Source: an uncultured Acidobacteriaceae bacterium
GTDB taxonomy: Bacteria; Acidobacteriota; Terriglobia; Terriglobales; Acidobacteriaceae
NCBI GenBank assembly: GCA_903828675.1
Contig: CAIKND010000029.1
Coordinates: forward strand, 1-64,000
Length of the DNA stretch: 64,000 nucleotides
Reading direction: 5' to 3'
Shown here in pieces: positions 1-64,000 of this stretch. The stretch's first letter is position 1. Each line of letters begins with the position of its first letter. A program made the position numbers and the translations under genes. The notes below the pieces were generated by a model that saw only the letters and a program-made list of their open reading frames with translations, was not told where the DNA came from and ran no database searches.

Positions 1-139
1 GGACAGTGATGAAGACCGACGCCCGCGTTCTCAAACAGGAGGCATAGGGAATACCTCAACTTCTCGAACCGCCCGGTGCGGACCCGCATGCCGGGTGGTG
101 TGGCAGGGGAGAGCGGTCACTCGCTCCCCCTATGCCGAT
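1..139 (+). mobile_element. Group II intron, 3' end (domains V and VI), truncated by window edge
   Basis: The sequence folds like the terminal part of a bacterial group II intron. A domain V-like hairpin has arms CCGCCCGG (69-76) and CCGGGTGG (91-98) with an inner TGCG/CGCA helix. It is followed by a domain VI-like hairpin GGGGAG (106-111)/CTCCCC (124-129) and a 3' end reading TATGCCGAT. The context CTCAACTTCTCGAACCGCC before domain V is also typical of these introns. The reverse transcriptase would lie to the left, outside the window. The predicted 3' splice boundary is only a few bases from the stop codon of the oppositely oriented beta-mannosidase gene. The identification rests on remembered intron consensus, not on a search. 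Confidence 0.75.
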
Positions 140-142
140 TGG

Positions 143-2818
143 TTAGTGGGCTGCTCGTACAGTGGCAGACTGGCCGCCGCTGGTTGCGAAGGCGTCAGTA
201 AGAGACACAACCTTCAGCTGCGCTTTAACGGCGTCGAGTGTATCGGTAGTCGTCGCCGTTATCTCGACCGTCTCCCCTGGAAGCACATTGAAGTAGTTGT
301 CGGAAACTTCAACGTCGAGATTGCCGAAGGAGAGATAGACGCTGCGGGCCAGAACCGGCGACGTGACCCGAATCGCGTACTTGCTCTTTCCTTTGAGCTT
401 TTCCCAAGGCAGTGACGTTGCGCTGGAAACCTCCGCTTTGAGAATGGCTGGCTTGAGGTGGATCTCTTTGGTGGGCGCAAGGTAGACCAGATTGCGCGAT
501 ATCGGCATATCGGCGCCCCACAGTTCAGCGGAGACGAAGACACGCGAAGTATCCGCCGCGCCGGCGTCGGCCAGCTTCTTGAGCGGCCAGTCGAGATAAA
601 CTTTGCTCGAGAGCGGCGCGACCTCTACAGGGCTTTTGTCTTCAAGCAGCACCTTGCCGTCAAAGTCCATGAGCCGGACCAGCAGCATGCCGCCCTGCTT
701 ATTGGTCATATCGGAGACGATGTAGACCTTCAGCGATCCATTCTCGACGTGCGGCGAGACCAGGATGGGCGCATAGAAGCGGCGGGCGTAGTATTGCAGG
801 GCCTTCCAGCGCCCGTAGTAGTCGATGGAGGACCAAGAGGCAACCGGCCAGCAGTCGTTCAACTGCCAGAAGATGGAGCCCATGGTTTCGGGGCGCAAGC
901 GGCGGAAGTGCTCAGCGCCGATCTTGATGCCTTCGGCTTGTAGCACCTGGCTGACGTAGAGGAAGCTGGCGAAGTCCTTGGGCTCGGAGTAATCCTTGAG
1001 CAAATAATCGTGGATGATCGAGTTGCCCTCATTATTCTTCTGATGGGCAAGCATGACCGGGGTAAAGATGCCGGTGCGGTCTTCGGGTTGTGTAAAGGCT
1101 TCAACCGTCTTCATCTCTGGAAATGACTGGAAGCCATACTCCGTCACAAAACGGGAATGATGGGTCTCGTAGGTGGAGAACGGTACTCGGCCGTGCCAAA
1201 CGTCCCAGATGTGATCGTCGCCGGTATGGAAGGTGTCTGAGACGACCTCATAGTCGGCGCTGGGAGAACTGGGCCAGTAAGGGGTTTCCGCGTCGAGCCG
1301 CGCCACCACCCGGGGCAGAATGCCGCTGAACTCTGTAAGGTAGTCCTGCCACATTTGCGTCTTGACTTCCTGCGGCAGAGTCGTGCGCGGAGCCCAGCCC
1401 ATGGCGATCTCGGTTTCGTTGTTGCCGCTCCATAGGACGATGCTGGGGTGATTGCGCAGGCGGCGAACCTGGTCTTCTGCCTCGGCCTCAATGTTGAGCT
1501 TGAAAGCATAGGTCCCCGGCTGCCAGTCGTTCCCGAACTGGAAGTCCTGCAACACCATGATGCCGAGTTCGTCGCAGATCGAGTAGAACTCGTCGGTCTC
1601 ATAGTAGCCGCCGCCCCAGTGGCGGATCGTGTTCATGTTGGCGTCGCGGGCTGACTCCAGGATGCGGCGGTAGTCCGCAGTGGTAACGCGGTTGGGGAAA
1701 CTGTCGAAAGGAATCACGTCGGCGCCCTTGGCAAAGACGGGAATGCCATTCACAACCATCTCAAACGACCGCCCCCATTTGTCCAACTCGCGATGCAGCA
1801 CCATGGAGCGCAGGCCGGCCTTGGCCTTTCGCTCTTCGCTCACTTGGCCGCCTGTGCCTGCCTGGGCGGTGAACTCGTAGAGTGGTTGTTCGCCATAGCC
1901 GGTCGGATACCAGAGCTTTGGCTGCGAAATCTCAAAGGGAAGTTCGATCAGGTTGCTGCCACGATGGACCGTTACAGTTCTCGAAAGGACTACGGGCTTG
2001 CCGGCATCGGCATATTGCACACTGATTCTGGCCGGGCCCGCGGTTGCGGCCTCCACTTCGACCTCTGCGTCCAGGTGGGCCACTTCCCTGCTCACATCGC
2101 GTTGGCGAATGGCAAAATCAGCGATGCGGACCTTATCCCAGGCTTCAAGTTGCACCGGACGCCAGATGCCACTCGTGACAAAGCGCGGGCCCCAATCCCA
2201 GCCGTATTCATATGCAGCCTTGCGCAAGAAGGTCTTGGGCTCAGTCTTGGTCTTCGGTAGCCAGGGATCTTCTGCCCCCAGTTTCATTGCAGCCTCAATG
2301 GGGGAGGCAAACAGGACGCGCAGCGTGTTCTTGCCGGCGTGCAATTGCGCCTTGACTGGAATGCGCCAGATGCGGAAGCTGTTGATGCCTTTAAGCACCT
2401 CGACGCCGTTGAGCCAGACCGTAGATGGTCCGTCGAGGCCGTTGAAGACCAGATCAAGATTGGTCCTCGATAGCAGGGCCGTGGTCGCGTCGAAGGTCAG
2501 TTGATACTCCCAACTCGCCTTTTCAATCCATTGCAGCTTGGCTTCGTTATCGCGGAAAAACGGGTCTAGAATCTTCTTGTTCTCGAGCAGGTCCAGGTGC
2601 ACGTCGCCGGGAACCGTAGCGGGAAGCCAGCCGCTGTCCTCTGGCTTTGCAGCGGCTTCGATCTGCCGGAACTGCCACCCTCGATCGAGTTTCTGAACGA
2701 GGTTCTTCCCGGGGTTCTGCGCAGGTTTGACCTGCGCACCGGCCAAATTACTTCCAATGAGTGTCGAAACTCCAGCCAGAGTGCAGCACGCAATGCTCCA
2801 GGCAATAGCTCTCCGCAT
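143..2818 (-). CDS. Secreted beta-mannosidase, glycoside hydrolase family 2
   Basis: Predicted to release terminal beta-D-mannose from manno-oligosaccharides, acting in the periplasm or outside the cell. The 891-residue protein starts with a signal peptide ending near AGA-QV. It then shows the GH2 order: sugar-binding jelly-roll domain (about 45-220), immunoglobulin-like domain (about 225-335), TIM barrel (about 340-690) and C-terminal beta domains. The acid/base Glu468 lies in WSGNNE and the nucleophile Glu560 in FVTEYGFQSFP, so it looks active. It is divergent from a LacI-type regulator gene with about 200 bp between them, suggesting that the regulator controls it in response to a mannoside. 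A group II intron ends directly beyond its stop codon. Confidence 0.92.
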   Translation of the reverse strand: MRRAIAWSIACCTLAGVSTLIGSNLAGAQVKPAQNPGKNLVQKLDRGWQFRQIEAAAKPEDSGWLPATVPGDVHLDLLENKKILDPFFRDNEAKLQWIEKASWEYQLTFDATTALLSRTNLDLVFNGLDGPSTVWLNGVEVLKGINSFRIWRIPVKAQLHAGKNTLRVLFASPIEAAMKLGAEDPWLPKTKTEPKTFLRKAAYEYGWDWGPRFVTSGIWRPVQLEAWDKVRIADFAIRQRDVSREVAHLDAEVEVEAATAGPARISVQYADAGKPVVLSRTVTVHRGSNLIELPFEISQPKLWYPTGYGEQPLYEFTAQAGTGGQVSEERKAKAGLRSMVLHRELDKWGRSFEMVVNGIPVFAKGADVIPFDSFPNRVTTADYRRILESARDANMNTIRHWGGGYYETDEFYSICDELGIMVLQDFQFGNDWQPGTYAFKLNIEAEAEDQVRRLRNHPSIVLWSGNNETEIAMGWAPRTTLPQEVKTQMWQDYLTEFSGILPRVVARLDAETPYWPSSPSADYEVVSDTFHTGDDHIWDVWHGRVPFSTYETHHSRFVTEYGFQSFPEMKTVEAFTQPEDRTGIFTPVMLAHQKNNEGNSIIHDYLLKDYSEPKDFASFLYVSQVLQAEGIKIGAEHFRRLRPETMGSIFWQLNDCWPVASWSSIDYYGRWKALQYYARRFYAPILVSPHVENGSLKVYIVSDMTNKQGGMLLVRLMDFDGKVLLEDKSPVEVAPLSSKVYLDWPLKKLADAGAADTSRVFVSAELWGADMPISRNLVYLAPTKEIHLKPAILKAEVSSATSLPWEKLKGKSKYAIRVTSPVLARSVYLSFGNLDVEVSDNYFNVLPGETVEITATTTDTLDAVKAQLKVVSLTDAFATSGGQSATVRAAH

Positions 2819-2906
2819 TTCAAAGCCTCCAGTAACACTCGCTGAGCCGGATTCACGGAGCGAGCATGGTTGTACAAAAATTCGCTGTTAAGGTTATCAT
2901 GGTTCG

Positions 2907-2917
2907 GTTCCAGGAAC
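2907..2917. promoter_or_regulatory. Possible operator between beta-mannosidase and LacI-type regulator
   Basis: GTTCC-A-GGAAC is a perfect 5-bp inverted repeat with a one-base centre in the intergenic region between the two divergent genes. LacI-family operators are usually longer palindromes, so this is only a candidate. Confidence 0.25.
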
Positions 2918-3025
2918 AGGCATTGGCTGTGAATACAGAAATGTGAGACTTCGTTAATTCAGCGCGCTCCGGTCACTACCATGGAGCACTAAGCTGACAA
3001 GCGATGGCAATGCTGAGGACGGAAA

Positions 3026-4054
3026 GTGCATAGTAAACCGACGATGAAAGACGTGGCTCGCCTGGCTGGCGTAGGCACGATGACGGTGTCACGGTTTCTG
3101 AACGGCACTGCAAGCGTCTCCAAAGAGACAGCCGCTCGAGTGGACAAGGCCATCCATGAACTGAATTATCGGCCAAACGAGATGGCTCGAGCCTTGCGTG
3201 GGCGGCGTAGCCGCTCGATCGGCCTCATTCTTCCCTATCTCTACGACACCTTCTTCTCAGGCTGCGGCCATGCGGTAAGCACAGTGGCCAAGCAGCATGG
3301 CTACTCGGTCCTGATAACCACGTCGAACGAAGATCCTGACACGGAATTCAACGAGGCAGCGCTCATGCTGCAGCGTTCCGTAGAGGGCCTTATCGTGATC
3401 CCGGCAAATCACGGCGAGACTCGGCTGAATCGTGCTCTGCTGGGCAGGGTTCCTCTTGTAGCTTTCGATAGGCCCATCTGTGAACCGGCGTTCGATAGCG
3501 TTGTTGTCCAAAACGAGTCTGGTGCACTGCGTATGGTGGAGCACCTCATCAAGCATGGCCACAAGAAAATCTTCTTCATGGGCATGAGTGCAAAGGTGTA
3601 TACCGTCCATGCAAGGCTTCAAGGCTATCTTAAGGCTATTGCGGAGGCTGGACTTGAGAGCTACGAATCATTTCAATGCCAGACTCCCGAATCCACGCTG
3701 CAGGAAATTGAAAAACATCTCCGCATGAAAACTCCTCCGACCGCCTACTTCACCTCGAACACGCTGGCCACCCGGTTCGTATTCACAGCTCTCCTGCAGT
3801 TGGGTGTACGCATCCCTCATGACGCAGCACTTGCGGGCTTCGATGACTTTGAGCTCGCGGATCTGACTTCTCCATCTCTGACCGTGGTGCGCCAACCTGC
3901 CCAGGAGATGGGGCGTGTGGCTGCGAGCCAGTTATTTGAGCGTTTGAAAAGGGGCGAGACCGGACAACCCGGCTGCCGCACAGTCCTCCCTGTTGAACTG
4001 GTGCTGCGCCGCTCCTGCGGATGTGAGCACGAAGGCGCCGTGGTAGTGCAATAG
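3026..4054 (+). CDS. LacI-family transcriptional regulator
   Basis: A 342-residue DNA-binding regulator. The N-terminal helix-turn-helix is clear (MKDVARLAGVGTMTVSRFLN, then the hinge helix around NYRPNEMARALR). It is followed by a periplasmic-binding-protein-like sugar sensor domain with the family motif DDFELADLTSPSLTVVRQP near residue 270. The likely start is GTG with GAGG seven bases upstream; an ATG six codons in (3044) would also keep the whole DNA-binding domain. The divergent beta-mannosidase is the most likely target, with a mannose-containing sugar as inducer (inference). The C-terminus ends in a short Cys-containing tail (RRSCGCEHE), common in this family. Confidence 0.93.
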   Translation: MHSKPTMKDVARLAGVGTMTVSRFLNGTASVSKETAARVDKAIHELNYRPNEMARALRGRRSRSIGLILPYLYDTFFSGCGHAVSTVAKQHGYSVLITTSNEDPDTEFNEAALMLQRSVEGLIVIPANHGETRLNRALLGRVPLVAFDRPICEPAFDSVVVQNESGALRMVEHLIKHGHKKIFFMGMSAKVYTVHARLQGYLKAIAEAGLESYESFQCQTPESTLQEIEKHLRMKTPPTAYFTSNTLATRFVFTALLQLGVRIPHDAALAGFDDFELADLTSPSLTVVRQPAQEMGRVAASQLFERLKRGETGQPGCRTVLPVELVLRRSCGCEHEGAVVVQ

Positions 4055-4075
4055 CGCGGATCGTCTGTTCAGGAT

Positions 4076-5194
4076 TCAGGATTCAGGGTTCAGCAGGCGG
4101 TGATACACGTCTTCCCACGCATCGGCTGTGGAATCCATACTGAAACGCGTGGCGATGCGCTCCCGTGCTGCCCGGCCCATTGTCCGACGGTCTTCGAAAG
4201 ACAGGCTCATCACGGATAGCATGGCCGAGCCAAGCGCAATCTGGTCATTGACTGGCACGATAACTCCAGCATCGCCGATCAATTCACGGGTACCGCCTGC
4301 ATCCGTGGTAACCACCGGCTTTTCCATCGCCATGGCTTCCCCTGCGGCCAGCGGCAATCCTTCCCATGCCGAAGACATGACGAACGCGTCGGCAGCATCG
4401 AACAGGCCGGGCAGGTCGCGGCGCAGTCCCAGACAGCGGAGCGAATCTCCCAAATCCAACTCGGCTGCCAAAGCATGAAGGGCCATGCCTTCGGCATCGG
4501 TCGATTCACCGGCAATCCATAGCTGCGCATCCACCCCGGCTTGGGAGCAGGCCGCACGCACCTCGGCGAAGGCCCGAAGCAGGTTGGGGTAGTCCTTTGC
4601 CGGCACGATGCGGCCGGCGGCGAGCCATATGAAACGATCACCCTCGCCCATCGAAATTCTCATTCGCTCGCGACGCTCGGCGTTGGGCGTGAACCCGGCG
4701 ATGTCGATCCCGTTGGGGATCACGAAGCATTTCAATTGCGGTACCGCCTTGAGCCTCACAAAGCGGTCCGCCGCAGCTTGGCTCACGGCGGTGGTGCATA
4801 CGGCCAGCCTGTCCGACAGTCGATAGGCCATCATGCGCATCCATGGGCCTTCGTATACGTTGTGAACCGTGGAGAGGACCGCGGCGGATGGGGTCAGTAG
4901 CTTCAGAAGCCGGGCCAAAATGTTGGCATGAAAGCTGTGGCTGTGAAGCAGATCGGGGCGAAATTCGCGCAGGAACCGGCGGGCTTGCACAAGTCCGTTC
5001 AAAACGCTCCAGGGAGTTTTGCGTATGCCAAGGTGTACAACCTGGAGCGTCGTGTGCCACTCTTCGCCGAGGGGAGGGCGCAAAACCAGCAGAGCGACCG
5101 CATGGCCTAGCCCAGCCATGCGGTCAGCCAGGGCCAACGCCTGGCGTTCCGCACCACCCATGCCGAGCGAAGTGAGTACGTAAACGATCCGCAT
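4076..5194 (-). CDS. Glycosyltransferase family 4 (GT-B fold)
   Basis: Predicted to transfer a sugar from a nucleotide-sugar donor during polysaccharide or glycolipid synthesis; the acceptor is unknown. The N-terminal half has the acceptor-side motif GMGGAERQALALA (about residues 11-23) and HSHSFHAN. The C-terminal half has the donor-binding motif with the E-x7-E pattern in AWEGLPLAAGEAMAMEKPVV. I chose the start at MRIVYVLTSLG, which has a GAGG upstream and matches the usual start of the Rossmann fold; an upstream in-frame ATG at 5248 adds 18 unlikely residues. It converges on the LacI gene, and its 3' end lies in a short run of ATTCAGG repeats. Confidence 0.88.
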   Translation of the reverse strand: MRIVYVLTSLGMGGAERQALALADRMAGLGHAVALLVLRPPLGEEWHTTLQVVHLGIRKTPWSVLNGLVQARRFLREFRPDLLHSHSFHANILARLLKLLTPSAAVLSTVHNVYEGPWMRMMAYRLSDRLAVCTTAVSQAAADRFVRLKAVPQLKCFVIPNGIDIAGFTPNAERRERMRISMGEGDRFIWLAAGRIVPAKDYPNLLRAFAEVRAACSQAGVDAQLWIAGESTDAEGMALHALAAELDLGDSLRCLGLRRDLPGLFDAADAFVMSSAWEGLPLAAGEAMAMEKPVVTTDAGGTRELIGDAGVIVPVNDQIALGSAMLSVMSLSFEDRRTMGRAARERIATRFSMDSTADAWEDVYHRLLNPES

Positions 5195-5552
5195 CCAGCG
5201 CACACCCTCAAAGAAGATCGCGTGGAACGATGATAACGCGCGCAGCATGCCGGGTTTCCCGGCGGACTAGGCTCTGGCCGGACGCGGAAACCCTCACCTT
5301 GCTTCCATCAATGCATGATGGATTACTTACCTGGATTCCCCGACTGTTACAACCTTAACGCTGAAGTTGCCTGTGGAGCAGCCAGTCAATGGCATGAACA
5401 CACGCTGCCTGCAACACTGCGGCCATGGGCCTCCCATTTCTCCTGCAGGGGAATTTACGCAGAAGAATAAATCGCTTTGGCTGATTGCCCTGGAAGACCG
5501 CGCACGCGCAAGATTCCATTTTCTGTTCGCAAGTTTTTCAAATTAAAAAAGA
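5195..5552. other. Intergenic region with one long-armed inverted repeat
   Basis: No convincing gene. GGGTTTCC (5252-5259) pairs with GGAAACCC (5286-5293), with a further CCGGC/GCCGG pair inside. This could form a hairpin in the leader of the glycosyltransferase transcript. I could not match it to a known riboswitch. Confidence 0.4.
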
Positions 5553-5588
5553 AACCTCGTGTGCAAAAGTGAGGTTGGGCTGTACAAT
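5553..5588 (+). promoter_or_regulatory. Candidate promoter with inverted repeat for zinc-ribbon gene
   Basis: A TACAAT hexamer (5583-5588) is a good -10 candidate. Just upstream, AACCTC (5553-5558) and GAGGTT (5571-5576) form a perfect 6-bp inverted repeat over the likely -35 region, the position expected of an operator. No clear -35 hexamer is visible. Confidence 0.4.
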
Positions 5589-5604
5589 CTCCACGAGGAG
5601 ACCC

Positions 5605-5943
5605 ATGGCCGGAGATATTCAACTTACGTGCAGCGATTGCGGGCAGGACTTCACCTTCACCGCTGCTGATCAGGCGTTCTTTCAGGAACGCGGTTATTCG
5701 ACCCCAAAACGTTGCAAGAATTGCCGTCAGGCAAAGAAGAACGATCAGGGGGGCTCCGGCTACCGTTCTGCTCCGGCACAGGGAACTCCTGTGATTTGTT
5801 CGGGTTGCGGCCAGCCTACAACAGTGCCTTTTGAGCCGCGTGGCGATCGTCCGGTGTTTTGCCGGGACTGCTACCAGGCGCGCAAGGGCAGCGGTGGCGG
5901 TGGCGCCGGCGGCGGCAGTTCGCGCGGCCGCGGCCGTTACTAG
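5605..5943 (+). CDS. Small zinc-ribbon protein with RG-rich tail
   Basis: A 112-residue protein with two separate four-cysteine modules. The first is CSDC...CKNC (about 10-38), matching the 'probable zinc-binding' (zf-trcl) type. The second is CSGC...CRDC (about 58-86), matching the CxxC...CxxC repeat seen in small bacterial proteins. The tail is glycine-rich and ends SSRGRGRY, suggesting contact with nucleic acid. The start MAGDIQ has GAGGAG five bases upstream; an upstream in-frame ATG at 5485 adds 40 residues without domain support. It stands alone with its own promoter and terminator. The exact role is unknown. Confidence 0.85.
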   Translation: MAGDIQLTCSDCGQDFTFTAADQAFFQERGYSTPKRCKNCRQAKKNDQGGSGYRSAPAQGTPVICSGCGQPTTVPFEPRGDRPVFCRDCYQARKGSGGGGAGGGSSRGRGRY

Positions 5944-5951
5944 TTCAAACC

Positions 5952-5987
5952 GGTCCGATTTTCCATGCGTGCATGGAGAATCGGACC
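5952..5987 (+). terminator. Strong hairpin terminator after zinc-ribbon gene
   Basis: A 17-bp stem with one mismatch and a two-base loop begins eight bases after the stop codon; the arms start GGTCCGATT and end AATCGGACC. It is followed by TTGGTTT. Confidence 0.75.
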
Positions 5988-6312
5988 TTGGTTTGCTACA
6001 AGACACATTCATGAGAATCTCCCCAGCAATGGCCGATCAGGCGTATTGTGCCTCTTCTTCTTTAGGCGCAGGGAGGCTCTGGAACTGTGCTGTAGGGCGC
6101 CTCCGTTCAGCTGATCTGAACCCTGGCTACAAGTTGTTGAAGCGTACGAGTTTTGGGGCGATGCTGGTTTGCAGCGAGGCTGTGTAGCTACACCTGGCTG
6201 CACGGATCCGGCGAGAAGGCGACTCCATCGCCGCTTGCGCATGAGTACGGCCTGCGTGGCCGCCTAGGAAAAGCAGCCGATACATCAAAAGCGGCATGAA
6301 GAAAGCGGACCG
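5988..6312. other. Intergenic region, no gene seen
   Basis: About 325 bases between the terminator and the FkbM gene. Short open frames here lack ribosome binding sites and family features. I see no clear promoter or RNA. Confidence 0.4.
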
Positions 6313-7041
6313 TTGAATCGCGTAATCAGAGCCATCTATAAACGTCTTGGAATCATCCATTTGGGGCGACGGCGCGTTCGTGACCTGATCGACTTCATCG
6401 AGGATCGCCAGATCGATCTTGTCATCGATGTTGGCGCCAATGTCGGCCAGTTCGGAGAGTCTTTGCGCGAGGGCGGATACCGGGGTCGGATCGTCTCCTT
6501 TGAGCCGATCGAAGCGGCTTTTGAGGCACTTTCGAAGAAAGCGGCTGCCGATAGCAAGTGGGAGGCACACCATTGCGGCCTGGGCGCCACCAAGGGAGAA
6601 GCTGCCATCCATGTGTCTGAGCTGACCGTCTTCAGTTCAATCCTCAGCCTGACCAGTGTCGCCTCCCTGCACGACAGCCGGATTGCAGTCGAGCGCACCG
6701 AGACCATCAAGATTGAGACTCTCGACGACCTTACTGCCGGTATGACCGGAAATATCCTCCTCAAGATCGACACGCAAGGCTACGAGAAGCAGGTTATCGA
6801 GGGCGGCCAGCAGTTAATTGCCCGCGTTCAAGGAATTCTGATGGAGCTGCCGATCATTCACGTCTATGAGGGCGAGTGGCAGTTCCACGAGGCTGCTAAA
6901 TTCATGTCAGATGCAGGTTTCGTTCCCGCGCAGATACAGCCGGTGAACTACCACGGTCTGGATAACGTGTCTCTGGTTGACGTGGATTGCCTGTTTCGCC
7001 CCCGTGGCCGCGTAGACGGGCCGCAAGACGTCGAAAGATAG
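6313..7041 (+). CDS. FkbM-family SAM-dependent methyltransferase
   Basis: Predicted O-methyltransferase, often acting on sugar groups of polysaccharides or secondary metabolites. The SAM-binding motif I is VIDVGANVGQFG (about residues 36-47), and motif II is the acidic SFEPIEAAF after strand beta2. The FkbM hallmark LLKIDTQGYEKQVIEGG (about 149-165) is present. No ATG is available before the SAM motif; the TTG at 6313 is the best start, preceded by a weak AAGAAAG. The substrate is unknown. The glycosyltransferase two genes upstream is a loose hint of cell-surface sugar modification, but the two are not in an operon. Confidence 0.88.
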   Translation: MNRVIRAIYKRLGIIHLGRRRVRDLIDFIEDRQIDLVIDVGANVGQFGESLREGGYRGRIVSFEPIEAAFEALSKKAAADSKWEAHHCGLGATKGEAAIHVSELTVFSSILSLTSVASLHDSRIAVERTETIKIETLDDLTAGMTGNILLKIDTQGYEKQVIEGGQQLIARVQGILMELPIIHVYEGEWQFHEAAKFMSDAGFVPAQIQPVNYHGLDNVSLVDVDCLFRPRGRVDGPQDVER

Positions 7042-7311
7042 AGCGTAGGCTCAGGGCTGATTCAACCTGATGAGCCATGTCTTCTGATCGCTTCAATTCC
7101 TCAGATCAGGTTCCAGTTCTCTGAACATCCCAAATCCCAGGGCGACCCCGTCGCCTGGAGACCAGGCATCGAGTCCTCGATTCCCTGTGTCTGCGCGTCA
7201 CCCTTGCAACGCGCCAAGGCCGCGAGGGGGGTTCATCGCTGATGTCTTGTAACGAATCGGCGCCTCACGGACTCTGTTCTTGTGTATGCAGGCACCGAGG
7301 ACGTTCCAACG

Positions 7312-8667
7312 ATGAATTCGCGATTATGGCAAACAGTTTATCTCGCTATGCTGGTCTGTCTGGGGGCCGCGGCATCGGGCGCGCAAGCGCCTTTGACGCT
7401 GCGGCAAGCCATTGACCAGGCGCTCGGGCAGAACCCGCAGGTTTCGATGGCCCGCGCGGATGAAAGCGATGCCCGGGCAGCAGCAACCCTGGCACGCACG
7501 CAACTGCTGCCGCAGCTTAACTTCACTGAGGACATCTCCCGTGGGGATGACCCAGTGTATGCGTTTGGTTCGCGGCTAAGGCAGCGGCAGTTCACGCAGG
7601 CGGACTTTGCGCTGAACGCGCTCAACCGGCCTCAACCAATTGGCAACTTCTCTACGCGTTTTTCCGGTTCGTGGATGGTGTTCGATTCATTCAAGACACA
7701 AAAGGAGATTCGCCGCGCCGACCGGTTCAAGGCAAGTGCAGCCTCGTCTGCCAAGGCGGTGGACCAGCAAATAGTGCTTCGCGTTGTAGCAGCGTATCAG
7801 TCGGTCCTCTTCGCCGAGCGGCAGATCGACGTAGCCAAACATGAACAGGAGACGGCGGCAGCGCTGCTAGCTTCTGTGGACCAGCGGGTAAAAGCCGGAC
7901 TTGCGGTAGAGTCTGATCGCATGTCAGCCCAGGTAAGCGCGGCGACCATAAAGGAAGAGTCAATCGCTGCCGAGGGCGAACGGGACCTGGCCTGGGCCGA
8001 ATTGCGCGAGGCGATGGGCGTCACCCAGCTACAAGTTTCAGCGCTGAAGCCTATTGAGTCTCGTTCGTTCCCCGAATCCCCGCTTGAACAGGAATTAGCG
8101 ACCGCCGTGAAGATGCGCCCGGACCTGACCGCGCTTGGGCTGGCCCAGTCGGCGCAAACACAGGCGGTGGGCGCTGCAAAGTCGAACTTCGGGCCGCGCG
8201 TTAGCGCATATGGGAACTGGGAAGAAGATCGTGGCTCACTGGGCAGCACGGGGGGGAACAATTGGGTCGCAGGTGTTCAGATCAGCGTGGACATTCTGCC
8301 CATGGGCAAGCGGGCGCAACTGGCGCGCGAGGGGGCCGCAAAGCAGCGCGTCGATGCGCAAATGGCTCTACTGCAACAACAGATGCGACTCCAAGTGAGC
8401 CGCGCCCACATTCACCGGCAGACGTCGGCATTACAGTTTGAAACCGCGCGTACCGCAATGGATCAAGCCACCGAAAGCCTGCGAATCCTCAAGAACCGCT
8501 ACAACGCGGGGCTTGCCACAATAACTGATCTGCTTCGTGCCGAGGATGCTGAGCGGCAGAGCAAGTCCAACTACTGGCATGCCGTCTACGGCAATGCCAT
8601 GGCCTATGCCGAACTGCTTTACGCACAAGGGACGCTGACTCCCGACGCGGCGGAGGAATTGCAATGA
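7312..8667 (+). CDS. TolC-family outer membrane efflux protein
   Basis: The outer membrane channel of a tripartite efflux pump. The 451-residue protein has a signal peptide ending near ASGAQA, then two OEP repeats rich in long amphipathic helices (for example AAYQSVLFAERQIDVAKHEQ and LRILKNRYNAGLATITDLLRAE). The internal duplication and the NPQVSMARADESDARAA segment are typical of the family. I chose MNSRLW because it begins the signal peptide and has GAGG 11 bases upstream; the frame also opens 30 bases earlier with GTG. Its stop overlaps the adaptor start as ATGA, so the two genes are translationally coupled. Confidence 0.92.
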   Translation: MNSRLWQTVYLAMLVCLGAAASGAQAPLTLRQAIDQALGQNPQVSMARADESDARAAATLARTQLLPQLNFTEDISRGDDPVYAFGSRLRQRQFTQADFALNALNRPQPIGNFSTRFSGSWMVFDSFKTQKEIRRADRFKASAASSAKAVDQQIVLRVVAAYQSVLFAERQIDVAKHEQETAAALLASVDQRVKAGLAVESDRMSAQVSAATIKEESIAAEGERDLAWAELREAMGVTQLQVSALKPIESRSFPESPLEQELATAVKMRPDLTALGLAQSAQTQAVGAAKSNFGPRVSAYGNWEEDRGSLGSTGGNNWVAGVQISVDILPMGKRAQLAREGAAKQRVDAQMALLQQQMRLQVSRAHIHRQTSALQFETARTAMDQATESLRILKNRYNAGLATITDLLRAEDAERQSKSNYWHAVYGNAMAYAELLYAQGTLTPDAAEELQ

Positions 8668-9776
8668 GGGTCTTGATTTCGTGTTGTCTGCTTGCCGCTT
8701 CTTCGGCGTTACTGGCCGGTTGTCATGAGGACGAAACAGCGCAACCTGCCGTGATCCATACCGCACAAGCGCAGGTGGTCGAGAGCCGCCAGCTGCAAGT
8801 GCCAGTAAGCCTGCGGTCTACCGGCACCATTCATGCTCGAGAGACAGCAATCGTATCCGCACAGGTGATGGGCCGCATTCAGCAGGTACTGGTGCGCGAG
8901 GGTGACAGTGTACGCGCCGGACAAACGCTGGCCGTACTGGATGACGCGGCCTTGCTAACAACCCTGGCCCAGGCGCAGGCGGGACTCAAGGCAGCGCAAA
9001 ATGGACAGGCGGCGGCAGAGAGCGATGCAAGACTCTCGGCCAGCACACTGGAACGCTACCGCCAGTTGGAGGCGCAAAAGAGCGTCAGTCCGCAGGAGAT
9101 GGATGAAGTTTCACGCCGTGCGGAGGGAGCGGAAGCACGACTGGACGCACTGCGCGCACAAACAGACGCGGCACGGGCCCAGGAGAGCGGTGCGCACACC
9201 ATGCTCGGCTACACACGCCTGCTGGCCCCCTTCAATGGCGTTGTAACTGCGCGCACGGCTGACCCTGGAACTTTGGCCGCGCCGGGAGTGTCGCTGTTGC
9301 AGATTGATCAGGCAGGTGCCCTGCAATTGGATGCCGCCGTGGATGAGTCGTCCATCGGCTCGGTTCGCAAAGGAATGAAGGTGCAGGTAGCCATCGGCGG
9401 CGCTTCCTCGGCGGAGATTTCGGGTGTGGTCGCACAGATCGTTCCCGCCGCGGACCCGGCCAGCCACAGTTTCATGGTGAAGATAGATCTGCCCAGTTCC
9501 GCCCGGTTCCATGCCGGTATGTACGGTGTGGCGGAGTTCGCAAACGGGATGCGACAGGCAATCGTCGTTCCCCATTCAGCGGTGATCCTTCGCGGCTCCC
9601 TGGCCTGCGCGTACGTGCTGGACGGCCACGGCATAGCGCAACTGCGCTACCTGACTCTGGGCGCCACCCAGGACGATCTCGTGGAGGTCCTGTCAGGCCT
9701 TTCTGCAGGCGAAAAACTCGTCGACACACCCGCGGATCGCGATCTCGCCGGCAAGCGAATTGAGGCCCGGCCATGA
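8664..9776 (+). CDS. RND efflux periplasmic adaptor lipoprotein (membrane fusion protein)
   Basis: Links the inner membrane pump to the TolC channel. A lipoprotein signal ends in the lipobox LLAGC (Cys20). It is followed by the two halves of a biotinyl-lipoyl-like domain (VMGRIQQVLVREGDSVRAGQ and APFNGVVTARTADPGTL), an alpha-hairpin between them (about residues 95-175), and C-terminal beta-barrel and membrane-proximal domains. Its 370 residues are normal for HlyD/AcrA-type adaptors. It overlaps both neighbours by four bases (ATGA), so the three pump subunits are probably made in fixed proportion. Confidence 0.93.
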   Translation: MRVLISCCLLAASSALLAGCHEDETAQPAVIHTAQAQVVESRQLQVPVSLRSTGTIHARETAIVSAQVMGRIQQVLVREGDSVRAGQTLAVLDDAALLTTLAQAQAGLKAAQNGQAAAESDARLSASTLERYRQLEAQKSVSPQEMDEVSRRAEGAEARLDALRAQTDAARAQESGAHTMLGYTRLLAPFNGVVTARTADPGTLAAPGVSLLQIDQAGALQLDAAVDESSIGSVRKGMKVQVAIGGASSAEISGVVAQIVPAADPASHSFMVKIDLPSSARFHAGMYGVAEFANGMRQAIVVPHSAVILRGSLACAYVLDGHGIAQLRYLTLGATQDDLVEVLSGLSAGEKLVDTPADRDLAGKRIEARP

Positions 9777-12700
9777 AGCAAGACCTTGGAATCGCCGGGC
9801 GCCTCGCCCACTCATTTATCAACTCCAAGCTGACGCCGTTGTTCATTGCGGCATCGCTGGCTATTGGAATTTTCGCGGTCGCCATTATCCCTCGCGAAGA
9901 AGAACCGCAGATCCTGGTCCCAATGCTGGACATTGTGACAGCCATGCCGGGGGCGTCTCCCGCAGAGGTGGAAGAGCGGGTAACCTTGCCGATCGAAAAC
10001 CTGGTCCATCAGATCTCGGGTGTCGAGTACGTGTACTCCACCTCGGCTCCCGGACAGAGTCTGGTGATCGTGCGCTTCCTCGTGGGCACGCCGCAGGAAG
10101 ATGCGTTGATCAAGGTCTACAGCAAGCTCTATTCCAATTTTGACCACATGCCCCAAGGCGTCTCGCAGCCGCTTATCAAGGCGCGCTCCATCGACGATGT
10201 TCCCATCCTCGCCTTGACCCTGTGGGGCGAGCACTATGACGGCTATCAGCTGCGCGCCATTGCGGCCGAGATACAACATAACATCGGACAAATCTCCGAT
10301 GTATCGGAAACCAACTGCATCGGCGGGCTTCCGCGCACAATGCGCGTGGTGCTGAGCACCGAAAAGTTGAGTGGCTATGGCCTGTCGCCGATGGCAATCG
10401 TCGGTCACCTCCAGGGCGCAAACGCAAGCGTACAGGCCGGCAGCTTCGCTGAGAAAAATCAGGAGATCCGCGTCGACGCCGGTAATTTCTTTACGCGCCG
10501 CGAAGATCTGGAAGCAGTGGTAGTAGGCGTAGCGCACGGCCGTCCCGTGTATCTACGCGATGTCGCCGAAAAAATCGTCGATGGTCCCGCCGACCCGGCG
10601 GACTATGTGACTTTCGGTACAACAAATGCAAGCAACGCGTCGGCCCGCCAGTATCCGGCGGTGACCATCACCGTGGCCAAGCGCAAGGGCACCAACGCCA
10701 CTGATATCTCCAATGCGGCATTGAAGCGCATCCATGAGATGCAGGGCGTGTCCATCCCCAACGACGTGACGGTAACCACTACGCGCAACTACGGCGAGAC
10801 GGCAAAGAACAAGTCGGATGAACTACTGGAACACCTGCTGTTGGCCACGCTTTCCGTTACGCTGCTGGTCGCCATCTTCCTGGGCTGGCGCGAGTCCGGT
10901 GTCGTTTTGCTGGCCATTCCAGTAACGCTGGCGCTCACCATGTCGGTGTTCTACTTCATGGGATACACCATCAACCGCGTGACCCTGTTCGCTTTGATCT
11001 TCAGCATCGGCATTCTCGTGGATGATGCGATTGTTGTCGTCGAAAACATGGTGAGGCATTTCCGGCTGCCGGAAAATCACGGGCGGTCAATCAGCACCGT
11101 GGCGGTGGAAGCCGTTGCTGAAGTGGGCAACCCCACTATCCTTGCCACCTTTGCCGTCATCGCGGCGGTGCTGCCAATGGCATTTGTGCGCGGCCTCATG
11201 GGACCCTACATGCGGCCCATTCCAGTGGGCGCCTCGGCTGCGATGCTGTTCTCATTGATGGTTGCCTTTGTCGTTTCGCCCTGGGCGGCCCTGCGCCTTC
11301 TCGGGAAACACCTTGATGGCGCCAAACTTCTGGAGCCAGAGACCGAGAACTGGCGAACCAGGATCTACCGCCGCGTGATGACGCCGCTGATTAACTCCTC
11401 ACGCAATCGCACCCTGTTCTTCATCGGAGTCGTGGTGCTGTTTTTGCTCTCGGTCGCCCTTGTGCCGCTGGGTTTGGTGCGCGTCAAGATGCTGCCCTTC
11501 GACAACAAAAGCGAACTGCAGGTCGTTGTCAATATGCCGGATGGCACGCCCCTTGAACAGATGGCGCGCGTGACACAGGCGCTGGGCGACGAGTTGGCGC
11601 GACAACCCGACGTACTGAACTACCAGACTTACACCGGCACTTCGGGCCCTTACAACTTCAACGGCCTGGTGCGCCACTATTACATGCGCAGCCAGGCGAA
11701 TCAGGCTGATATTCAAGTGAACCTGTTGCCCGCTAAACAGCGCAGCGTGCAGAGCCATGCTATCGCCAAGCGGCTTCGTCCGTTACTGAATGCAATCGGC
11801 AACCAGTACGGCGCGCGCATCCAGGTGAGCGAGGTTCCGCCAGGACCTCCCGTAATTCAAACTCTGGTGGCCGAGGTTTACGGTCCCGACCTCGACGGCC
11901 AAACCAGAGTCGCTCAGCAGATCAAGCAGATCTTTCAGCGCACGCCGGGAGTTGTAGACACCGACTGGTACGTCGAAGATCCGCAACCGAGGCTGGCAAT
12001 CCGCATAGACGAGGTGAAGACGGCCCAGCATGGCATCGCGGTCTCCGATGTAGCTCATGCATTGCTGCTTGCGACTTCGGGAATGCAGACTGGCCTGCTC
12101 CATGATGGCGGGGCGCGCGAGCCCATACCCACAATCGTCGAAATCGACCGTGCCGACCGCTCTTCCGAGCAGGCCCTTCAAAACATCCGCCTGCCCGGCG
12201 CGGACGGCGCCATGATCTCCTTGCGCGAACTGGTCATCGTCGACCACAGCACCATCGAGCGGAACATCTATCACAAGAACCTGCATCGCGTTGTGTACGT
12301 CACGGGAGATGTTGCCGGCGCGGAGGAAAGCCCAGTCTACGCAATTCTAAAGATGAACAAAGACCTCGACCATCTGACGCTGCCAGCCGGATACACGCTC
12401 ACCCGTTACAACGCGTCGATGCCAGAGTCCACGGATCACTACTCGATGAAGTGGGACGGCGAATGGCACATCACAATTGAGGTCTTTCGCGACATGGGAA
12501 TCGCGTTCGCCGCCGTTCTCATTCTTATCTATGTCCTTGTGGTCGGCTGGTTCAGATCGTTCCTCGTGCCGTTGATCATCATGGCGCCGATTCCGCTTAC
12601 CCTGGTCGGTATCATGCCTGCTCATGCCATGCTGGGCGCGTTCTTCACTGCGACCTCAATGATCGGATTCATTGCCGGGGCCGGCATCATTGTGCGTAAC

Positions 12701-13009
12701 TCGATTATTCTTGTCGACTTCATCGAACTGCGCATACGCCAGGGAATGCCAGTGGCCGAAGCCGTCATCGATGCCGGGGCAACCCGCTTCCGTCCCATGC
12801 TCCTCACTGCAGCCGCAGTCGTCGTCGGAGCGTGCGTAATCCTTACCGATCCCATCTTCCAGGGGCTGGCAGTCTCACTCATTGCTGGGGCAGTTGCGTC
12901 CACTTTCTTGTCCTGGCCCACTATCCCCATCCTCTACTTCATGGCTCATTCCCGGAGCAAGTCCGGGCCTGAACCCCAACCTGATTCCAATCAAGGAGAT
13001 TCCCTATGA
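9773..13009 (+). CDS. RND-family efflux transporter permease
   Basis: The proton-driven inner membrane pump of the tripartite system, 1078 residues, with the usual 12 helices and two large periplasmic loops. The proton-relay aspartates are visible as Asp417-Asp418 in GILVDDAIVVVENM of helix 4. The helix 11 region reads NSIILVDFIELR. Sequence style (IPREEEPQILVPMLDI near the N-terminus) places it in the AcrB-like superfamily, but outside the classic enteric multidrug group. The cargo cannot be told; solvents, drugs or metals are all possible. The small DUF2892 gene that overlaps its end is a common partner of this pump subtype. Confidence 0.93.
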   Translation: MKQDLGIAGRLAHSFINSKLTPLFIAASLAIGIFAVAIIPREEEPQILVPMLDIVTAMPGASPAEVEERVTLPIENLVHQISGVEYVYSTSAPGQSLVIVRFLVGTPQEDALIKVYSKLYSNFDHMPQGVSQPLIKARSIDDVPILALTLWGEHYDGYQLRAIAAEIQHNIGQISDVSETNCIGGLPRTMRVVLSTEKLSGYGLSPMAIVGHLQGANASVQAGSFAEKNQEIRVDAGNFFTRREDLEAVVVGVAHGRPVYLRDVAEKIVDGPADPADYVTFGTTNASNASARQYPAVTITVAKRKGTNATDISNAALKRIHEMQGVSIPNDVTVTTTRNYGETAKNKSDELLEHLLLATLSVTLLVAIFLGWRESGVVLLAIPVTLALTMSVFYFMGYTINRVTLFALIFSIGILVDDAIVVVENMVRHFRLPENHGRSISTVAVEAVAEVGNPTILATFAVIAAVLPMAFVRGLMGPYMRPIPVGASAAMLFSLMVAFVVSPWAALRLLGKHLDGAKLLEPETENWRTRIYRRVMTPLINSSRNRTLFFIGVVVLFLLSVALVPLGLVRVKMLPFDNKSELQVVVNMPDGTPLEQMARVTQALGDELARQPDVLNYQTYTGTSGPYNFNGLVRHYYMRSQANQADIQVNLLPAKQRSVQSHAIAKRLRPLLNAIGNQYGARIQVSEVPPGPPVIQTLVAEVYGPDLDGQTRVAQQIKQIFQRTPGVVDTDWYVEDPQPRLAIRIDEVKTAQHGIAVSDVAHALLLATSGMQTGLLHDGGAREPIPTIVEIDRADRSSEQALQNIRLPGADGAMISLRELVIVDHSTIERNIYHKNLHRVVYVTGDVAGAEESPVYAILKMNKDLDHLTLPAGYTLTRYNASMPESTDHYSMKWDGEWHITIEVFRDMGIAFAAVLILIYVLVVGWFRSFLVPLIIMAPIPLTLVGIMPAHAMLGAFFTATSMIGFIAGAGIIVRNSIILVDFIELRIRQGMPVAEAVIDAGATRFRPMLLTAAAVVVGACVILTDPIFQGLAVSLIAGAVASTFLSWPTIPILYFMAHSRSKSGPEPQPDSNQGDSL

Positions 13010-13215
13010 CAGTTGAACGAGGCGTGCGCCTGATGGCGGGTGTGATGATCTTGTTATCCCTTGCACTCGCCCACTTCTTTTCACTTTACTGGCTGTGGCT
13101 AACGGCGTTTGTCGGGCTCAACCTGCTCCAATCGGCCTTCACCAACTGGTGCCCGGCGATGAGCATCCTGCGCGCCATGGGGCTGAAAGATGCCAACTGC
13201 GCTAAATGTGACTGA
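13006..13215 (+). CDS. Small DUF2892 (YgaP-like) membrane protein
   Basis: 69 residues with two hydrophobic segments (about 10-27 and 30-47) and a conserved-looking Cys-containing tail (NWCPAMSILRAMGLKDANCAKC). This matches the DUF2892 family, in which such a membrane hairpin occurs alone or fused to rhodanese domains. It overlaps the RND pump gene by ATGA, so it is the fourth gene of the efflux operon. The three cysteines near the end could bind a metal or be redox-active (inference). Confidence 0.85.
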   Translation: MTVERGVRLMAGVMILLSLALAHFFSLYWLWLTAFVGLNLLQSAFTNWCPAMSILRAMGLKDANCAKCD

Positions 13216-13222
13216 GGCGAAT

Positions 13223-13504
13223 ATGCAGGATCGTAGACAATTGACAGTCCCTCGGTCCATGCGCCGGAAGCATTGCGAAGAACTCAAAGATGAGGTCTAT
13301 CGCCACATGTTCCGACTGGAGGAACGACGCCCAGGAGCTGAGCGTGATCTTGCGATTGCCTTGTTGCGCGCATGGGTCACGCTCGACTCCGAGTTGGGCG
13401 GCGGTAACACACGCCAGTGGCTGAAGAAGATCTGTCCTATCTGCCTTGCCATGATTGAGGCTGCGCCATCTGCCGGGGAAAGCGGCGCGCGATGTGCCCA
13501 GTGA
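13223..13504 (+). CDS. Hypothetical protein with a CPIC motif
   Basis: A 93-residue protein I do not recognise. It is charged and mostly helical, with a CPIC pair near residue 72 (KKICPICLAMIEA). The start at MQDRRQ has GAGGCG seven bases upstream and lies just after the efflux operon's fourth gene, so it is probably co-transcribed with it. The frame also opens 33 bases earlier, inside that gene. It could be a redox or metal-sensing accessory of the pump operon, but nothing proves this. Confidence 0.6.
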   Translation: MQDRRQLTVPRSMRRKHCEELKDEVYRHMFRLEERRPGAERDLAIALLRAWVTLDSELGGGNTRQWLKKICPICLAMIEAAPSAGESGARCAQ

Positions 13505-13574
13505 TCTCTCGATCTTCTTCACAGCACATAAATTGGGCTCATATCCAAGACCATGAACCTCCCCTGCCTGCGCT

Positions 13575-13598
13575 TTCGTACGAAGCGAAAGATATAAT
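13575..13598 (+). promoter_or_regulatory. Promoter of ECF sigma gene with palindrome in the spacer
   Basis: A consensus -10 TATAAT (13593-13598) lies 26 bases before the start codon. TTCGTACGAA (13575-13584) is a perfect 10-bp palindrome lying between the -10 and the expected -35. An operator in that position would repress or twist-activate the promoter. Confidence 0.5.
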
Positions 13599-13624
13599 GA
13601 CCTTGCTTCTGGGAGTTCACCTCA

Positions 13625-14548
13625 ATGCGCCCCGAACTGACTCATGCAACCGACCTGTTACGCCTCAACACGCCTGAAGCGGTTGAGGAAGCGATCGGCC
13701 TTTTGCAGAACACCGTATACTCCTTCAGCATGAAAGTCTGCGGTCATCCGGAAGATGCGGAAGACACTATGCAGGAAGTGCTCTATCGTTCACTCGGACA
13801 TCTGGCCAAGATTCAGGACCCCCAAGCGCTCGCGGTCTGGTTGTATACCGTTACGCGAAATCGTTGCTGGCGCATGCGGCGCAAAGTCGCCAACGCGCCC
13901 AAGCGGAATCTCTCGCTGGACGAGTTGATTCCCGACGACGCGGAGTTAGGCCGCTTGCTGGAGGATGCTGCCGAAAGCCCCGAAGGGAATCTGCTCCATG
14001 CCGAGCGCGCCCATCTGCTTCACCTGGCGGTCCTGCGGATTCCGCCTCCTTTGCGTATGGTGCTTGTACTCCACGACATGGAGGAGTTGAGCACGGAACA
14101 AGTTGCTACTATTCTCGGTCTGCAAGTCGGAACGGTTCGCGTTCGCCTTCATCGGGCGCGTTTGGCTGTTCGCAAGGAGATGTCGCAGATATTGGACGCC
14201 ACGCCCGAGGAGCAGGATAACGCTAAACCGATCACCAAGAATCCGCAACGTACTCGCGCCAGGGCAAGCCAACGTCCCACTGAATGCCGCGAACTATTCG
14301 CCAACCTCTCCGAATACATGGACGGACGGGTGCAATCACCAAACTGCGACCAAATGCGCGAACATATTGAGGCGTGTCCGGCGTGCGTCGTCTTCCTCCG
14401 CGACCTTCGCGCCGCCATCGATCGCTGCCGCTCTCTTGAGATTCCCTGCGATTCGGCCGTGGCGCCGCGTTTGCGTTCTATCCTGACTCAGGAGTATTTG
14501 CGCATGCTCGGCTTGGCCAATGCAATAAAAGTTGCCGCGATTGTGTAA
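13625..14548 (+). CDS. ECF-type RNA polymerase sigma factor fused to zinc-finger (zf-HC2) domain
   Basis: The first 190 residues carry sigma region 2 (about 20-85; AEDTMQEVLYRSLGHL and WLYTVTRNRCWRMRR) and region 4 (about 125-180; LSTEQVATILGLQVGTVRVRLHRAR). After a linker there is a cysteine/histidine zinc site of the anti-sigma type: Cys221, then His247-x3-Cys251-x2-Cys254. In most bacteria this HxxxCxxC module is in a separate anti-sigma factor (ZAS fold), where it senses thiol oxidation. Here sigma and the redox-type domain are one polypeptide, so self-regulation is plausible. The following gene encodes the peroxidase-like OsmC, a reasonable target. Confidence 0.88.
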   Translation: MRPELTHATDLLRLNTPEAVEEAIGLLQNTVYSFSMKVCGHPEDAEDTMQEVLYRSLGHLAKIQDPQALAVWLYTVTRNRCWRMRRKVANAPKRNLSLDELIPDDAELGRLLEDAAESPEGNLLHAERAHLLHLAVLRIPPPLRMVLVLHDMEELSTEQVATILGLQVGTVRVRLHRARLAVRKEMSQILDATPEEQDNAKPITKNPQRTRARASQRPTECRELFANLSEYMDGRVQSPNCDQMREHIEACPACVVFLRDLRAAIDRCRSLEIPCDSAVAPRLRSILTQEYLRMLGLANAIKVAAIV

Positions 14549-14598
14549 CGTTTGCTTGCCGACGTGTATTTAATTAGATGACATTGGAGATTCGCGCC

Positions 14599-15015
14599 AT
14601 GGAAGTAAGAGTTTCGCATCTCGGTAATGTAAAGTTCAATATTCAAGCGCGTTCACACTCGGTCCTGTGCGATCAACCGGCAGAAAATAACGGAGAGGAC
14701 ACCGGCATGACGCCGCCGGAGTTTCTACTCGCGTCCTTGGGTTCCTGCGCCGCCTACTATGCCGTGGAATACCTGAAGACCCGCAAGCTGGCCGACAGCG
14801 GCGTGGAAGTAACCGTGACCGCGGACAAGCTCAAGCAGCCGGCTCGCCTGGGTAACTTCAATATTCAGGTGGTTTGCCCCGTGTCTCTTACTGAGGAACA
14901 AACTCTTGGCCTGACGCGATCAGTGCACCACTGCCTGGTTCACAACACACTGCTGTCTCCGCCGGAGATCAAGATTGAGTTGACAATTGCTCAGGCTGCA
15001 GTAGCCCAAAGCTGA
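14599..15015 (+). CDS. OsmC/Ohr-family protein
   Basis: A 138-residue OsmC-fold protein, a family that reduces organic hydroperoxides using two cysteines. Both expected cysteines are present: Cys50 in SLGSCAAYY and Cys112 in VHHCLVHNTL, in the spacing usual for the family. The start MEVRVSHLG has GGAG nine bases upstream. The gene lies 50 bases after the sigma factor gene in the same direction, suggesting joint expression in an oxidative-stress response (inference). Confidence 0.9.
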   Translation: MEVRVSHLGNVKFNIQARSHSVLCDQPAENNGEDTGMTPPEFLLASLGSCAAYYAVEYLKTRKLADSGVEVTVTADKLKQPARLGNFNIQVVCPVSLTEEQTLGLTRSVHHCLVHNTLLSPPEIKIELTIAQAAVAQS

Positions 15016-15032
15016 GGGCGCGAGCCCGGCAA

Positions 15033-15671
15033 CTAGAGTAGACTAACGCTCTTGCGGCTGGCCAGTACTGAGGTTTGGCGGCGGTCTTTCGAGGCGTAGT
15101 CGATGCGTTTCCAGAATCCTATAAAATAATCGATCGCCGAGATAGAGGAAACAAGAACAGTAAAGTAAATCGCGGCAATGGCGTACCACCTGACCGGAAT
15201 CACCAGCACGCCGAACTGCCAGTGGTCCCAGCGGTGAGCCAGGATCGCGGAGACGACACAGACAATCTGGATAACCGTCTTGAGCTTGCCCAGGTCGCTG
15301 GCTTGTATCGTAAAGCCCTCTGAAGAAGCGATCGAGCGAAGGCCTGAAATGAGGAACTCGCGGCCGACGATGACCACGACGATCCAAACCTTCACGACAT
15401 CGGGATTGTAGGCGACCAGGGCGATGAGTGCGCCCGCCACCATGATCTTGTCTGCTAGGGGGTCAAGCAGTATGCCCATGGTCGTAATCTGACCACGCCT
15501 GCGGGCAAGGTAACCATCTAGACCGTCAGTGATCGATGCCAGAATGAACAGAACCGACGCCAGAATCTCCTGCTCCCCGTGTCCCTGCCACATAAAGTGC
15601 GGCGAGAGAATCCACAAAAGCAGCGGGATCATGACGATCCGACTCATCGTGATTGAGTTGGGCAGGTTCAT
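15033..15671 (-). CDS. pgsA: CDP-diacylglycerol-glycerol-3-phosphate 3-phosphatidyltransferase
   Basis: Makes phosphatidylglycerophosphate from CDP-diacylglycerol and glycerol-3-phosphate at the inner membrane, the committed step to phosphatidylglycerol and cardiolipin. The CDP-alcohol phosphotransferase signature DG-x2-AR-x8-G-x3-D-x3-D is complete in DGYLARRRG...LLDPLAD (about residues 52-74). Four or more hydrophobic segments follow. The 212-residue length is slightly longer than the usual 180-200 because of a charged C-terminal tail. It converges on osmC and is transcribed away from the gdh terminator. Confidence 0.93.
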   Translation of the reverse strand: MNLPNSITMSRIVMIPLLLWILSPHFMWQGHGEQEILASVLFILASITDGLDGYLARRRGQITTMGILLDPLADKIMVAGALIALVAYNPDVVKVWIVVVIVGREFLISGLRSIASSEGFTIQASDLGKLKTVIQIVCVVSAILAHRWDHWQFGVLVIPVRWYAIAAIYFTVLVSSISAIDYFIGFWKRIDYASKDRRQTSVLASRKSVSLL

Positions 15672-15770
15672 CTATTCGGTTTTGCTCCGGAATCTCTCCC
15701 CGGTTCAGCTCCATTATTGCACCAGAAAGCAGTTGCATGCCTTGTCTTCCCTGCTGCGCCGGGCACAAAT

Positions 15771-15812
15771 ACCAAAGCGGGATGGACTATAAGCCCATCC
15801 CGCCTTGGTTTT
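15771..15812 (-). terminator. Terminator downstream of glutamate dehydrogenase gene
   Basis: Read on the minus strand, ACCAAGGCGGGATGG pairs with CCATCCCGCTTTGGT around a short loop and is followed by ATTTG. It lies 20 bases beyond the gdh stop. Confidence 0.75.
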
Positions 15813-15831
15813 GTATGCGTGTTCCCGGTCT

Positions 15832-17109
15832 TCAAGCGTAGATTCCGCGCTGCTTGACGGTGTACGCAACGCGATCAATTGCCAGCATATAGGCCGCGAT
15901 ACGGTTGTTCACATTGTGGGCCTCGGCGTAACGAACTACGTCGTCGAAGCTGTCGCGGAGTATGGTTTCCAGTTGCTCGTTGACGACCGCTTCCTTCCAG
16001 AAATAGCCTTGGCGGTCTTGGACCCACTCAAAATAACTTGCCGTCACGCCGCCTGCGTTGGCCAGAATGTCGGGGACTATGAAAGTCCGCTTCTCGGCGA
16101 GAATTTCATCGGCCACTGCGGTGGTGGGACCGTTTGCTCCCTCCACAACGATCCGCGCCTTGATCTGGTCGGCGTTGCGGCTGGTAATCACGTTCTCAGT
16201 CGCTGCCGGGATCAGAATCTCGCATTCAGTAAGCAGAAGTTCTTCGCTGGGTGTGGCTTCGGCGCCGCGGAAGCCCAAGGTGCTGCCGTTGCGGTATTTA
16301 TACTCAGCCAACTGATGAATATCGATGCCGGCCGGGTTATACAGGCCGCCATCCTTCTCCGCGATACCGACGATCTTGTAGCCGCGCTCCATCATCAGGC
16401 GGGCGGCATTCGAGCCCACGTTGCCGTATCCCTGAATTACCACGCGACAACCCTCGATCGGCATATTCAGGTAGCGGAGGCTCTCATCGCAGACCACCTG
16501 CACGCCGCGCCCAGTGGCTTCCAGGCGGCCGCGCGAACCGCCGATATTCAGCGGCTTACCCGTCACCACGCTGGTGACGGTGTGGCCCACGTGCATGGAG
16601 TAGGTGTCCATTATCCACGCCATGGTCTGTTCGTTGGTATTCACGTCCGGAGCGGGAACGTCCTTTTCCGGCCCGATGAAGTCGATAATCTCCGACGTAT
16701 ACCGGCGGGTCATCCGCTCCAGTTCCCCCTGGCTCATTGACTTGGGGTCGCATATGACCCCGCCCTTGGCGCCGCCGAAGGGAATATTCACTACCGCGCA
16801 TTTCCAGGTCATCCAGCTCGCCAAGGCGCGCACTTCGTCCAAATTCACGTCCATGGAGTAGCGGATGCCGCCTTTGGCCGGACCGCGGGCTATATTGTGC
16901 TGAACCCTGAACCCGGTGAACATCTCGATGCGTCCGTCATCCATCGCGACGGGAAAGTGGACAATGATCTCGCGCGCGGGGGTGCTCAGCACCTTCCACA
17001 GGCCGGGATCGAGGTTCAGCTTGCGCGCCGCAAATTCGAAGCGCGCGCTTTGTGCTTCCCAGGGATTGATCTCCTGGTCTAAAGAGACTCTTGGGGTACC
17101 CGTTGACAT
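15832..17109 (-). CDS. Glutamate dehydrogenase (Glu/Leu/Phe/Val dehydrogenase family)
   Basis: Interconverts glutamate and 2-oxoglutarate plus ammonia with NAD(P)(H). The dimerisation/catalytic domain contains the substrate motif GPAKGGIRY and the signature with the catalytic lysine in [11 protein letters not shown]. The Rossmann domain has [15 protein letters not shown]. The 425-residue length is typical of hexameric bacterial enzymes. The start MSTGTPRVS has GGGAGAGG five bases upstream; an ATG eight codons earlier lies upstream of that site. Two 8-bp palindromes sit just upstream of the gene. With glnA elsewhere in the window it represents the ammonia-assimilating side of metabolism. Confidence 0.94.
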
Positions 17110-17146
17110 ATACCTCTCCCATTCCAAATACAACCCGCTATGGCGG

Positions 17147-17167
17147 TGAATTCAATCTATGAATTCA
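17147..17167. promoter_or_regulatory. Paired palindromes TGAATTCA, candidate operator of gdh
   Basis: Two identical perfect 8-bp palindromes, TGAATTCA at 17147-17154 and 17160-17167, are separated by ATCTA. They lie 38-58 bases upstream of the gdh start, in its likely promoter, and their centres are 13 bp apart. Confidence 0.45.
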
Positions 17168-17652
17168 TCCGAACGGTGGCTGGGTGGGCGCAGTTTTTCG
17201 CGCAGGCCCAAACCCCAGTGAGTCTAGGCTACACGCACAGGCGAGTCAAGCCAGGGCGAACCAGATTCGGAACCCCATCCCGGAATGAGTCTCCCCTGAA
17301 AGACCGGCCCGGGGCCGGAATTGGCCTCCGCTGATAGCTCCACCTTAATCTTGGAACAAAATGATCCTGCTCATTCTTTCTTTCTGGCCTGCCCGTCTCA
17401 AGCCGATCTGGCGCCGCTGTCTGCTCGCGTTTGAGCCATAACCGCGCAGGTTGGCATTCCCTGCTTCCGCTGCATGCAGGGCAACGTTGAGCAAAATGAC
17501 TCAGACCCAGGCACCGCCAACATGGTTCCCTTGTACCGTGCGCGCACAAGGGCCGGTTCGTCCCGGCACAACTGCGCTTGGGCCATGCTCCGGCTTGCCG
17601 GCCATGGAAGCACTCAAACACAAACTTCGAATAAGAACCAGGTGGAAGAACA
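17168..17652. other. Divergent intergenic region, no gene seen
   Basis: Nearly 500 bases between gdh and the hybrid kinase gene. Several short frames exist on both strands, but none has a ribosome binding site or recognisable protein. It must hold the kinase promoter, but I cannot assign hexamers. Confidence 0.4.
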
Positions 17653-20600
17653 ATGAAGTCCTTTTTGAACGGGAAGGTCCGGCTCGCGTTCGGGTTTGCC
17701 ATGCTGACCCTGCTGCTGATGGGGTCTTTCTCCTATCGCTGGATGGTCATTTCCGATGAAGGCAGCGGGTGGGTGCGGCATACCCACGCTGCGATTGAAA
17801 GCATCCAGGATTTGAGCGTGGCCATGGAGAGCGTCGAGTCCAGCAGCCGCGGTTTTGTGCTCACAGGCAAGGAAGCCGATCTCGACACCTATCGCGCCAG
17901 CATATTGAGGGCAGGCCAGGATCAGGCGACCATTCGTTTGCTGACAGCGGACAACCAAGCACAGCAACTCCACTTCCCCACCCTCGAGTCTCTGTCCGCC
18001 GAGAGAATCCAGCAGGCGGATACGACTATCGGCCTGCGCCGGAACAAGGGTTTGGCCGTGGCAGTAGCCGCCTTGGGCACTGGACCGGACGAGCAGCTTA
18101 AGAATGAGTTCCAAGCTGTCGTAGACAAGTTGCTCGTCGAGGAACAGCGCTTGCTGGCGCTTCGAATGGCAAACACGGATCGGGATCGGAGCCAGACCAA
18201 GATGATTCTGATCTTTGGAACCCTCTTGGGAGTCTTGATCTCCGGACTGGCGGCTTGGACCGCGGTACGCGACAGCACCAAACGCTCGATAGCCGAGGAA
18301 GCTCTGCAGCAGAGTGAAGAAAAATACCGGATGCTGCTGGACGGTGTGCAGGATTGTGCCATCTTCATGCTCGACCCGCGAGGCACGGTCGTCAGTTGGA
18401 GCGCAAGTGCGGAACATATCAAGGGGTTCACCGCCGCAGAGATCATCAATCGCAATTTCTCCCGCTTCTTCATCCCCGAAGATATCAAGAGGGGACGCCC
18501 GGAGGAGGTACTCCGGATTGCTGCCACCAGCGGACGACACGAAGAATTCGGCATGAGCCTGCGAAAAGACGGCACCGAATTCCTGGCCAGCGCCACTTAC
18601 ATTGCCTTGCGCGACCCGGCGGGTAACCTGCGCGGATTTTCAGAGATATGCCGCGACCTCACCGAGCACAAGGAGTCTGAGGCCAAGTATCGCGGGCTGC
18701 TCGAAGCCGCTCCGGATGGAATGGTGGTCGTAAACCAGGAGGGAGAAATCGTCCTGCTGAACGCCCAGGCCGAGAAACAGTTTGGCTACCGCCGCGACGA
18801 GTTGCTGGGCCAGAAGGTGACCAACATCATTCCAAAGGGATTTGCCGAGCGGCTGATCGCCGACGGAACCCGAACTGCGTCCGAGGCGCTGGCTCAGCAG
18901 ATCGGCACCGGAATCGAACTCATCGGGCGTCGAAAGAATGGAAGCAGCTTCCCGATCGAGATCATGCTCAGCCCGCTGGAAAGCACTGAAGGAATCCTGG
19001 TCACCGCCGCTATCCGGAATATCACCGTGCGCAAGGATGCGGAACAGCATCTGGCGCAAATGGAGGGCAGGTACCGCGGCCTTATGGAAGCCGCGCCGGA
19101 CGGAATGGTGGTGGTCAATCAGGAGGGGGAGATCGTCATCCTGAATGCCCAGGCAGAAAAGCAGTTCGGCTACCGCCGCGATGAACTGCTGGGCCAGAAA
19201 GTGACCAACATCATCCCCAAGGGATTTGCGGAGCGCCTGATCGCTGACGGAACCCGAACCGCGGCCGAAGCTCTTGCGCAGCAGATTGGCACCGGTATTG
19301 AACTCATCGGGCGGCGGAAGGACGGAAGCGGCTTTCCAATCGAGATCATGCTCAGCCCGCTGGAAAGTATTGAAGGAATCCTGGTTACTGCGGCTATCCG
19401 CGATATCACCGTGCGTAAGGATGCGGAGGAGCACCTGGCGCAAATGGAGGGCAGGTACCGCGGCCTCATGGAGGCTGCCCCGGACGGAATGGTTGTGGTG
19501 AATAAGGAGGGAGAAATCGTCCTGTTGAACGCCCGGGCGGAGACCCAGTTCGGGTATCGCCGCGATGAGCTATTGGGCCAAAAGGTGAAGAGCATCATTC
19601 CAGAAGGATTCGCGGAGCGGTTGATCGCCGATGCCCTTCGCACCACCGCAGAGGCTCTGGCGCAGCAGATCGGTACAGGCATTGAGCTCCACGGGCGGCG
19701 CAAGGACGGAACCGTATTTCCAATCGAGATCATGCTCAGCCCGCTGGAGAGCGCTGAAGGCATCCTGGTAACCGCTGCCATCCGCGACATCAGCGAGAGA
19801 AAGCAACTGGCGCGCCAACTCCACCAAAGCCAGAAGATGGAGGCCATTGGGCAGCTAACCGGCGGCATCGCTCACGATTTCAATAATCTGCTGGGTGTCA
19901 TCATCGGTAATCTGGATCTGCTTGACCGTCTGGTCGCGGACAACCCGGCCGCCGTCAAGCGTGTGCAGACCGCGCAAAAGGCGGCAACGCGAGGCGCGGA
20001 CATCACGCGTCGCCTGCTCGTCTTCTCAAGCAACGAGGAACTGAAACCTGCAGTAGTATTGCTGGGAGATTCGATTCACAACACCATCGAGTTGGCCGCG
20101 CGCGCACTCGGGGCCGAGATCAAGATCACCACACGTCTGGATGAATTTGTACCTCCCCTGTTCGTCGATCCCGCCGGACTTGAAAGCGCACTGCTCAATC
20201 TCGTGGTCAATGCGCGGGATGCAATGCCCAAGGGTGGTTCCATCATCATTTCCTCGCAGGTTCAGGAACTGGATGATAGCCATCCCGCGGTTCAGGCAGG
20301 CGACTTGAAGGTTGGTCGTTACGCCTGCGTGTCCGTGTCGGACACAGGGTCCGGCATGTCAAAAGAGACTATGGAGCGCGCCTTTGAGCCGTTCTTTACC
20401 ACCAAGCCGCGCAACAAGGGCACCGGTCTGGGACTGGCCATGGTCTACGGATTTGTAAAGCAGTCCGGCGGTACCGTGCGCGTTTACAGTGAGCTTGGTC
20501 ATGGAACGACCGTGTCGTTCTATCTGCCCCTTGTAGCGGATCTGCTGCACCCCGCTCCAGCGGATACTCCCAAGCGTCACGACGCAAAGATGGGCGGTAC

Positions 20601-20976
20601 GGTCCTGGTTGTCGATGACGAAGAGGACCTCGTTGAAGTGGCCCTGGCCTATCTCGCGGAGATGGGGTTGACGGCCCTCGATGCCAAAGACGGCGCCAGC
20701 GCGCTCGAAATCATTGCGCATCATGATGAGATTGACTTGATGGTCACCGACATCGTCATGCCCGGGGGAATGAACGGCGTGGAGCTCGCGCAATGGGCGC
20801 TTGCCCTTCGCCCCGGACTAAAAATCGTGTACTCGTCAGGCTTCCCGGCAGAGGCTCTGGCGGAGAGAAGCATGCCCTTGGTTGACGGCCCACTGTTACA
20901 CAAGCCATATCAACGCGCCGAGTTCGTCGCAATCATCGAACGCGCGCTGGAGACTGTCCATGCCGAATCTGCATGA
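17653..20976 (+). CDS. Hybrid sensor histidine kinase: CHASE3, four PAS domains, kinase core, receiver
   Basis: A 1107-residue membrane sensor. Two membrane helices (about 10-31 and 184-206) flank a periplasmic CHASE3 domain. A first PAS domain (about 219-340) is followed by three nearly identical PAS domains starting near residues 348, 476 and 604. The kinase core has the phosphoacceptor His741 in GGIAHDFNNLLG, the N box NLVVNARDAMPKGG, and G boxes DTGSGM and GTGLGL. A receiver domain ends the protein with Asp1033 in VTDIVMPGG. His-Asp relay within the protein, then transfer to the overlapping REC-EAL gene product, is likely. The input signal is unknown. Confidence 0.92.
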   Translation: MKSFLNGKVRLAFGFAMLTLLLMGSFSYRWMVISDEGSGWVRHTHAAIESIQDLSVAMESVESSSRGFVLTGKEADLDTYRASILRAGQDQATIRLLTADNQAQQLHFPTLESLSAERIQQADTTIGLRRNKGLAVAVAALGTGPDEQLKNEFQAVVDKLLVEEQRLLALRMANTDRDRSQTKMILIFGTLLGVLISGLAAWTAVRDSTKRSIAEEALQQSEEKYRMLLDGVQDCAIFMLDPRGTVVSWSASAEHIKGFTAAEIINRNFSRFFIPEDIKRGRPEEVLRIAATSGRHEEFGMSLRKDGTEFLASATYIALRDPAGNLRGFSEICRDLTEHKESEAKYRGLLEAAPDGMVVVNQEGEIVLLNAQAEKQFGYRRDELLGQKVTNIIPKGFAERLIADGTRTASEALAQQIGTGIELIGRRKNGSSFPIEIMLSPLESTEGILVTAAIRNITVRKDAEQHLAQMEGRYRGLMEAAPDGMVVVNQEGEIVILNAQAEKQFGYRRDELLGQKVTNIIPKGFAERLIADGTRTAAEALAQQIGTGIELIGRRKDGSGFPIEIMLSPLESIEGILVTAAIRDITVRKDAEEHLAQMEGRYRGLMEAAPDGMVVVNKEGEIVLLNARAETQFGYRRDELLGQKVKSIIPEGFAERLIADALRTTAEALAQQIGTGIELHGRRKDGTVFPIEIMLSPLESAEGILVTAAIRDISERKQLARQLHQSQKMEAIGQLTGGIAHDFNNLLGVIIGNLDLLDRLVADNPAAVKRVQTAQKAATRGADITRRLLVFSSNEELKPAVVLLGDSIHNTIELAARALGAEIKITTRLDEFVPPLFVDPAGLESALLNLVVNARDAMPKGGSIIISSQVQELDDSHPAVQAGDLKVGRYACVSVSDTGSGMSKETMERAFEPFFTTKPRNKGTGLGLAMVYGFVKQSGGTVRVYSELGHGTTVSFYLPLVADLLHPAPADTPKRHDAKMGGTVLVVDDEEDLVEVALAYLAEMGLTALDAKDGASALEIIAHHDEIDLMVTDIVMPGGMNGVELAQWALALRPGLKIVYSSGFPAEALAERSMPLVDGPLLHKPYQRAEFVAIIERALETVHAESA
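18694..19800 (+). repeat. Three tandem copies of a 384-nt PAS-encoding unit
   Basis: The unit repeats with an exact period of 384 nt (128 codons): the ATG of PDGMVVV falls at 18721, 19105 and 19489. Copies 1 and 2 encode almost the same protein; copy 3 is slightly more diverged and runs into the kinase domain. No indels separate the copies. Confidence 0.92.
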
Positions 20977-22231
20977 TCAACGAACTGTCTGCCCCGCGGA
21001 TACGTTGACGGGGCAATTGACAAAAGGCAACGGAACGGTGGCTCCCATCCAGAAAATCCTCGTCATCGACGATGAAATCGACGTGGGCGAATTCGTCTCT
21101 GCCGCCGCGGATGCCATGGGATTCGAGTGTATCGCAACCACCGATGCAAAGGCGTTTCTGGATGTGCTTGCCCCCGATACGGATCTGATCCTGCTCGATC
21201 TCATGATGCCGGAGATGGACGGCGTTGAGTTGCTGCGGCTGCTCAGCCAGCAGAAATGCAAGGCCGGCATCGTCCTGATGAGCGGCGTCGGCAAGCGAAC
21301 CATGGAGACGGCCGGACAACTGGCGGAAGTTCTTGGATTGTCTATCGTGGCGCACCTCCAAAAGCCTTTCCGCCTGGCTGAGTTGGAGGCCGTGCTGGAA
21401 CGGCACGCAAAGCCCAGAGCGCTTCCCCTCGTGAAGCACACCCCGATCGCCGTCTTCCAACACGAGGAACTGGTGCGCGCTATCGAGCGCAACGAGTTCG
21501 TTGTTTACTATCAACCGCAAATCGATATCGCGACCGGGCGCGTGGTTGGCGTTGAGGCGCTCGTCCGCTGGCAGCATCCTGAACGAGGGCTGGTCTTCCC
21601 GGACAACTTTATTGCCCGCATGGAGGAATTGGGCCTGATTGACGACCTTGGCTGGATCGTCGCCGAGCGTGGGATGAGCGAGGTGGCTCAGTTTGCAAAC
21701 GGCGACAGCATTGCGCCCATGCTTTCTTTGAATGCCTCGGTCTATTCCCTGCACAACCTGAAATTCCCCGACCTTCTGGTCTCCCTGGCCGAGAAGCATG
21801 CCATATCGCCTTCCAATATCATGGTCGAGATTACTGAGACTGGTTTGATCAAGGAACTGTCGACGGCTCTGGACATACTGACCCGCCTGCGGATGAAGCA
21901 GGTAAAGCTGTCAATTGATGATTTTGGCACCGGATATGCCATGATGCAGCAACTCAAAAATATCCCCGCGACGGAACTAAAGATCGACAAATCCTTCGTT
22001 CAGGACATGCAGAACAACGGGCAAGACCGCATCATGATTCAAAAAACCATTGAAATGGGCCACGAACTCGGTATGCATGTGATCGCCGAGGGCGTAGAGA
22101 CAAAGGAACAACTGGATCTTCTGCGCCTGGACGGTTGCGACAGTGTGCAAGGGTACCACTTCAGCCGTCCGCTTCCCGCCAAGGACCTGGTCAGCTGGCT
22201 TCATACTTACCGTTCTCACCTGGTGCATTGA
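20960..22231 (+). CDS. Response regulator with EAL (cyclic di-GMP phosphodiesterase) output domain
   Basis: Predicted to degrade c-di-GMP under control of phosphorylation. The receiver domain (about 32-148) has Asp80 in LILLDLMMPEMDG. The EAL domain starts near residue 165, and its signature is EALVRW (199-204). Metal and substrate residues look intact: the Asn of LSLNAS, VEITETG, IDDFGTGY, ELKIDKSFV, AEGVET and QGYHFSRPL, so it should be active. The start MPNLHD lies inside the kinase gene (17-nt overlap) with GGAGA six bases upstream. The overlap strongly suggests that the hybrid kinase is its partner. Confidence 0.92.
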   Translation: MPNLHDQRTVCPADTLTGQLTKGNGTVAPIQKILVIDDEIDVGEFVSAAADAMGFECIATTDAKAFLDVLAPDTDLILLDLMMPEMDGVELLRLLSQQKCKAGIVLMSGVGKRTMETAGQLAEVLGLSIVAHLQKPFRLAELEAVLERHAKPRALPLVKHTPIAVFQHEELVRAIERNEFVVYYQPQIDIATGRVVGVEALVRWQHPERGLVFPDNFIARMEELGLIDDLGWIVAERGMSEVAQFANGDSIAPMLSLNASVYSLHNLKFPDLLVSLAEKHAISPSNIMVEITETGLIKELSTALDILTRLRMKQVKLSIDDFGTGYAMMQQLKNIPATELKIDKSFVQDMQNNGQDRIMIQKTIEMGHELGMHVIAEGVETKEQLDLLRLDGCDSVQGYHFSRPLPAKDLVSWLHTYRSHLVH

Positions 22232-22286
22232 AGCTGGCAAGCTGCCTGTCAGGATCCTGTCCGTGCATCATCGCCGGTCAACCCTG

Positions 22287-23896
22287 ATGCCCACCAGCTT
22301 CTTGTCTGCGCCGTGCGCAGTTACACTGGTTTCTGTGAGAGCCTCTACCAATTCTGTCCAGCCATCCCGTAAGGAGTTTCTGGCGCTTGCCAGGGAACAC
22401 ACCCTCGTGCCCGTTTGCCGCACTCTGACAGCCGACCTCGAAACGCCGGTGTCGGCGTTCCTGCGCGCCGCCTGGCCTGAGCGGGAGTGTTTCCTGCTGG
22501 AGTCCGTTGAAGGCGGCGAACAGGTGGGCCGCTACACATTTATCGGCCTCACGCCCTTTAAGCGGATCGTGGCGCGTGGCCAGGAAATCACCATCACCGA
22601 AGGCAAGAAGGTGGTGCAGCTCGAAGGGGACGTGTTTGATGTGCTCCGACGCGCCTTGAGCGGCCACAAGCCCGCCCGGCTACCGGGCTTGCCTCCGTTT
22701 ACTGCGGGCGCGGTGGGCTTTCTTGCCTACGACGCGGTGCGCCAGATTGAACGGCTGCCTCAACTGGCAAAAGACGAGTTGGGCGTACCCGACGCGTGTC
22801 TCCTGTTCTTTGACGAGGTGCTGGCCTTTGACCACGTTCGTAAGGAAATCTGGCTGGTAGCTACCGCCGACGTGACTCGATACAAGCCCGCGGAAGCCTA
22901 CGAGAAGGCCTCGCCCGGTTGGACAAGCTCGAAAAGCGGCTGGCACAACCGCTTCCCAAGCTGCCCGCACCGAAAAGCAAGGGCAAGCTAAAGGTCGAGT
23001 TCCGGACCCGCAAAAAGGACTTCCTGTCTGCCGTGGCACGCACCAAGGAGTACATCGCCGCCGGTGACATTTTTCAAGCAGTCCTGTCGCAGCGCTTCGA
23101 TGTCGAGCCGGGGACCGACAGCTTCCAGATCTATCGCGCGCTACGCGCCGTGAACCCCAGCCCCTACATGTTCTTCCTGCGCTTCTCGCCTGAGGGCCCA
23201 TTGGGAGGATTGCCCGACAAGCCGGGAAAACTCTCCAAACTGAAGAAGTCGCCAAAGGCCGGGGCAACTGTCGAGTTGGCCGGCTCGTCGCCGGAGCTGC
23301 TGGTGCGCGTGCACAAGGGCAAAGTGGAGTACCGTCCCATCGCCGGAACGCGTCCACGCGGAGCCGACGAGAAGCGGGATCAGGAACTGGCCGACGAGAT
23401 GCTCAACGACGAGAAGGAACGCGCCGAGCACGTGATGCTGGTGGATCTGGGCCGAAACGACGTGGGCCGCGTCAGCGAGTTCGGATCGGTCAAGGTAGAC
23501 AAGCTCATGTTTGTCGAGCGCTACTCCCATGTAATGCACATTGTGAGCGCGATTCAAGGCCGCCTGAAGCCTGACCTGACCGCCGTCGACGCTCTCCGGG
23601 CCTGCTTCCCTGCCGGCACCCTCTCCGGCGCCCCCAAAGTCCGGGCCATGGAGATTATCGAGGAACTGGAACCGGCGCGGCGCGGAACCTACGGCGGCGC
23701 GGTTCTCTATGCGGATTTCTCCGGCAACCTCGACTCCTGCATTGTAATCCGCTCCATGCTCGCCACCGGCGGCAAAGGCTACGTGCAAGCCGGCGCGGGC
23801 ATTGTGGCTGACTCCGTGCCTGAACTGGAACACCAGGAATCAATCAACAAGGCTCAAGCGGTCATTCGTGCCATCGAGCGCGCGCGGGAGATGTAG
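22287..23896 (+). pseudogene. trpE: Anthranilate synthase component I, frameshifted
   Basis: Converts chorismate to anthranilate, the first step of tryptophan synthesis. The protein is complete but split over two frames. The N-terminal part (TLTADLETPVSAFLRA...YEKA) runs to about 22908. The remainder (LDKLEKRLAQPL...) continues in the +1-shifted frame to 23896. Catalytic motifs are intact in the second part: SSPELLVRV, RPIAGTRPRGADEKRD, LVDLGRNDVGRV, and FPAGTLSGAPKVRAME. A single lost base in AAGGCCTCGCCC explains it; one more C would restore the usual KAL-ARLDKLEKRL reading. Either a sequencing error or a recent mutation is possible. The start is uncertain (ATG 22287 or GTG 22335, neither with a clear ribosome site). 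Confidence 0.85.
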
Positions 23897-23938
23897 CTCC
23901 GAGAATCGGGAATAGCAGGATTTACGACGATCTCGCCC

Positions 23939-24880
23939 CTATTCCGCCCCGAAGATCCGCCGGAAGAATCGGCCAACCTTGCCGAAGAATCCCGTCTTTT
24001 TCTTCTCCGCAGGCGGCTTTGTTGCCACAGTTGCTCCCGCGTTGGCCACAATATTGGAGGCCGGAAGTTCGGCAGTCTGAGGCGCATGGTCGGCGCTTGT
24101 GTAAACCAGCGGCTCGACTGGCGTATCCGTGTGAACTGCGGGACTCGGCGCTGCTTTCGCCAGTGGCGCCAGCCCCTCACTCTGGGCCAGCGGAAATTCG
24201 TTCCCCTTGGGCGCAGGCGGCGGACAGCCACAGGGCTCTTTCTCCTGGTCAACCACCTCGTGCAGGCTGCCGTGCTGGAACATGACGCGCTGCCCGGCTT
24301 GCACCCGGTAGGCGCCGCCCTCAAAGACGCTGGAAACCAGTACGTACGGAGCATTGACGCCGGCATTGTCCACGCACGTGTCGCCCTTCTGACCCAGGCG
24401 CACCTTCACCTCCGCCGCTCCGGGCCCGCCAATCAGGATGCGGAAATCCGGCGTCAGCAAGATATCGGAGTTGCGGCCAGTGGCAAAGCTGGCCTCGATG
24501 GCGCCATGGTCCATGGCCATGAGCAAGCCGGGAGTATCGCCTGCCGGGACGCTCGAGTCCGCGGCCAGCTTGACCGTTGTGGACGCGCACACACGTAGTT
24601 CGCCACGATGAGGCAACAGCACGCGGGTGGTCTCGCCGCCCGAAGTGATCGACCCGCTCGCGGCAATAATCGCCTTGCCTCCCGTAACTTCCAGTGCGCC
24701 GGTCACCGTGGCCGCCAAATCGGGGTTGCTGCTGTCGATGGTTACGATTGCGATGGGTGACGCCTGCGCCCCGGACGGAGTCTGGGCCGTGGCAACGTAA
24801 ACGACTGCCATAGGCAGCACTCCTGCCATGCGGAGCAGCAGATTCAGGCAGCGTACTTCGGCTCTCGTCGAAACTGGCAT
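23939..24880 (-). CDS. Secreted hypothetical protein, FecR-like style
   Basis: A 313-residue protein of unknown function. The N-terminus is hydrophobic (about 13-32, ending near ATAQTPSGA), suggesting export. The middle (about 55-205) is rich in short beta strands (VTGGKAIIAASGSITSGG, AYRVQAGQRVMFQHGS), resembling the FecR-type beta fold, followed by a CGCP motif. After a Pro/Ala-rich linker, the protein ends in a basic amphipathic helix (FFGKVGRFFRRIFGAE) that may hold it to a membrane. It starts five bases after the trpG stop and is co-transcribed with it, though a role in tryptophan synthesis seems unlikely. Confidence 0.75.
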   Translation of the reverse strand: MPVSTRAEVRCLNLLLRMAGVLPMAVVYVATAQTPSGAQASPIAIVTIDSSNPDLAATVTGALEVTGGKAIIAASGSITSGGETTRVLLPHRGELRVCASTTVKLAADSSVPAGDTPGLLMAMDHGAIEASFATGRNSDILLTPDFRILIGGPGAAEVKVRLGQKGDTCVDNAGVNAPYVLVSSVFEGGAYRVQAGQRVMFQHGSLHEVVDQEKEPCGCPPPAPKGNEFPLAQSEGLAPLAKAAPSPAVHTDTPVEPLVYTSADHAPQTAELPASNIVANAGATVATKPPAEKKKTGFFGKVGRFFRRIFGAE

Positions 24881-24885
24881 TGGGC

Positions 24886-25467
24886 TTACATTTCCAGGAA
24901 GTTGCGAATCATCTGGTGGCCGCCCTCGGTAAGGACGCTTTCGGGGTGGAACTGGACGCCCTCAATGGGCAGGCTGCGGTGGCGCAGTCCCATAATGATC
25001 GAGCCGTCCGCGCCATTCGATTCCGGCGTGCGGGCAGTTACCATCAATTCGGCCGGCAGCGAGTCCTCGGCGACAACCAGGGAGTGATAACGCGTGCAGG
25101 TAAGCGGAGTAGCCAAGCCGAAAAAAATGCCTTTGCCATCATGCTCAACCTGGCTGGTCTTGCCGTGCATCAGGCTGCGAGCGCGCACAACCAGGCCCCC
25201 GAACGCCTCGCCAATGGCCTGGTGGCCTAGGCAAACCCCCAAAATGGGCGCTTTTCCAGCCATATGCCGTATCAGCGGAACCAGAATGCCGGCTTCCCCC
25301 GGCGTGCAAGGCCCGGGAGACAGCAGAATGCGCTCCGGATGCATCGCCTCGACCTCTTCCACCGTCAGTTCATCGTTACGGCGCACAACGACCTCCGCAC
25401 CCAGTTCACCCAGGTACTGCACGAGGTTGTAGGTAAACGAATCGTAGTTGTCGAGAACAAAGACCAT
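24886..25467 (-). CDS. trpG: Anthranilate/aminodeoxychorismate synthase component II (glutamine amidotransferase)
   Basis: Releases ammonia from glutamine for component I. A class I glutamine amidotransferase of 193 residues with the nucleophile Cys in [10 protein letters not shown] (about residue 79) and the His-Glu pair in [14 protein letters not shown]. The N-terminal [19 protein letters not shown] is diagnostic for TrpG/PabA. The two roles cannot be separated from sequence alone, and one protein often serves both. It lies near trpE but on the opposite strand, so the two are not in one operon. Confidence 0.92.
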
Positions 25468-25566
25468 GTTGAAGTCCAGTGTAGCGCGTAGCGGCAGGGA
25501 GCCCTAAGCCGGGCGTCGGTTGCGTCCAGGTTGCGCCATCTGCAAAACTGGCTTGGGTTGCCAACG

Positions 25567-25848
25567 ATGGTTCTACACTTTTTGGTTCAAGGTCGTGTGC
25601 AGGGAGTCGGCTTCCGCTGGTTCGTCCAGAGGGAAGCCGCTGAACTGGATCTGCGCGGCTGGGTGCGCAACACCGAGGAGGGCGAAGTCGAGGTAGTGGC
25701 CGCCGGCAGCGTGGAAGATCTGGCGGAACTGCGCGCCAGCCTGCACCGTGGCCCTCGCGGCAGCCGTGTAGACCACGTCATTGAACACTACCTGGCCGAT
25801 TCTGAAGCCGCCGATCTCAGTTCCTTCCGCATCGACGGAGCGTGGTAA
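25567..25848 (+). CDS. Acylphosphatase
   Basis: Hydrolyses carboxyl-phosphate bonds such as acetyl phosphate. The 93-residue protein has the signature VQGRVQGVGFRWFVQREA with the phosphate-binding Arg (VGFR) and the second catalytic residue Asn in GWVRNTEEGEVEV. The start MVLHFLVQG gives the usual family length; the frame opens 36 bases upstream with residues that do not belong to the domain. Confidence 0.92.
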   Translation: MVLHFLVQGRVQGVGFRWFVQREAAELDLRGWVRNTEEGEVEVVAAGSVEDLAELRASLHRGPRGSRVDHVIEHYLADSEAADLSSFRIDGAW

Positions 25849-25851
25849 AAG

Positions 25852-25940
25852 CAGGGAACAGGGAATAGGGAACAACCTGGAGGTTGCGCGGTTGGAACGC
25901 CTCTGTCCCCTGCTCCCTGCTCCCTATTTCCTGTTCCCTG
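25852..25940. repeat. Large inverted repeat built of GGGAACAG-type units
   Basis: The left arm (25852-25871, CAGGGAACAGGGAATAGGGA) matches the reverse complement of 25921-25940 with one mismatch. An inner hairpin CAACCT/AGGTTG sits in the loop. The right side continues with further CTGTTCCC-like units. It lies between the acylphosphatase stop and the apt promoter and may act as a terminator. Confidence 0.7.
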
Positions 25941-25960
25941 TTCTTCGTTCCCTGCTCCAC

Positions 25961-25966
25961 TATAAT
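25961..25966 (+). promoter_or_regulatory. Candidate -10 element of apt
   Basis: A perfect TATAAT lies 91 bases before the apt start, just after the inverted repeat. The matching -35 is not clear. Confidence 0.4.
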
Positions 25967-26057
25967 CTTGAGGGAAGTAGAGCCGCCTACCTGCCGGTTC
26001 CCTTCCCGCACATCTGTCTAGCCTTATCGCCAAGAGAAAACGAGGAACAGAAGCGCC

Positions 26058-26606
26058 ATGCCCGAAGCAATCAAGCCCATCGACGTGGAAAGTCTCAAGA
26101 AGCTGGTACGCACGGTGCCGGATTTTCCCAAGCCTGGAATCCTGTTTTACGACATCACCACCCTCTTGAAGGACAAAACCGGCTTTGCGCAGATGATTGA
26201 CGCGCTGGCTGCGCACTACATCGCGCGCAAGGTAGATCTGGTGCTGGGCATTGAGGCGCGTGGGTTCATCTTTGGACCGGCGCTGGCCTACCGGCTCAAC
26301 GCCGGCTTTGTGCCCGTCCGCAAGCCCCGTAAACTGCCCGCCCCGGTAGCGCGTGTCACTTATGACCTGGAATACGGCTCTGACACGCTCGAAATCCACA
26401 AGGACGCGATTGCGCCCGGTCAAAGCGTGGTGCTGGTAGACGACCTGCTGGCCACCGGAGGCACAATGGAGGCCACCGTCAAGCTGGTCAAGGGCCTCGG
26501 CGGCGAGATTGCCGGTCTGGGTTTTGCCGTCGAACTCGATTTCCTCAAGGGGCGAGATCGCTTCCCCGAGTACGACGTCTTCAGCCTGCTGCACTACAAC
26601 GAGTAA
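26058..26606 (+). CDS. apt: Adenine phosphoribosyltransferase
   Basis: Salvages adenine to AMP using PRPP. The 182-residue protein has the type I phosphoribosyltransferase PRPP loop [13 protein letters not shown] (about residues 124-136), the N-terminal family segment [18 protein letters not shown], and the base-binding region [23 protein letters not shown] provides the ribosome binding site. The gene stands alone, with its own promoter candidate and a strong terminator. Confidence 0.95.
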
Positions 26607-26645
26607 AGAGCGTTTTCGATTCAATAGTCAACAAAACTCCGGGGG

Positions 26646-26682
26646 CCCCATCCTTTCCGCGCTTTCTCCGGAAAGGATGGGG
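26646..26682 (+). terminator. Terminator hairpin after apt (also a dispersed-repeat type)
   Basis: CCCCATCCTTTCC pairs perfectly with GGAAAGGATGGGG around an 11-base loop. A similar CCCCATCCTT core recurs near 46833, so this is probably one of a family of dispersed palindromes used as a terminator. Confidence 0.65.
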
Positions 26683-26718
26683 CAGCAGGCTCCAAAACAC
26701 CTGCTCGTTCAGAGTCCC

Positions 26719-27507
26719 CTAAGATGCCAGCTCGGGCGCGTTCTTCGACTCATTCACTTCTGACCCCTCCGAATCCTGAGAGCCATCCCCAGAATCCTCC
26801 TGGAACGTCTGGGCGTCGGCAAAGCGGTACCCCACGTACACATCCGTAAGCAGATACAAGGGATTCGATGGATCGTCTTCGATCTTCTTCCGCAACTGCC
26901 GGACGAACGTCCGCAGATACTCGACCTCCTCGCGGCAATCGGCCCCCCACACCGCCGTCAGCAGCTTGGCATAGGTAACCACCCGGCCCGCGCGGCTCAT
27001 CAGGCAGTGCAGTATGTCGAACTCCTTGCGGGTCAAATGGACAGCCTCGCCCCGTTTGGTCACATTGCGCTTCACCGGCTCCAGACGAATCTCTCCGATC
27101 TCGATGGGGGCATCTTCAGCGCGTGCGGGAGCGCGCACCCGCCGGACGGCCGCGCGAATACGTGCAATCAGCTCGCGGGTGCTGAATGGTTTGGTCACGT
27201 AGTCGTCCGCGCCCAGTTCCAGCGCCTCCACTTTGTCTTCTTCCTGGTCGCGAACCGTAAGCATCAGAATAGGCAGCCGCGGAGCAAAGGCGCGAATCCG
27301 GCGCAGCGTTTCGATGCCGCCAATGCCCGGCATATTCACATCGAGCAACACCACGTCATAGGCCGCTGCGCGCAACAGTTGCAGCGCCTCTTCTCCCCGC
27401 GAGGCCTCGGCCACCTGGAACCCCAGTTCCAGCAGCGGGGGGCGCAGCGCCCTGCGGATGGCTGATTCGTCGTCGACCACAAGAATGCGAATGGCAGGTT
27501 GGTTCAT
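26719..27507 (-). CDS. OmpR-family response regulator, KdpE-like
   Basis: A 262-residue two-component regulator. The receiver domain has Asp56 in VVLLDVNMPG and the conserved Lys in YVTKPFSTREL. The winged-helix DNA-binding domain (about 128-225) has HLTRKEFDILHCLMSRAGRVVTYAKLL and the typical TFVRQLRKKIEDDPSNPLYLLT. The best matches by style are KdpE-type regulators. The acidic, Ser-rich C-terminal tail of about 30 residues is extra. The start MNQPAIRI overlaps the kinase stop as ATGA, so the pair is coupled. No kdp transporter genes are in the window. Confidence 0.9.
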   Translation of the reverse strand: MNQPAIRILVVDDESAIRRALRPPLLELGFQVAEASRGEEALQLLRAAAYDVVLLDVNMPGIGGIETLRRIRAFAPRLPILMLTVRDQEEDKVEALELGADDYVTKPFSTRELIARIRAAVRRVRAPARAEDAPIEIGEIRLEPVKRNVTKRGEAVHLTRKEFDILHCLMSRAGRVVTYAKLLTAVWGADCREEVEYLRTFVRQLRKKIEDDPSNPLYLLTDVYVGYRFADAQTFQEDSGDGSQDSEGSEVNESKNAPELAS

Positions 27508-29009
27508 TGAGGACGTCCCTTCTGCGCTGAGTCCGGGATGGCCGCAAAGAATGTGGTTCCCTCGTGCTCCTCGCTTGTAACCCAAACATAGCCGCCATGG
27601 ATCAACGCCACTCTCTTGGCCACCGAAAGCCCGATGCCCGTGCCTGACGCCCGGTTGGAGAGTGTGGCGGAACGATAGTAGCGGTCAAAAATTCGTTCGC
27701 GGTCGGCCATCGGGATCACCGGCCCGTAGCTATGCACTGAAAAGATAACCTCTGTCTTGGCATGCACGGCGCGGATGGTGATGGCCGTTCCGTAAATGGA
27801 ATATTTACAGGCATTGTCGATGTATTGCGTCAGCAGCATGACGATCAACTGCCGATCGCAGCACAGCACCAGGTCATCGTCCTCCATGTCGACGATGACT
27901 TTCATGCTCGCCAAACGATCCTTGAGGCTGGCCAGTACTTCATCCAGCAGCGGAGCGATGCCTACTTGTGTGGCATGAATCTTCACCTCACCCGCATCCA
28001 GGCGGGCCGTGGTCAGCAGCCGCGTCGTCAATTCGCTCAGAACGCCTGCCTGCTCGTCGATGAGAGCAACCAGATCCGCCTGCCCCGCCGAGAGACGGCC
28101 CATCTCTCCCAGCCCGGTGCTGGCGGCGCGGATTGCCGTCAGCGGCGTCTTGTAGGCGTGCGCCAGGCTGTCCAGAACCGTGGACCGGAGCTGTTCGGTG
28201 CGGCGTTCAGTTTCGATGCGGCTCTCATTGGCAAAAGCCCGGTAGCGGTCGAAGGTGATTGCGATCAGCGAGGCAATGGCATTGTTCGTAAGCGCGCTGG
28301 TATCGCCCCGCACCACCAGGCTGCCCACGGGCACTGTACCCAAACGGACGACGCGGCGTCCTACGCCCGTATCCGGGTCGTCGTCTGAGGTTTCAAAGTA
28401 GTAGACGTTTTGCGCCATCTCTTGCGGGTCCACAGCCCAGTACCCCGCCTGGTAGACATTGTGAAGGTCGGCGTCGAAGACCGCCACCGCCTCCAGCGCA
28501 AAAATCTCGTGGACCAGTTCCGCCAACTGTGGTCCCGGTTCAACATGGAGGTTCATCTGCAAGGTGCGGCGTGTGAACTCATAAAGATCATGCATCTGTC
28601 CGCCCCGGGACTCGGCCTCCCTGGCGTTCCCGGTCACCCGCGCCGAAAGCCGGCTCACCGTAAGCGCAACCAGCACAAACGCCATCAGTGTTACCGAGTT
28701 GGCCGGATCGGAAGCAAGGTTCAGCTCAGACTTCCGTGAGTTCAGATAGCCATGCACCATCAGCGCCGAGAGCGACACAATCACCGCCTGCCAGAAGCCG
28801 CATAGCAGGGCGGTGGGCACAACGATGAGCAGATAGAGCAGCAGCGCAACCGGAAGCAGCCAGGCCGACCAGTGAGCAAAAGCCGCCACTAGAACGACAG
28901 CTACAATTCCGAGCGCACACTCCAGCGTGAACAAGAGCGCACGCAACCCGGAGCCGCGCGAAATCTTGGCGGCGAAGACAGAACGCACAGGAATATAGCT
29001 TCCAGACAA
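27504..29009 (-). CDS. Sensor histidine kinase, KdpD-like membrane core
   Basis: A 501-residue kinase. Four hydrophobic helices (about 22-125) resemble the DUF4118 membrane domain of KdpD. A GAF-like region follows (about 150-250), then the kinase core with His284 in DSLAHAYKTPLTAI and an N box around QYIDNACKYS. The large N-terminal KdpD and USP domains of true KdpD are missing. The first G box is unusual: HSYGPVIP (426-433) lacks the Asp normally found before the glycines. The second, GTGIGLS, is normal. It is the upstream gene of a coupled pair with the KdpE-like regulator. Confidence 0.88.
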   Translation of the reverse strand: MSGSYIPVRSVFAAKISRGSGLRALLFTLECALGIVAVVLVAAFAHWSAWLLPVALLLYLLIVVPTALLCGFWQAVIVSLSALMVHGYLNSRKSELNLASDPANSVTLMAFVLVALTVSRLSARVTGNAREAESRGGQMHDLYEFTRRTLQMNLHVEPGPQLAELVHEIFALEAVAVFDADLHNVYQAGYWAVDPQEMAQNVYYFETSDDDPDTGVGRRVVRLGTVPVGSLVVRGDTSALTNNAIASLIAITFDRYRAFANESRIETERRTEQLRSTVLDSLAHAYKTPLTAIRAASTGLGEMGRLSAGQADLVALIDEQAGVLSELTTRLLTTARLDAGEVKIHATQVGIAPLLDEVLASLKDRLASMKVIVDMEDDDLVLCCDRQLIVMLLTQYIDNACKYSIYGTAITIRAVHAKTEVIFSVHSYGPVIPMADRERIFDRYYRSATLSNRASGTGIGLSVAKRVALIHGGYVWVTSEEHEGTTFFAAIPDSAQKGRPQ

Positions 29010-29333
29010 CCTGTACCCACCTTCTCAATGCCACGGAACACGGAAAGGTCCGCTACTCAATTTGAAGAAGCCGCAAGAGAAACACCAAACAACTCAACCG
29101 TTCAATCGGTCAAGGTTTTGAGCAATTCGACATGGGACTTGTCTGTCCGGTCTCTTCGTTGATGACGACGAAAGCGCAAGAAAATTTTAGCAGGTTCCCC
29201 ATTTCCTTTTCCCTATTTCCTTTTTATGGAGCGTTGTGCTTGGTCCCGCCCATGGACGCTGGCGGCTCATTTACAGCATTGGCCGCCTGTGCTCTCCGCC
29301 TATGAAATCCACGTCAATGCTCCCAAATTCTTT
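29010..29333. other. Divergent intergenic region
   Basis: No gene visible. It holds the start region of the minus-strand kinase and leads into the regulatory part upstream of the porin. A pyrimidine-rich stretch with repeated CCCTATTTCC-like units lies around 29196-29226. Confidence 0.4.
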
Positions 29334-29363
29334 TCTCAATCCTCATAGGTTCTTTATGGGCCA
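29334..29363 (+). promoter_or_regulatory. 30-nt box shared with the glnA upstream region (porin copy)
   Basis: This block matches 34909-34938 upstream of glnA at 26 of 30 positions with no gaps; the shared core is CATAGGwTCTTTATGGG. Such conservation between two non-coding sites in front of different genes suggests a common promoter or activator site. Both copies have the same orientation relative to their genes. Confidence 0.6.
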
Positions 29364-29447
29364 TTTGCGTTACTAGTGTTAATCCGTATGGCCGTGACCG
29401 CCTCGGGGGCAGCACAACTACGGAGCAGCCAATTTGCAATCTGTACG

Positions 29448-29529
29448 GCCAGAAAGCTCGTGTAGCCGCAAGGCTTCACCTGTGCAGTTCGTAACAGACA
29501 GCGTGAAGCGGTGTTCCCCAATTTCTGGC
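29448..29529 (+). promoter_or_regulatory. Nested hairpin in porin leader
   Basis: GCCAGAAA-type outer arms (29448-29455 and 29522-29529) enclose GCTTCAC (29473-29479) paired with GTGAAGC (29503-29509). The structure ends about 50 bases before the porin start and would lie in a long 5' leader. I cannot match it to a known riboswitch class. Confidence 0.35.
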
Positions 29530-29581
29530 TGAATTCTTTGCTTGTCATACCAAAACAAATTTTCTTGGAGGAATAGTGCCG

Positions 29582-30778
29582 ATGAACATGAAACGGAATC
29601 GCATACTGCAATCGATGGCAGGAGCAGCACTTGGATTTGGCCTGCTTGCCGGCGCACAAACACCGGCTGCGCCTGCAGACGCGCCTGCACCGGCAGCGCA
29701 GGCTCCCGCAGCCGCACCAGCAGCTCCGGCCGCAGCACCCACCTGGAGCGTGGGCCCCATGGACATCAGCGGCTTCATCGACGGCTATTACAGCTATAAC
29801 TTCAACACCCCCTCCAACGCAGCCAATGGCCAGACCAATGATCTGTATAACTTCAACGACAAGACCGACCAGTTCAGCCTGAGCGCGGCTAAGTTGACCT
29901 TGAACCACGATCCCGATCCAATCGGCGCGCATGTTGACTTACTATACGGCCGCACGAATACCTTCGTGAATGCCTCCACCCCTAATTCGGGCGGCGAGGG
30001 TAACTACATCGAGCAGGCATTCCTCAGTTTGAAACCCACAAAGGCCAAGGGTTTCGAATTTGACTTCGGTAAGTTCGTCACCTCGGCAGGCGCCGAAGTT
30101 ATTGAATCCAAGGACAACTGGAACTACTCGCGCTCCCTGCTATTCGCATGGGCCATCCCCTACTTCCACTTTGGCGCACGCACTTCAATGCCCGTATCGA
30201 AAACCGAGACCATCGGCTTCCAGGTTGTGAACGGCTGGAACAACGTGACCAAGTTCAACGGTGGAGCCACGATCGGCCTCACCAGCGCGCTTGTAAAGCC
30301 GAAGTATTCCTGGTTTGTGAACTACTACGTTGGCCCTGAGAATCCCAACACCACCACCGGCTACCGCAACCTGATTGACAGTACGCTGCTGCTGACGCCA
30401 ACATCAAAGTTCAGCGCCTATATCAACTACGATTACGGCCAGAATCGCGATGCATTGAAGGCCCAGGAAGACACCAAGCTGAACCACTGGCAGGGCGTTG
30501 CATTCGCCGCTCGCGGTCAAATCTCGGGCAAGTCCGCATTGGCGGGACGCTACGAATATTTCAAAGATCCGAATGGCTTCGAGACCGGCACAGCGCAGCA
30601 CTTGCAAGAGTTTACGGGAACCTATGAATACAAGTGGGTAGAAGGCCTGCTGGCCAGGCTCGAATATCGACGCGACTGGTCTAACACTCCCTCATTCCAC
30701 AAGAACGATGGGGCATCTGTTAACGCGCAATCCACGATGACGGCAGGCTTCGTTGCCTTTTTTGGTCCCAAGCGCTAG
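29582..30778 (+). CDS. Outer membrane beta-barrel porin (BBP2/OmpL-like)
   Basis: A 398-residue exported protein. After a signal peptide comes a low-complexity Ala/Pro linker (about residues 25-55), then a barrel of many short amphipathic strands with repeated aromatic-ended segments (ISGFIDGYYSYNFNTP, LTLNHDPDPIGAHVDLLYGRT, LARLEYRRDWS, TAGFVAFFGPKR). This pattern fits the 'putative beta-barrel porin 2' family common in acidobacteria. GGAGG precedes ATG 29582 by ten bases; a GTG two codons earlier is also possible. The promoter-region box shared with glnA suggests that it imports a nitrogen source (inference). Confidence 0.85.
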   Translation: MNMKRNRILQSMAGAALGFGLLAGAQTPAAPADAPAPAAQAPAAAPAAPAAAPTWSVGPMDISGFIDGYYSYNFNTPSNAANGQTNDLYNFNDKTDQFSLSAAKLTLNHDPDPIGAHVDLLYGRTNTFVNASTPNSGGEGNYIEQAFLSLKPTKAKGFEFDFGKFVTSAGAEVIESKDNWNYSRSLLFAWAIPYFHFGARTSMPVSKTETIGFQVVNGWNNVTKFNGGATIGLTSALVKPKYSWFVNYYVGPENPNTTTGYRNLIDSTLLLTPTSKFSAYINYDYGQNRDALKAQEDTKLNHWQGVAFAARGQISGKSALAGRYEYFKDPNGFETGTAQHLQEFTGTYEYKWVEGLLARLEYRRDWSNTPSFHKNDGASVNAQSTMTAGFVAFFGPKR

Positions 30779-30795
30779 ATAACTCGTGGCTCCGT

Positions 30796-30818
30796 CCCGC
30801 CTGGCTGGTTCAGGCGGG
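30796..30818 (+). terminator. Hairpin downstream of porin
   Basis: CCCGCCTG pairs with CAGGCGGG around a seven-base loop 17 bases after the stop codon. There is no T-run, so termination is plausible but not certain. Confidence 0.5.
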
Positions 30819-31049
30819 GCCCTACCCCACACTCGCTGCCGGACTAACTGCCGGCGGCAAGGAAAGCTGAGCAACTCTTTTCAGTTTCCTCATTTCATCC
30901 TTATCAGCTGAGCTCTACGATCCAAATAACTCAAAGAGTTACTCCAGTCAGGCCCGAACAGGAATCCACTTACGGGTGAATCCCACGAAATTCCCGGAGG
31001 GAAACCGCCGGGAGCAGCCATACGAAAAACAATCTTCAGGAGAATGCTC

Positions 31050-32822
31050 ATGGCAGAACAAAAAGCACCTCAAATGCAGGCCACCCTGGGCCTTACCGGG
31101 CTGACCAGCAACGCAATGGCTCTCATTGCTCCCGGCGCCTTTCTGTGGCTCACCTTCTTCATCCAGGCCACGACAGGCACAACTGCTCCGGCCATGTGGC
31201 TAGGCATCTTCGGCGCCCTGCTGCTGTGTCTTGCAACGGCCGTTGCGTACGCTGAAATCTCCAAGCTCTATCCCGGTACCGGTTCAAGTTACTACTACGC
31301 TGAGCAGGCCATGCTTTCCAAGGAAGGGTCCTTCAAGTATGCCCGCATTGCAAAGTTCATCGTCGGGTGGGGCTCGCACCTTTACTACTGGGTCTATCCC
31401 GGCGTAATGGTCGCCACCACTGGCATCTTCATGGGTTATGTAGTGGGCTTCCTCTATCCGGGCATCATGAGCGGCTCGAACCCCGGACCTCTCTTCATGG
31501 CCCTCATCGCGATCGTCTTTGCGTTCTTCGTCGGCTGGATCGCATCCAAGGGCGCCGGCGCTTCCACGGCTGTCAACCTGGCCATCAACGTTATCCAGAT
31601 CTCGGCCTTGCTGGTCTTCAGCGTACTCGCCATCGGTTACCGCTCCAGCCATCCAGCTGGTTCACCGGCCTTCCAATATGACGGCCAGACACTGGCCACC
31701 TACGACTACCAGTTCGCCACTGCCAAGGATGGCTCGACCATCCGCGACGCTGCCGGCGCGCCGCTGCCCCTGCTCGATGCTTCAGGTAAAAAGGTTCCCT
31801 TCACCATCGACTACCCTGAGAAGGATGCAACCTCTGGCGCCTTCCTCGCCCACCCCACTGCGGCTTCTGTGATTTCTCCGCACAAGTTCAGTTATCTGTT
31901 CATCCAGGCCACCGTCGCCATCCTCATCCTGGTCGGCTTCGAATCGGTGACCTCGATGGGAGGCGAGGCCAAAAACCCAACCAAGCATATCCCCATCGCC
32001 GTCATCGCCTCGCTGCTAATCCAGGGCCTGGTCTGTTACCTGATTGAGTATTTCGCGGCCAACTACTTCCTCAACTCGGGGTACTCCATGGCCAACGCCG
32101 CCAGTTCCGCGGCCCCCATCGGCGATATGATGATCATCGTCGGAGACGGGCTGCTGGGCCACGGCAACGGCCACTACTTCATGCTCGCAGAGGCCTTCAC
32201 CGTGTTCCTGGCCCTCATCGGCACCACGCTTTCCTGCATGAACACCGGCGCTCGCGTCACCTATGCCATGGGCAAGGACGACGAAGCTCCTGAGCACTTC
32301 GGCATCCTTCACGCCGGATCGCTCAGCCCCCGCAAGGCCATCTGGACTCTGGCCACCATCTCCGCGGTGATCGGCGTTATCGCTGTCTCTCTGGTCTTCG
32401 GTGATGCTGCCGCGCCCAGCGATGCAGCCATTGCAGCCCTGCCCCACGGCCTCTTCTCCAGTTGGGGCTATCTCTCCCACGACCAGTTGGCTGCCTTGCC
32501 CAACTCGCTCTTGACCATCACGCTCACCTCCAACTTCGGTACCTTCATCCTCTACGCGCTCAGTTGCTTCCTGTGCATTGTGGCCTTCCACAAGCGCTCC
32601 GACTACAACGTAGTGTTGCACTTGATCATCCCCGGCTTCGGCCTGCTCGCCAACCTCACGTTGATGGCCTTCTACGTCATCAGCCCGGTCTTTGGCCTGG
32701 GAACCTTCAAGGAACCACTCTTGGCGCTAGGCATCTCGGCCGTCTGGGGCATCTACGGAGCCATTTACTTCCTCCGCTCCTCCAAGGCAAAGGGCAAGGC
32801 TATCTTGATCGAATCGAGATAA
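31050..32822 (+). CDS. APC-superfamily amino acid permease with large extracellular insert
   Basis: A 590-residue inner membrane transporter with about 12-13 helices. The first helix pair (LTSNAMALIAPGAFLWLTFF) resembles the APC core that binds the amino acid alpha groups. An unusual hydrophilic insert of about 85 residues (near 195-280, rich in TATYDYQFATAKDG-like sequence) sits between two helices. The substrate is not determinable; an amino acid or amine is likely. AGGAG lies seven bases before the chosen ATG; another ATG two codons earlier is too close to it. The 230-base leader contains small inverted repeats (AACTC/GAGTT at 30928-30940; TCCCGG/CCGGGA at 30992-31013). Confidence 0.87.
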   Translation: MAEQKAPQMQATLGLTGLTSNAMALIAPGAFLWLTFFIQATTGTTAPAMWLGIFGALLLCLATAVAYAEISKLYPGTGSSYYYAEQAMLSKEGSFKYARIAKFIVGWGSHLYYWVYPGVMVATTGIFMGYVVGFLYPGIMSGSNPGPLFMALIAIVFAFFVGWIASKGAGASTAVNLAINVIQISALLVFSVLAIGYRSSHPAGSPAFQYDGQTLATYDYQFATAKDGSTIRDAAGAPLPLLDASGKKVPFTIDYPEKDATSGAFLAHPTAASVISPHKFSYLFIQATVAILILVGFESVTSMGGEAKNPTKHIPIAVIASLLIQGLVCYLIEYFAANYFLNSGYSMANAASSAAPIGDMMIIVGDGLLGHGNGHYFMLAEAFTVFLALIGTTLSCMNTGARVTYAMGKDDEAPEHFGILHAGSLSPRKAIWTLATISAVIGVIAVSLVFGDAAAPSDAAIAALPHGLFSSWGYLSHDQLAALPNSLLTITLTSNFGTFILYALSCFLCIVAFHKRSDYNVVLHLIIPGFGLLANLTLMAFYVISPVFGLGTFKEPLLALGISAVWGIYGAIYFLRSSKAKGKAILIESR

Positions 32823-32854
32823 CCGCTTTAACCTGACCCGTAACTTAACCGCGA

Positions 32855-32919
32855 CTGCTGGGTGGAATCTCTCCTCAACCTCTTCCTTGAGGCGAGGCGC
32901 AGAGGACCACCCAGTAGCC
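32855..32919 (+). terminator. Branched hairpin after the permease
   Basis: Outer arms CTGCTGGGTGG and CCACCCAGTAG enclose a second hairpin CCTCAA/TTGAGG. The structure is followed by ATTTTG. It probably ends the permease transcript. Confidence 0.6.
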
Positions 32920-32970
32920 ATTTTGAAGCAGATGTTTCACAACCTATAAAATTGAATCTCTCCTGAGACA

Positions 32971-33804
32971 ATGGAGCAGATCAATGAGGCGGCGGCGCCC
33001 ATGTTGGATGTACAGTTCGGCCAGGCAAGCGATTTCGGCAAAGTCCGTACCAACAACGAAGACGCGATGGGAAGTTTCGTCCCTGCTTCACGCCACCAGG
33101 CCCGTTCCCACGGGTATCTCTTTGCCGTTGCGGACGGCGTCGGCGGCATGGATCTGGGCGAGGTGGCCTCCGCCACGGCCATATCTGTCATCACCGAGGA
33201 GTTCGCCAAGGCGCAGGCTGGCACCATGCTCATCAGCCTGCTGCCACGCCTGATTCAACACGCCAACGCAGCCGTTCATGACTGCACCCTGGCCTCTGAG
33301 TACCGCGGCAAAAAGATGGCAACCACCCTGGTAGCCTGTGCCCTCCGCTACGATCAGGCCATCGTCTCTCATGTGGGCGATTCCCGTTGCTATCTGGTCC
33401 GCGGTGGTCAGTGCAAGCAGGTCACGCAGGACCACACCTGGGTCAACGAACAGAGGAAACTTGGCTTGCTTACCGCCAGTGAGGCGGCTGAATCGGATTC
33501 ACGTCACATTCTGATTCGCTCGCTCGGGCCGCAGATGTTCGTCTCTCCCGACACCACTGCCCTCACTCTCCAGCCGGACGATGTCCTCGTTCTCTGCTCC
33601 GACGGGCTGCATGACTCCATGAGCAACTCCGCCATCGCCGAAATCGTGTCTCAAAAAAAGCCTATGGACGAGATAGCCCGCGAACTGGTAGCGCATGCTG
33701 TCGAAATCGACGGAGGCGATAACACCACGGCGCAGGTTGTCCGCATCCGCGCGGTCGAGCAGGTTGGCATGTATCGCGGACGTCCCTACCGCCTCCCTTC
33801 CTGA
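32971..33804 (+). CDS. PP2C-family Ser/Thr protein phosphatase
   Basis: A cytoplasmic metal-dependent phosphatase of 277 residues. All key PPM motifs are visible: RTNNEDA (motif 1), FAVADGVGGMDLGEVAS with the metal Asp, GDSRCYLV, TQDHTWVNE, LCSDGLHDSM and DGGDNTTAQV. It lies 100 bases upstream of a Ser/Thr kinase gene in the same direction, the usual pairing in which the phosphatase reverses the kinase. Its location next to glutamine synthetase may be chance. Confidence 0.93.
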   Translation: MEQINEAAAPMLDVQFGQASDFGKVRTNNEDAMGSFVPASRHQARSHGYLFAVADGVGGMDLGEVASATAISVITEEFAKAQAGTMLISLLPRLIQHANAAVHDCTLASEYRGKKMATTLVACALRYDQAIVSHVGDSRCYLVRGGQCKQVTQDHTWVNEQRKLGLLTASEAAESDSRHILIRSLGPQMFVSPDTTALTLQPDDVLVLCSDGLHDSMSNSAIAEIVSQKKPMDEIARELVAHAVEIDGGDNTTAQVVRIRAVEQVGMYRGRPYRLPS

Positions 33805-33905
33805 TTGCCTCTCCAACGAAATCCTGAAGACTTACGGAATCCTTACCGTTCTTGCGCGATTTCCCGATAGAGTAATAGAAGTCCTCTTCATGGAGTAGCC
33901 GCAAG

Positions 33906-34880
33906 ATGGGTTTTCTCGACAGCCTGGAAGCCGGTTCGCAGATTGATTCCTACCGGATCGACACACCCGTTGCCCGTAGCGGCATGGCCACGATTTTTCG
34001 CGCCACCGACCTTCGCGACAACCGCGTCGTAGCCCTCAAGATTCCCCATCCGGACATGGAAGCAGATCCAATTCTGTTCGACCGCTTCCAGCGTGAGTCA
34101 GGTATCGGAGAAAAGCTCAACCACCCCAAGGTCATGCGCGTCTTTGGCGGAGAGAGACGCTCGCGAATTTATATGGTCATGGAGTGGTGCGAAGGCCGCC
34201 TGCTGCGCCAGATCATGGATGATGGCAAAATTCCCCAGGTCCGCGCCATACGTATTGCCATCGGTATTCTTGACGCGCTTGACTACATCCACGCAAACGG
34301 CGTCGTGCACCGCGACCTGAAGCCGGAAAACATCATGGTAGATGCTGATGACAACATCAAGCTGATTGACTTCGGTATCGCCAGCGACTCTGCCGCCCGG
34401 CGCCTCACCTACGCCAACTTCACTGCCACTCTCGGCACTCCCAACTACATTTCACCGGAGCAGGTAAAAGGCAAGCGGGGTGACGGCCGCTCCGATATCT
34501 ATGCCGTGGGCGTACTCCTCTATGAGATGCTCTCCGGCAAGGTGCCCTTTACCGGTCCTTCGCCGATTGCCGTCATGAACGAGCGGCTGCTGAACCACCC
34601 CATGCCTCCCTCGGTCGCCGATCCTTCCATCTCGCCGCAGTTGCAGGAAGTTCTCTATCGCGCCCTCGAAAGAGACCCCAGGAATCGTTACCCGCGCGCA
34701 CATGATTTTGAACATGATCTCGAGCACCTGGACCAGGTAGGCGTAGAAGACCGCGATGAGCTGCGAAATTGGCAGAAGCGCAAATCACAACTGTCGCGCA
34801 AGATTTTCTATTATGCCGCTTTGGCGCTCATTCCCGTCGTGGTTTTGCTGCTGATGATGGCCGTTGCGCATCGCCGATAG
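33906..34880 (+). CDS. Membrane-anchored Ser/Thr protein kinase (Hanks type)
   Basis: A 324-residue kinase with the domain at about 16-280 and one C-terminal membrane helix (about 298-318, YYAALALIPVVVLLLMMAVA). Catalytic residues are present: Lys45 in VALKIP, HRDLKPEN with Asp137, and DFGIA with Asp155, then GTPNYISPEQ and DIYAVGVLLYEML. The glycine-rich loop is degenerate (VARSGMATIFRA), with only one of the usual glycines. There is no extracellular sensor domain beyond the final three or four residues, so it senses from the cytoplasmic side. The PP2C phosphatase lies directly upstream. Confidence 0.93.
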   Translation: MGFLDSLEAGSQIDSYRIDTPVARSGMATIFRATDLRDNRVVALKIPHPDMEADPILFDRFQRESGIGEKLNHPKVMRVFGGERRSRIYMVMEWCEGRLLRQIMDDGKIPQVRAIRIAIGILDALDYIHANGVVHRDLKPENIMVDADDNIKLIDFGIASDSAARRLTYANFTATLGTPNYISPEQVKGKRGDGRSDIYAVGVLLYEMLSGKVPFTGPSPIAVMNERLLNHPMPPSVADPSISPQLQEVLYRALERDPRNRYPRAHDFEHDLEHLDQVGVEDRDELRNWQKRKSQLSRKIFYYAALALIPVVVLLLMMAVAHRR

Positions 34881-34908
34881 CTGCGTCTCCTCGGGGCGAA
34901 TTTCCTCA

Positions 34909-34938
34909 TCACAATCTTCATAGGATCTTTATGGGTCA
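34909..34938 (+). promoter_or_regulatory. 30-nt box shared with the porin upstream region (glnA copy)
   Basis: This block matches the porin copy at 26 of 30 positions. It ends 53 bases before the glnA start, a suitable distance for a promoter or activator site. It does not match the sigma-54 -24/-12 pattern. Confidence 0.6.
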
Positions 34939-34991
34939 AGCCCTAGCATTCTTTTGAGTGCATAAGCGGTTTTCACCCCAAAAGGAGATCC

Positions 34992-36008
34992 ATGGCTAAG
35001 TACAAACTCGAATACATTTGGCTTGACGGCAAAAAGCCCGTTCCCGAGCTGCGCGGCAAAACTCTCATGAAGTCTTTTGAGAAGCCACCCACCCTTGCCG
35101 ACTTACCCAAGTGGGGTTTTGACGGCAGTTCCACTATGCAGGCCGAGGGCAGCAAGTCTGACTGCGTTCTGAAACCCGTGGCTCTCTATCCCGATGCAAG
35201 CCGCAAGGACGCTTATATCGTTCTCAGCGAAGTCATGCACCCCGATGGAACCCCGCATTCCACGAACATGCGCGCCACCATCGAAGACGATCCGGACCTA
35301 TGGGTAGGTCTTGAGCAGGAATACTTTCTTTATAAGGATGGACGTCCTCTCGGCTTCCCGAAAGACGGCCACCCTACAACTCCCCAGGGCCCTTACTACT
35401 GTGGCGTTGGCTATAAATACATGGGCAGCCTGGCCCGCACTATCGTCGAAGAGCATCTGGAACTATGTCTTGCTGCCGGCATCAATCATGAAGGCATCAA
35501 CGCTGAAGTCGCCAAAGGTCAATGGGAATTCCAGATCTTTGCCAAAGGCTCCGCTAAAGCCGCCGATGATGTCTGGACAGCCCGCTATTTGATGATGCGC
35601 CTCTGCGAGAAATACGAAGTGGATGTCGTTTTGCACTGCAAGCCAATCAAGGGCGACTGGAACGGTTCGGGCATGCACTGTAACTTCTCCACCAAGTACA
35701 TCCGCGAAGTAGGTGGCCAGCCATACTTTGAATCCCTCATGAAGGCGTTCGCCGACCATGTCCCCGAGCACATCGCTGTATACGGCCCGGACAACCATTT
35801 GCGCTTGACTGGTCTTCACGAAACGCAAGCCATTGACAAGTTCAGCTTTGGACTGTCAGATCGCGGCGCATCGATAAGGATGCCGGTAAACTTCGTCAAG
35901 GACGGATTCAAGGGCTATCTGGAAGATCGACGCCCGAACTCCGAAGGCGATCCTTACCAGATCATCTCTCGCGTCCTGAAAACAATCAATACTGTCGCAA
36001 AGCCATAA
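34992..36008 (+). CDS. glnA: Glutamine synthetase, type II (GSII)
   Basis: Makes glutamine from glutamate, ammonia and ATP. At 338 residues it is far shorter than the 470-residue bacterial type I enzyme and has the type II (eukaryote-like) motifs. These are WGFDGSSTMQAEGSKSD, GLEQEYFLYKDG, QWEFQI, GDWNGSGMHCNFST and GLSDRGASIRMP. Type II enzymes lack the adenylylation loop, so activity is probably controlled at transcription. AAAGGAG lies seven bases before the start. The enzyme should act with glutamate dehydrogenase or GOGAT in ammonia assimilation. Confidence 0.93.
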   Translation: MAKYKLEYIWLDGKKPVPELRGKTLMKSFEKPPTLADLPKWGFDGSSTMQAEGSKSDCVLKPVALYPDASRKDAYIVLSEVMHPDGTPHSTNMRATIEDDPDLWVGLEQEYFLYKDGRPLGFPKDGHPTTPQGPYYCGVGYKYMGSLARTIVEEHLELCLAAGINHEGINAEVAKGQWEFQIFAKGSAKAADDVWTARYLMMRLCEKYEVDVVLHCKPIKGDWNGSGMHCNFSTKYIREVGGQPYFESLMKAFADHVPEHIAVYGPDNHLRLTGLHETQAIDKFSFGLSDRGASIRMPVNFVKDGFKGYLEDRRPNSEGDPYQIISRVLKTINTVAKP

Positions 36009-36017
36009 TGCAAGACC

Positions 36018-36063
36018 TTGCTCGCTCATTCCGGTCAACACCTGACTTGGGATGAGCGAGCAA
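36018..36063 (+). terminator. Terminator after glnA
   Basis: TTGCTCGCTCAT pairs perfectly with ATGAGCGAGCAA (12 bp) around a 22-base loop, starting 10 bases after the glnA stop. The gene on the other side converges on it, so it may serve both. Confidence 0.65.
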
Positions 36064-36092
36064 AGCCAAGGCCGCGGCCAAAGCCGGCATCC

Positions 36093-37130
36093 CTACCCCT
36101 TTTCAATCTCTTCCGCAAGCACCTCGCCTGCAGCCACGCAGGCTTCGCGATTCACATCCATGTGCGTCACCAGGCGAATCGAGTCCGGTCCAACGGCGCT
36201 GGCCAGCACTCTTCGTGTCTTCAGCCGCGCCACCAGATCCGCAGCGCTCAGGCCCCCCGTAAGGCGGAAGATCACAATGTTGGTCTCCACCGTGTCGGGG
36301 TCGATTTCCACGCCTTCCGTGGCAGACAGCACCTCGGCCAGCAACCGCGCATTCGCATGGTCCTCATGCAGCCGCGCCGGCATCTGCTCCAGCGCGATCA
36401 GGCCTGCCGCGGCCAGTACACCCACCTGCCGCATCCCACCGCCTAGAGCCTTACGGAACAGCCGAGCCCGGCCAATCAGTTCCGCTGAACCGGTCAGCAT
36501 CGAACCCACTGGCGCGCCCAGTCCTTTCGACAGGCAGAACATCACCGTGTCAAATCCGCGCGTGAGAGTCTTCACATCCACGCCAAGCGCGGTCGCTGCA
36601 TTAAAGATGCGCGCCCCATCCAGATGAATGGGAAGTTTGCGCTTCTTTGCTCCTTCCCATATTTCTTCCAGCACTGGGAGCGGAGTCACAGTTCCGCCGG
36701 CCAGGTTGGCCGTGTTCTCAATCTCGATCAGTCCGGTAGCAGCGCGAAACGCCCCTCGCGCGTAGATGGCCGGCTCAATGTGCTTCCAGGTAAGAATGCC
36801 GCGGTCGGCAATAACCGCACGCACCAGGCAACCGGAGAAGACCGCAGTGGTCGCCATCTCCCAGTCCAGAATATGCGCACGCGACTCGGCAATCACTTCC
36901 TGCCCAGGCTGCGTATGCAGCCGGATGGCAATCTGATTCCCCATCGTCCCGGTCGGCACAAACAGCGCCGCCTCGCGCCCAAACGTCTCCGCCGCCCGCC
37001 GCTCCAGCAGGTTGACCGTAGGGTCTTCCCCATAAACGTCGTCGCCCACTTCGGCCGCCGCCATCGCCGCCCGCATCGCCAGCGTAGGCTTCGTTACTGT
37101 GTCTGAACGCAAATCGATAATTGTTGTCAT
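36093..37130 (-). CDS. Low-specificity L-threonine aldolase
   Basis: A PLP enzyme that splits L-threonine or allo-threonine into glycine and acetaldehyde. The N-terminus [33 protein letters not shown] is diagnostic of the family. The PLP-anchoring region is [15 protein letters not shown], and the Schiff-base Lys202 sits in [13 protein letters not shown]. The 345-residue length is normal. It starts six bases after a small membrane protein gene, which it follows in a likely three-gene operon with a secreted protein of unknown function. Confidence 0.93.
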
Positions 37131-37136
37131 CGTCCT

Positions 37137-37427
37137 TTACTTTCCTATACTCAGAATCGCGATAACCGGATATGCAAATGCCCCTAACATAATCCAAAGG
37201 AACCCCATCGCAAGGTTCTCGCCGGTCCTTCCTGGAAATTCCTGCTCAATATATCCAAAGCAGTGAAGCAGTGGGACCAGCAACACGCCAAAGACTCCAC
37301 AAATTCGCGCCGCCTTACGCTCCCTGGATTCATAACGGCCAAAACAATAACGGATCAGCCAACGCGCCTCGAAATAGGCGATCAGTCCAATTGGTACGCA
37401 CAATAAGAGCGCGATTGATATCGGCAT
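37137..37427 (-). CDS. Small hypothetical membrane protein
   Basis: A 96-residue protein with three hydrophobic segments (about 3-20, 43-60 and 73-93) and a positively charged loop (FGRYESRERKAAR) between the first two. I do not recognise the family. It sits tightly between the secreted unknown gene (28 bases) and the threonine aldolase gene (six bases), so co-expression is very likely. No function can be assigned. Confidence 0.65.
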   Translation of the reverse strand: MPISIALLLCVPIGLIAYFEARWLIRYCFGRYESRERKAARICGVFGVLLVPLLHCFGYIEQEFPGRTGENLAMGFLWIMLGAFAYPVIAILSIGK

Positions 37428-37455
37428 CTCGTCCGTCTTTCCCTATTCCCTGCCC

Positions 37456-38436
37456 TTAAGGTATTTGCGCCATCGGCAACTCCATCACCGGAGTCCGCTT
37501 GCCATCTTTGACCGCATACGCCCACAGGCCGTGAAAGTTCGCTCTCAGCCCCGGCTGCGCCCGCAGAAACGCCTTCAGCACCGCGATCGCCTCCGTGCGC
37601 AGGGCCGAAGCGTCCGTCACCCCAGTCGATTCGTAGGCCACACCCAAATCTGCCTGGTGCAGCGTCGCGTCCAAGCTTACCCCATCGATCTTCCATGTCC
37701 GGTCGCCGTCCGGCAGCGAATACGGAAAGGCGCTTTGCGGAGAATTCTCGATCTGCGCCTGTTCCTGGCGCAGCTTTTCAAGATTCGGGGAGGAGATAAA
37801 ATCCACAGGCAGCGATAGGTAACGCGCCGCATCGTAGGAGTAAAACGCGGTCCAGGGATCCACTCTTGCGAGTAATCGGGCTCGCTGCCAGTACCAGACC
37901 CCGTCATGTCCGTCAAAGATGCCTTGGCGCACCGTCAGCCCGGCCAGTCGCCATGCGTTCGTACTGCCGTCCCAGGCCAGTATCAGGCCTATCTGTCCGT
38001 CCATGGCCGTTCCCAAAGCTTCGGCCAGCACCACCGCATACCGTCCTGGCGGCAAGGTGCGCATGCTGATGGTTACCGTGAGCGAACCGCTTGCATTCGA
38101 ACAGAAGAACTGCGTATCCGCGACAGCGGTCAGGGTGCTTGCGTCCAGAAGATAGACATTCCTGAATTGGACCTGCCCCCCCTTGGTCAGCGATGCGGCC
38201 TGCTCCACCGCCCCGCGAATCCCCTCCCACTCTGAAGCCTCCGCCGGCAGCAGCGCGGCCTGCAGGGTGCTAAAGTCCTGCTGCAGAATCGCCTCCGCCA
38301 AACGTCCCCCGGCGGCACTCAGCGCAGCACGATCCTGCGGCGACAACTCAGCCTGCGATGAGCAGGTCGCCGCCATGCCCGCTACCGATGCGCAAAACAA
38401 AGCCGCGACGGTCCAAACCTTCCAGCAGAGGTGCAT
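37456..38436 (-). CDS. Secreted hypothetical protein
   Basis: A 326-residue protein with a signal peptide (about 1-22; VAALFCASVAGMAA) followed by helical and beta regions without known motifs. A region around 130-190 (GRYAVVLAEALGTAMDGQIGLILAWDGSTNAWRLAGLTV) looks like a compact NTF2-like or lipocalin-like beta fold, but this is only an impression. It is the first gene of a likely operon with a small membrane protein and threonine aldolase. Confidence 0.7.
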   Translation of the reverse strand: MHLCWKVWTVAALFCASVAGMAATCSSQAELSPQDRAALSAAGGRLAEAILQQDFSTLQAALLPAEASEWEGIRGAVEQAASLTKGGQVQFRNVYLLDASTLTAVADTQFFCSNASGSLTVTISMRTLPPGRYAVVLAEALGTAMDGQIGLILAWDGSTNAWRLAGLTVRQGIFDGHDGVWYWQRARLLARVDPWTAFYSYDAARYLSLPVDFISSPNLEKLRQEQAQIENSPQSAFPYSLPDGDRTWKIDGVSLDATLHQADLGVAYESTGVTDASALRTEAIAVLKAFLRAQPGLRANFHGLWAYAVKDGKRTPVMELPMAQIP

Positions 38437-38584
38437 CGCTCCAGGTATCCTCTCTGCCCAGCGAAACTCATTTTGAGCGTCCGTGGGCCACTGCTAGTCT
38501 AGTACAGTGGAGCGGTAACGATTGCCGCGCCCTGTTGCCTGCGCGGGCAGCGGGACGTCCAATCCGGCCGGGGAGCAGATCACC

Positions 38585-39403
38585 ATGCGCACGAGCAACC
38601 CTCAGCAACCCCTGAACTCGCGGACTGCAGTCTCGCGGAAGCTGCTCTGTATGCGTTCGCCCGCGTTTTCTTGCGCGTTGGCGGTCATGGCGGCTCTGTG
38701 GGGGACCGAATCTCTTCCAGCAGCCCCAGTTGATTCGCAGCAGAAGCACACTGCCAGCACCGCAATCGCTCCAACGAACAAATCCCCTCACCCATCCAAA
38801 CGCCACGCTGATAAGCACTCTCCCGCCAGGGCGGCGCAACCGGCTCCCGGGCCGGTAATCCCTGATTCGCCTAAGCCTCCACAGTGGCCTGCAAACGACA
38901 AACCGACTGAAGCCTCCGTGGTCTGGAACAGTCAGGGCCTCCGTATCGATGCCTCGAATTCCAGCCTGCAGCAGATCCTCAAGGATGTGGCAGCGGCTAC
39001 CGGAGCCACCGTCGAGGGCCTGCACACCGATGAGCGCGTATTCGGCATCTACGGGCCCGGGACGGCGCGCGACGTGCTAGCTAAACTCCTGGATGGCTCC
39101 GGCTACAACGTACTCATGATTGGGGATCAGGGGCAGGGGTCGCCCCGCCAGATCGTCCTGAGCGCCCGCCATGCCGCGGGCGATGCACACGCTGCCCTGG
39201 GAAGCGCACAGGCCAACTCAAACGACGAAGATAGCGACGTGGATGATCAGTCCTCGCAGCAGCAGCCCCAGATGCAACCGCAGCCGCCGCCCAACATCCG
39301 CAATGGCTTCAACCCCGGAGGTCCGCCGCGCACTCCCCAGCAAATCATGCAGGAGATGCAACAGCGCCAGCAGCAGTTGCAACAACAGAACATTCCGCAG
39401 TGA
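38585..39403 (+). CDS. Secreted STN-like domain protein with Gln-rich tail
   Basis: A 272-residue exported protein. After a long N-terminal region with a hydrophobic signal (SCALAVMAALWGTESLPAAP) and a Pro/Lys-rich linker, residues about 110-180 resemble the secretin/TonB N-terminal (STN) domain. Its motif is IDASNSSLQQILKDVAAATGATVEG...GPGTARDVLAKLLDGSGYNVLMIG. No secretin or TonB barrel follows. The protein ends in a Gln/Pro-rich disordered tail. The start MRTSNPQ has GGGGAG upstream; the frame also opens 63 bases earlier. It may bind a partner in the periplasm; the function is unknown. Confidence 0.75.
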   Translation: MRTSNPQQPLNSRTAVSRKLLCMRSPAFSCALAVMAALWGTESLPAAPVDSQQKHTASTAIAPTNKSPHPSKRHADKHSPARAAQPAPGPVIPDSPKPPQWPANDKPTEASVVWNSQGLRIDASNSSLQQILKDVAAATGATVEGLHTDERVFGIYGPGTARDVLAKLLDGSGYNVLMIGDQGQGSPRQIVLSARHAAGDAHAALGSAQANSNDEDSDVDDQSSQQQPQMQPQPPPNIRNGFNPGGPPRTPQQIMQEMQQRQQQLQQQNIPQ

Positions 39404-39662
39404 TCAAGCAGGCTTTCAGTGCCAGCCCACTGAACAATTCGGTTTTTTTGAAAGGGCCAACTACGCATCCTGCTAAACAATTTGCTTTTCGAAGGCAACT
39501 TGCGGGCATTGTAACAGTCATCCACCGGCTTCGCCGACCCACGAGGAATGAAACTGTGCGCCAGCCATCGGGCGTATTTGTCTTTGTCCGATGGGTGGGA
39601 GTCCGTAGAATTCCATCACGATATCGTGTTTTGTTGAACTTACAAACTCGTTTCTTTTTAGG

Positions 39663-39680
39663 GCCTGACTTTAGTCGGGC
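39663..39680. repeat. REP-like stem-loop, copy 1
   Basis: GCCTGACT pairs with AGTCGGGC through one G-T wobble, with a TT loop. It is followed by CGCAGACTGGTGAAAAG. Its stem core GACTT.AGTC is shared with copy 2 about 90 bases away. Confidence 0.65.
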
Positions 39681-39753
39681 CGCAGACTGGTGAAAAGAAA
39701 TGAGAGCTTTACAGGCTGCTGAAAAACTCACACGGAGCCGCAATAAGTGTCAG

Positions 39754-39773
39754 GGCACGACTTCAGTCGTGCC
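39754..39773. repeat. REP-like stem-loop, copy 2
   Basis: GGCACGACT and AGTCGTGCC form a perfect 9-bp stem with a two-base loop. It is followed by GCAAGTGTCTGAAAA, similar to the flank of copy 1. The outer stem differs between the copies (CTG/CGG versus CACG/CGTG) but stays paired. Confidence 0.7.
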
Positions 39774-39921
39774 GCAAGTGTCTGAAAATAAACGATGGCT
39801 TTAGCCCCTGAGGGATGTTTTTCAGGCCTTTTGCCCAAATTCAGGCATTTTTTCCGCAGCCTGCTCTAGCCCAATACGAAATGCCGGCTGCAAAAGGCGC
39901 GCATTCGGAGAAAAAACAGGC

Positions 39922-40083
39922 TTAAAGGGCAGCTTCGGTCTGAACCTTGACCGCGCTGGGGCGCTGTTGGGGACGCATCAGGGCAAAACCCGATCGGAGA
40001 ATCCCGTAAGCAGCGAGGATTCCAAATGCCAGCGAGCCAACGGACGCACAAATCAGCATTGCAAAATTTAGTAAATCAGACAT
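39922..40083 (-). CDS. 53-residue single-pass membrane protein
   Basis: A short gene below usual length cut-offs. It encodes MSDLLNFAMLICASVGSLAF, continuing GILAAYGILRSGFALMRPQQ and a soluble tail ending TEAAL. One hydrophobic stretch of about 25 residues (4-29) is followed by a positively charged, Pro/Gln-containing tail, so the C-terminus should be cytoplasmic. Upstream, GAGGCGAGGGCG gives a strong ribosome binding site just before the ATG. Initiation signal, membrane topology and codon use support a real gene. It is divergent from uvrA. The function is unknown; similar tiny membrane proteins often modulate larger membrane complexes. Confidence 0.65.
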   Translation of the reverse strand: MSDLLNFAMLICASVGSLAFGILAAYGILRSGFALMRPQQRPSAVKVQTEAAL

Positions 40084-40189
40084 CGCCCTCGCCTCAGCTG
40101 GTCTCTTTGAGTGTAACCCAGCTCAATGGGCGCACTTAAAACGCCGCCCATCGAGTGTTGAAGTGATTCTCTCAGAAGCCACCATCACG

Positions 40190-40219
40190 TTGACCCTTAT
40201 TTCTGTTGACCAATAGAAT
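40190..40219 (+). promoter_or_regulatory. Probable uvrA promoter
   Basis: TTGACC (40190-40195) and TAGAAT (40214-40219) are separated by 18 bases, close to the sigma-70 consensus. A small hairpin GGCGG/CCGCC (40239-40255) lies in the leader before the uvrA start. No SOS (LexA) box is evident. Confidence 0.5.
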
Positions 40220-40289
40220 ACCCTCAGGGGTATTGACAGGCGGTGAAAGGCCGCCGGCTCTCCCTCGTTCTGCTCACCGCTCCCAAATC

Positions 40290-43276
<2,987 letters not shown>

Positions 43277-43280
<4 letters not shown>

Positions 43281-44275
43281 ACAGCCTGCCGGAGCAAGAA
43301 CCCGATCAAGACTCGCTTCAACAAGCCTCAGTCACGCCCGCGGAGCCTGTTTCCAGCGACTCGAAGTTGCAGGCGCCTGAAGTCGGCAATGCACCGCTTG
43401 AGCCTTTGCCTCCCGAGGAGCCTCTTCTATTTCAATCCTTTACCCTGCCCGAACCTCCCCCGCCCTCCGTACGCATCCCCCATCTGGGCCACCTGGGCCT
43501 TTTGCTTGTGCTTGGCGTCTTCGGACTGCTTGTCGCCACCATCATCACCCGTTCCGCTCTCTACTTCCATCTCTTCGGCATCTCGACCATTGATAAAGCG
43601 GTCACCGACATCCATTACACGCTGGGCAGTGAAGCCATCCTCTACCTCTGGACGTTCATAAGCTGCCTGATTGTCTTTCCCCTTGTCTGGCGCAGGGGCT
43701 TCTTTGCCGGCCTGCACTGGAACGGCGCAACCGCCCTGCATCAGCGCAAGCGGATGTTTGGCACTGCTACCGTTTGCTTTGTCCTCGCGCTCACCAACGG
43801 CCTCCTCATGCCCGGCCCGTCCGATGCCCCCATCGACAAAATCTTCCGCTCTCCCGGAGCGGCCTGGATGCTGTTCGCCTTCGGCGTCACCTTTGCCCCC
43901 TTCTTTGAAGAGATCCTCTTCCGTGGCTTCCTGCTGCCCGCCGTATGCACCGCCTGGGACTGGGCAATCGAGCGAAGCACCGGCAAGCCCGCGCCCCCTC
44001 TGGACCCCGGCGGCAATCCCCAATGGTCGATGTTCGCCATGGTTGGAGGAGCCTTTGCCACCAGCGTTCCCTTTGCCGCCATGCACGCCGCGCAGACGGG
44101 CTATTCCCTCGGCCCCTTCCTGCTGCTCATCTGCGTCAGCCTGGCCCTCTGCTGGGCGCGCCTCAGCACCCGCTCCCTGGCCGCCAGCGTTCTGGTCCAC
44201 GCCTCCTACAACTTCCTCCTCTTTTCCCTTATGTTGCTGGGAACATCAGGCTTCCGGCACTTGGACAAGATGTGA
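43277..44275 (+). CDS. CPBP-family intramembrane glutamic endopeptidase
   Basis: A 332-residue membrane protein of the CAAX-protease/Abi family. After a Pro/Glu-rich cytoplasmic N-terminus of about 65 residues there are about eight helices. The catalytic motifs are EEILFRGF (Glu211-Glu212, with Arg four residues on) and FAAMHAAQ, matching the EExxxR and FxxxH pattern. It overlaps the end of uvrA by four bases and so is translated with it, though no functional link to repair is known. The substrate is unknown. Confidence 0.9.
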
Positions 44276-44374
44276 GAGAACCCGGCTAGCCTGCCGCCCG
44301 AGCAGTGCACAGCGCAGCCTTGTTAAAATTGCCTTTCTTCAACTTTTTCAGATTTACTTGGAAGTCGGGACCTG

Positions 44375-46642
44375 ATGATTCTCTCCTTTGCGCTCCCCCG
44401 GCGAAAGCTGGGGGCAGCCTTGCTGCTTTTGCTTTCTGCATTGATGAATGTCTGCCTCGTGCATGCGGAGCCACAGCCGGAGCCGCTTCGCATTCCGCGC
44501 GTCCAGCGTGCGCCAAAGCTCTCCGATTTCATCACCGGCACCCCCCGTGAGGCCGAAGCCGTCATTACCGTTTTCAAGCAATTTGATCCGCACGACGGCG
44601 AGCCCGTCAGCCAGCCCACCGCGGCCTACCTCTCTTACGACAGCAAAAACCTCTACATTGGCTGGATCTGCAAAGAAGACGACCCCTCCCTGATTCGCGC
44701 CCGCGTGGCGCCACGCAAGCAGATCGAAACCGACGACCGCATCAGCATCGTCATCGACACCTTCCTTGACCACAAGCACGGCTACTGGTTCGACACCAAC
44801 CCCTACGGAATCCAATTCGACGGCCGAACCACGGACGGCATCGGCGACGACCCCAGTTGGGAGGCGCTCTGGTACTCCGAAGGGCGCATTACGCCCACTG
44901 GGTACGTGGTCTTGCAGTCCATTCCATTTCGCAGCCTGCGCTTTCCCCGGGCGCCCAAACAGATTTGGAACATCAGCCTGGCCCGGATGATTGAGCGCAC
45001 CAATGAATATGCCCTCTGGCCCTTCGTCTCGCGCACCCGCCTGCCCCAGTTTGTGGGTCAATTCGCTCCCATCGAGATTGACGCGGACATTTCGCCGGGC
45101 CGCAACCTCCAGCTCATCCCCTACGCGCTTTTCTCCAAAGACAGCTATCTCGACCAGAGCAGCGGCTTTAAGCATCAGGCCGAACACCATCCGGGCCTCG
45201 ACGCCAAGGCCGTCATTCACGACGCCCTTACCCTCGACATGACCGTCAACCCCGATTTCAGCGAAATCGGCTCCGACGATCCCAAGGTCCAGGCCAACCA
45301 GCGTTACGAGGTGGTGTACCCCGAGCGCCGCCCCTTCTTTATCGAGAACGCTTCGATCTTTACCATGCCCGAGGAACTGTTCTTCTCGCGCCGAATCGTC
45401 GATCCGCAGTTCGGAGCCAAATTGACCGGATCTATCGGCCGCTGGGGCATGGGCACTCTGGTTGCCGACGACCGCGCCCCGGGCGAAGTGCTGCTCCAGG
45501 GAGAGACCGGACACGGCGATCGCGCCGTAGACGCCGTCTTTCGAGCGGAGCGGGAATTCTCCCATCAGTCGCATGTGGGCTTGTTTCTGAGCGATACAAG
45601 CTTCGGAGACACGTGGAATCGCGTAGCTTCCATCGATCTGCGCTATCTCGCCGCGCACAACCTTGTCCTATCCGGCCAGGCCACCACCAGCCAGTCGCAC
45701 GCTGCTTCCAGCGGTTATCAGGCGGGCCCCGGATATATCGCAATGGTCACCCGGACCGATATGCACAATAGCTTCAGAACGTATTACGTGGATCGCAGCC
45801 CGGGCATGACGGCCACTCTGGGTTATTTGTCCCGTAACGACATCCGGAGTCTCGAAACCTATTACAAATATCAGTGGAGGCCGCAAGGCAAGAAAGCGCT
45901 GCTGGCCTATGGCCCCTCTATCGATGCGGTTGTGAACCACGATCATGAAAAGCGGTTGGAGAACTGGTCGGCCACCCCCGGCTTTTCCATGACCTTCGAC
46001 CGCCTCACTTCCCTCTCCGCAACCCATACCGAATCCTACGAGTTGTATAAAAACATCGGGTTCAGAGCCCAAAATACAACCTTGAACGTGACCACTTCCT
46101 GGTATCAGTGGCTGGAAATGCTCGCCACTTACACCCAGGGAACTCTACCCAACTACCACCCGGCAACCGGTGTCTTGCCCTTTCTGGCCAACGCCAACAA
46201 TGCTTCCGCCACGGTCACAATTCGCCCCACACCGCGCCTGCGTTTTGACGAAATCTACTACTACACCCGCCTGTCCAACGGCGCGTATCCGGCTTCCGCA
46301 TCCTCCCAGTCCACTGGAGACATCTTCACCAATCACCTCATCCGCGCCAAAATCAACTATCAGTTCAATCGGGATTACGCGTTCAATGCCATCTTCGACT
46401 ACCGATCGATGCTACCCAACAGCGCACTCGTCGACAGCACTTACGCGAAACAGGCGGACACCACCCTGCTTTTCACTTATTTCCCCCATCCGGGAACGGC
46501 ATTTTATCTAGGCTATGCGGATACCTTTCAGAACATGAACTACGACGCCACCGCCACCCCGGCATACTCGCTCAGCAGCCTGCCCTCCACCTCAACCGAC
46601 CGCCAGTTGTTCGTCAAGGTCAGCTACCTGCTTCGTTTCTAG
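44375..46642 (+). CDS. CBM9-like / DUF5916 outer membrane beta-barrel protein
   Basis: A 755-residue exported protein common in acidobacteria and Bacteroidetes. After the signal peptide (about 1-31, ending LVHA), residues about 45-215 form a carbohydrate-binding family 9-like domain (TAAYLSYDSKNLYIGWICKEDDPSLIRAR; IVIDTFLDHKHGYWFDTNPYGIQFDG). The rest matches DUF5916, a large barrel with many amphipathic strands (for example EVVYPERRPFFIENASIF), ending in a terminal aromatic (VSYLLRF) as expected for BAM-inserted proteins. The role may be sugar or glycan capture at the cell surface; this is family inference. The rhs fragments begin only after its end and are unrelated. Confidence 0.87.
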   Translation: MILSFALPRRKLGAALLLLLSALMNVCLVHAEPQPEPLRIPRVQRAPKLSDFITGTPREAEAVITVFKQFDPHDGEPVSQPTAAYLSYDSKNLYIGWICKEDDPSLIRARVAPRKQIETDDRISIVIDTFLDHKHGYWFDTNPYGIQFDGRTTDGIGDDPSWEALWYSEGRITPTGYVVLQSIPFRSLRFPRAPKQIWNISLARMIERTNEYALWPFVSRTRLPQFVGQFAPIEIDADISPGRNLQLIPYALFSKDSYLDQSSGFKHQAEHHPGLDAKAVIHDALTLDMTVNPDFSEIGSDDPKVQANQRYEVVYPERRPFFIENASIFTMPEELFFSRRIVDPQFGAKLTGSIGRWGMGTLVADDRAPGEVLLQGETGHGDRAVDAVFRAEREFSHQSHVGLFLSDTSFGDTWNRVASIDLRYLAAHNLVLSGQATTSQSHAASSGYQAGPGYIAMVTRTDMHNSFRTYYVDRSPGMTATLGYLSRNDIRSLETYYKYQWRPQGKKALLAYGPSIDAVVNHDHEKRLENWSATPGFSMTFDRLTSLSATHTESYELYKNIGFRAQNTTLNVTTSWYQWLEMLATYTQGTLPNYHPATGVLPFLANANNASATVTIRPTPRLRFDEIYYYTRLSNGAYPASASSQSTGDIFTNHLIRAKINYQFNRDYAFNAIFDYRSMLPNSALVDSTYAKQADTTLLFTYFPHPGTAFYLGYADTFQNMNYDATATPAYSLSSLPSTSTDRQLFVKVSYLLRF

Positions 46643-46734
46643 TCCTCCATCTGCCTTGCCGACCCACAGGGGCAGCAACCAACCCAACCCCGCGCCGTGA
46701 GTGAAGCACAAAGATCCGACTGTTATCCTGCCCG

Positions 46735-46880
46735 CGAAATTGAACTGTCATCCTGAGCGACCGCCGCGAAGCGAAGGGAGACGAAGGACCTGCGGTTCCC
46801 TTTCGGGCGCCTCACCCTCGCAATCCGCTCCGTGCCCCATCCTTCTGAGCGGAGCGTAGCGGAGTCGAAGAACCTGCTTT
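46735..46880. repeat. Dispersed intergenic repeats (TGTCATCCTGAGCG type)
   Basis: CTGTCATCCTGAGCGACC...CGAAGCGAAGGGAG...GAAGGACCTGCGG, and then GTGCCCCATCCTTCTGAGCGGAGCG...GAGTCGAAGAACCTGC, are two units of a repeat style widespread in bacterial intergenic DNA. They mark the left edge of the accessory region. Confidence 0.6.
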
Positions 46881-46963
46881 TTGAATCCTGGCGGAATGGG
46901 TGGGACAGCACAACACTCAACCGCAGTGCCTCATCGTTCACTGTCCACTGTTTTTGCAGAAAT

Positions 46964-46992
46964 TTACCCTCCATAGGCGCACAATTGAAATA
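46964..46992 (+). repeat. 29-nt direct repeat, left copy, flanking the rhs region
   Basis: This segment matches 49430-49458 at 26 of 29 positions in the same orientation; the shared core is GGCGCACAAT followed by GAAATA. The two copies bracket the whole rhs cassette set. Confidence 0.75.
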
Positions 46993-47035
46993 TGAAGTCC
47001 AACAACCCGCCATTTCCCACACCACCCGTGCTCCA

Positions 47036-47160
47036 GGCGGGTGGCCCGGGTCCCGGGGAGTAGTGACTCCACCCACTGAAGTTGGGTGCCCCAGGTCCGG
47101 GGTCCCCGCGGACAGGTCTTCGTCCGTGGGGTGGAGGTGCCTCGCATTTGGGCACCGGGG
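47036..47160 (+). repeat. Hairpin repeat, copy 0 (before rhs cassette 1)
   Basis: Begins GGCGGGTGGCCCGGG. It contains two hairpins: CCCCGCGGAC/GTCCGTGGGG (47104-47131) and GGTGCC/GGCACC (47136-47156) with loop TCGCATTT. It ends immediately before ATATCGATACGATGCAAG, the start of rhs homology. It is longer than the other copies because of the extra first hairpin. Confidence 0.75.
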
Positions 47161-47171
47161 ATATCGATACG

Positions 47172-48086
47172 ATGCAAGTGCTGGCCTCAACTCGTACGCT
47201 GGATACGTCTACGACGTCGCCCCTCGTTTGTCTTCTCAGCACAACGTTCGCTCATCAGTCGATTTCTACCGGCAAAGAACGCGATTCCGAATCAGGCAAC
47301 GACTACTTCGAAGCGCGCTACTATGCGTCGAGCATGGGAAGATGGCTTTCACCTGATCCAGGAGGTATGGCTGTTGTTGATCTAGAGTTCCCGCAAACGC
47401 TGAATAGGTATGCGTATGTGAACAACAATCCGCTGAGCTTTACAGATCCATTTGGATTGGATTGTGCATATCTGAACAATGCAGGAAATGGAGTGGAAAG
47501 CGTTGATCAGCAAAGCAGCGCTGGCGAGTGCGGAAAGAGTGGTGGATATTGGGTAAATGGCGGTTTAACCAATATCAACATCAACGCGGATCAAGGTTCT
47601 GTTCAAATGACCGGGACGACGAATGGAACTGACCAGACGCACGCCTCATATCAAGATGCAAATGTTGTCGTTAGCGAGTGGAATAACACGATAGCCAATC
47701 CTGCGAATCACATTGCAATTAGCCTTCCTGGACAAAGGCCTGTAGGGCAAAATCCTCTGAGCGATTCGGATTTTATTTCTAATATTGCGCTCAATGGGTT
47801 TAAGTACAATGTTGTTCCTGGAACGATCAAGCCGCAGACCAATACAGGGAAGCTGCTGAAAGTTGCAGTTGTTCCGGTAACGGGCATGCAGGCCAAAATG
47901 ATCCAGGCATTTATTAATCAGTCCATGGCAAACCCTTCAAACTACTCTCTCAATACGCAACTTGGACTTGATTGCGCCACATGGGTTCAGCAATTACTCG
48001 GCAATGCAGGTGTGCAGACAGGTCCGATGCAGCCCATGCCTGATGATCTAATGAACCAACTCGGAAGCATGTATAAGGTCTACTAG
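47172..48086 (+). CDS. Orphan Rhs core fragment with C-terminal toxin-like domain (cassette 1)
   Basis: A 304-residue product lacking the long N-terminal YD-repeat shell of a full Rhs protein. The rhs core end is clear: TGKERDSESGNDYFEARYY (33-51) through DPFGLDC (92-98). The variable region after it (about 99-304) is unrelated to cassette 2. It contains His180 in ANHIAIS and Cys268 in GLDCATWVQQLL. The His-before-Cys order fits a circularly permuted papain/NlpC-like fold, as in some polymorphic toxins (inference). A small membrane protein gene follows eight bases later, as an immunity gene would. With no N-terminal part, the cassette may be silent and serve as a donor of new tips. Confidence 0.65.
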   Translation: MQVLASTRTLDTSTTSPLVCLLSTTFAHQSISTGKERDSESGNDYFEARYYASSMGRWLSPDPGGMAVVDLEFPQTLNRYAYVNNNPLSFTDPFGLDCAYLNNAGNGVESVDQQSSAGECGKSGGYWVNGGLTNININADQGSVQMTGTTNGTDQTHASYQDANVVVSEWNNTIANPANHIAISLPGQRPVGQNPLSDSDFISNIALNGFKYNVVPGTIKPQTNTGKLLKVAVVPVTGMQAKMIQAFINQSMANPSNYSLNTQLGLDCATWVQQLLGNAGVQTGPMQPMPDDLMNQLGSMYKVY

Positions 48087-48094
48087 GGGGAGCA

Positions 48095-48391
48095 ATGACA
48101 ATTAGCCGAAAAGTCTTTTTTGCAGGCTGTTGTGGGGGAGTGATTGGTTTATGCGTGGCAATCGTTCTTGGCTGGCTATCGTCGTATATGTCCTTATCCC
48201 CGATGTTGATCTTGCCCCTTTGGCCAACGTCCATATTCGGCATAGCCTTTAATGGCCCTTTGACATTTTCATGGACCAGCATCCTTGTAATCGTGTTGGT
48301 GTTTGGAGGAAACGCGCTACTGTATTCGATAGTTGTGGCATTATTAGCGCGATTGTTTTTTTCGTTTATGCCAACAAGTCATGAAGAGTAA
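48095..48391 (+). CDS. Candidate immunity protein, three-helix membrane protein
   Basis: A 98-residue, very hydrophobic protein with segments at about 7-29, 35-53 and 58-87 and little else. GGGGGAG lies just before the ATG, which is eight bases after the rhs cassette 1 stop. A gene directly behind an rhs C-terminal region usually protects against that toxin. A membrane immunity protein would suit a toxin acting on the envelope. I do not recognise the family. Its last codons run into hairpin copy A. Confidence 0.55.
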   Translation: MTISRKVFFAGCCGGVIGLCVAIVLGWLSSYMSLSPMLILPLWPTSIFGIAFNGPLTFSWTSILVIVLVFGGNALLYSIVVALLARLFFSFMPTSHEE

Positions 48392-48470
48392 CGGCGGGTG
48401 GCCCTGGTCTCAGTGACGGTTTCCAACCACGATGAGGGTGCCCCCGGTCCCTCGCTTTTGGGGACCGGGG
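48391..48470 (+). repeat. Hairpin repeat, copy A (before rhs cassette 2)
   Basis: Begins ACGGCGGGTGGCC and ends in a hairpin with CCCCGGTCCC (48442-48451), loop TCGCTTTT, and GGGACCGGGG (48461-48470). It is followed directly by the same ATATCGATACGATGCAAG as copy 0. Confidence 0.8.
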
Positions 48471-48481
48471 ATATCGATACG

Positions 48482-49111
48482 ATGCAAGAGCTGACTTCGA
48501 CTCGAACACCGGATGCATTTACGACACTGCCCCCCGTTTGTCTTTTCAGCGAAGCGCCCGGCCACCGATCTATTTTCACCGGCAAAGAACGAGACGCAGA
48601 ATCAGGCAACGACTATTTTGAAGCTCGCTACTACGGTTCATCGATGGGGAGATTCTTGTCACCCGACCCGTCAATGTTGGAGTATGCTGATCCAACCAAT
48701 CCGCAGAGCCTAAATCTCTACAGCTACGTGCTCAACAACCCACTTGGCTTCATCGATCCAGACGGCATGGAATGCGTGTGGGATGATGGCAGCTTCGACT
48801 CCGCCACAGACAAGCAAACTGGAAGCAGCAAGTCGTGTGGTAAAGCCGGGGGTACATGGATTGACCCGAAGGCTTTTTCCACACTGAACGCCGGCGATTG
48901 GAGTGACAAGGCGAATGCCAATATCGCGGGTATTGGCGGGTGGCCCGGGTGCCGGGGGAGTAAAGTGAGTTCTCCCACAAACGATGGGTGCCCCAGGTGC
49001 CTCGCATTTGGGCACCTGGGAGAGCATGCAGGCCGGTTCTTCTCGACATCTCTAGTGATTCGTTGTACGGCGGGTAGCCACGGTCTCGATGACCTGTCCC
49101 AACCCAAATGA
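48482..49111 (+). pseudogene. Rhs core fragment with truncated C-terminal region (cassette 2)
   Basis: The rhs core (TGKERDAESGNDYFEARYYG through NNPLGFIDPDGMEC) is about 80% similar to cassette 1, and the DNA match extends upstream through the hairpin repeat. The new C-terminal region starts CVWDDGSFDSATDKQTGSSK, a frequent Rhs tip beginning, but after about 55 residues it runs into hairpin copy B. The remaining open frame is translated repeat, not toxin. No immunity gene follows. The cassette is therefore a decayed or partial copy. Confidence 0.7.
48935..49020 (+). repeat. Hairpin repeat, copy B (interrupts cassette 2)
   Basis: Begins GGCGGGTGGCCCGGG and ends in the hairpin CCCAGGTGCC (48992-49001), loop TCGCATTT, GGCACCTGGG (49011-49020). 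The stem sequence differs from copies A and C, but pairing is perfect. Confidence 0.8.
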
Positions 49112-49146
49112 GGGTGCCACCGGTCCCTCGCTTTTGGGGACCGGTG
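49069..49146 (+). repeat. Hairpin repeat, copy C (before rhs relic)
   Basis: Begins GGCGGGTAGCC and ends in the hairpin CACCGGTCCC (49118-49127), loop TCGCTTTT, GGGACCGGTG (49137-49146). Compared with copy A, the outer C-G pair is replaced by A-T on both arms, preserving the stem. Confidence 0.8.
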
Positions 49147-49216
49147 ATGACACTGCGACGATGGGTTTGTGACAATGGCGCGCGTCGCCATTTGTTCAAC
49201 ACTCTCGTTTTTTCCA

Positions 49217-49260
49217 CGATCCCGTTCCACCTGCAAAGAACAAGATGCGGAGCCCTCTAT
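49217..49260 (+). pseudogene. Relic of a third rhs core
   Basis: TTCCACCTGCAAAGAACAAG and the following ATGCGGA resemble the rhs core segment TTTTCACCGGCAAAGAACGA with ACGCAGA in cassette 2, with substitutions and no usable reading frame. It lies about 75 bases after hairpin copy C, near the spacing seen in cassettes 1 and 2. Confidence 0.5.
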
Positions 49261-49278
49261 TTCAAATCCCGCCAGTTC

Positions 49279-49311
49279 GGCGTGGCCCGGGTCTCGATTC
49301 TGAGACCCGGG
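49279..49311 (+). repeat. Hairpin repeat, copy D (short)
   Basis: Begins GGCGTGGCC and contains CCCGGGTCTC (49286-49295) paired perfectly with GAGACCCGGG (49302-49311) around GATTCT. Only the hairpin part of the repeat is present. Confidence 0.65.
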
Positions 49312-49429
49312 ATTCGCTCTCAGAGCCGTTTGTAGTCATGCGCATCACCGCACCCGGAAATGACAAAAAGCGGTCTATTTTCTCATCACTGAATCGAAAA
49401 GACTTACCCGCCACTTTCACTGCATATAA

Positions 49430-49458
49430 TTACCCGCCATCGGCGCACAATAGAAATA
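49430..49458 (+). repeat. 29-nt direct repeat, right copy, flanking the rhs region
   Basis: Matches 46964-46992 at 26 of 29 positions. A partial TTACCCGCCA duplicate lies about 27 bases further left (49404). Beyond this copy the sequence returns to a promoter-like region of pyrE. Confidence 0.75.
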
Positions 49459-49540
49459 GTCGAAATGGAATACCTCGCCCATGAGATGCAAGCCTAAACC
49501 CGCGCCCGCCCTCTTAACCCTCTGCACGGATTCCGTAAGC

Positions 49541-49610
49541 TCCCACCCACCCCCCTCCTACCCCTCCCACCCACCCCCCTCCTACCCCTCCCACCCACCC
49601 CCCCTCCCCC
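49541..49610. repeat. 24-nt C-rich tandem repeat upstream of pyrE
   Basis: Almost three copies of a 24-nt unit beginning TCCCACCCACCCCCCTCC. The minus strand is a series of G-runs (GGGG, GGGTGGG and similar) that could form G-quadruplexes. It ends 76 bases before the pyrE start. Confidence 0.85.
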
Positions 49611-49686
49611 GATGGAACCGTGCGTCCTCAGCGCCTTGACTTCCCGCGCCAGTGAGTTTCAGCCGCGCGCTTTACAATCAGAATCG

Positions 49687-50283
49687 ATGACCACGCCAAC
49701 GCACGCCCAAAGGTTGCTCTCGCTTCTCGCTCAAACCAGCTTCCGCCTCGGAGAGTTCAAACTCTCATCCGGCGGCACCAGCGACTACTACATCGACTGC
49801 CGCACCACCACGCTGCACGCCGAAGGCGGGCGCCTGACTGGCCACGCGATCCTCGAGTTGCTTGAAGAGAACGCCATCGATGCCGAGGCCGTAGGCGGGC
49901 TCACGCTGGGCGCGGATCCAATCGTCTCCAACGTCGCCACCGCCAGCGCTTGGCGTGCGCTTTCCTACCCTGACGCGCCGCTTCTCCACGGCTTCCTGGT
50001 ACGCAAGGCCGAGAAGGCGCATGGCACCGGCCGCCGCATTGAAGGCTTCTGCCGCAAGGGCGCGCGCGTTGTCATCGTGGACGACGTGTGCACCACCGGC
50101 GCTTCGACCATCAACGCCATTCAAGCCGCCCGTGAGGCTGGCATGACCGTCGCCGCCGTAGTCTGCATCGTTGAGCGCGAAGAGGCCAAGGGCCGTCCAG
50201 CCGTCGAGGCCGCCGCCGCAGGCGCTCCATTCCTGCGCCTCTTCAGCGCAATCGACGTGCGCGCGGAGCACATCCGCCGGTAA
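49687..50283 (+). CDS. pyrE: Orotate phosphoribosyltransferase
   Basis: Forms orotidine 5'-phosphate from orotate and PRPP in pyrimidine synthesis. The 198-residue protein has FKLSSGGTSDYYIDCR near the N-terminus and the PRPP loop VVIVDDVCTTGASTINA (about 126-142). The start MTTPTHAQR fits the family length; the frame opens 75 bases earlier inside repetitive DNA. No other pyr genes are near. Confidence 0.93.
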   Translation: MTTPTHAQRLLSLLAQTSFRLGEFKLSSGGTSDYYIDCRTTTLHAEGGRLTGHAILELLEENAIDAEAVGGLTLGADPIVSNVATASAWRALSYPDAPLLHGFLVRKAEKAHGTGRRIEGFCRKGARVVIVDDVCTTGASTINAIQAAREAGMTVAAVVCIVEREEAKGRPAVEAAAAGAPFLRLFSAIDVRAEHIRR

Positions 50284-50327
50284 TGCGCAGACATTCTCCG
50301 CGCGGCCCGCTGCTCCGTCAGAGCGCC

Positions 50328-50365
50328 AATAAAAAAATGGGCCAATCCTCGAGTAGGATCGGCCC
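50328..50365 (-). terminator. Rho-independent terminator of the OmpA-family gene
   Basis: Read on the minus strand, GGGCCGATCCT pairs with AGGATTGGCCC around a five-base loop. It is followed by ATTTTTTTATT, a proper U-tract. Confidence 0.8.
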
Positions 50366-50410
50366 TGCTGATAAACCGTTAATGCATTTTGCGCTTCTTC
50401 GCGGTCGCTG

Positions 50411-51121
50411 CTACAGACCGCTGGATGGCACTGACGCCACACTCGCATTCGAGAGCAATTGCACTTGCACGCGCCGATTCTGCTTCCGCCCTTCCGCAGT
50501 TGTGTTCGGCGCAACTGCGTTGTCCTTGCCAATCCCGATCAGGTAGAACCGGTGCGCCGGAACCGCATACTTCGAAGCAAGATACTGCACCACCGCATCG
50601 GCACGGCGCTGGCTCAGGTCATAGTTGTACTGTGCCGGGCCCGTCGAATCCGTTCCGCCAGTCACTTCCAGAATGAAGCCGCTGGTCGCGGTAAGCTGGG
50701 CCGCAAAAGCGTCCAGTTGTTCCTTGTCTTCCTTGGTCAGTAAAGCCTTGTCGAAGCCAAAGGTCACCGCGACATTCGCCACCGGCTTGTAGCTGTCCAG
50801 CCCCTTCACCACACTGTCCAGAGAGTCGGCGCGATGCACTGCATCATTGGCCGCCAACTCCGCATCGCCGGCCGCCTTGCCGGCATTCTGAGCGTTCAGC
50901 GTGGCTGCATCCGCGGCACTCTGCGCTTGGCCGATACCTGCCCGAGCCCGGCCATCCACATCGTGAATCTGCTGGTTGTTGGCTGCCGTCTTGCTATCCA
51001 ATTGGTCGGTGTGTTCCACCAGGGGAGCGGTCTGTGTGTGCACAAAGTTTTTAGTCGCGCATCCCGTAACTCCAAGTACCGCCAAAGCCGCCGCGGTCAC
51101 TACAAATCCAAAACGTTTCAT
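50411..51121 (-). CDS. OmpA-family peptidoglycan-associated lipoprotein
   Basis: An outer membrane lipoprotein of 236 residues: the signal peptide ends in a lipobox VTGC (Cys about 21). A helical Ala/Asp-rich linker (about 30-105, DAATLNAQNAGKAAGDAELA) leads to an OmpA C-terminal domain (about 115-225). That domain has NVAVTFGFDKALLTKEDKEQLDAFA and the peptidoglycan-binding NYDLSQRRADAVVQYLASKY...NRRVQVQL. It anchors the envelope to the cell wall. AGGAG lies six bases before MKRFGF; an upstream in-frame start would disrupt the signal peptide. Confidence 0.9.
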   Translation of the reverse strand: MKRFGFVVTAAALAVLGVTGCATKNFVHTQTAPLVEHTDQLDSKTAANNQQIHDVDGRARAGIGQAQSAADAATLNAQNAGKAAGDAELAANDAVHRADSLDSVVKGLDSYKPVANVAVTFGFDKALLTKEDKEQLDAFAAQLTATSGFILEVTGGTDSTGPAQYNYDLSQRRADAVVQYLASKYAVPAHRFYLIGIGKDNAVAPNTTAEGRKQNRRVQVQLLSNASVASVPSSGL

Positions 51122-51396
51122 GGCATTCTCCTGACCATTCCGCAAGTTAACCTGTAAGCAGTCATGCTCCTGCGGAGAAGGCCCCTTTCTTTCGTACAGG
51201 ATGCTGCACACCAGTGGCCTTTCTGTGCTTTACCTCCAACTATATGAAAATAATAAACTTGCTTGAATCCAATGTGAATGCTTGCGATCCGCCCTTGTGT
51301 ATTTTTTACCCAATCGGGTAAGGATTGCCCGTTTTATGGGGTGCAGGTCTAGACCCGTTATGCTAGAAACTGGCGCATTGCGAATCTGCCGGTACC

Positions 51397-53307
51397 ATGG
51401 ACCTCTACGAGAAAATCCGCACACTGCCCACCCAGCCCGGCGTGTACCTCTACAAGAACGCCGAAGGCGAAGTCATCTATGTGGGCAAGGCCAAGAACCT
51501 TCGCTCCAGGGTGAGGTCCTATCTCCTTGAGGCATCCCAGGCCAACGCCAAGACCGGCTCCCTCATGCGCGAAGCCGTCGATCTCGACTACATTCTGGTT
51601 GCCAACGAGCACGAAGCGCTGGCTCTGGAAAACAACCTGATCAAGCAGCGCAAGCCCCGCTTCAACATCCTGCTGCGCGACGACAAGACCTATCCCTACG
51701 TAAAGCTCACCCTCGCCGACCGTTTCCCCAAAGTCTTCGTCACCCGCCGCATGCGCAAGGACGGCGCAGCCTACTACGGCCCCTACTTCCCCGGCAACCT
51801 AGCCTACCGCATCGTCGAACTCATCCATCGCAGCTTCCTCATTCCAAGCTGCAAAGTGGACCTCTCCCGCTACCACCCCCGCGCCTGTCTCCAGTACTAC
51901 ATCCACCGCTGCCTCGGCCCCTGTGTTGAAGGCCTCATCACGCCCGAGGCTTACGAGAATGCGGTTCGCGACGCACAGCTCTTCCTAGAAGGCCGCCACG
52001 CCGAACTCGAGCGCACCCTGACTGCGCGCATGATGGCTGCCGCCGAGGCTGAGCAGTTTGAAGCTGCCGCGCGGCTGCGCGACCAACTATCCACGGTGCA
52101 TCAGCTCCAGGAAAAGCAGCGCATCGCCACTGCCGAGCAGAGCGACGATGCCGATGTCTTTGGATACCACTTCGAGGATGGTTCGCTCGCTGTCAATCTC
52201 TTCCATGTCCGCGCCGGAAAAATCGTCGACCGACGCGAATTCTTCTGGGAAGACTTGCCCGACCTGCTCGAACCCCCAGTAGAGCCGGAAGCACCGGCTC
52301 TCGATTCCGAAGTCGGAGAATCGGCAACGCCTCAGGTTCCATTCCACGCTGGCCAGGTCTTCTCTGCCCTTCTCAAGCAGCTTTACATCGACCAGCAATA
52401 TGTTCCACGCTCAATCCTTGTACCGGCGGACTTCGACGATCGCGAGGCCCTGGCCGCACTTTTGAGCGAACGCACCGGGCATCGTATCGAGCTGGCCGTT
52501 CCGCTGCGTGGTGAAAAGCGCTCCCTCGTCGATCTCGCAGGTCAGAATGCCAAGCAGTCCCACACGCAGCGATTCCGCGTACTCGAGCCCTCGCGCAAGG
52601 CGATCCAGGAGGCGCTGGCCGACGCGCTTATGCTGCCCGAGTTGCCGCGCCGCATCGAATGCTTCGACATCTCGCATATTCAAGGCGCCGAAACAGTGGC
52701 CTCCCTGGTCGTCTGGGAAGACGGCAAGATGAACAAGGCTGCCTACCGCAAGTTCAAGGTAATGACGGTCGCGGGCGTAGACGATTTCGCCTCCATGCGC
52801 GAGGTGGTGCAGCGCCGCTACCGCCGCCTTAAAGATGACGCCGTGGCCAATCCCAATGCCCAAGCCATGCCCTCGCTGGTCCTCATCGATGGCGGCCTGG
52901 GCCAGTTGCACTCCGCTGCGGAGGCGCTTGAGTCGCTCGGATTCACCTCGCAGCCCTTAGCTTCGATCGCCAAGCGCGAAGAGGTCATCTACGTCTACGG
53001 GAATGAGGAAGAGCCAGTGGTGCTGGACCGCCGCTCACCCGTGCTGCATCTGGTCCAGCTCATACGCGACGAGAGCCACCGCTTTGCTGTCGGCTACCAT
53101 CGCCAGCGCCGAGCCATGCGCGACCGCGATTCGGAACTGCTGAACATTCCCGGCGTTGGTGCACAAACCCGGCAGCGGCTGCTCACGCATTTCGGAAGTC
53201 TTCGCGATGTGCAACAGGCCACCGCCGAGTCGCTGGCGGCTGTGGTGCCCCGCAAGACCGCGGAAGCGATCTGGCGCCATTTCCATGAAGCGCAAGTGCG
53301 AAGCTAA
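51397..53307 (+). CDS. uvrC: Excinuclease ABC subunit C
   Basis: Makes both incisions in nucleotide excision repair. The 636-residue protein has a GIY-YIG nuclease domain (QPGVYLYKNAEGEVIYVGKA, about 13-32), a UVR motif binding UvrB (AEAEQFEAAARLRDQL), an RNase H-like nuclease domain (RRIECFDISHIQG and VLIDGGLGQL), and C-terminal helix-hairpin-helix repeats (LLNIPGVGAQTRQRLLTHFGSL). A charged insert around residues 290-310 is longer than usual. It is upstream of the YcxB-like and S4 genes. uvrA lies elsewhere in the window. Confidence 0.95.
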   Translation: MDLYEKIRTLPTQPGVYLYKNAEGEVIYVGKAKNLRSRVRSYLLEASQANAKTGSLMREAVDLDYILVANEHEALALENNLIKQRKPRFNILLRDDKTYPYVKLTLADRFPKVFVTRRMRKDGAAYYGPYFPGNLAYRIVELIHRSFLIPSCKVDLSRYHPRACLQYYIHRCLGPCVEGLITPEAYENAVRDAQLFLEGRHAELERTLTARMMAAAEAEQFEAAARLRDQLSTVHQLQEKQRIATAEQSDDADVFGYHFEDGSLAVNLFHVRAGKIVDRREFFWEDLPDLLEPPVEPEAPALDSEVGESATPQVPFHAGQVFSALLKQLYIDQQYVPRSILVPADFDDREALAALLSERTGHRIELAVPLRGEKRSLVDLAGQNAKQSHTQRFRVLEPSRKAIQEALADALMLPELPRRIECFDISHIQGAETVASLVVWEDGKMNKAAYRKFKVMTVAGVDDFASMREVVQRRYRRLKDDAVANPNAQAMPSLVLIDGGLGQLHSAAEALESLGFTSQPLASIAKREEVIYVYGNEEEPVVLDRRSPVLHLVQLIRDESHRFAVGYHRQRRAMRDRDSELLNIPGVGAQTRQRLLTHFGSLRDVQQATAESLAAVVPRKTAEAIWRHFHEAQVRS

Positions 53308-53332
53308 CCGCTTATAATTATCCGACTGACCC

Positions 53333-53842
53333 ATGCAAATTACTTTTGAGTTGACGTTCGACGACTTTGCTATTGCCCAGCGGTTACATCAGAGGCGCTC
53401 CGCGTGGACAAGCCTCGTATATTTCTACAGCCATTTCCTTAGCCCTGTTCTAGGCGTTTGCGGTATCGCCTGCGGCCTTTTGCTTATTGGTAAAACCTCG
53501 TCTGTTCAGCCCACAGTAACATTGCTTGTTTGCGGAACCATCTTGATTTTCTATCCCCTCTATTGTCGTTTTAGGCTGAAGAGGTGGTTTCGGCAGACCC
53601 GTGGAACTGGGGGCGCATGCACGATAACTTTCAGTGATGAGCTGATTTCGGTTGAGGGGAAGAACTCCAAGGGCACAATAGAGTGGACTGCAGTGCAGTC
53701 ATTTCGGGAAGACGATAAGGTCTTCATGCTCTACCTTGCTCCCGTAAGATTCCTTTGCTTTCCAAAGCGCATCTGCACAGAAGTTCAGATTGCCGAAATC
53801 AGGTCGATACTGAATCGGCATCTTGGACGCGCAGCGCACTGA
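53333..53842 (+). CDS. YcxB-like membrane protein
   Basis: A 169-residue protein with two membrane helices (about 34-52 and 58-77) followed by a cytoplasmic domain that matches the YcxB-like C-terminal pattern (ITFSDELISVEGKNSKGTIEWTAVQSFREDDKVFMLYLAPVRFLCFPKR). The function of the family is unknown. It starts 25 bases after uvrC and is probably co-transcribed with it. Confidence 0.8.
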   Translation: MQITFELTFDDFAIAQRLHQRRSAWTSLVYFYSHFLSPVLGVCGIACGLLLIGKTSSVQPTVTLLVCGTILIFYPLYCRFRLKRWFRQTRGTGGACTITFSDELISVEGKNSKGTIEWTAVQSFREDDKVFMLYLAPVRFLCFPKRICTEVQIAEIRSILNRHLGRAAH

Positions 53843-53947
53843 AATCCCCCGACCCTCAACATCTCTGGGCATAGTCATGCCCCTTGAACGAAGCTCATCC
53901 CCAAAAGTCGCCTGCCATATTCATCTGCCTGCAAGTACCATAGACCC

Positions 53948-54328
53948 ATGGACACCGTACGCATCGACAAGTGGCTGTGGGCTGCGCGCTTCTTCAAGAC
54001 CCGTGCATTGGCATCGAAGGCCTGCGACCTGGGCAGAATTCACTCCAACGGCATCAAGGCCAAGCCCGCTCGCGAAGTTCGTCTCAGCGACAAACTTCAG
54101 ATCGAGAACGAGGGCGGCATCTTTCAGATTGAGGTCTTGCTGCTCAGCGAGATGCGCGGCCCGGCCGCAATAGCCCAGACCCTTTACAAGGAAACCGAAG
54201 CTAGCCGCGCGGCGCGCATGAAACTCGCCGAAGAGCGCAAGGCGATGCAGCAATATGCCCCGTTACCTGAACACAGGCCCTCCAAGCGTGACCGGCGCAG
54301 AATCATCCAATTCCGAGGCCGGGATTAG
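53948..54328 (+). CDS. S4 RNA-binding domain protein (Hsp15-like)
   Basis: A 126-residue protein with an S4 domain at the N-terminus: VRIDKWLWAARFFKTRALASKACDLGRIHSNGIKAKPAREV (about 4-44). It resembles HslR (Hsp15), which binds ribosomal 50S-nascent-chain complexes after stress. The C-terminal half is highly basic (RPSKRDRRRIIQFRGRD). It lies 105 bases downstream of the YcxB-like gene, and a perfect hairpin follows it. Confidence 0.9.
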   Translation: MDTVRIDKWLWAARFFKTRALASKACDLGRIHSNGIKAKPAREVRLSDKLQIENEGGIFQIEVLLLSEMRGPAAIAQTLYKETEASRAARMKLAEERKAMQQYAPLPEHRPSKRDRRRIIQFRGRD

Positions 54329-54350
54329 CGGCAAAGGCCGGGGAAACGTA

Positions 54351-54378
54351 GAAGGCCCGGCGAACTCGCCGGGCCTTC
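54351..54378. terminator. Shared terminator between S4 gene and trxA
   Basis: GAAGGCCCGGCGA and TCGCCGGGCCTTC form a perfect 13-bp stem with a two-base loop. It lies between two convergent genes and can serve both directions. There is no T-run on the plus side. Confidence 0.75.
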
Positions 54379-54411
54379 TGCATATCCATCCCGCAGGATG
54401 CACGGGGCACA

Positions 54412-54744
54412 TCATGCAAGCAAGCGCTGCACCTTCTCTTCAATCACATCCTGGGGGACATAGCCGACAATCTGGTCTGCCACCTTGCCACCTTTGAAGA
54501 ACAAGAGCGCGGGAATGCCACGGATGCCATAGCGCGACGGTGTGGCGCTATTCTGATCCACATTCACCTTGGTCACCTTCAGTTTCCCTGCGTAAGTTGC
54601 GGCCACGCCATCGACAATGGGCGCAATCGCCTTGCATGGGCCGCACCAAACAGCCCAGAAATCCACCAGAACAGGCTTGTCGCTTTGCAGCACTTCCTGG
54701 TCAAAAGTTGCATCCGTTACTTCCAGAACTCCCAATCCTGCCAT
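54412..54744 (-). CDS. trxA: Thioredoxin
   Basis: A 110-residue cytoplasmic disulfide reductase with the active site WCGPC (Cys34, Cys37) in VLVDFWAVWCGPCKAIAPIV. The conserved cis-proline segment GIRGIPALLFFKGG supports the fold. It is monocistronic, with the terminator on its 3' side. Confidence 0.95.
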   Translation of the reverse strand: MAGLGVLEVTDATFDQEVLQSDKPVLVDFWAVWCGPCKAIAPIVDGVAATYAGKLKVTKVNVDQNSATPSRYGIRGIPALLFFKGGKVADQIVGYVPQDVIEEKVQRLLA

Positions 54745-55152
54745 GATCCTCCTTGCGATACCGGCACTTGGTTGAGTATACCGGGAACGCTTCCCTTATG
54801 GGATGCGGCAACAAGCTCGAAAGTCGCAAATGGCCTCGGCCAAAATCAATATTAGAAGGAATGATCTCTACTCCTGACAGCCTCAACACACTCAATGCCG
54901 ATACCTGCAAATCGCCTGAAAATATGAGGCCCGCAAACAGAAGCGCCCGGATCCAAAAAGGATCACGGGCGCTAGAGCAGCCCTCCCCCAGAACTGCCCA
55001 CGCAGAAAATTTAGGTGTTCCTGAGTTGAATAGCAAGTAAACTTAGGTAATAAAAAAAGTAACGAGTAATCTGATCACTATCTAGAAAGGTACTGAACAA
55101 TTTCAAAAATAACCCAATGATTACCTCATGTCCGCTGTTTGCACCAAACCGC
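54745..55152. other. Intergenic region between trxA and thrB
   Basis: No credible gene. It includes a hairpin that probably terminates the thrCB transcript, and an AT-rich segment near 55020-55110 with many poly-A and poly-T runs. Confidence 0.4.
54942..54973 (-). terminator. Hairpin downstream of thrB
   Basis: AGCGCCCG-GATCC and GGATC-A-CGGGCGCT form a long stem around AAAAA. On the minus strand the loop is TTTTT, and the structure lies about 180 bases beyond the thrB stop. It could instead be the promoter-proximal structure of trxA. Confidence 0.5.
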
Positions 55153-56103
55153 TCACGGCAACTGGATGCACTGCGTCTCGATGAACTGGCTGGCACCGCA
55201 GGCCATGAAACGGCAGATCAGTAGTTCCGCTTCGTCCGGGCGGTTCAGGACCCTGCGGATGGCCTCTGAAGCTTGTTCCAGCCCCTGCTCGTTCTCCACT
55301 ACGACCAACACGGCAGGCCCCGCGCCACTGAGAGCCGCGCCGAGAATGCCATGCTCCCCTACCAGCGGCAGCATCACCGGCAGCAGCGGGCAGATTGGGG
55401 CGCGGTAAGGCTGATGAATGCGATCGCTCATGGCAATCCGAAGCAGGTCGCCACGCCCTTGCGCGAAGGCTAGTCCCAAAAGCGCAACAGACTGGATATT
55501 GGCCACTACGTCGGCAAGGGGATAGCTGGCCGGAAGCACCGCGCGCGCTTTGCTGGTCGGCAACGGGTCGGCGGGAAGCACCACAATGGCGCGCCAATCG
55601 GCTGGAGGAACAACCTGGGCCACACGTACTTCCCTTCCTTCGCAGGATGCAGCTACAAAACCGCCCAGCCAGCACGCAGCCACGTTGTCCGGATGCCCCT
55701 CAAGCGCATACGCCTCTTCGAGAATCCGCTCAGAACTCCATTCGAGCTCGCCAAAATGGACAGCCAGGACGATGGCGGCCAGTAGTCCGGCAGCCGAGGA
55801 ACCGCAACCCATTCCCAGCGGAATGCCGTTGGCCATTCGAATCGCCAAAGGCACAAGCGGGCGCCCATTGCTCCGCAGCAGTTCTTTGTAGGTCTCAAGT
55901 ATCAGGTTGTCGTCGAGCCGACCGCAACGGTCTGCATTTCGACCGGAGGCGGCAATCGAAAATTGTGCGGAGGCTTCGGCCTCAATCTCAAGATAGAAAT
56001 CCAGTGCCACTGCGGCGGCATCGAAGCCGGGGCCGAGATTTGCGGAAGTCGCAGGCAGACGCAGCCGGACACTTCCGGAGGGAGGCATTCGATCGTCGCT
56101 CAT
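55153..56103 (-). CDS. thrB: Homoserine kinase
   Basis: Phosphorylates homoserine for threonine synthesis. A GHMP kinase of 316 residues: N-terminal RLPATSANLGPGFDAAAVAL, the ATP-binding loop IPLGMGCGSSAAGLLAAI (about 93-110), the third motif GHPDNVAACWLGG and the C-terminal GAALSGAGPAVLVV. It overlaps thrC by four bases (ATGA), so the two enzymes are coupled. Confidence 0.94.
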   Translation of the reverse strand: MSDDRMPPSGSVRLRLPATSANLGPGFDAAAVALDFYLEIEAEASAQFSIAASGRNADRCGRLDDNLILETYKELLRSNGRPLVPLAIRMANGIPLGMGCGSSAAGLLAAIVLAVHFGELEWSSERILEEAYALEGHPDNVAACWLGGFVAASCEGREVRVAQVVPPADWRAIVVLPADPLPTSKARAVLPASYPLADVVANIQSVALLGLAFAQGRGDLLRIAMSDRIHQPYRAPICPLLPVMLPLVGEHGILGAALSGAGPAVLVVVENEQGLEQASEAIRRVLNRPDEAELLICRFMACGASQFIETQCIQLP

Positions 56104-57455
56104 CCCGCACTACCCTTCATGGTGGCCAGCACGGCAGCCGATGTGGCTTCCACCACCATGGCATTGCGTTGAAGACCCGCAATCTCCGCACCGACACCGA
56201 CCGTCTCCTCTTCCTTCAAGAGAGTTCCGCGATGGAAGTCGATCGTGTAGTCTGCATCCTTGAGGGTGTGGCCGGTAAGGACCAATACCACCGTCTCGCC
56301 AGAAGAGATTGCGCCTTGGGCGCGTAGCTTCTTCAGCCCGGCCAAAGTAACTGCGGAGGCCGGTTCACAGCCCAACCCTTCCGTGCCCAATTCAGCTTTG
56401 GCTATGGCGATTTCGGCCTCGCTTACGTCCAGGCACCAGCCACCCGTGTCCTGAATTACGCGCACTGCCTTGCGCCACGATGCCGGGTTGCCGATCCGAA
56501 TAGCCGTGGCGCGCGTGTGCGCTTCCACCGGATCCATCGATGCTCCATGATTGTCAGTCAGGCTGCGCACCAGCGGATTGGCCCCTGCGGCTTGAATCAC
56601 CGAGATGCGCGGCATCCGCGCAACCAGGCCGAGTTCGTGCAGTTCGCGGAATCCCTTACCAAGCGCGGAACTGTTACCAAGGTTGCCACCTGGCACAATC
56701 AAGTGGTCCGGCACATTCCAGTCGAACGCCTCTGCAATCTCGAATGCGGGCGTCTTCTGCCCCTCCAGACGGTAAGGATTCACGGAGTTCAGCAGGTAGA
56801 TAGGCGCTTCCTTCACAATCTCCGTAAGCAGACTGAGGCAGCCATCAAAATCGGTATTCAACTGGCAGGTAACAGCGCCGTAGTCCATCGCTTGCGAAAG
56901 CTTGCCCCAGGCGATCTTGCCTTCAGGAATCAGTACCAGACTGCGCAGGCCTGCACGCGCGGCGTAGGCGGCCATCGCGGCAGATGTATTCCCCGTCGAC
57001 GCGCAAGCAACCCACTCGAAGCCGCGTTCCTTGGCAACGCTCATGGCCGCGGTCATGCCCGTGTCCTTGAACGAGCCGGTCGGATTCATGCCCTGATGCT
57101 TGGCAAAGAGCTGGTCAATCCCCAGCGCCTTTGCGGCGCGGGTCAGATGGTAGAGCGGCGTGTTGCCCTCGCGCAACGTAACGGCATTGCCAAAGCTGTC
57201 GAGAATGGGCAGCAGCTCACGGAAGCGCCAAACTCCCGAGTGGTCCAGTGCCTCTGACGAGCTGCGGCGCTCTCGCCACAGCCACTTGAGCGCACCAGGG
57301 TTGGGGCGGTCATTACCCCGCCGCTGGCCCCAGCCGGGATATTCCACTTCAAACAGATCGCCACAAACGGCACAACGGAAGTCGGGCTGCGCTTCCGCGC
57401 CCGTTATCCGCGCCCCGCATCCGAAACAGCGCAACTGGTGCAAATTGTCGTTCAT
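56100..57455 (-). CDS. thrC: Threonine synthase
   Basis: Converts O-phosphohomoserine to threonine with PLP. The 451-residue enzyme has an N-terminal zinc ribbon (Cys10, Cys13, Cys28, Cys31), the PLP lysine Lys130 in MNPTGSFKDTG, and the phosphate-binding glycine loop GGNLGNSSALG. Its family type is the fold II enzyme with the CxxC...CxxC head. The threonine aldolase in this window would use its product. Upstream gene in a thrC-thrB operon; thrA is not here. Confidence 0.94.
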   Translation of the reverse strand: MNDNLHQLRCFGCGARITGAEAQPDFRCAVCGDLFEVEYPGWGQRRGNDRPNPGALKWLWRERRSSSEALDHSGVWRFRELLPILDSFGNAVTLREGNTPLYHLTRAAKALGIDQLFAKHQGMNPTGSFKDTGMTAAMSVAKERGFEWVACASTGNTSAAMAAYAARAGLRSLVLIPEGKIAWGKLSQAMDYGAVTCQLNTDFDGCLSLLTEIVKEAPIYLLNSVNPYRLEGQKTPAFEIAEAFDWNVPDHLIVPGGNLGNSSALGKGFRELHELGLVARMPRISVIQAAGANPLVRSLTDNHGASMDPVEAHTRATAIRIGNPASWRKAVRVIQDTGGWCLDVSEAEIAIAKAELGTEGLGCEPASAVTLAGLKKLRAQGAISSGETVVLVLTGHTLKDADYTIDFHRGTLLKEEETVGVGAEIAGLQRNAMVVEATSAAVLATMKGSAG

Positions 57456-57515
57456 ACCTGGTGTTAGCCTACCAGCGTAGGCGGAATTTTGCAGTAAACA
57501 GAAGGTTGGCGCACT

Positions 57516-58295
57516 TTGAACGCGAAGAGTTTCTTCCCTGCACTGCTCGGATTGGCGCTGTTCGTCCCCTTACAGGCACAGGAACCCCTGCGAGTGGCCG
57601 CAGCCGCCGACCTTGAGCCGGCCCTGCCTCCAATCCTTAAACAGTTTCATCAGGCAACTGGAATTCGCGCAGAAGCCACCTTCCAGGCTTCGGCGATGTT
57701 GACCGCGCAGATTCAGAATGGCGCGCCATTTGATCTGTTCCTATCTGCTGATCTGAGTTACCCCAAACGATTGATCGATGCAGGGCTTGCGGATGCCGGG
57801 GACTTGCCAAACAACTCCACGCCCGTCATCTACGCCAAAGGAACGCTGGTGCTGTGGGCGCGCAAGGATTCCCAATTGCCCCCGCCGTCGCTCGATCTCC
57901 TGCGCCACGCCACCCTCAAAAGTCTTGCAATCGCCAATCCGGAGCGGGCGCCATACGGGCGAGCTGCCCTGGCAGCGCTTACCGGTCTCAAGCTCTACAA
58001 CGCCCTCAAGCCGCGCCTGGTTACGGCTGAGAACATTGCACAGGCAGCGCAATTCGTTGATTCCGGCAATGCGGATGCGGGGTTGATCTCGCTCACCTCT
58101 GCGCTGACGCCGCGCCTGGCAGCCAGCGGTTCATACTTCGTGATCCCGCGCGATCTTTACCCGCCTATCGAGCAAGGCGTGGTAATCGTGAGCAAGACCA
58201 GGCAGCGTGCCGGGGCGCAGAAACTGATCGACTTCCTGCTTTCTGCTCCAGTGCAGGCACAGCTTGCCAGCAAAGGCCTCACACCAGTGAAGTGA
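57516..58295 (+). CDS. modA: Molybdate ABC transporter substrate-binding protein
   Basis: The periplasmic molybdate (possibly tungstate) binder of 259 residues. A signal peptide ends near PLQAQEP. The mature protein begins RVAAAADLEPALPPILKQF and has the ModA segments FQASAMLTAQIQNGAPFDLFLSADL and IANPERAPYGRAA. TTG is the only start before the signal peptide, with AAGG about 11 bases upstream. The permease and ATPase genes follow, but only after 395 bases of non-coding repeats. Confidence 0.9.
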   Translation: MNAKSFFPALLGLALFVPLQAQEPLRVAAAADLEPALPPILKQFHQATGIRAEATFQASAMLTAQIQNGAPFDLFLSADLSYPKRLIDAGLADAGDLPNNSTPVIYAKGTLVLWARKDSQLPPPSLDLLRHATLKSLAIANPERAPYGRAALAALTGLKLYNALKPRLVTAENIAQAAQFVDSGNADAGLISLTSALTPRLAASGSYFVIPRDLYPPIEQGVVIVSKTRQRAGAQKLIDFLLSAPVQAQLASKGLTPVK

Positions 58296-58690
58296 AGCAT
58301 CAAGCTCCGCCCTGGGAAGTTCCAAAGAACCGGCCGTAGAAGTAAATATCCTCCGCCAGGGCCGGTGACTTTATGGTTGGTGGCCCCTCAAAGGGGCCTT
58401 GCACTGCGCCTTATGGCGGAAGCCTCGTAATAGATCCGGCAACTCAATACCGTACGGGCGGGAAGAAGATGCCATTGTTTCCTTGCCGGATCAATATCGC
58501 CGTCAGATTTATCCCCGCGATGTCTGGCGTCGGCAATTCTTTCCGGACCGGTACTTCGAACTGTCGCCCTTCGCCCGCGCCGCAGGCGCACTGCATGTTA
58601 GCCCAGCGCTTAAGCGCTGGGTATAGCTGAGTTACACTCGACATTGGTCGGCGCAACCTTCAATCCACGCCGGCGTAATACCCTGGAGCC
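58296..58690. other. Non-coding gap inside mod locus, rich in palindromes
   Basis: Holds several hairpins: CCGGCC/GGCCGG (58331-58367), GGCCCCT/AGGGGCC (58383-58400), CGCC-TTAT-GGCG, and the 20-bp palindrome described separately. I could not match it to the molybdenum-cofactor riboswitch. It has the character of intergenic repeat insertion. Confidence 0.5.
58602..58621. repeat. 20-bp perfect palindrome
   Basis: CCCAGCGCTTAAGCGCTGGG is a perfect palindrome, of the REP-like kind common in acidobacterial intergenic DNA. It lies 70 bases before modB. Confidence 0.8.
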
Positions 58691-59359
58691 ATGGACTGGC
58701 AAGCGTTCGCACTCACTCTCAGGCTGGCGACCGTCACTACGGCTATCCTGCTGGCCGTGGCAGTGCCCCTGGCGGCTCTGCTGGTGTTGGGACGTAGCCG
58801 TTGGCTGCCGGTGCTCGAGGCGTTGGCTACGCTCCCGCTCGTGCTGCCGCCTACGGTGCTCGGCTTCTTCATGCTGGTTCTGTTGGGGCCGCGTACCGCC
58901 GTGGGCCGCTGGATTACCGCGTTGCTTGGCCACCCCCTGGCTTTCTCGTTCTCAGGACTGGTCGTTGGTTCGGTCATTTACAGCCTGCCCTTCGCAGTGC
59001 AACCGCTGGTGGCTGGGTTTGGGGCCGTCGAGCCGGCGCTAGTGGACGCGGCGCGCATGCTAGGAGCAGGACCGGTGCGGTTGGTGCTCACCCTGTTGGT
59101 TCCGCTGGCGCGGCGTTCGCTGGTAGCCGCGACGGTGCTCAGCTTTCTACACACAGTCGGCGAGTTTGGCGTAGTGCTGATGCTCGGTGGTGACATTCCC
59201 GGCGCAACGCGGACACTCTCCATCGTGCTCTACAACCAGGTTGAGAACTTCGACTATGGAGCCGCCGGCCGCACATCTGCCATCCTGCTCGGGTTGAGCG
59301 TCATGGCCCTGGCGGCCATCTACTCCTCCGGGCAGTCGAGCAGGAGGCGCCGTGCTTGA
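58691..59359 (+). CDS. modB: Molybdate ABC transporter permease
   Basis: A 222-residue inner membrane permease with five or six helices. The ABC EAA-type loop is DAARMLGAGPVRLVLTLLVPLARRSLVAA (about 118-146), and the N-terminal TLRLATVTTAILLAVAVPLAALL is typical of ModB. GGAG stands close before the ATG. It overlaps modC by eight bases. Confidence 0.92.
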   Translation: MDWQAFALTLRLATVTTAILLAVAVPLAALLVLGRSRWLPVLEALATLPLVLPPTVLGFFMLVLLGPRTAVGRWITALLGHPLAFSFSGLVVGSVIYSLPFAVQPLVAGFGAVEPALVDAARMLGAGPVRLVLTLLVPLARRSLVAATVLSFLHTVGEFGVVLMLGGDIPGATRTLSIVLYNQVENFDYGAAGRTSAILLGLSVMALAAIYSSGQSSRRRRA

Positions 59360-60056
59360 ACTTGCGCTGAATGCGCGACGAGGCACCTTCCAACTGCAAA
59401 TGACGTGTAGCTTAGCGTCGGATTGGACTGTCATCTTTGGTCCTTCCGGCGCTGGCAAGAGTACTTTGCTGCGACTGCTATCCGGGCTGGAAAGGCCCGA
59501 TCACGGTCGAATCACGCTAGACAGCTACATGTTGACTGATTCTGCCACTGGACTGTGGCGCAAGCCCGGCCACCGGCACACCTCGATGGTTGCGCAGCAG
59601 CATGCTCTCTTCCCTCACCTCAGCGTCGCGGCCAACGTCGCCTATGGCTTGAACCATCTCGACTGTGCTGGCCGTGCGGCGCGCGTCGAGGAAATGCTGA
59701 ACCTCGTCGATGCAAAAGATTTGGCTGGCCGTCGCCCGAGGGACCTTTCCGGCGGTGAGGCTCAACGCGTAGCTCTGGCAAGAGCCCTGGCGCCCGCACC
59801 GCGCCTTCTACTGCTGGACGAGCCCTTCTCCGCACTCGACGGCGCCGCCAGCGAGGCGCTCCTTGGCCGGCTTAGACTCTGGCTGCGCGCCAACGGCGTC
59901 CAGACCGTATTGGCCACTCACGAAGCCGCTGACGCCTTTGCAACCCGCGCCGAAGTCGCTCTGCTGAGTGAAGGAAATCTGATCGCGTTGGGACTCGCGG
60001 AGGATGTGTTGGCAGCAGAGCGAGAACGGTTGTTTCGACGCCTGCGTTCTTTCTAG
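59352..60056 (+). CDS. modC: Molybdate ABC transporter ATPase, short form
   Basis: Drives molybdate uptake. The ABC domain is complete: Walker A GPSGAGKSTLL (about 30-40), Q loop in TSMVAQQHALFPHLSV, signature [16 protein letters not shown], Walker B LLLLDEPFSAL and the switch His in VLATHEAADA. At 234 residues it lacks the C-terminal MOP/TOBE domain of about 120 residues that binds molybdate for trans-inhibition in many ModC proteins. The GTG start has AGGAGG five bases upstream, within the end of modB. Confidence 0.92.
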   Translation: MLELALNARRGTFQLQMTCSLASDWTVIFGPSGAGKSTLLRLLSGLERPDHGRITLDSYMLTDSATGLWRKPGHRHTSMVAQQHALFPHLSVAANVAYGLNHLDCAGRAARVEEMLNLVDAKDLAGRRPRDLSGGEAQRVALARALAPAPRLLLLDEPFSALDGAASEALLGRLRLWLRANGVQTVLATHEAADAFATRAEVALLSEGNLIALGLAEDVLAAERERLFRRLRSF

Positions 60057-60140
60057 CCTCTCACGCCGTTACCGGCCCGCGTGTGGATGAAACCCCCTCG
60101 TCGAGCATCTCCCGCTGACTCGCTAACTTTCTATCTCTGC

Positions 60141-60167
60141 GCAGCAGGGGCTGACTTGCTGCTTTTT
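60141..60167 (+). terminator. Terminator of the mod operon
   Basis: GCAGCA and TGCTGC form a 6-bp stem with a ten-base loop followed by TTTTT, about 85 bases after the modC stop. Confidence 0.6.
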
Positions 60168-60222
60168 GTTTCAACCCTTCACTCGAGTTGTTGAACGCAC
60201 CGCCTAACTAGAACCATGCCTC

Positions 60223-61281
60223 TTATCGGAACCCGACCAGCACCGGCTCCACATCCAGGCTGATGCCGAACTTCGCCTCTACGGCGGTAAAGATCTGGCT
60301 GGCCAAAGCGAGGATCTCATCAGCCGTGGCGTTGCCGCGGTTGATGAGCGCCAACGTATGCCGCGACGAAATACCAGCCGCGCCCAGTGCATAGCCCTTC
60401 GGGAATCCGGCCTGTTCGATAAGCCAGGCGGCGGGCAGTTTCACCTGTCCCGGACCCGCTGGGAAGCGTGGCGGATCCTTCACGCCGGCTTCCGCAATGC
60501 GCTTGACCTGATCATCAGAAACTACCGGATTCTTGAAGAAGCTGCCCGCGCTTCTACAGTCCGGGTCGTCGTTGACCATCAGCATTCCCTTGGACTGCCG
60601 AACGCGTCGCACTGCAGCGGCCACCTCAACCAGGCTGGTTTCAGCGCTCTCCTGCCTGTTGTCCTGAAGGGTGCGTTGCAGGTCGGCGTATCGCAGTGTT
60701 GGTGCTCCGTCCAGGGTAAGCCTGTAGTCCACGCGGGTCACGACATAGCGCCCCCGATCGGTCGAATTGAATCGACTGGTGCGATAAGCGAAGCCGCACT
60801 CGGCCGCTGTGAACTCGACGAATGCGTGCTGCTGCAAATCGAAAGCCCGTACGCGCTCTATCCCGGAAGCTACCTCTTGCCCATAGGCCCCGACATTCTG
60901 CACCGGCGTGCCGCCCACTGTCCCGGGAATCCCGGCCAGGCACTCGATGCCCGCGCAATTGTCGCGAACACTTCGCTCAACAAAACCATCCCAATCCTCA
61001 CCGCCGCCGACGCGATAGATCTTATGGCAGGATGAATCGACTGCTGCCTCAGCAGTAATTCCGCGCAATGCCACCTGAAGCACTAGCCCATTGAAGCCCG
61101 CATCGGAAACCAGCAGGTTGCTGCCACCGCCAAGCACAAACATCGCAATGCCGCGATCCCCTGCCCACACGGCCGCCTCGGCAACGTCGTCTTCGCTTGC
61201 GGCTTCAACAAACCATCGTGCCGGGCCGCCGATACCGAAGGTCGTGAACGGTGCGAGCGGCTGATTTTCTTTCATGAGCAT
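60223..61281 (-). CDS. murB: UDP-N-acetylenolpyruvoylglucosamine reductase
   Basis: Reduces the enolpyruvyl group to make UDP-MurNAc in peptidoglycan synthesis. The FAD-binding segment is FTTFGIGGPARWFVEA and FVLGGGSNLLVSDAGF. The catalytic serine segment is DCRSAGSFFKNPVV (serine in AGSFFKNP) and the substrate Glu region lies in the C-terminal VEAKFGISLDVEPVLVG. At 352 residues it fits the shorter type. The start MLMKENQ is chosen over an ATG 66 bases earlier; an ATG two codons later is equally possible. Confidence 0.93.
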   Translation of the reverse strand: MLMKENQPLAPFTTFGIGGPARWFVEAASEDDVAEAAVWAGDRGIAMFVLGGGSNLLVSDAGFNGLVLQVALRGITAEAAVDSSCHKIYRVGGGEDWDGFVERSVRDNCAGIECLAGIPGTVGGTPVQNVGAYGQEVASGIERVRAFDLQQHAFVEFTAAECGFAYRTSRFNSTDRGRYVVTRVDYRLTLDGAPTLRYADLQRTLQDNRQESAETSLVEVAAAVRRVRQSKGMLMVNDDPDCRSAGSFFKNPVVSDDQVKRIAEAGVKDPPRFPAGPGQVKLPAAWLIEQAGFPKGYALGAAGISSRHTLALINRGNATADEILALASQIFTAVEAKFGISLDVEPVLVGFR

Positions 61282-61349
61282 CGGATAAAGCCTACACCAC
61301 AGGATTAACGATAGAATGGTTACAGGCAACTTCCCTGCCGGAGGCAAAC

Positions 61350-61778
61350 ATGTACCCAGAATTGATGGTAATTCCCATGCGCGAGGAACTGGTACGCGCG
61401 GGGATCAAGGAAACCCGATCAGCCGAGGACGTAGACTCGGCCATTTCACAACCCGGTACAACGCTCTTGGTCGTGAACTCGATCTGCGGTTGCGCGGCGG
61501 GCAAGATGCGTCCCGGCGTACGTCTGGCTTTAGGCAACTCCGCCAACCTGCCCGACCACAAAATCACCGTGTTCGCTGGTCAGGATCGCGAAGCCACCGA
61601 CCGCGCCCGCAGCTACTTTGAAGGCAACCCGCCCAGTTCCCCGGCCATTGCCATTCTCCGTGACGGAAAGCTGGTCTATCTGATGCAGCGATCCGTAATT
61701 GAACAAGCTACCGCGCAACAAATTGCAGGCGAGTTAGTCCGCGCCTTCGATGAATTCTGCGCCAAGGCTACCGCATAG
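61350..61778 (+). CDS. Bacilliredoxin (BrxA/BrxB, YphP/YqiW family)
   Basis: A 142-residue thiol-disulfide protein that in Firmicutes removes bacillithiol from proteins. The CGC motif is present (Cys46-Gly-Cys48 in VNSICGCAAGKMRPG), with the family segment SSPAIAILRDGKLVYLMQR. In organisms without bacillithiol the partner thiol is unknown. The gene is divergent from murB and shares a perfect terminator with the permease gene on its right. Confidence 0.9.
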   Translation: MYPELMVIPMREELVRAGIKETRSAEDVDSAISQPGTTLLVVNSICGCAAGKMRPGVRLALGNSANLPDHKITVFAGQDREATDRARSYFEGNPPSSPAIAILRDGKLVYLMQRSVIEQATAQQIAGELVRAFDEFCAKATA

Positions 61779-61800
61779 ACATCCTGCTTTGAGCTTCTAA

Positions 61801-61836
61801 TGCAGACCGGCCTCCCGCAGGGGAGGCCGGTCTGCA
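61801..61836. terminator. Perfect 16-bp terminator between bacilliredoxin and permease genes
   Basis: TGCAGACCGGCCTCCC and GGGAGGCCGGTCTGCA are perfectly paired around GCAG. The convergent genes on both sides can share it. Confidence 0.85.
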
Positions 61837-61852
61837 TTAGATCTTCAACCAA

Positions 61853-63385
61853 TCAGTCGCCCTCTTGAGCCTTCGCCAGTTTCTGCACCTTGCTGTGCCT
61901 GATCGAGTAGCCAAAGTAGATCACCAGCCCGAACAGCAACCAGCCGATCATCACCTCCCAGGTGATCTTTGGCAGGCGGGTCATCAGGAATAGAGCAGTG
62001 ACGATGCCTAGAATCGGCACCAGCGGAACAAACGGCGTCTTGAAGGGTCTGTGCAAGTCCGGATGGCGGACTCGAAGCACCCAAACGCCCGCGCAGACAA
62101 TCGTGAACGCAAGCAGCGTGCCGATGTTCACCAGCTTCGACAGTTGGTCAATCGGAAGGAATCCGGGCATAATGGCCACCACCGCGCCGACAGCGATGCT
62201 CGAAATCCACGGCGTGCGGAACTTGGGATGAATGGCCGAAGCCCACTTGGGTAGCAGTCCGTCGCGGGACATCGAGAAGAAGACGCGCGACTGACCCAGC
62301 AACATGACCAGCATCACTGTTCCCAGTCCAAACACCGCGCCAACGTTGACCAGCAGCTCTCCCCAGCCAATTCCTGTCACTTTGATGCCCAGTGCTACCG
62401 GAGCCTCAACGTTGAGTTCCTTGTAGTTCTTCAGTCCGGTAAGAACCGTGGAGACCAGGATGTAGAGCACTGTGCAGACGGCCAGCGAGCCGAGAATCCC
62501 GATCGGCATATCGCGCTGCGGGTTCTTCGCCTCCTGGGCTGCGGTGGAAACGGCGTCAAACCCAATGTAGGCAAAGAAGATCGAAGAGGCGCCCGTGGCG
62601 ACGCCGAGATAGCCGAAGTTGCCGTGCCCGTCTGAAGGCGGAAAGAACGGATGCCAATTGTGAAAGGCCAGCGCCGGATGGAGGATTAGGTAATAGCCGC
62701 CCAGCGCGATAAAGATGCCGACGATGCTCAACTTCACCACCACAATGGCGGAGTTCAGATTCGCCGACTCCTTGATGCCAATCACCAGAACCGCGGTGAT
62801 GACGACAATCGCCAGCATGGCCACCAGGTTGAACAGACCGGTTGCATGTTGTAAAGGCGCTGCGTCGATTCCCGCAGGCAGAGCGGAAAGGTGCATCCAT
62901 TGCTGTTGATAAAAGACCAGCGGCGTTCCCGGAGTGGCCGTCAGTTGCGGCGGAATATAGATGCCAATCTGCTGCAACAGGCTGTTGAAGTAGCCCGACC
63001 AGCCAGAGGCGACAGTCGCAGCGCCAAAGCCGTACTCCAGCCCCAGATCCCATCCGATAATCCACGCGACAAACTCCCCCAGAGTGGCGTAGCCATACGT
63101 ATAGGCGGAGCCCGCAATCGGGATGATGGAGGCAAACTCGGCATAGCACAGGCCGGCGAAGGCGCACACGATTCCTGCCAGCACAAAGCTCAGCGAAACA
63201 GCCGGGCCCGCGGAAGTTGCCGCGGCCTGCCCGGTTAGGACAAAGATGCCCGCACCAATTATGGCGCCAATGCCCAGTGTGATAAGGTTCAGCGCGCCCA
63301 AAGAACGCTTGAGCGTGTGTTCGCCCTGTTCACCAGCCTCTTGCGAGAGCATCGACATGGGTTTGATACGAAGCAGCCTTGACAT
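61853..63385 (-). CDS. APC-superfamily amino acid permease, CAT-like
   Basis: A 510-residue transporter with 12 or more helices. The first helix has the APC hallmark LITLGIGAIIGAGIFVLTGQAA. The last part (PLVPILGIVTALFLMTRLPKITWEVMIGWLLFGLVIYFGY) resembles the cationic amino acid transporter C-terminal domain. The substrate is probably a cationic or neutral amino acid. It is the second of two tandem, related permease genes, 36 bases after the first. Confidence 0.9.
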   Translation of the reverse strand: MSRLLRIKPMSMLSQEAGEQGEHTLKRSLGALNLITLGIGAIIGAGIFVLTGQAAATSAGPAVSLSFVLAGIVCAFAGLCYAEFASIIPIAGSAYTYGYATLGEFVAWIIGWDLGLEYGFGAATVASGWSGYFNSLLQQIGIYIPPQLTATPGTPLVFYQQQWMHLSALPAGIDAAPLQHATGLFNLVAMLAIVVITAVLVIGIKESANLNSAIVVVKLSIVGIFIALGGYYLILHPALAFHNWHPFFPPSDGHGNFGYLGVATGASSIFFAYIGFDAVSTAAQEAKNPQRDMPIGILGSLAVCTVLYILVSTVLTGLKNYKELNVEAPVALGIKVTGIGWGELLVNVGAVFGLGTVMLVMLLGQSRVFFSMSRDGLLPKWASAIHPKFRTPWISSIAVGAVVAIMPGFLPIDQLSKLVNIGTLLAFTIVCAGVWVLRVRHPDLHRPFKTPFVPLVPILGIVTALFLMTRLPKITWEVMIGWLLFGLVIYFGYSIRHSKVQKLAKAQEGD

Positions 63386-63421
63386 GAATGAGGGACTTCC
63401 TCCTCGTGAGTTTTTTCAGCT

Positions 63422-64000
63422 TCAATTCAGTTCGATTTGAGCCGGCTTGGCCAGCCGGCGCGACCAGAAAAGGTACACAGGGATGCCGAGCAGAACCAGC
63501 ACCAGGCCCGGCCATGTGTACTGGGGCTTGTAACGCAATAATACGATACAAATCCAGGCGGCCATCACGATGTAAACCGCCGGCAGTAACGGATAGCCCA
63601 GCGCCTTGTAGGGCCGCGGGGTGTTCGGTTGCTTGAAGCGAAGCACGAAAAGCCCAACGATGGTCAGAATGTAAAACACCAGTTCCGCAAAAATAATATA
63701 GTCCAGCAACTGGCTGTAAGACCCGGAGACGCAAAGCACCACCGTCCACCCGGCCTGCACCAGCAACCCTGCCACAGGTGTCTTGTAGCGCGGATGCAGT
63801 TCGCCCACCGACTTGAAAAAAAGCCCGTCGCGGCTCATGGCGTAGTAGTACACACGCGCACCGGCCAACGTCATCCCATTCGCACAGCCGAAAGTTGAAA
63901 TCAGGATTGCGCCAGCCATCAGCAACGCGCCGCCGGAGTGAAATATCTGGCCCAGCGCCGCCGTTGCCACTCGATCCTCTGCCGCATACTGGATGCCCCG
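63422..64000 (-). CDS. APC-superfamily amino acid permease, C-terminal part (runs off the window)
   Basis: The last 192 residues of a permease. The frame stays open through the right edge (GIQYAAEDRVATAALGQIFH), so the N-terminus is beyond 64000. The visible part includes helices such as GALLMAGAILISTFGCANGM and YIIFAELVFYILTIVGLFVL. It shares features with the downstream permease (YYYAMSRDGL here, FFSMSRDGL there), suggesting an old gene duplication. Confidence 0.88.
   Translation of the reverse strand, partial: RGIQYAAEDRVATAALGQIFHSGGALLMAGAILISTFGCANGMTLAGARVYYYAMSRDGLFFKSVGELHPRYKTPVAGLLVQAGWTVVLCVSGSYSQLLDYIIFAELVFYILTIVGLFVLRFKQPNTPRPYKALGYPLLPAVYIVMAAWICIVLLRYKPQYTWPGLVLVLLGIPVYLFWSRRLAKPAQIELN

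Follow-up and report, generated by a model that had tools for sequence, protein, structure and literature searches.

Why does a porin gene share a nearly identical upstream sequence with a glutamine synthetase (GS) gene? The question arises in a stretch of 64,000 nt from an uncultured Acidobacteriaceae bacterium (GCA_903828675.1, contig CAIKND010000029.1, positions 1–64,000, forward strand), the whole of which is called the window here. The segments 29334–29363 and 34909–34938 coincide at 26 of 30 positions, without gaps and on the same strand, and both are intergenic, the former situated upstream of a BBP2 porin gene and the latter upstream of a GlnII-type GS gene. This match had been reported in a preliminary description of the locus, and it held in direct comparison. 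When the window was compared with itself, 30-mer pairs with at least 26 identities were found at 8 offsets, and none in four Markov-simulated windows. The preliminary description overlooked a third copy (30886–30904), the 11-bp direct repeat within the copies, and the divergent two-component system as the likely regulator. The third copy lies upstream of a permease gene and matches the refined pattern TCYTCAYNNNWTCYTTAT exactly. With at most two mismatches allowed, TCYTCAYNNNWTCYTTAT has four matches in the window, the three exact boxes and one site elsewhere with two mismatches, while shuffles yielded 0.65 matches on average and none of 100 reached four.

All three boxes are on the plus strand. 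Box 1, in the porin promoter (29339..29357), reads ATCCTCAT AGGT TCTTTAT, has two units spaced by 11 bp, is exact to WTCYTYAYNNNWTCYTTAT and has the PWM score of 28.8. It may be preceded by a weaker extra 11-bp unit, TTCTTTTCTCA (29328..29338, plus strand), inferred from an overlapping PWM match at 29328–29348 with the score 12.6. Box 2, in the permease promoter (30886..30904), reads TTCCTCAT TTCA TCCTTAT (score 28.2, no mismatches), and Box 3, in the GS promoter (34914..34932), reads ATCTTCAT AGGA TCTTTAT (score 29.4). A search of Rfam near the boxes matched no RNA family, and hence no known riboswitch is present.

The element consists of directly repeated units with a period of 11 bp, WTCYTYAY-NNN-WTCYTTAT(G). 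Columns 0–7 and 11–18 of the PWM describe one and the same unit, as required of OmpR/PhoB-type tandem half-sites. The AGG between the units and the GG after them are variable, and at some loci there are more than two units (e.g. L051, 477–519). The core CATAGGwTCTTTATGGG, proposed in the preliminary description, thus failed as a conserved unit, the element being two WTCYTYAY units 11 bp apart. In the own genome of the window, this core finds only the two known sites at up to two mismatches, and therefore the wider regulon is invisible with it. As a search pattern it was rejected as too specific: at the same threshold it yielded 19 sites in 150 genomes of the family, against about 36 in the reversed control. 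Its four hits in genomes G008 and G083, however, were all subsequently recognised as regulon sites.

The repeat was recovered independently of the initial pair. Separate de novo motif searches upstream of porin (25 sequences), permease (63), gsX (24) and gsII (13) genes produced the same repeat each time, with the log-likelihood of 287–814 versus 78–114 for shuffled input. It was not recovered upstream of the PP2C, Ser/Thr kinase and gsI genes, the last set comprising only four sequences. In 1.32 Mb, part of whose loci had been used to train the PWM, matches scoring at least 18 numbered 155 on the permease strand, three on the opposite strand and one in the reversed sequence. The strict pattern has 152 sites in 59 genomes of the genus, versus two for the reversed pattern; outside the genus it has 30 sites versus 13 in the control, that is, only about twice as many. 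The 80 related loci contain 158 strong matches, none of which falls inside an annotated cluster gene, in agreement with the earlier expectation that the box should be absent from coding genes. We therefore hold it very probable that the box is a real regulatory site, neither a chance occurrence nor a mobile repeat, although there are no binding data. Ten scattered sites in G154 have another shared downstream sequence, ACTGTGC; we treat them as another kind of repeat, although they are still included in the count of 152 and in the 145 sites considered below.

The boxes of the window are surrounded by the following genes. The porin gene, BBP2 (OmpL-like), occupies 29576..30778 on the plus strand (PF07642, E = 3e-81) and is followed on the same strand by an APC-family amino-acid permease (31044..32822, PF13520), a PP2C phosphatase (32971..33804), a Ser/Thr kinase (33906..34880), and the GlnII-type, eukaryote-like GS (34992..36008). 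The latter has hits to GSII structures in PDB, and its score with NF041605, 366 bits, is under the 500-bit cut-off. The porin, permease and GS genes are regulon members. The phosphatase and the Ser/Thr kinase are neighbours without boxes of their own, and de novo searches upstream of their relatives (58 and 50, respectively) each yielded a different motif. Divergently from the porin, on the minus strand, lie a sensor histidine kinase (27504..29009; DUF4118, HisKA and HATPase domains) and a KdpE-like response regulator of the OmpR/PhoB family (26719..27585; Pfam Response_reg and Trans_reg_C), the true start of the latter being probably the ATG near 27507. Compared with KdpE in PDB (4kny), the regulator has the E-value of 2.2e-46.

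Across the genus, 145 sites were inspected and labelled by the nearest recognised gene: 43 precede GS, 28 porin, 20 amtB and 17 permease genes. The classified set consists of 144 of the 152 strict sites and one of six sites in the own genome; the seven unclassified are five own-genome sites, looked at separately, and two sites in G083, one of which is a porin site. Two sites labelled as PP2C were reinterpreted as permease-type, and reading of the translations assigned ten unclassified sites to porins and 13 to OAR-like proteins, with two of the OAR-like assignments confirmed by Pfam. TonB-receptor-like proteins are further predicted targets in some genomes. One own-genome site, C64:12651, overlaps the start of a glycosyltransferase gene and may be due to chance.

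The preliminary description predicted further copies of the box ahead of amtB or other genes of nitrogen metabolism. This held: in the own genome a copy is also present upstream of amtB, and in the genus the two nitrogen classes are those counted above (20 and 43 of 145). With a matrix built without amtB, the box is located 189–215 nt upstream of amtB in four of five genomes of the genus, and in none of 25 loci from other genera, all among the 30 best amtB loci. The amtB gene of G083, which belongs to the genus, has no box; that of G058, a genome outside the sample of 30 loci, carries one. Where GS genes follow the Ser/Thr kinase, the box precedes the first of them at 27 of 30 loci (GlnII 12/13, gsX 14/15, GSI 1/2) and none of the nine GS genes further along the row. 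One gsX distance, 11247, arose artificially because the gene concerned lies at the start of a contig; with this site disregarded, 14 of 24 gsX genes retain the box. It is also found upstream of all 25 near-relative porins and of 44 of 63 near-relative permeases, both sets having been used in training the matrix as well. The gene content makes nitrogen control of the box-bearing genes the likely interpretation, and in this respect the earlier suggestion of a shared nitrogen-responsive site is supported, by gene content and not by expression data, of which there are none. The further suggestion that the porin takes up a nitrogen source remains unproven: the cargo of the porin and of the TonB-like receptors is unknown, though their place among the targets suggests a role in nitrogen uptake.

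A TANNNT hexamer starts exactly 11 nt after the box in five gene classes (gsII 10/13, gsX 16/21, gsI 9/10, permease 13/18, amtB 7/21). In the window, such −10-like hexamers are TACGAT (30916..30921, plus strand) after Box 2 and TAGCAT (34944..34949, plus strand) after Box 3. The porin class differs, with TANNNT at 11 nt in none of 29 promoters and at 16 nt in 11 of 29; the consensus at that place in the 29 promoters is TTTGCgTTACT. For the porin of the window we tentatively infer an extended −10 element (TGC-GTTACT), with the hexamer at 29369..29374 on the plus strand, 11 nt after Box 1. The arrangement with the box next to the −10 element and no separate −35 element is thus observed in five gene classes and not in the porin class. 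As the hexamer stands exactly 11 nt after the box in these five classes, the box sits at the position of a class II activator. The fixed spacing favours sigma-70, an inference made from sequence alone.

Several observations point to the neighbouring two-component pair as the regulator. The histidine kinase is present in 54 genomes of the genus, and in 31 of them a strict box is situated 226–501 nt upstream of the kinase, always on the opposite strand, while its divergent partner may be a porin, gsX, gsI or permease gene. Eleven regions of other genera, chosen for the histidine kinase and containing no strict site, each have a PWM match scoring at least 21; at the threshold of 18 they yield 13 matches in 88 kb versus none in the reversed sequence. 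Outside the genus, 10 of 30 strict sites have a kinase homologue at a distance of no more than 600 nt. The kinase and regulator genes are adjacent in the window and in many relatives. The recognition helix is near-invariant, YLRTF[VIM]RQLRKKIE in 50 of 59 loci, with identities of 45–87% to the regulator of the window. The phosphorylation motifs VVDDE, LLDVNMPG, LTVRD and TKPF are intact, and YLR...QLR aligns with YLR...HLR of KdpE, so that the arginines R193 and R200 are matched, with the numbering inferred from spacing. KdpE and PhoB, relatives of this regulator, are described in the literature as binding direct repeats spaced by 11 bp.

The association is not complete. A strict box within 1 kb is missing for 23 of 54 kinases in the genus, and at 1e-60 no match to the kinase is obtained in five of 59 genomes. 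G192 lacks both the kinase and the strict box, and G160 and G177 have the kinase without the strict box. G170, G195, G200 and G202 (65–97% complete) have no kinase match, yet contain one to three strict boxes; because of these four genomes, our confidence in the neighbouring regulator is slightly lowered and that in another regulator is raised. Permease loci with no adjoining kinase or regulator, and with 2.6 kb or more of upstream sequence, number 24; the box is present in 12, and in six of the latter the kinase is inferred to sit on another contig of the same genome. No box was found at the second GS of the own genome (gsX, contig 213), nor at the GSII (GlnII) gene of G029; this gene is on a permease-free contig, and the best score in 600 nt upstream of it is −1.5. 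Taken alone, the DUF4118/KdpD-like type of the kinase points to potassium rather than nitrogen.

The explanation that we favour, and consider likely in the absence of binding, expression or mutant data, is that the box serves as operator for a regulon of nitrogen assimilation, present in this genus of acidobacteria and in some of its relatives, and is bound by the regulator of the neighbouring KdpDE-like pair. The DUF4118 histidine kinase (27504–29009) would phosphorylate the response regulator (26719–27585), two DNA-binding domains of which would bind head to tail, each on one WTCYTYAY unit, the units being separated by one turn of the helix. The bound regulator would occupy the place of a −35 element and direct RNA polymerase to a −10 element of the sigma-70 type beginning 11 nt further downstream. 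The predicted targets are the porin as the outer-membrane entry, the amino-acid permease, amtB and GS, and in some genomes TonB-receptor-like proteins. Computation establishes the motif, its downstream genes, its spacing and its frequent co-location with the kinase and regulator genes; binding by this regulator, activation and nitrogen shortage as the signal are all inferred.

The main alternative retains the nitrogen regulon and assigns it to another OmpR/PhoB-family regulator encoded elsewhere, the adjoining pair being a target or a passenger. It is consistent with the 12 permease loci having the box and no kinase or regulator beside it, with the four kinase-less genomes, and with the fact that OmpR-family regulators are numerous, several having 11-bp-spaced sites. 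However, 31 of the 54 kinase-bearing genomes have a strict box adjoining the kinase, with changing partners, all 11 other-genus regions chosen for the kinase contain the box, the recognition helix hardly varies, and G192 is without kinase and strict box alike; we regard this alternative as unlikely. The remaining possibility of no function at all, with the box being a chance or mobile repeat, can draw on the existence of lookalikes such as the ten G154 sites. It is all but excluded by the ratio of 152 to 2 sites, the recurrent position before the same genes and the fixed −10 spacing in five classes, and is contradicted also by the de novo searches and the strand bias of the PWM matches.

Two other readings replace nitrogen by a different signal, and both seem very improbable. 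The box could be a PHO-type site, its phosphate regulator acting on nitrogen genes too, by analogy with PhoP of Streptomyces, a repressor of glnA, glnII and amtB (literature). Indeed, the regulator scores 185.2 bits with the PhoB-type model TIGR02154, and PHO boxes consist of two 11-nt repeats with CTGTCAT units (literature). However, this score is below the cut-off of 296.2 bits; the pstS locus of the own genome (L420), the only genome considered in this respect, has no PWM match above 5 bits; and none of the 145 sites could be linked to a recognisable phosphate gene, with the limitation that 14 of them are outside the named classes and that eight of these 14 were put to Pfam. Alternatively, this could be a potassium or osmotic KdpDE regulon, including GS, amtB and the permease since glutamate balances potassium. 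In its favour are the KdpD-like kinase with DUF4118, the close relationship of the regulator to KdpE, whose structure is solved, and the KdpE half-sites TTTATA-N5-TTTACA, which share the period (literature). Against it, the scores with the equivalog models are far under the cut-offs (KdpD 116.7 of 1123 bits, KdpE 177.7 of 325 bits), the targets include an ammonium transporter and GS, and no kdpFABC was noticed beside a site, although no dedicated search for it was made.

Returning to the nitrogen operator bound by the neighbouring regulator, its closest parallel is the GlnR regulon of actinomycetes, with an OmpR-type DNA-binding domain, an operator of two 11-nt repeats, and glnA, glnII and amtB as targets (PMC10704036); GS and amtB are targets here as well, judged by site position. 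Unlike GlnR, an orphan with a degenerate phosphorylation pocket, the present regulator is encoded together with a kinase and has intact phosphorylation motifs, and the GlnR box, gTnAc-n6-GaAAc, differs from WTCYTYAY-NNN-WTCYTTAT. With the E. coli KdpDE/kdpFABC system it shares the KdpD-like kinase (DUF4118 is a KdpD domain), a KdpE-like regulator whose two recognition-helix arginines are spaced as in KdpE, and direct repeats with the 11-bp period; the half-sites differ (TTTATA/TTTACA versus TCYTYAY), the pair does not reach the equivalog level, and the targets are nitrogen genes rather than the potassium pump. The PHO box similarly has two 7-nt units with 4 nt between them. It sits directly upstream of the −10 element with no separate −35, like the box described here. 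On the other hand, its unit is CTGTCAT and not TCYTYAT, the own pstS has no box, and the targets here are nitrogen genes. NtrBC/sigma-54 control shares the target classes, glnA/glnII and amtB-glnK; it uses distant sites and a −24/−12 promoter, whereas here a direct repeat stands beside a TANNNT −10 element. The system works like actinobacterial GlnR, yet by the tests run it is not GlnR, PhoB or KdpE.

A bolder reading, which we consider improbable, is that a KdpDE-like system was recruited as the main nitrogen regulator of the Acidobacteriaceae, separate from NtrBC and GlnR, with the DUF4118 sensor reading external ammonium directly and with GlnII, GSI and a divergent third type of GS exchanged under its conserved promoter. 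A potassium-type sensor would be a plausible start for ammonium sensing, since the ionic radii of ammonium and potassium are nearly equal.

Acidobacteria are abundant across soils (PMC5900883), and in the open-access literature searched we found no account of the control of nitrogen assimilation in this group. Our results probably indicate a mode of nitrogen control hitherto undescribed in these bacteria. They name an operator, a likely two-component regulator and the targets, all of which can be tested in cultured relatives such as Occallatibacter, and they provide a case of a promoter staying put while the type of enzyme behind it changes.

The 30-mers in front of the porin and GS (glutamine synthetase) genes coincide at 26 of 30 positions, and four simulated windows contained no pair of this quality. 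Allowing at most two mismatches, the refined pattern, a direct repeat WTCYTYAY-NNN-WTCYTTAT(G), has exact matches at 29340, 30887 and 34915 and one weaker match elsewhere in the window (0.65 expected). The third exact copy, at 30887, is upstream of the permease. Thus the near-identical boxes that the preliminary description had placed before the porin and glnA are confirmed and extended by one more copy. The PWM scores of the three sites are 28.8, 28.2 and 29.4. The gene order is BBP2 porin, APC amino-acid permease, PP2C phosphatase, Ser/Thr kinase and GlnII-type GS, with a DUF4118 histidine kinase (27504..29009, minus strand) and an OmpR-family response regulator (26719..27585, minus strand) divergent from the porin. 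Hence a box precedes each of the porin, the permease and GS, but not the PP2C/kinase pair in between. The window also contains a number of other direct-repeat pairs with identity of 26–30 of 30 at 18737–19505 and 46962–49428 (e.g. 19051/19435, 47147/48457, 48432/49108), and an Rfam match to the Acido-Lenti-1 RNA at 58576–58621 on the minus strand (45.8 bits, gathering score 37).

Expectation-maximisation, with the upstream regions of every gene class analysed separately, recovered the same direct repeat for the porin, the permease, gsX (a divergent 474-aa GS) and gsII (GlnII type). Upstream of the histidine kinase it emerged as the reverse complement, the intergenic region being common with the porin. 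The PP2C, Ser/Thr kinase and gsI (canonical GSI, only four sequences) regions yielded other motifs, not the box. WTCYTYAY is the unit, repeated every 11 bp, and some promoters have more than two copies of it. The matrix was built from 84 distinct sites (porin 25/25, permease 44/63, gsX 15/24, one artefact included, and gsII 12/13 near relatives). In 1.32 Mb it produces 155 matches scoring at least 18 on the permease strand, three on the other strand and one in the reversed sequence. None of the 158 lies within an annotated cluster gene (sites inside coding genes would have refuted the proposal); 120 are upstream of such a gene and 38 elsewhere, many of the latter where the porin has been left unannotated.

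The window-type gene order is widely conserved among the related-permease loci (the best 80 of 310). The PP2C/Ser-Thr kinase pair (32971–34880 in the window) likewise follows the permease in most of them but does not share the box, and may act on the proteins of these loci. The GS 3' of the Ser/Thr kinase is GlnII, gsX or canonical GSI, and the row is sometimes two or three genes long. The first GS has a box in 27 of 30 loci (gsII 12/13, gsX 14/15, gsI 1/2), the later ones in 0/9. Since the first GS is boxed whatever its type, the promoter is retained across changes in the type of enzyme behind it. In L049 and L092 (also L039, L044, L045, L053 and L083) two or three GS genes of different types stand in tandem, with the box at the first only.

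In the genome to which the window belongs, the pattern TCYTYAYNNNNTCYTTAT has six exact sites, three of them in the window. The others lie 215 nt in front of an amtB preceded by a PII gene, 85 nt before an OAR/TonB-receptor-like gene, and at the start of a glycosyltransferase, the last possibly by chance. As amtB was left out of matrix building, it is a fair test of the box. Upstream of amtB, where the preliminary description had suggested looking, the box is found at a distance of 189–215 nt in four of five genus genomes (one weak, 18.3). Among the 30 best amtB loci, 0/25 from other genera have it.

The strict pattern yields 152 sites in 56 of the 59 genus genomes, vs two for the reversed pattern. 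We classified 145 sites, 144 from other genomes and one own, by the next recognised gene: gsX 21, amtB 20, porin 18, permease 15, gsII 12, gsI 10, PP2C 2 (read as permease-type) and unclassified 47. On reading, the 47 comprise ten more porins, 13 OAR/TonB-receptor-like genes, ten lookalikes in G154, and 14 others, including a HemD-GAF-ANTAR protein (L296), a purine permease and an amino-acid permease. The HemD-GAF-ANTAR domain mix is reminiscent of nitrate-assimilation antiterminators. The lookalikes (L211–L220), nearly identical to one another and scattered, continue into ACTGTGC and represent another dispersed repeat that resembles the box. OAR-like genes with an upstream box, from several genomes, are the own L140/L179, L225, L229, L250, L258, L266, L267, L294, L295, L309, L328, L330, L334 and L338; two proteins put to Pfam show CarboxypepD_reg and an outer-membrane barrel. 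Two observations count against the regulon reading: neither the own-genome gsX nor GlnII of genome G029 has a box.

In gsII (10/13), gsX (16/21), gsI (9/10), permease (13/18) and amtB (7/21) promoters, the distance from the box to the start of a TANNNT hexamer is exactly 11 nt; the next commonest spacing is 10 nt in gsX (four), and elsewhere at most three sites share one. In the window, the -10-like hexamers are TACGAT at 30916 (permease) and TAGCAT at 34944 (GS). This fixed spacing places the box in the -35 region, as for a class II activator site; such geometry is no proof of activation. The OAR-like class has a 12-nt spacing in 7/13. Porin promoters have TANNNT at 11 nt in 0/29 and at 16 nt in 11/29, the consensus at the 11-nt place being TTTGCgTTACT. 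Leaders of about 200 nt from box to start codon are common to the porin (29375–29575 in the window) and amtB (1520–1735 in L142); no Rfam family matches the window porin leader.

The response regulator adjoining the kinase is likely the binder of the box, on evidence of co-location and without binding data. Of the 80 loci, 39 have the histidine kinase nearby, and every one of these shows a match of at least 19.5 upstream of the permease, although part of them trained the matrix. In 24 loci that extend 2.6 kb upstream but lack both kinase and regulator in the vicinity, the box is present in 12 and missing from 12; 11 of the boxless ones are distant permeases (62–68% identity), and for six of the boxed ones the kinase appears to be on another contig of the genome, the genome assignment being inferred. 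The kinase is present in 54/59 genus genomes, and in 31 of these it is preceded, at 226–501 nt, by a strict box on the opposite strand, the divergent partner being porin, gsX, gsI or permease. Of five genomes without a kinase match, G192 lacks the strict box and G170, G195, G200 and G202 have it; it is absent from two kinase-bearing genomes, G160 and G177. In 145 genomes of other genera there are 30 strict sites vs 13 for the reversed pattern, ten of the 30 being no more than 600 nt from a kinase homologue (positions compared across two tables). Twenty kinase-homologue regions were selected: nine have a strict site close by, and the remaining 11, which have none, were taken on account of the kinase (G133 and G084 also for nearby amtB). 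All 11 contain a match of at least 21; 13 matches of at least 18 were found in 88 kb and none in the reversed sequence. In some regions the box is 1–2.5 kb away from the kinase and precedes gsX or another gene. The neighbours include amtB, PII, porin and gsX; in G058, kinase and amtB are divergently transcribed, with the box between them.

The recognition helix of the regulator is YLRTF[VIM]RQLRKKIE in 50/59 loci, and RegX3 and KdpE are among the regulator's closest relatives of solved structure. KdpE binds TTTATA-N5-TTTACA and requires R193 and R200 (PMC3264566); by alignment, the window regulator has two arginines at the same spacing. PHO boxes consist of two 11-nt units with CTGTCAT (PMC4415409). 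The system misses the equivalog cut-offs for KdpE, KdpD and PhoB. Actinomycete GlnR, an OmpR-family orphan with 2 × 11-nt sites, controls glnA, glnII and amtB (PMC10704036). The system described here operates in the manner of GlnR, yet it does not satisfy the criteria for GlnR itself: a kinase is present, the phosphorylation motifs of the window regulator are intact, and the box is different. An acidobacterial genome survey describes amtB as sharing an operon with glnK (PMC5900883); the words two-component and NtrC do not occur there. No account of such a system was found in it or in the open-access literature searched, which leaves out most subscription journals.

The OAR-like proteins possibly take up nitrogen-rich substrates. 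Gene content, not an identified signal, supports nitrogen as the theme of the regulon, as the preliminary description had proposed.
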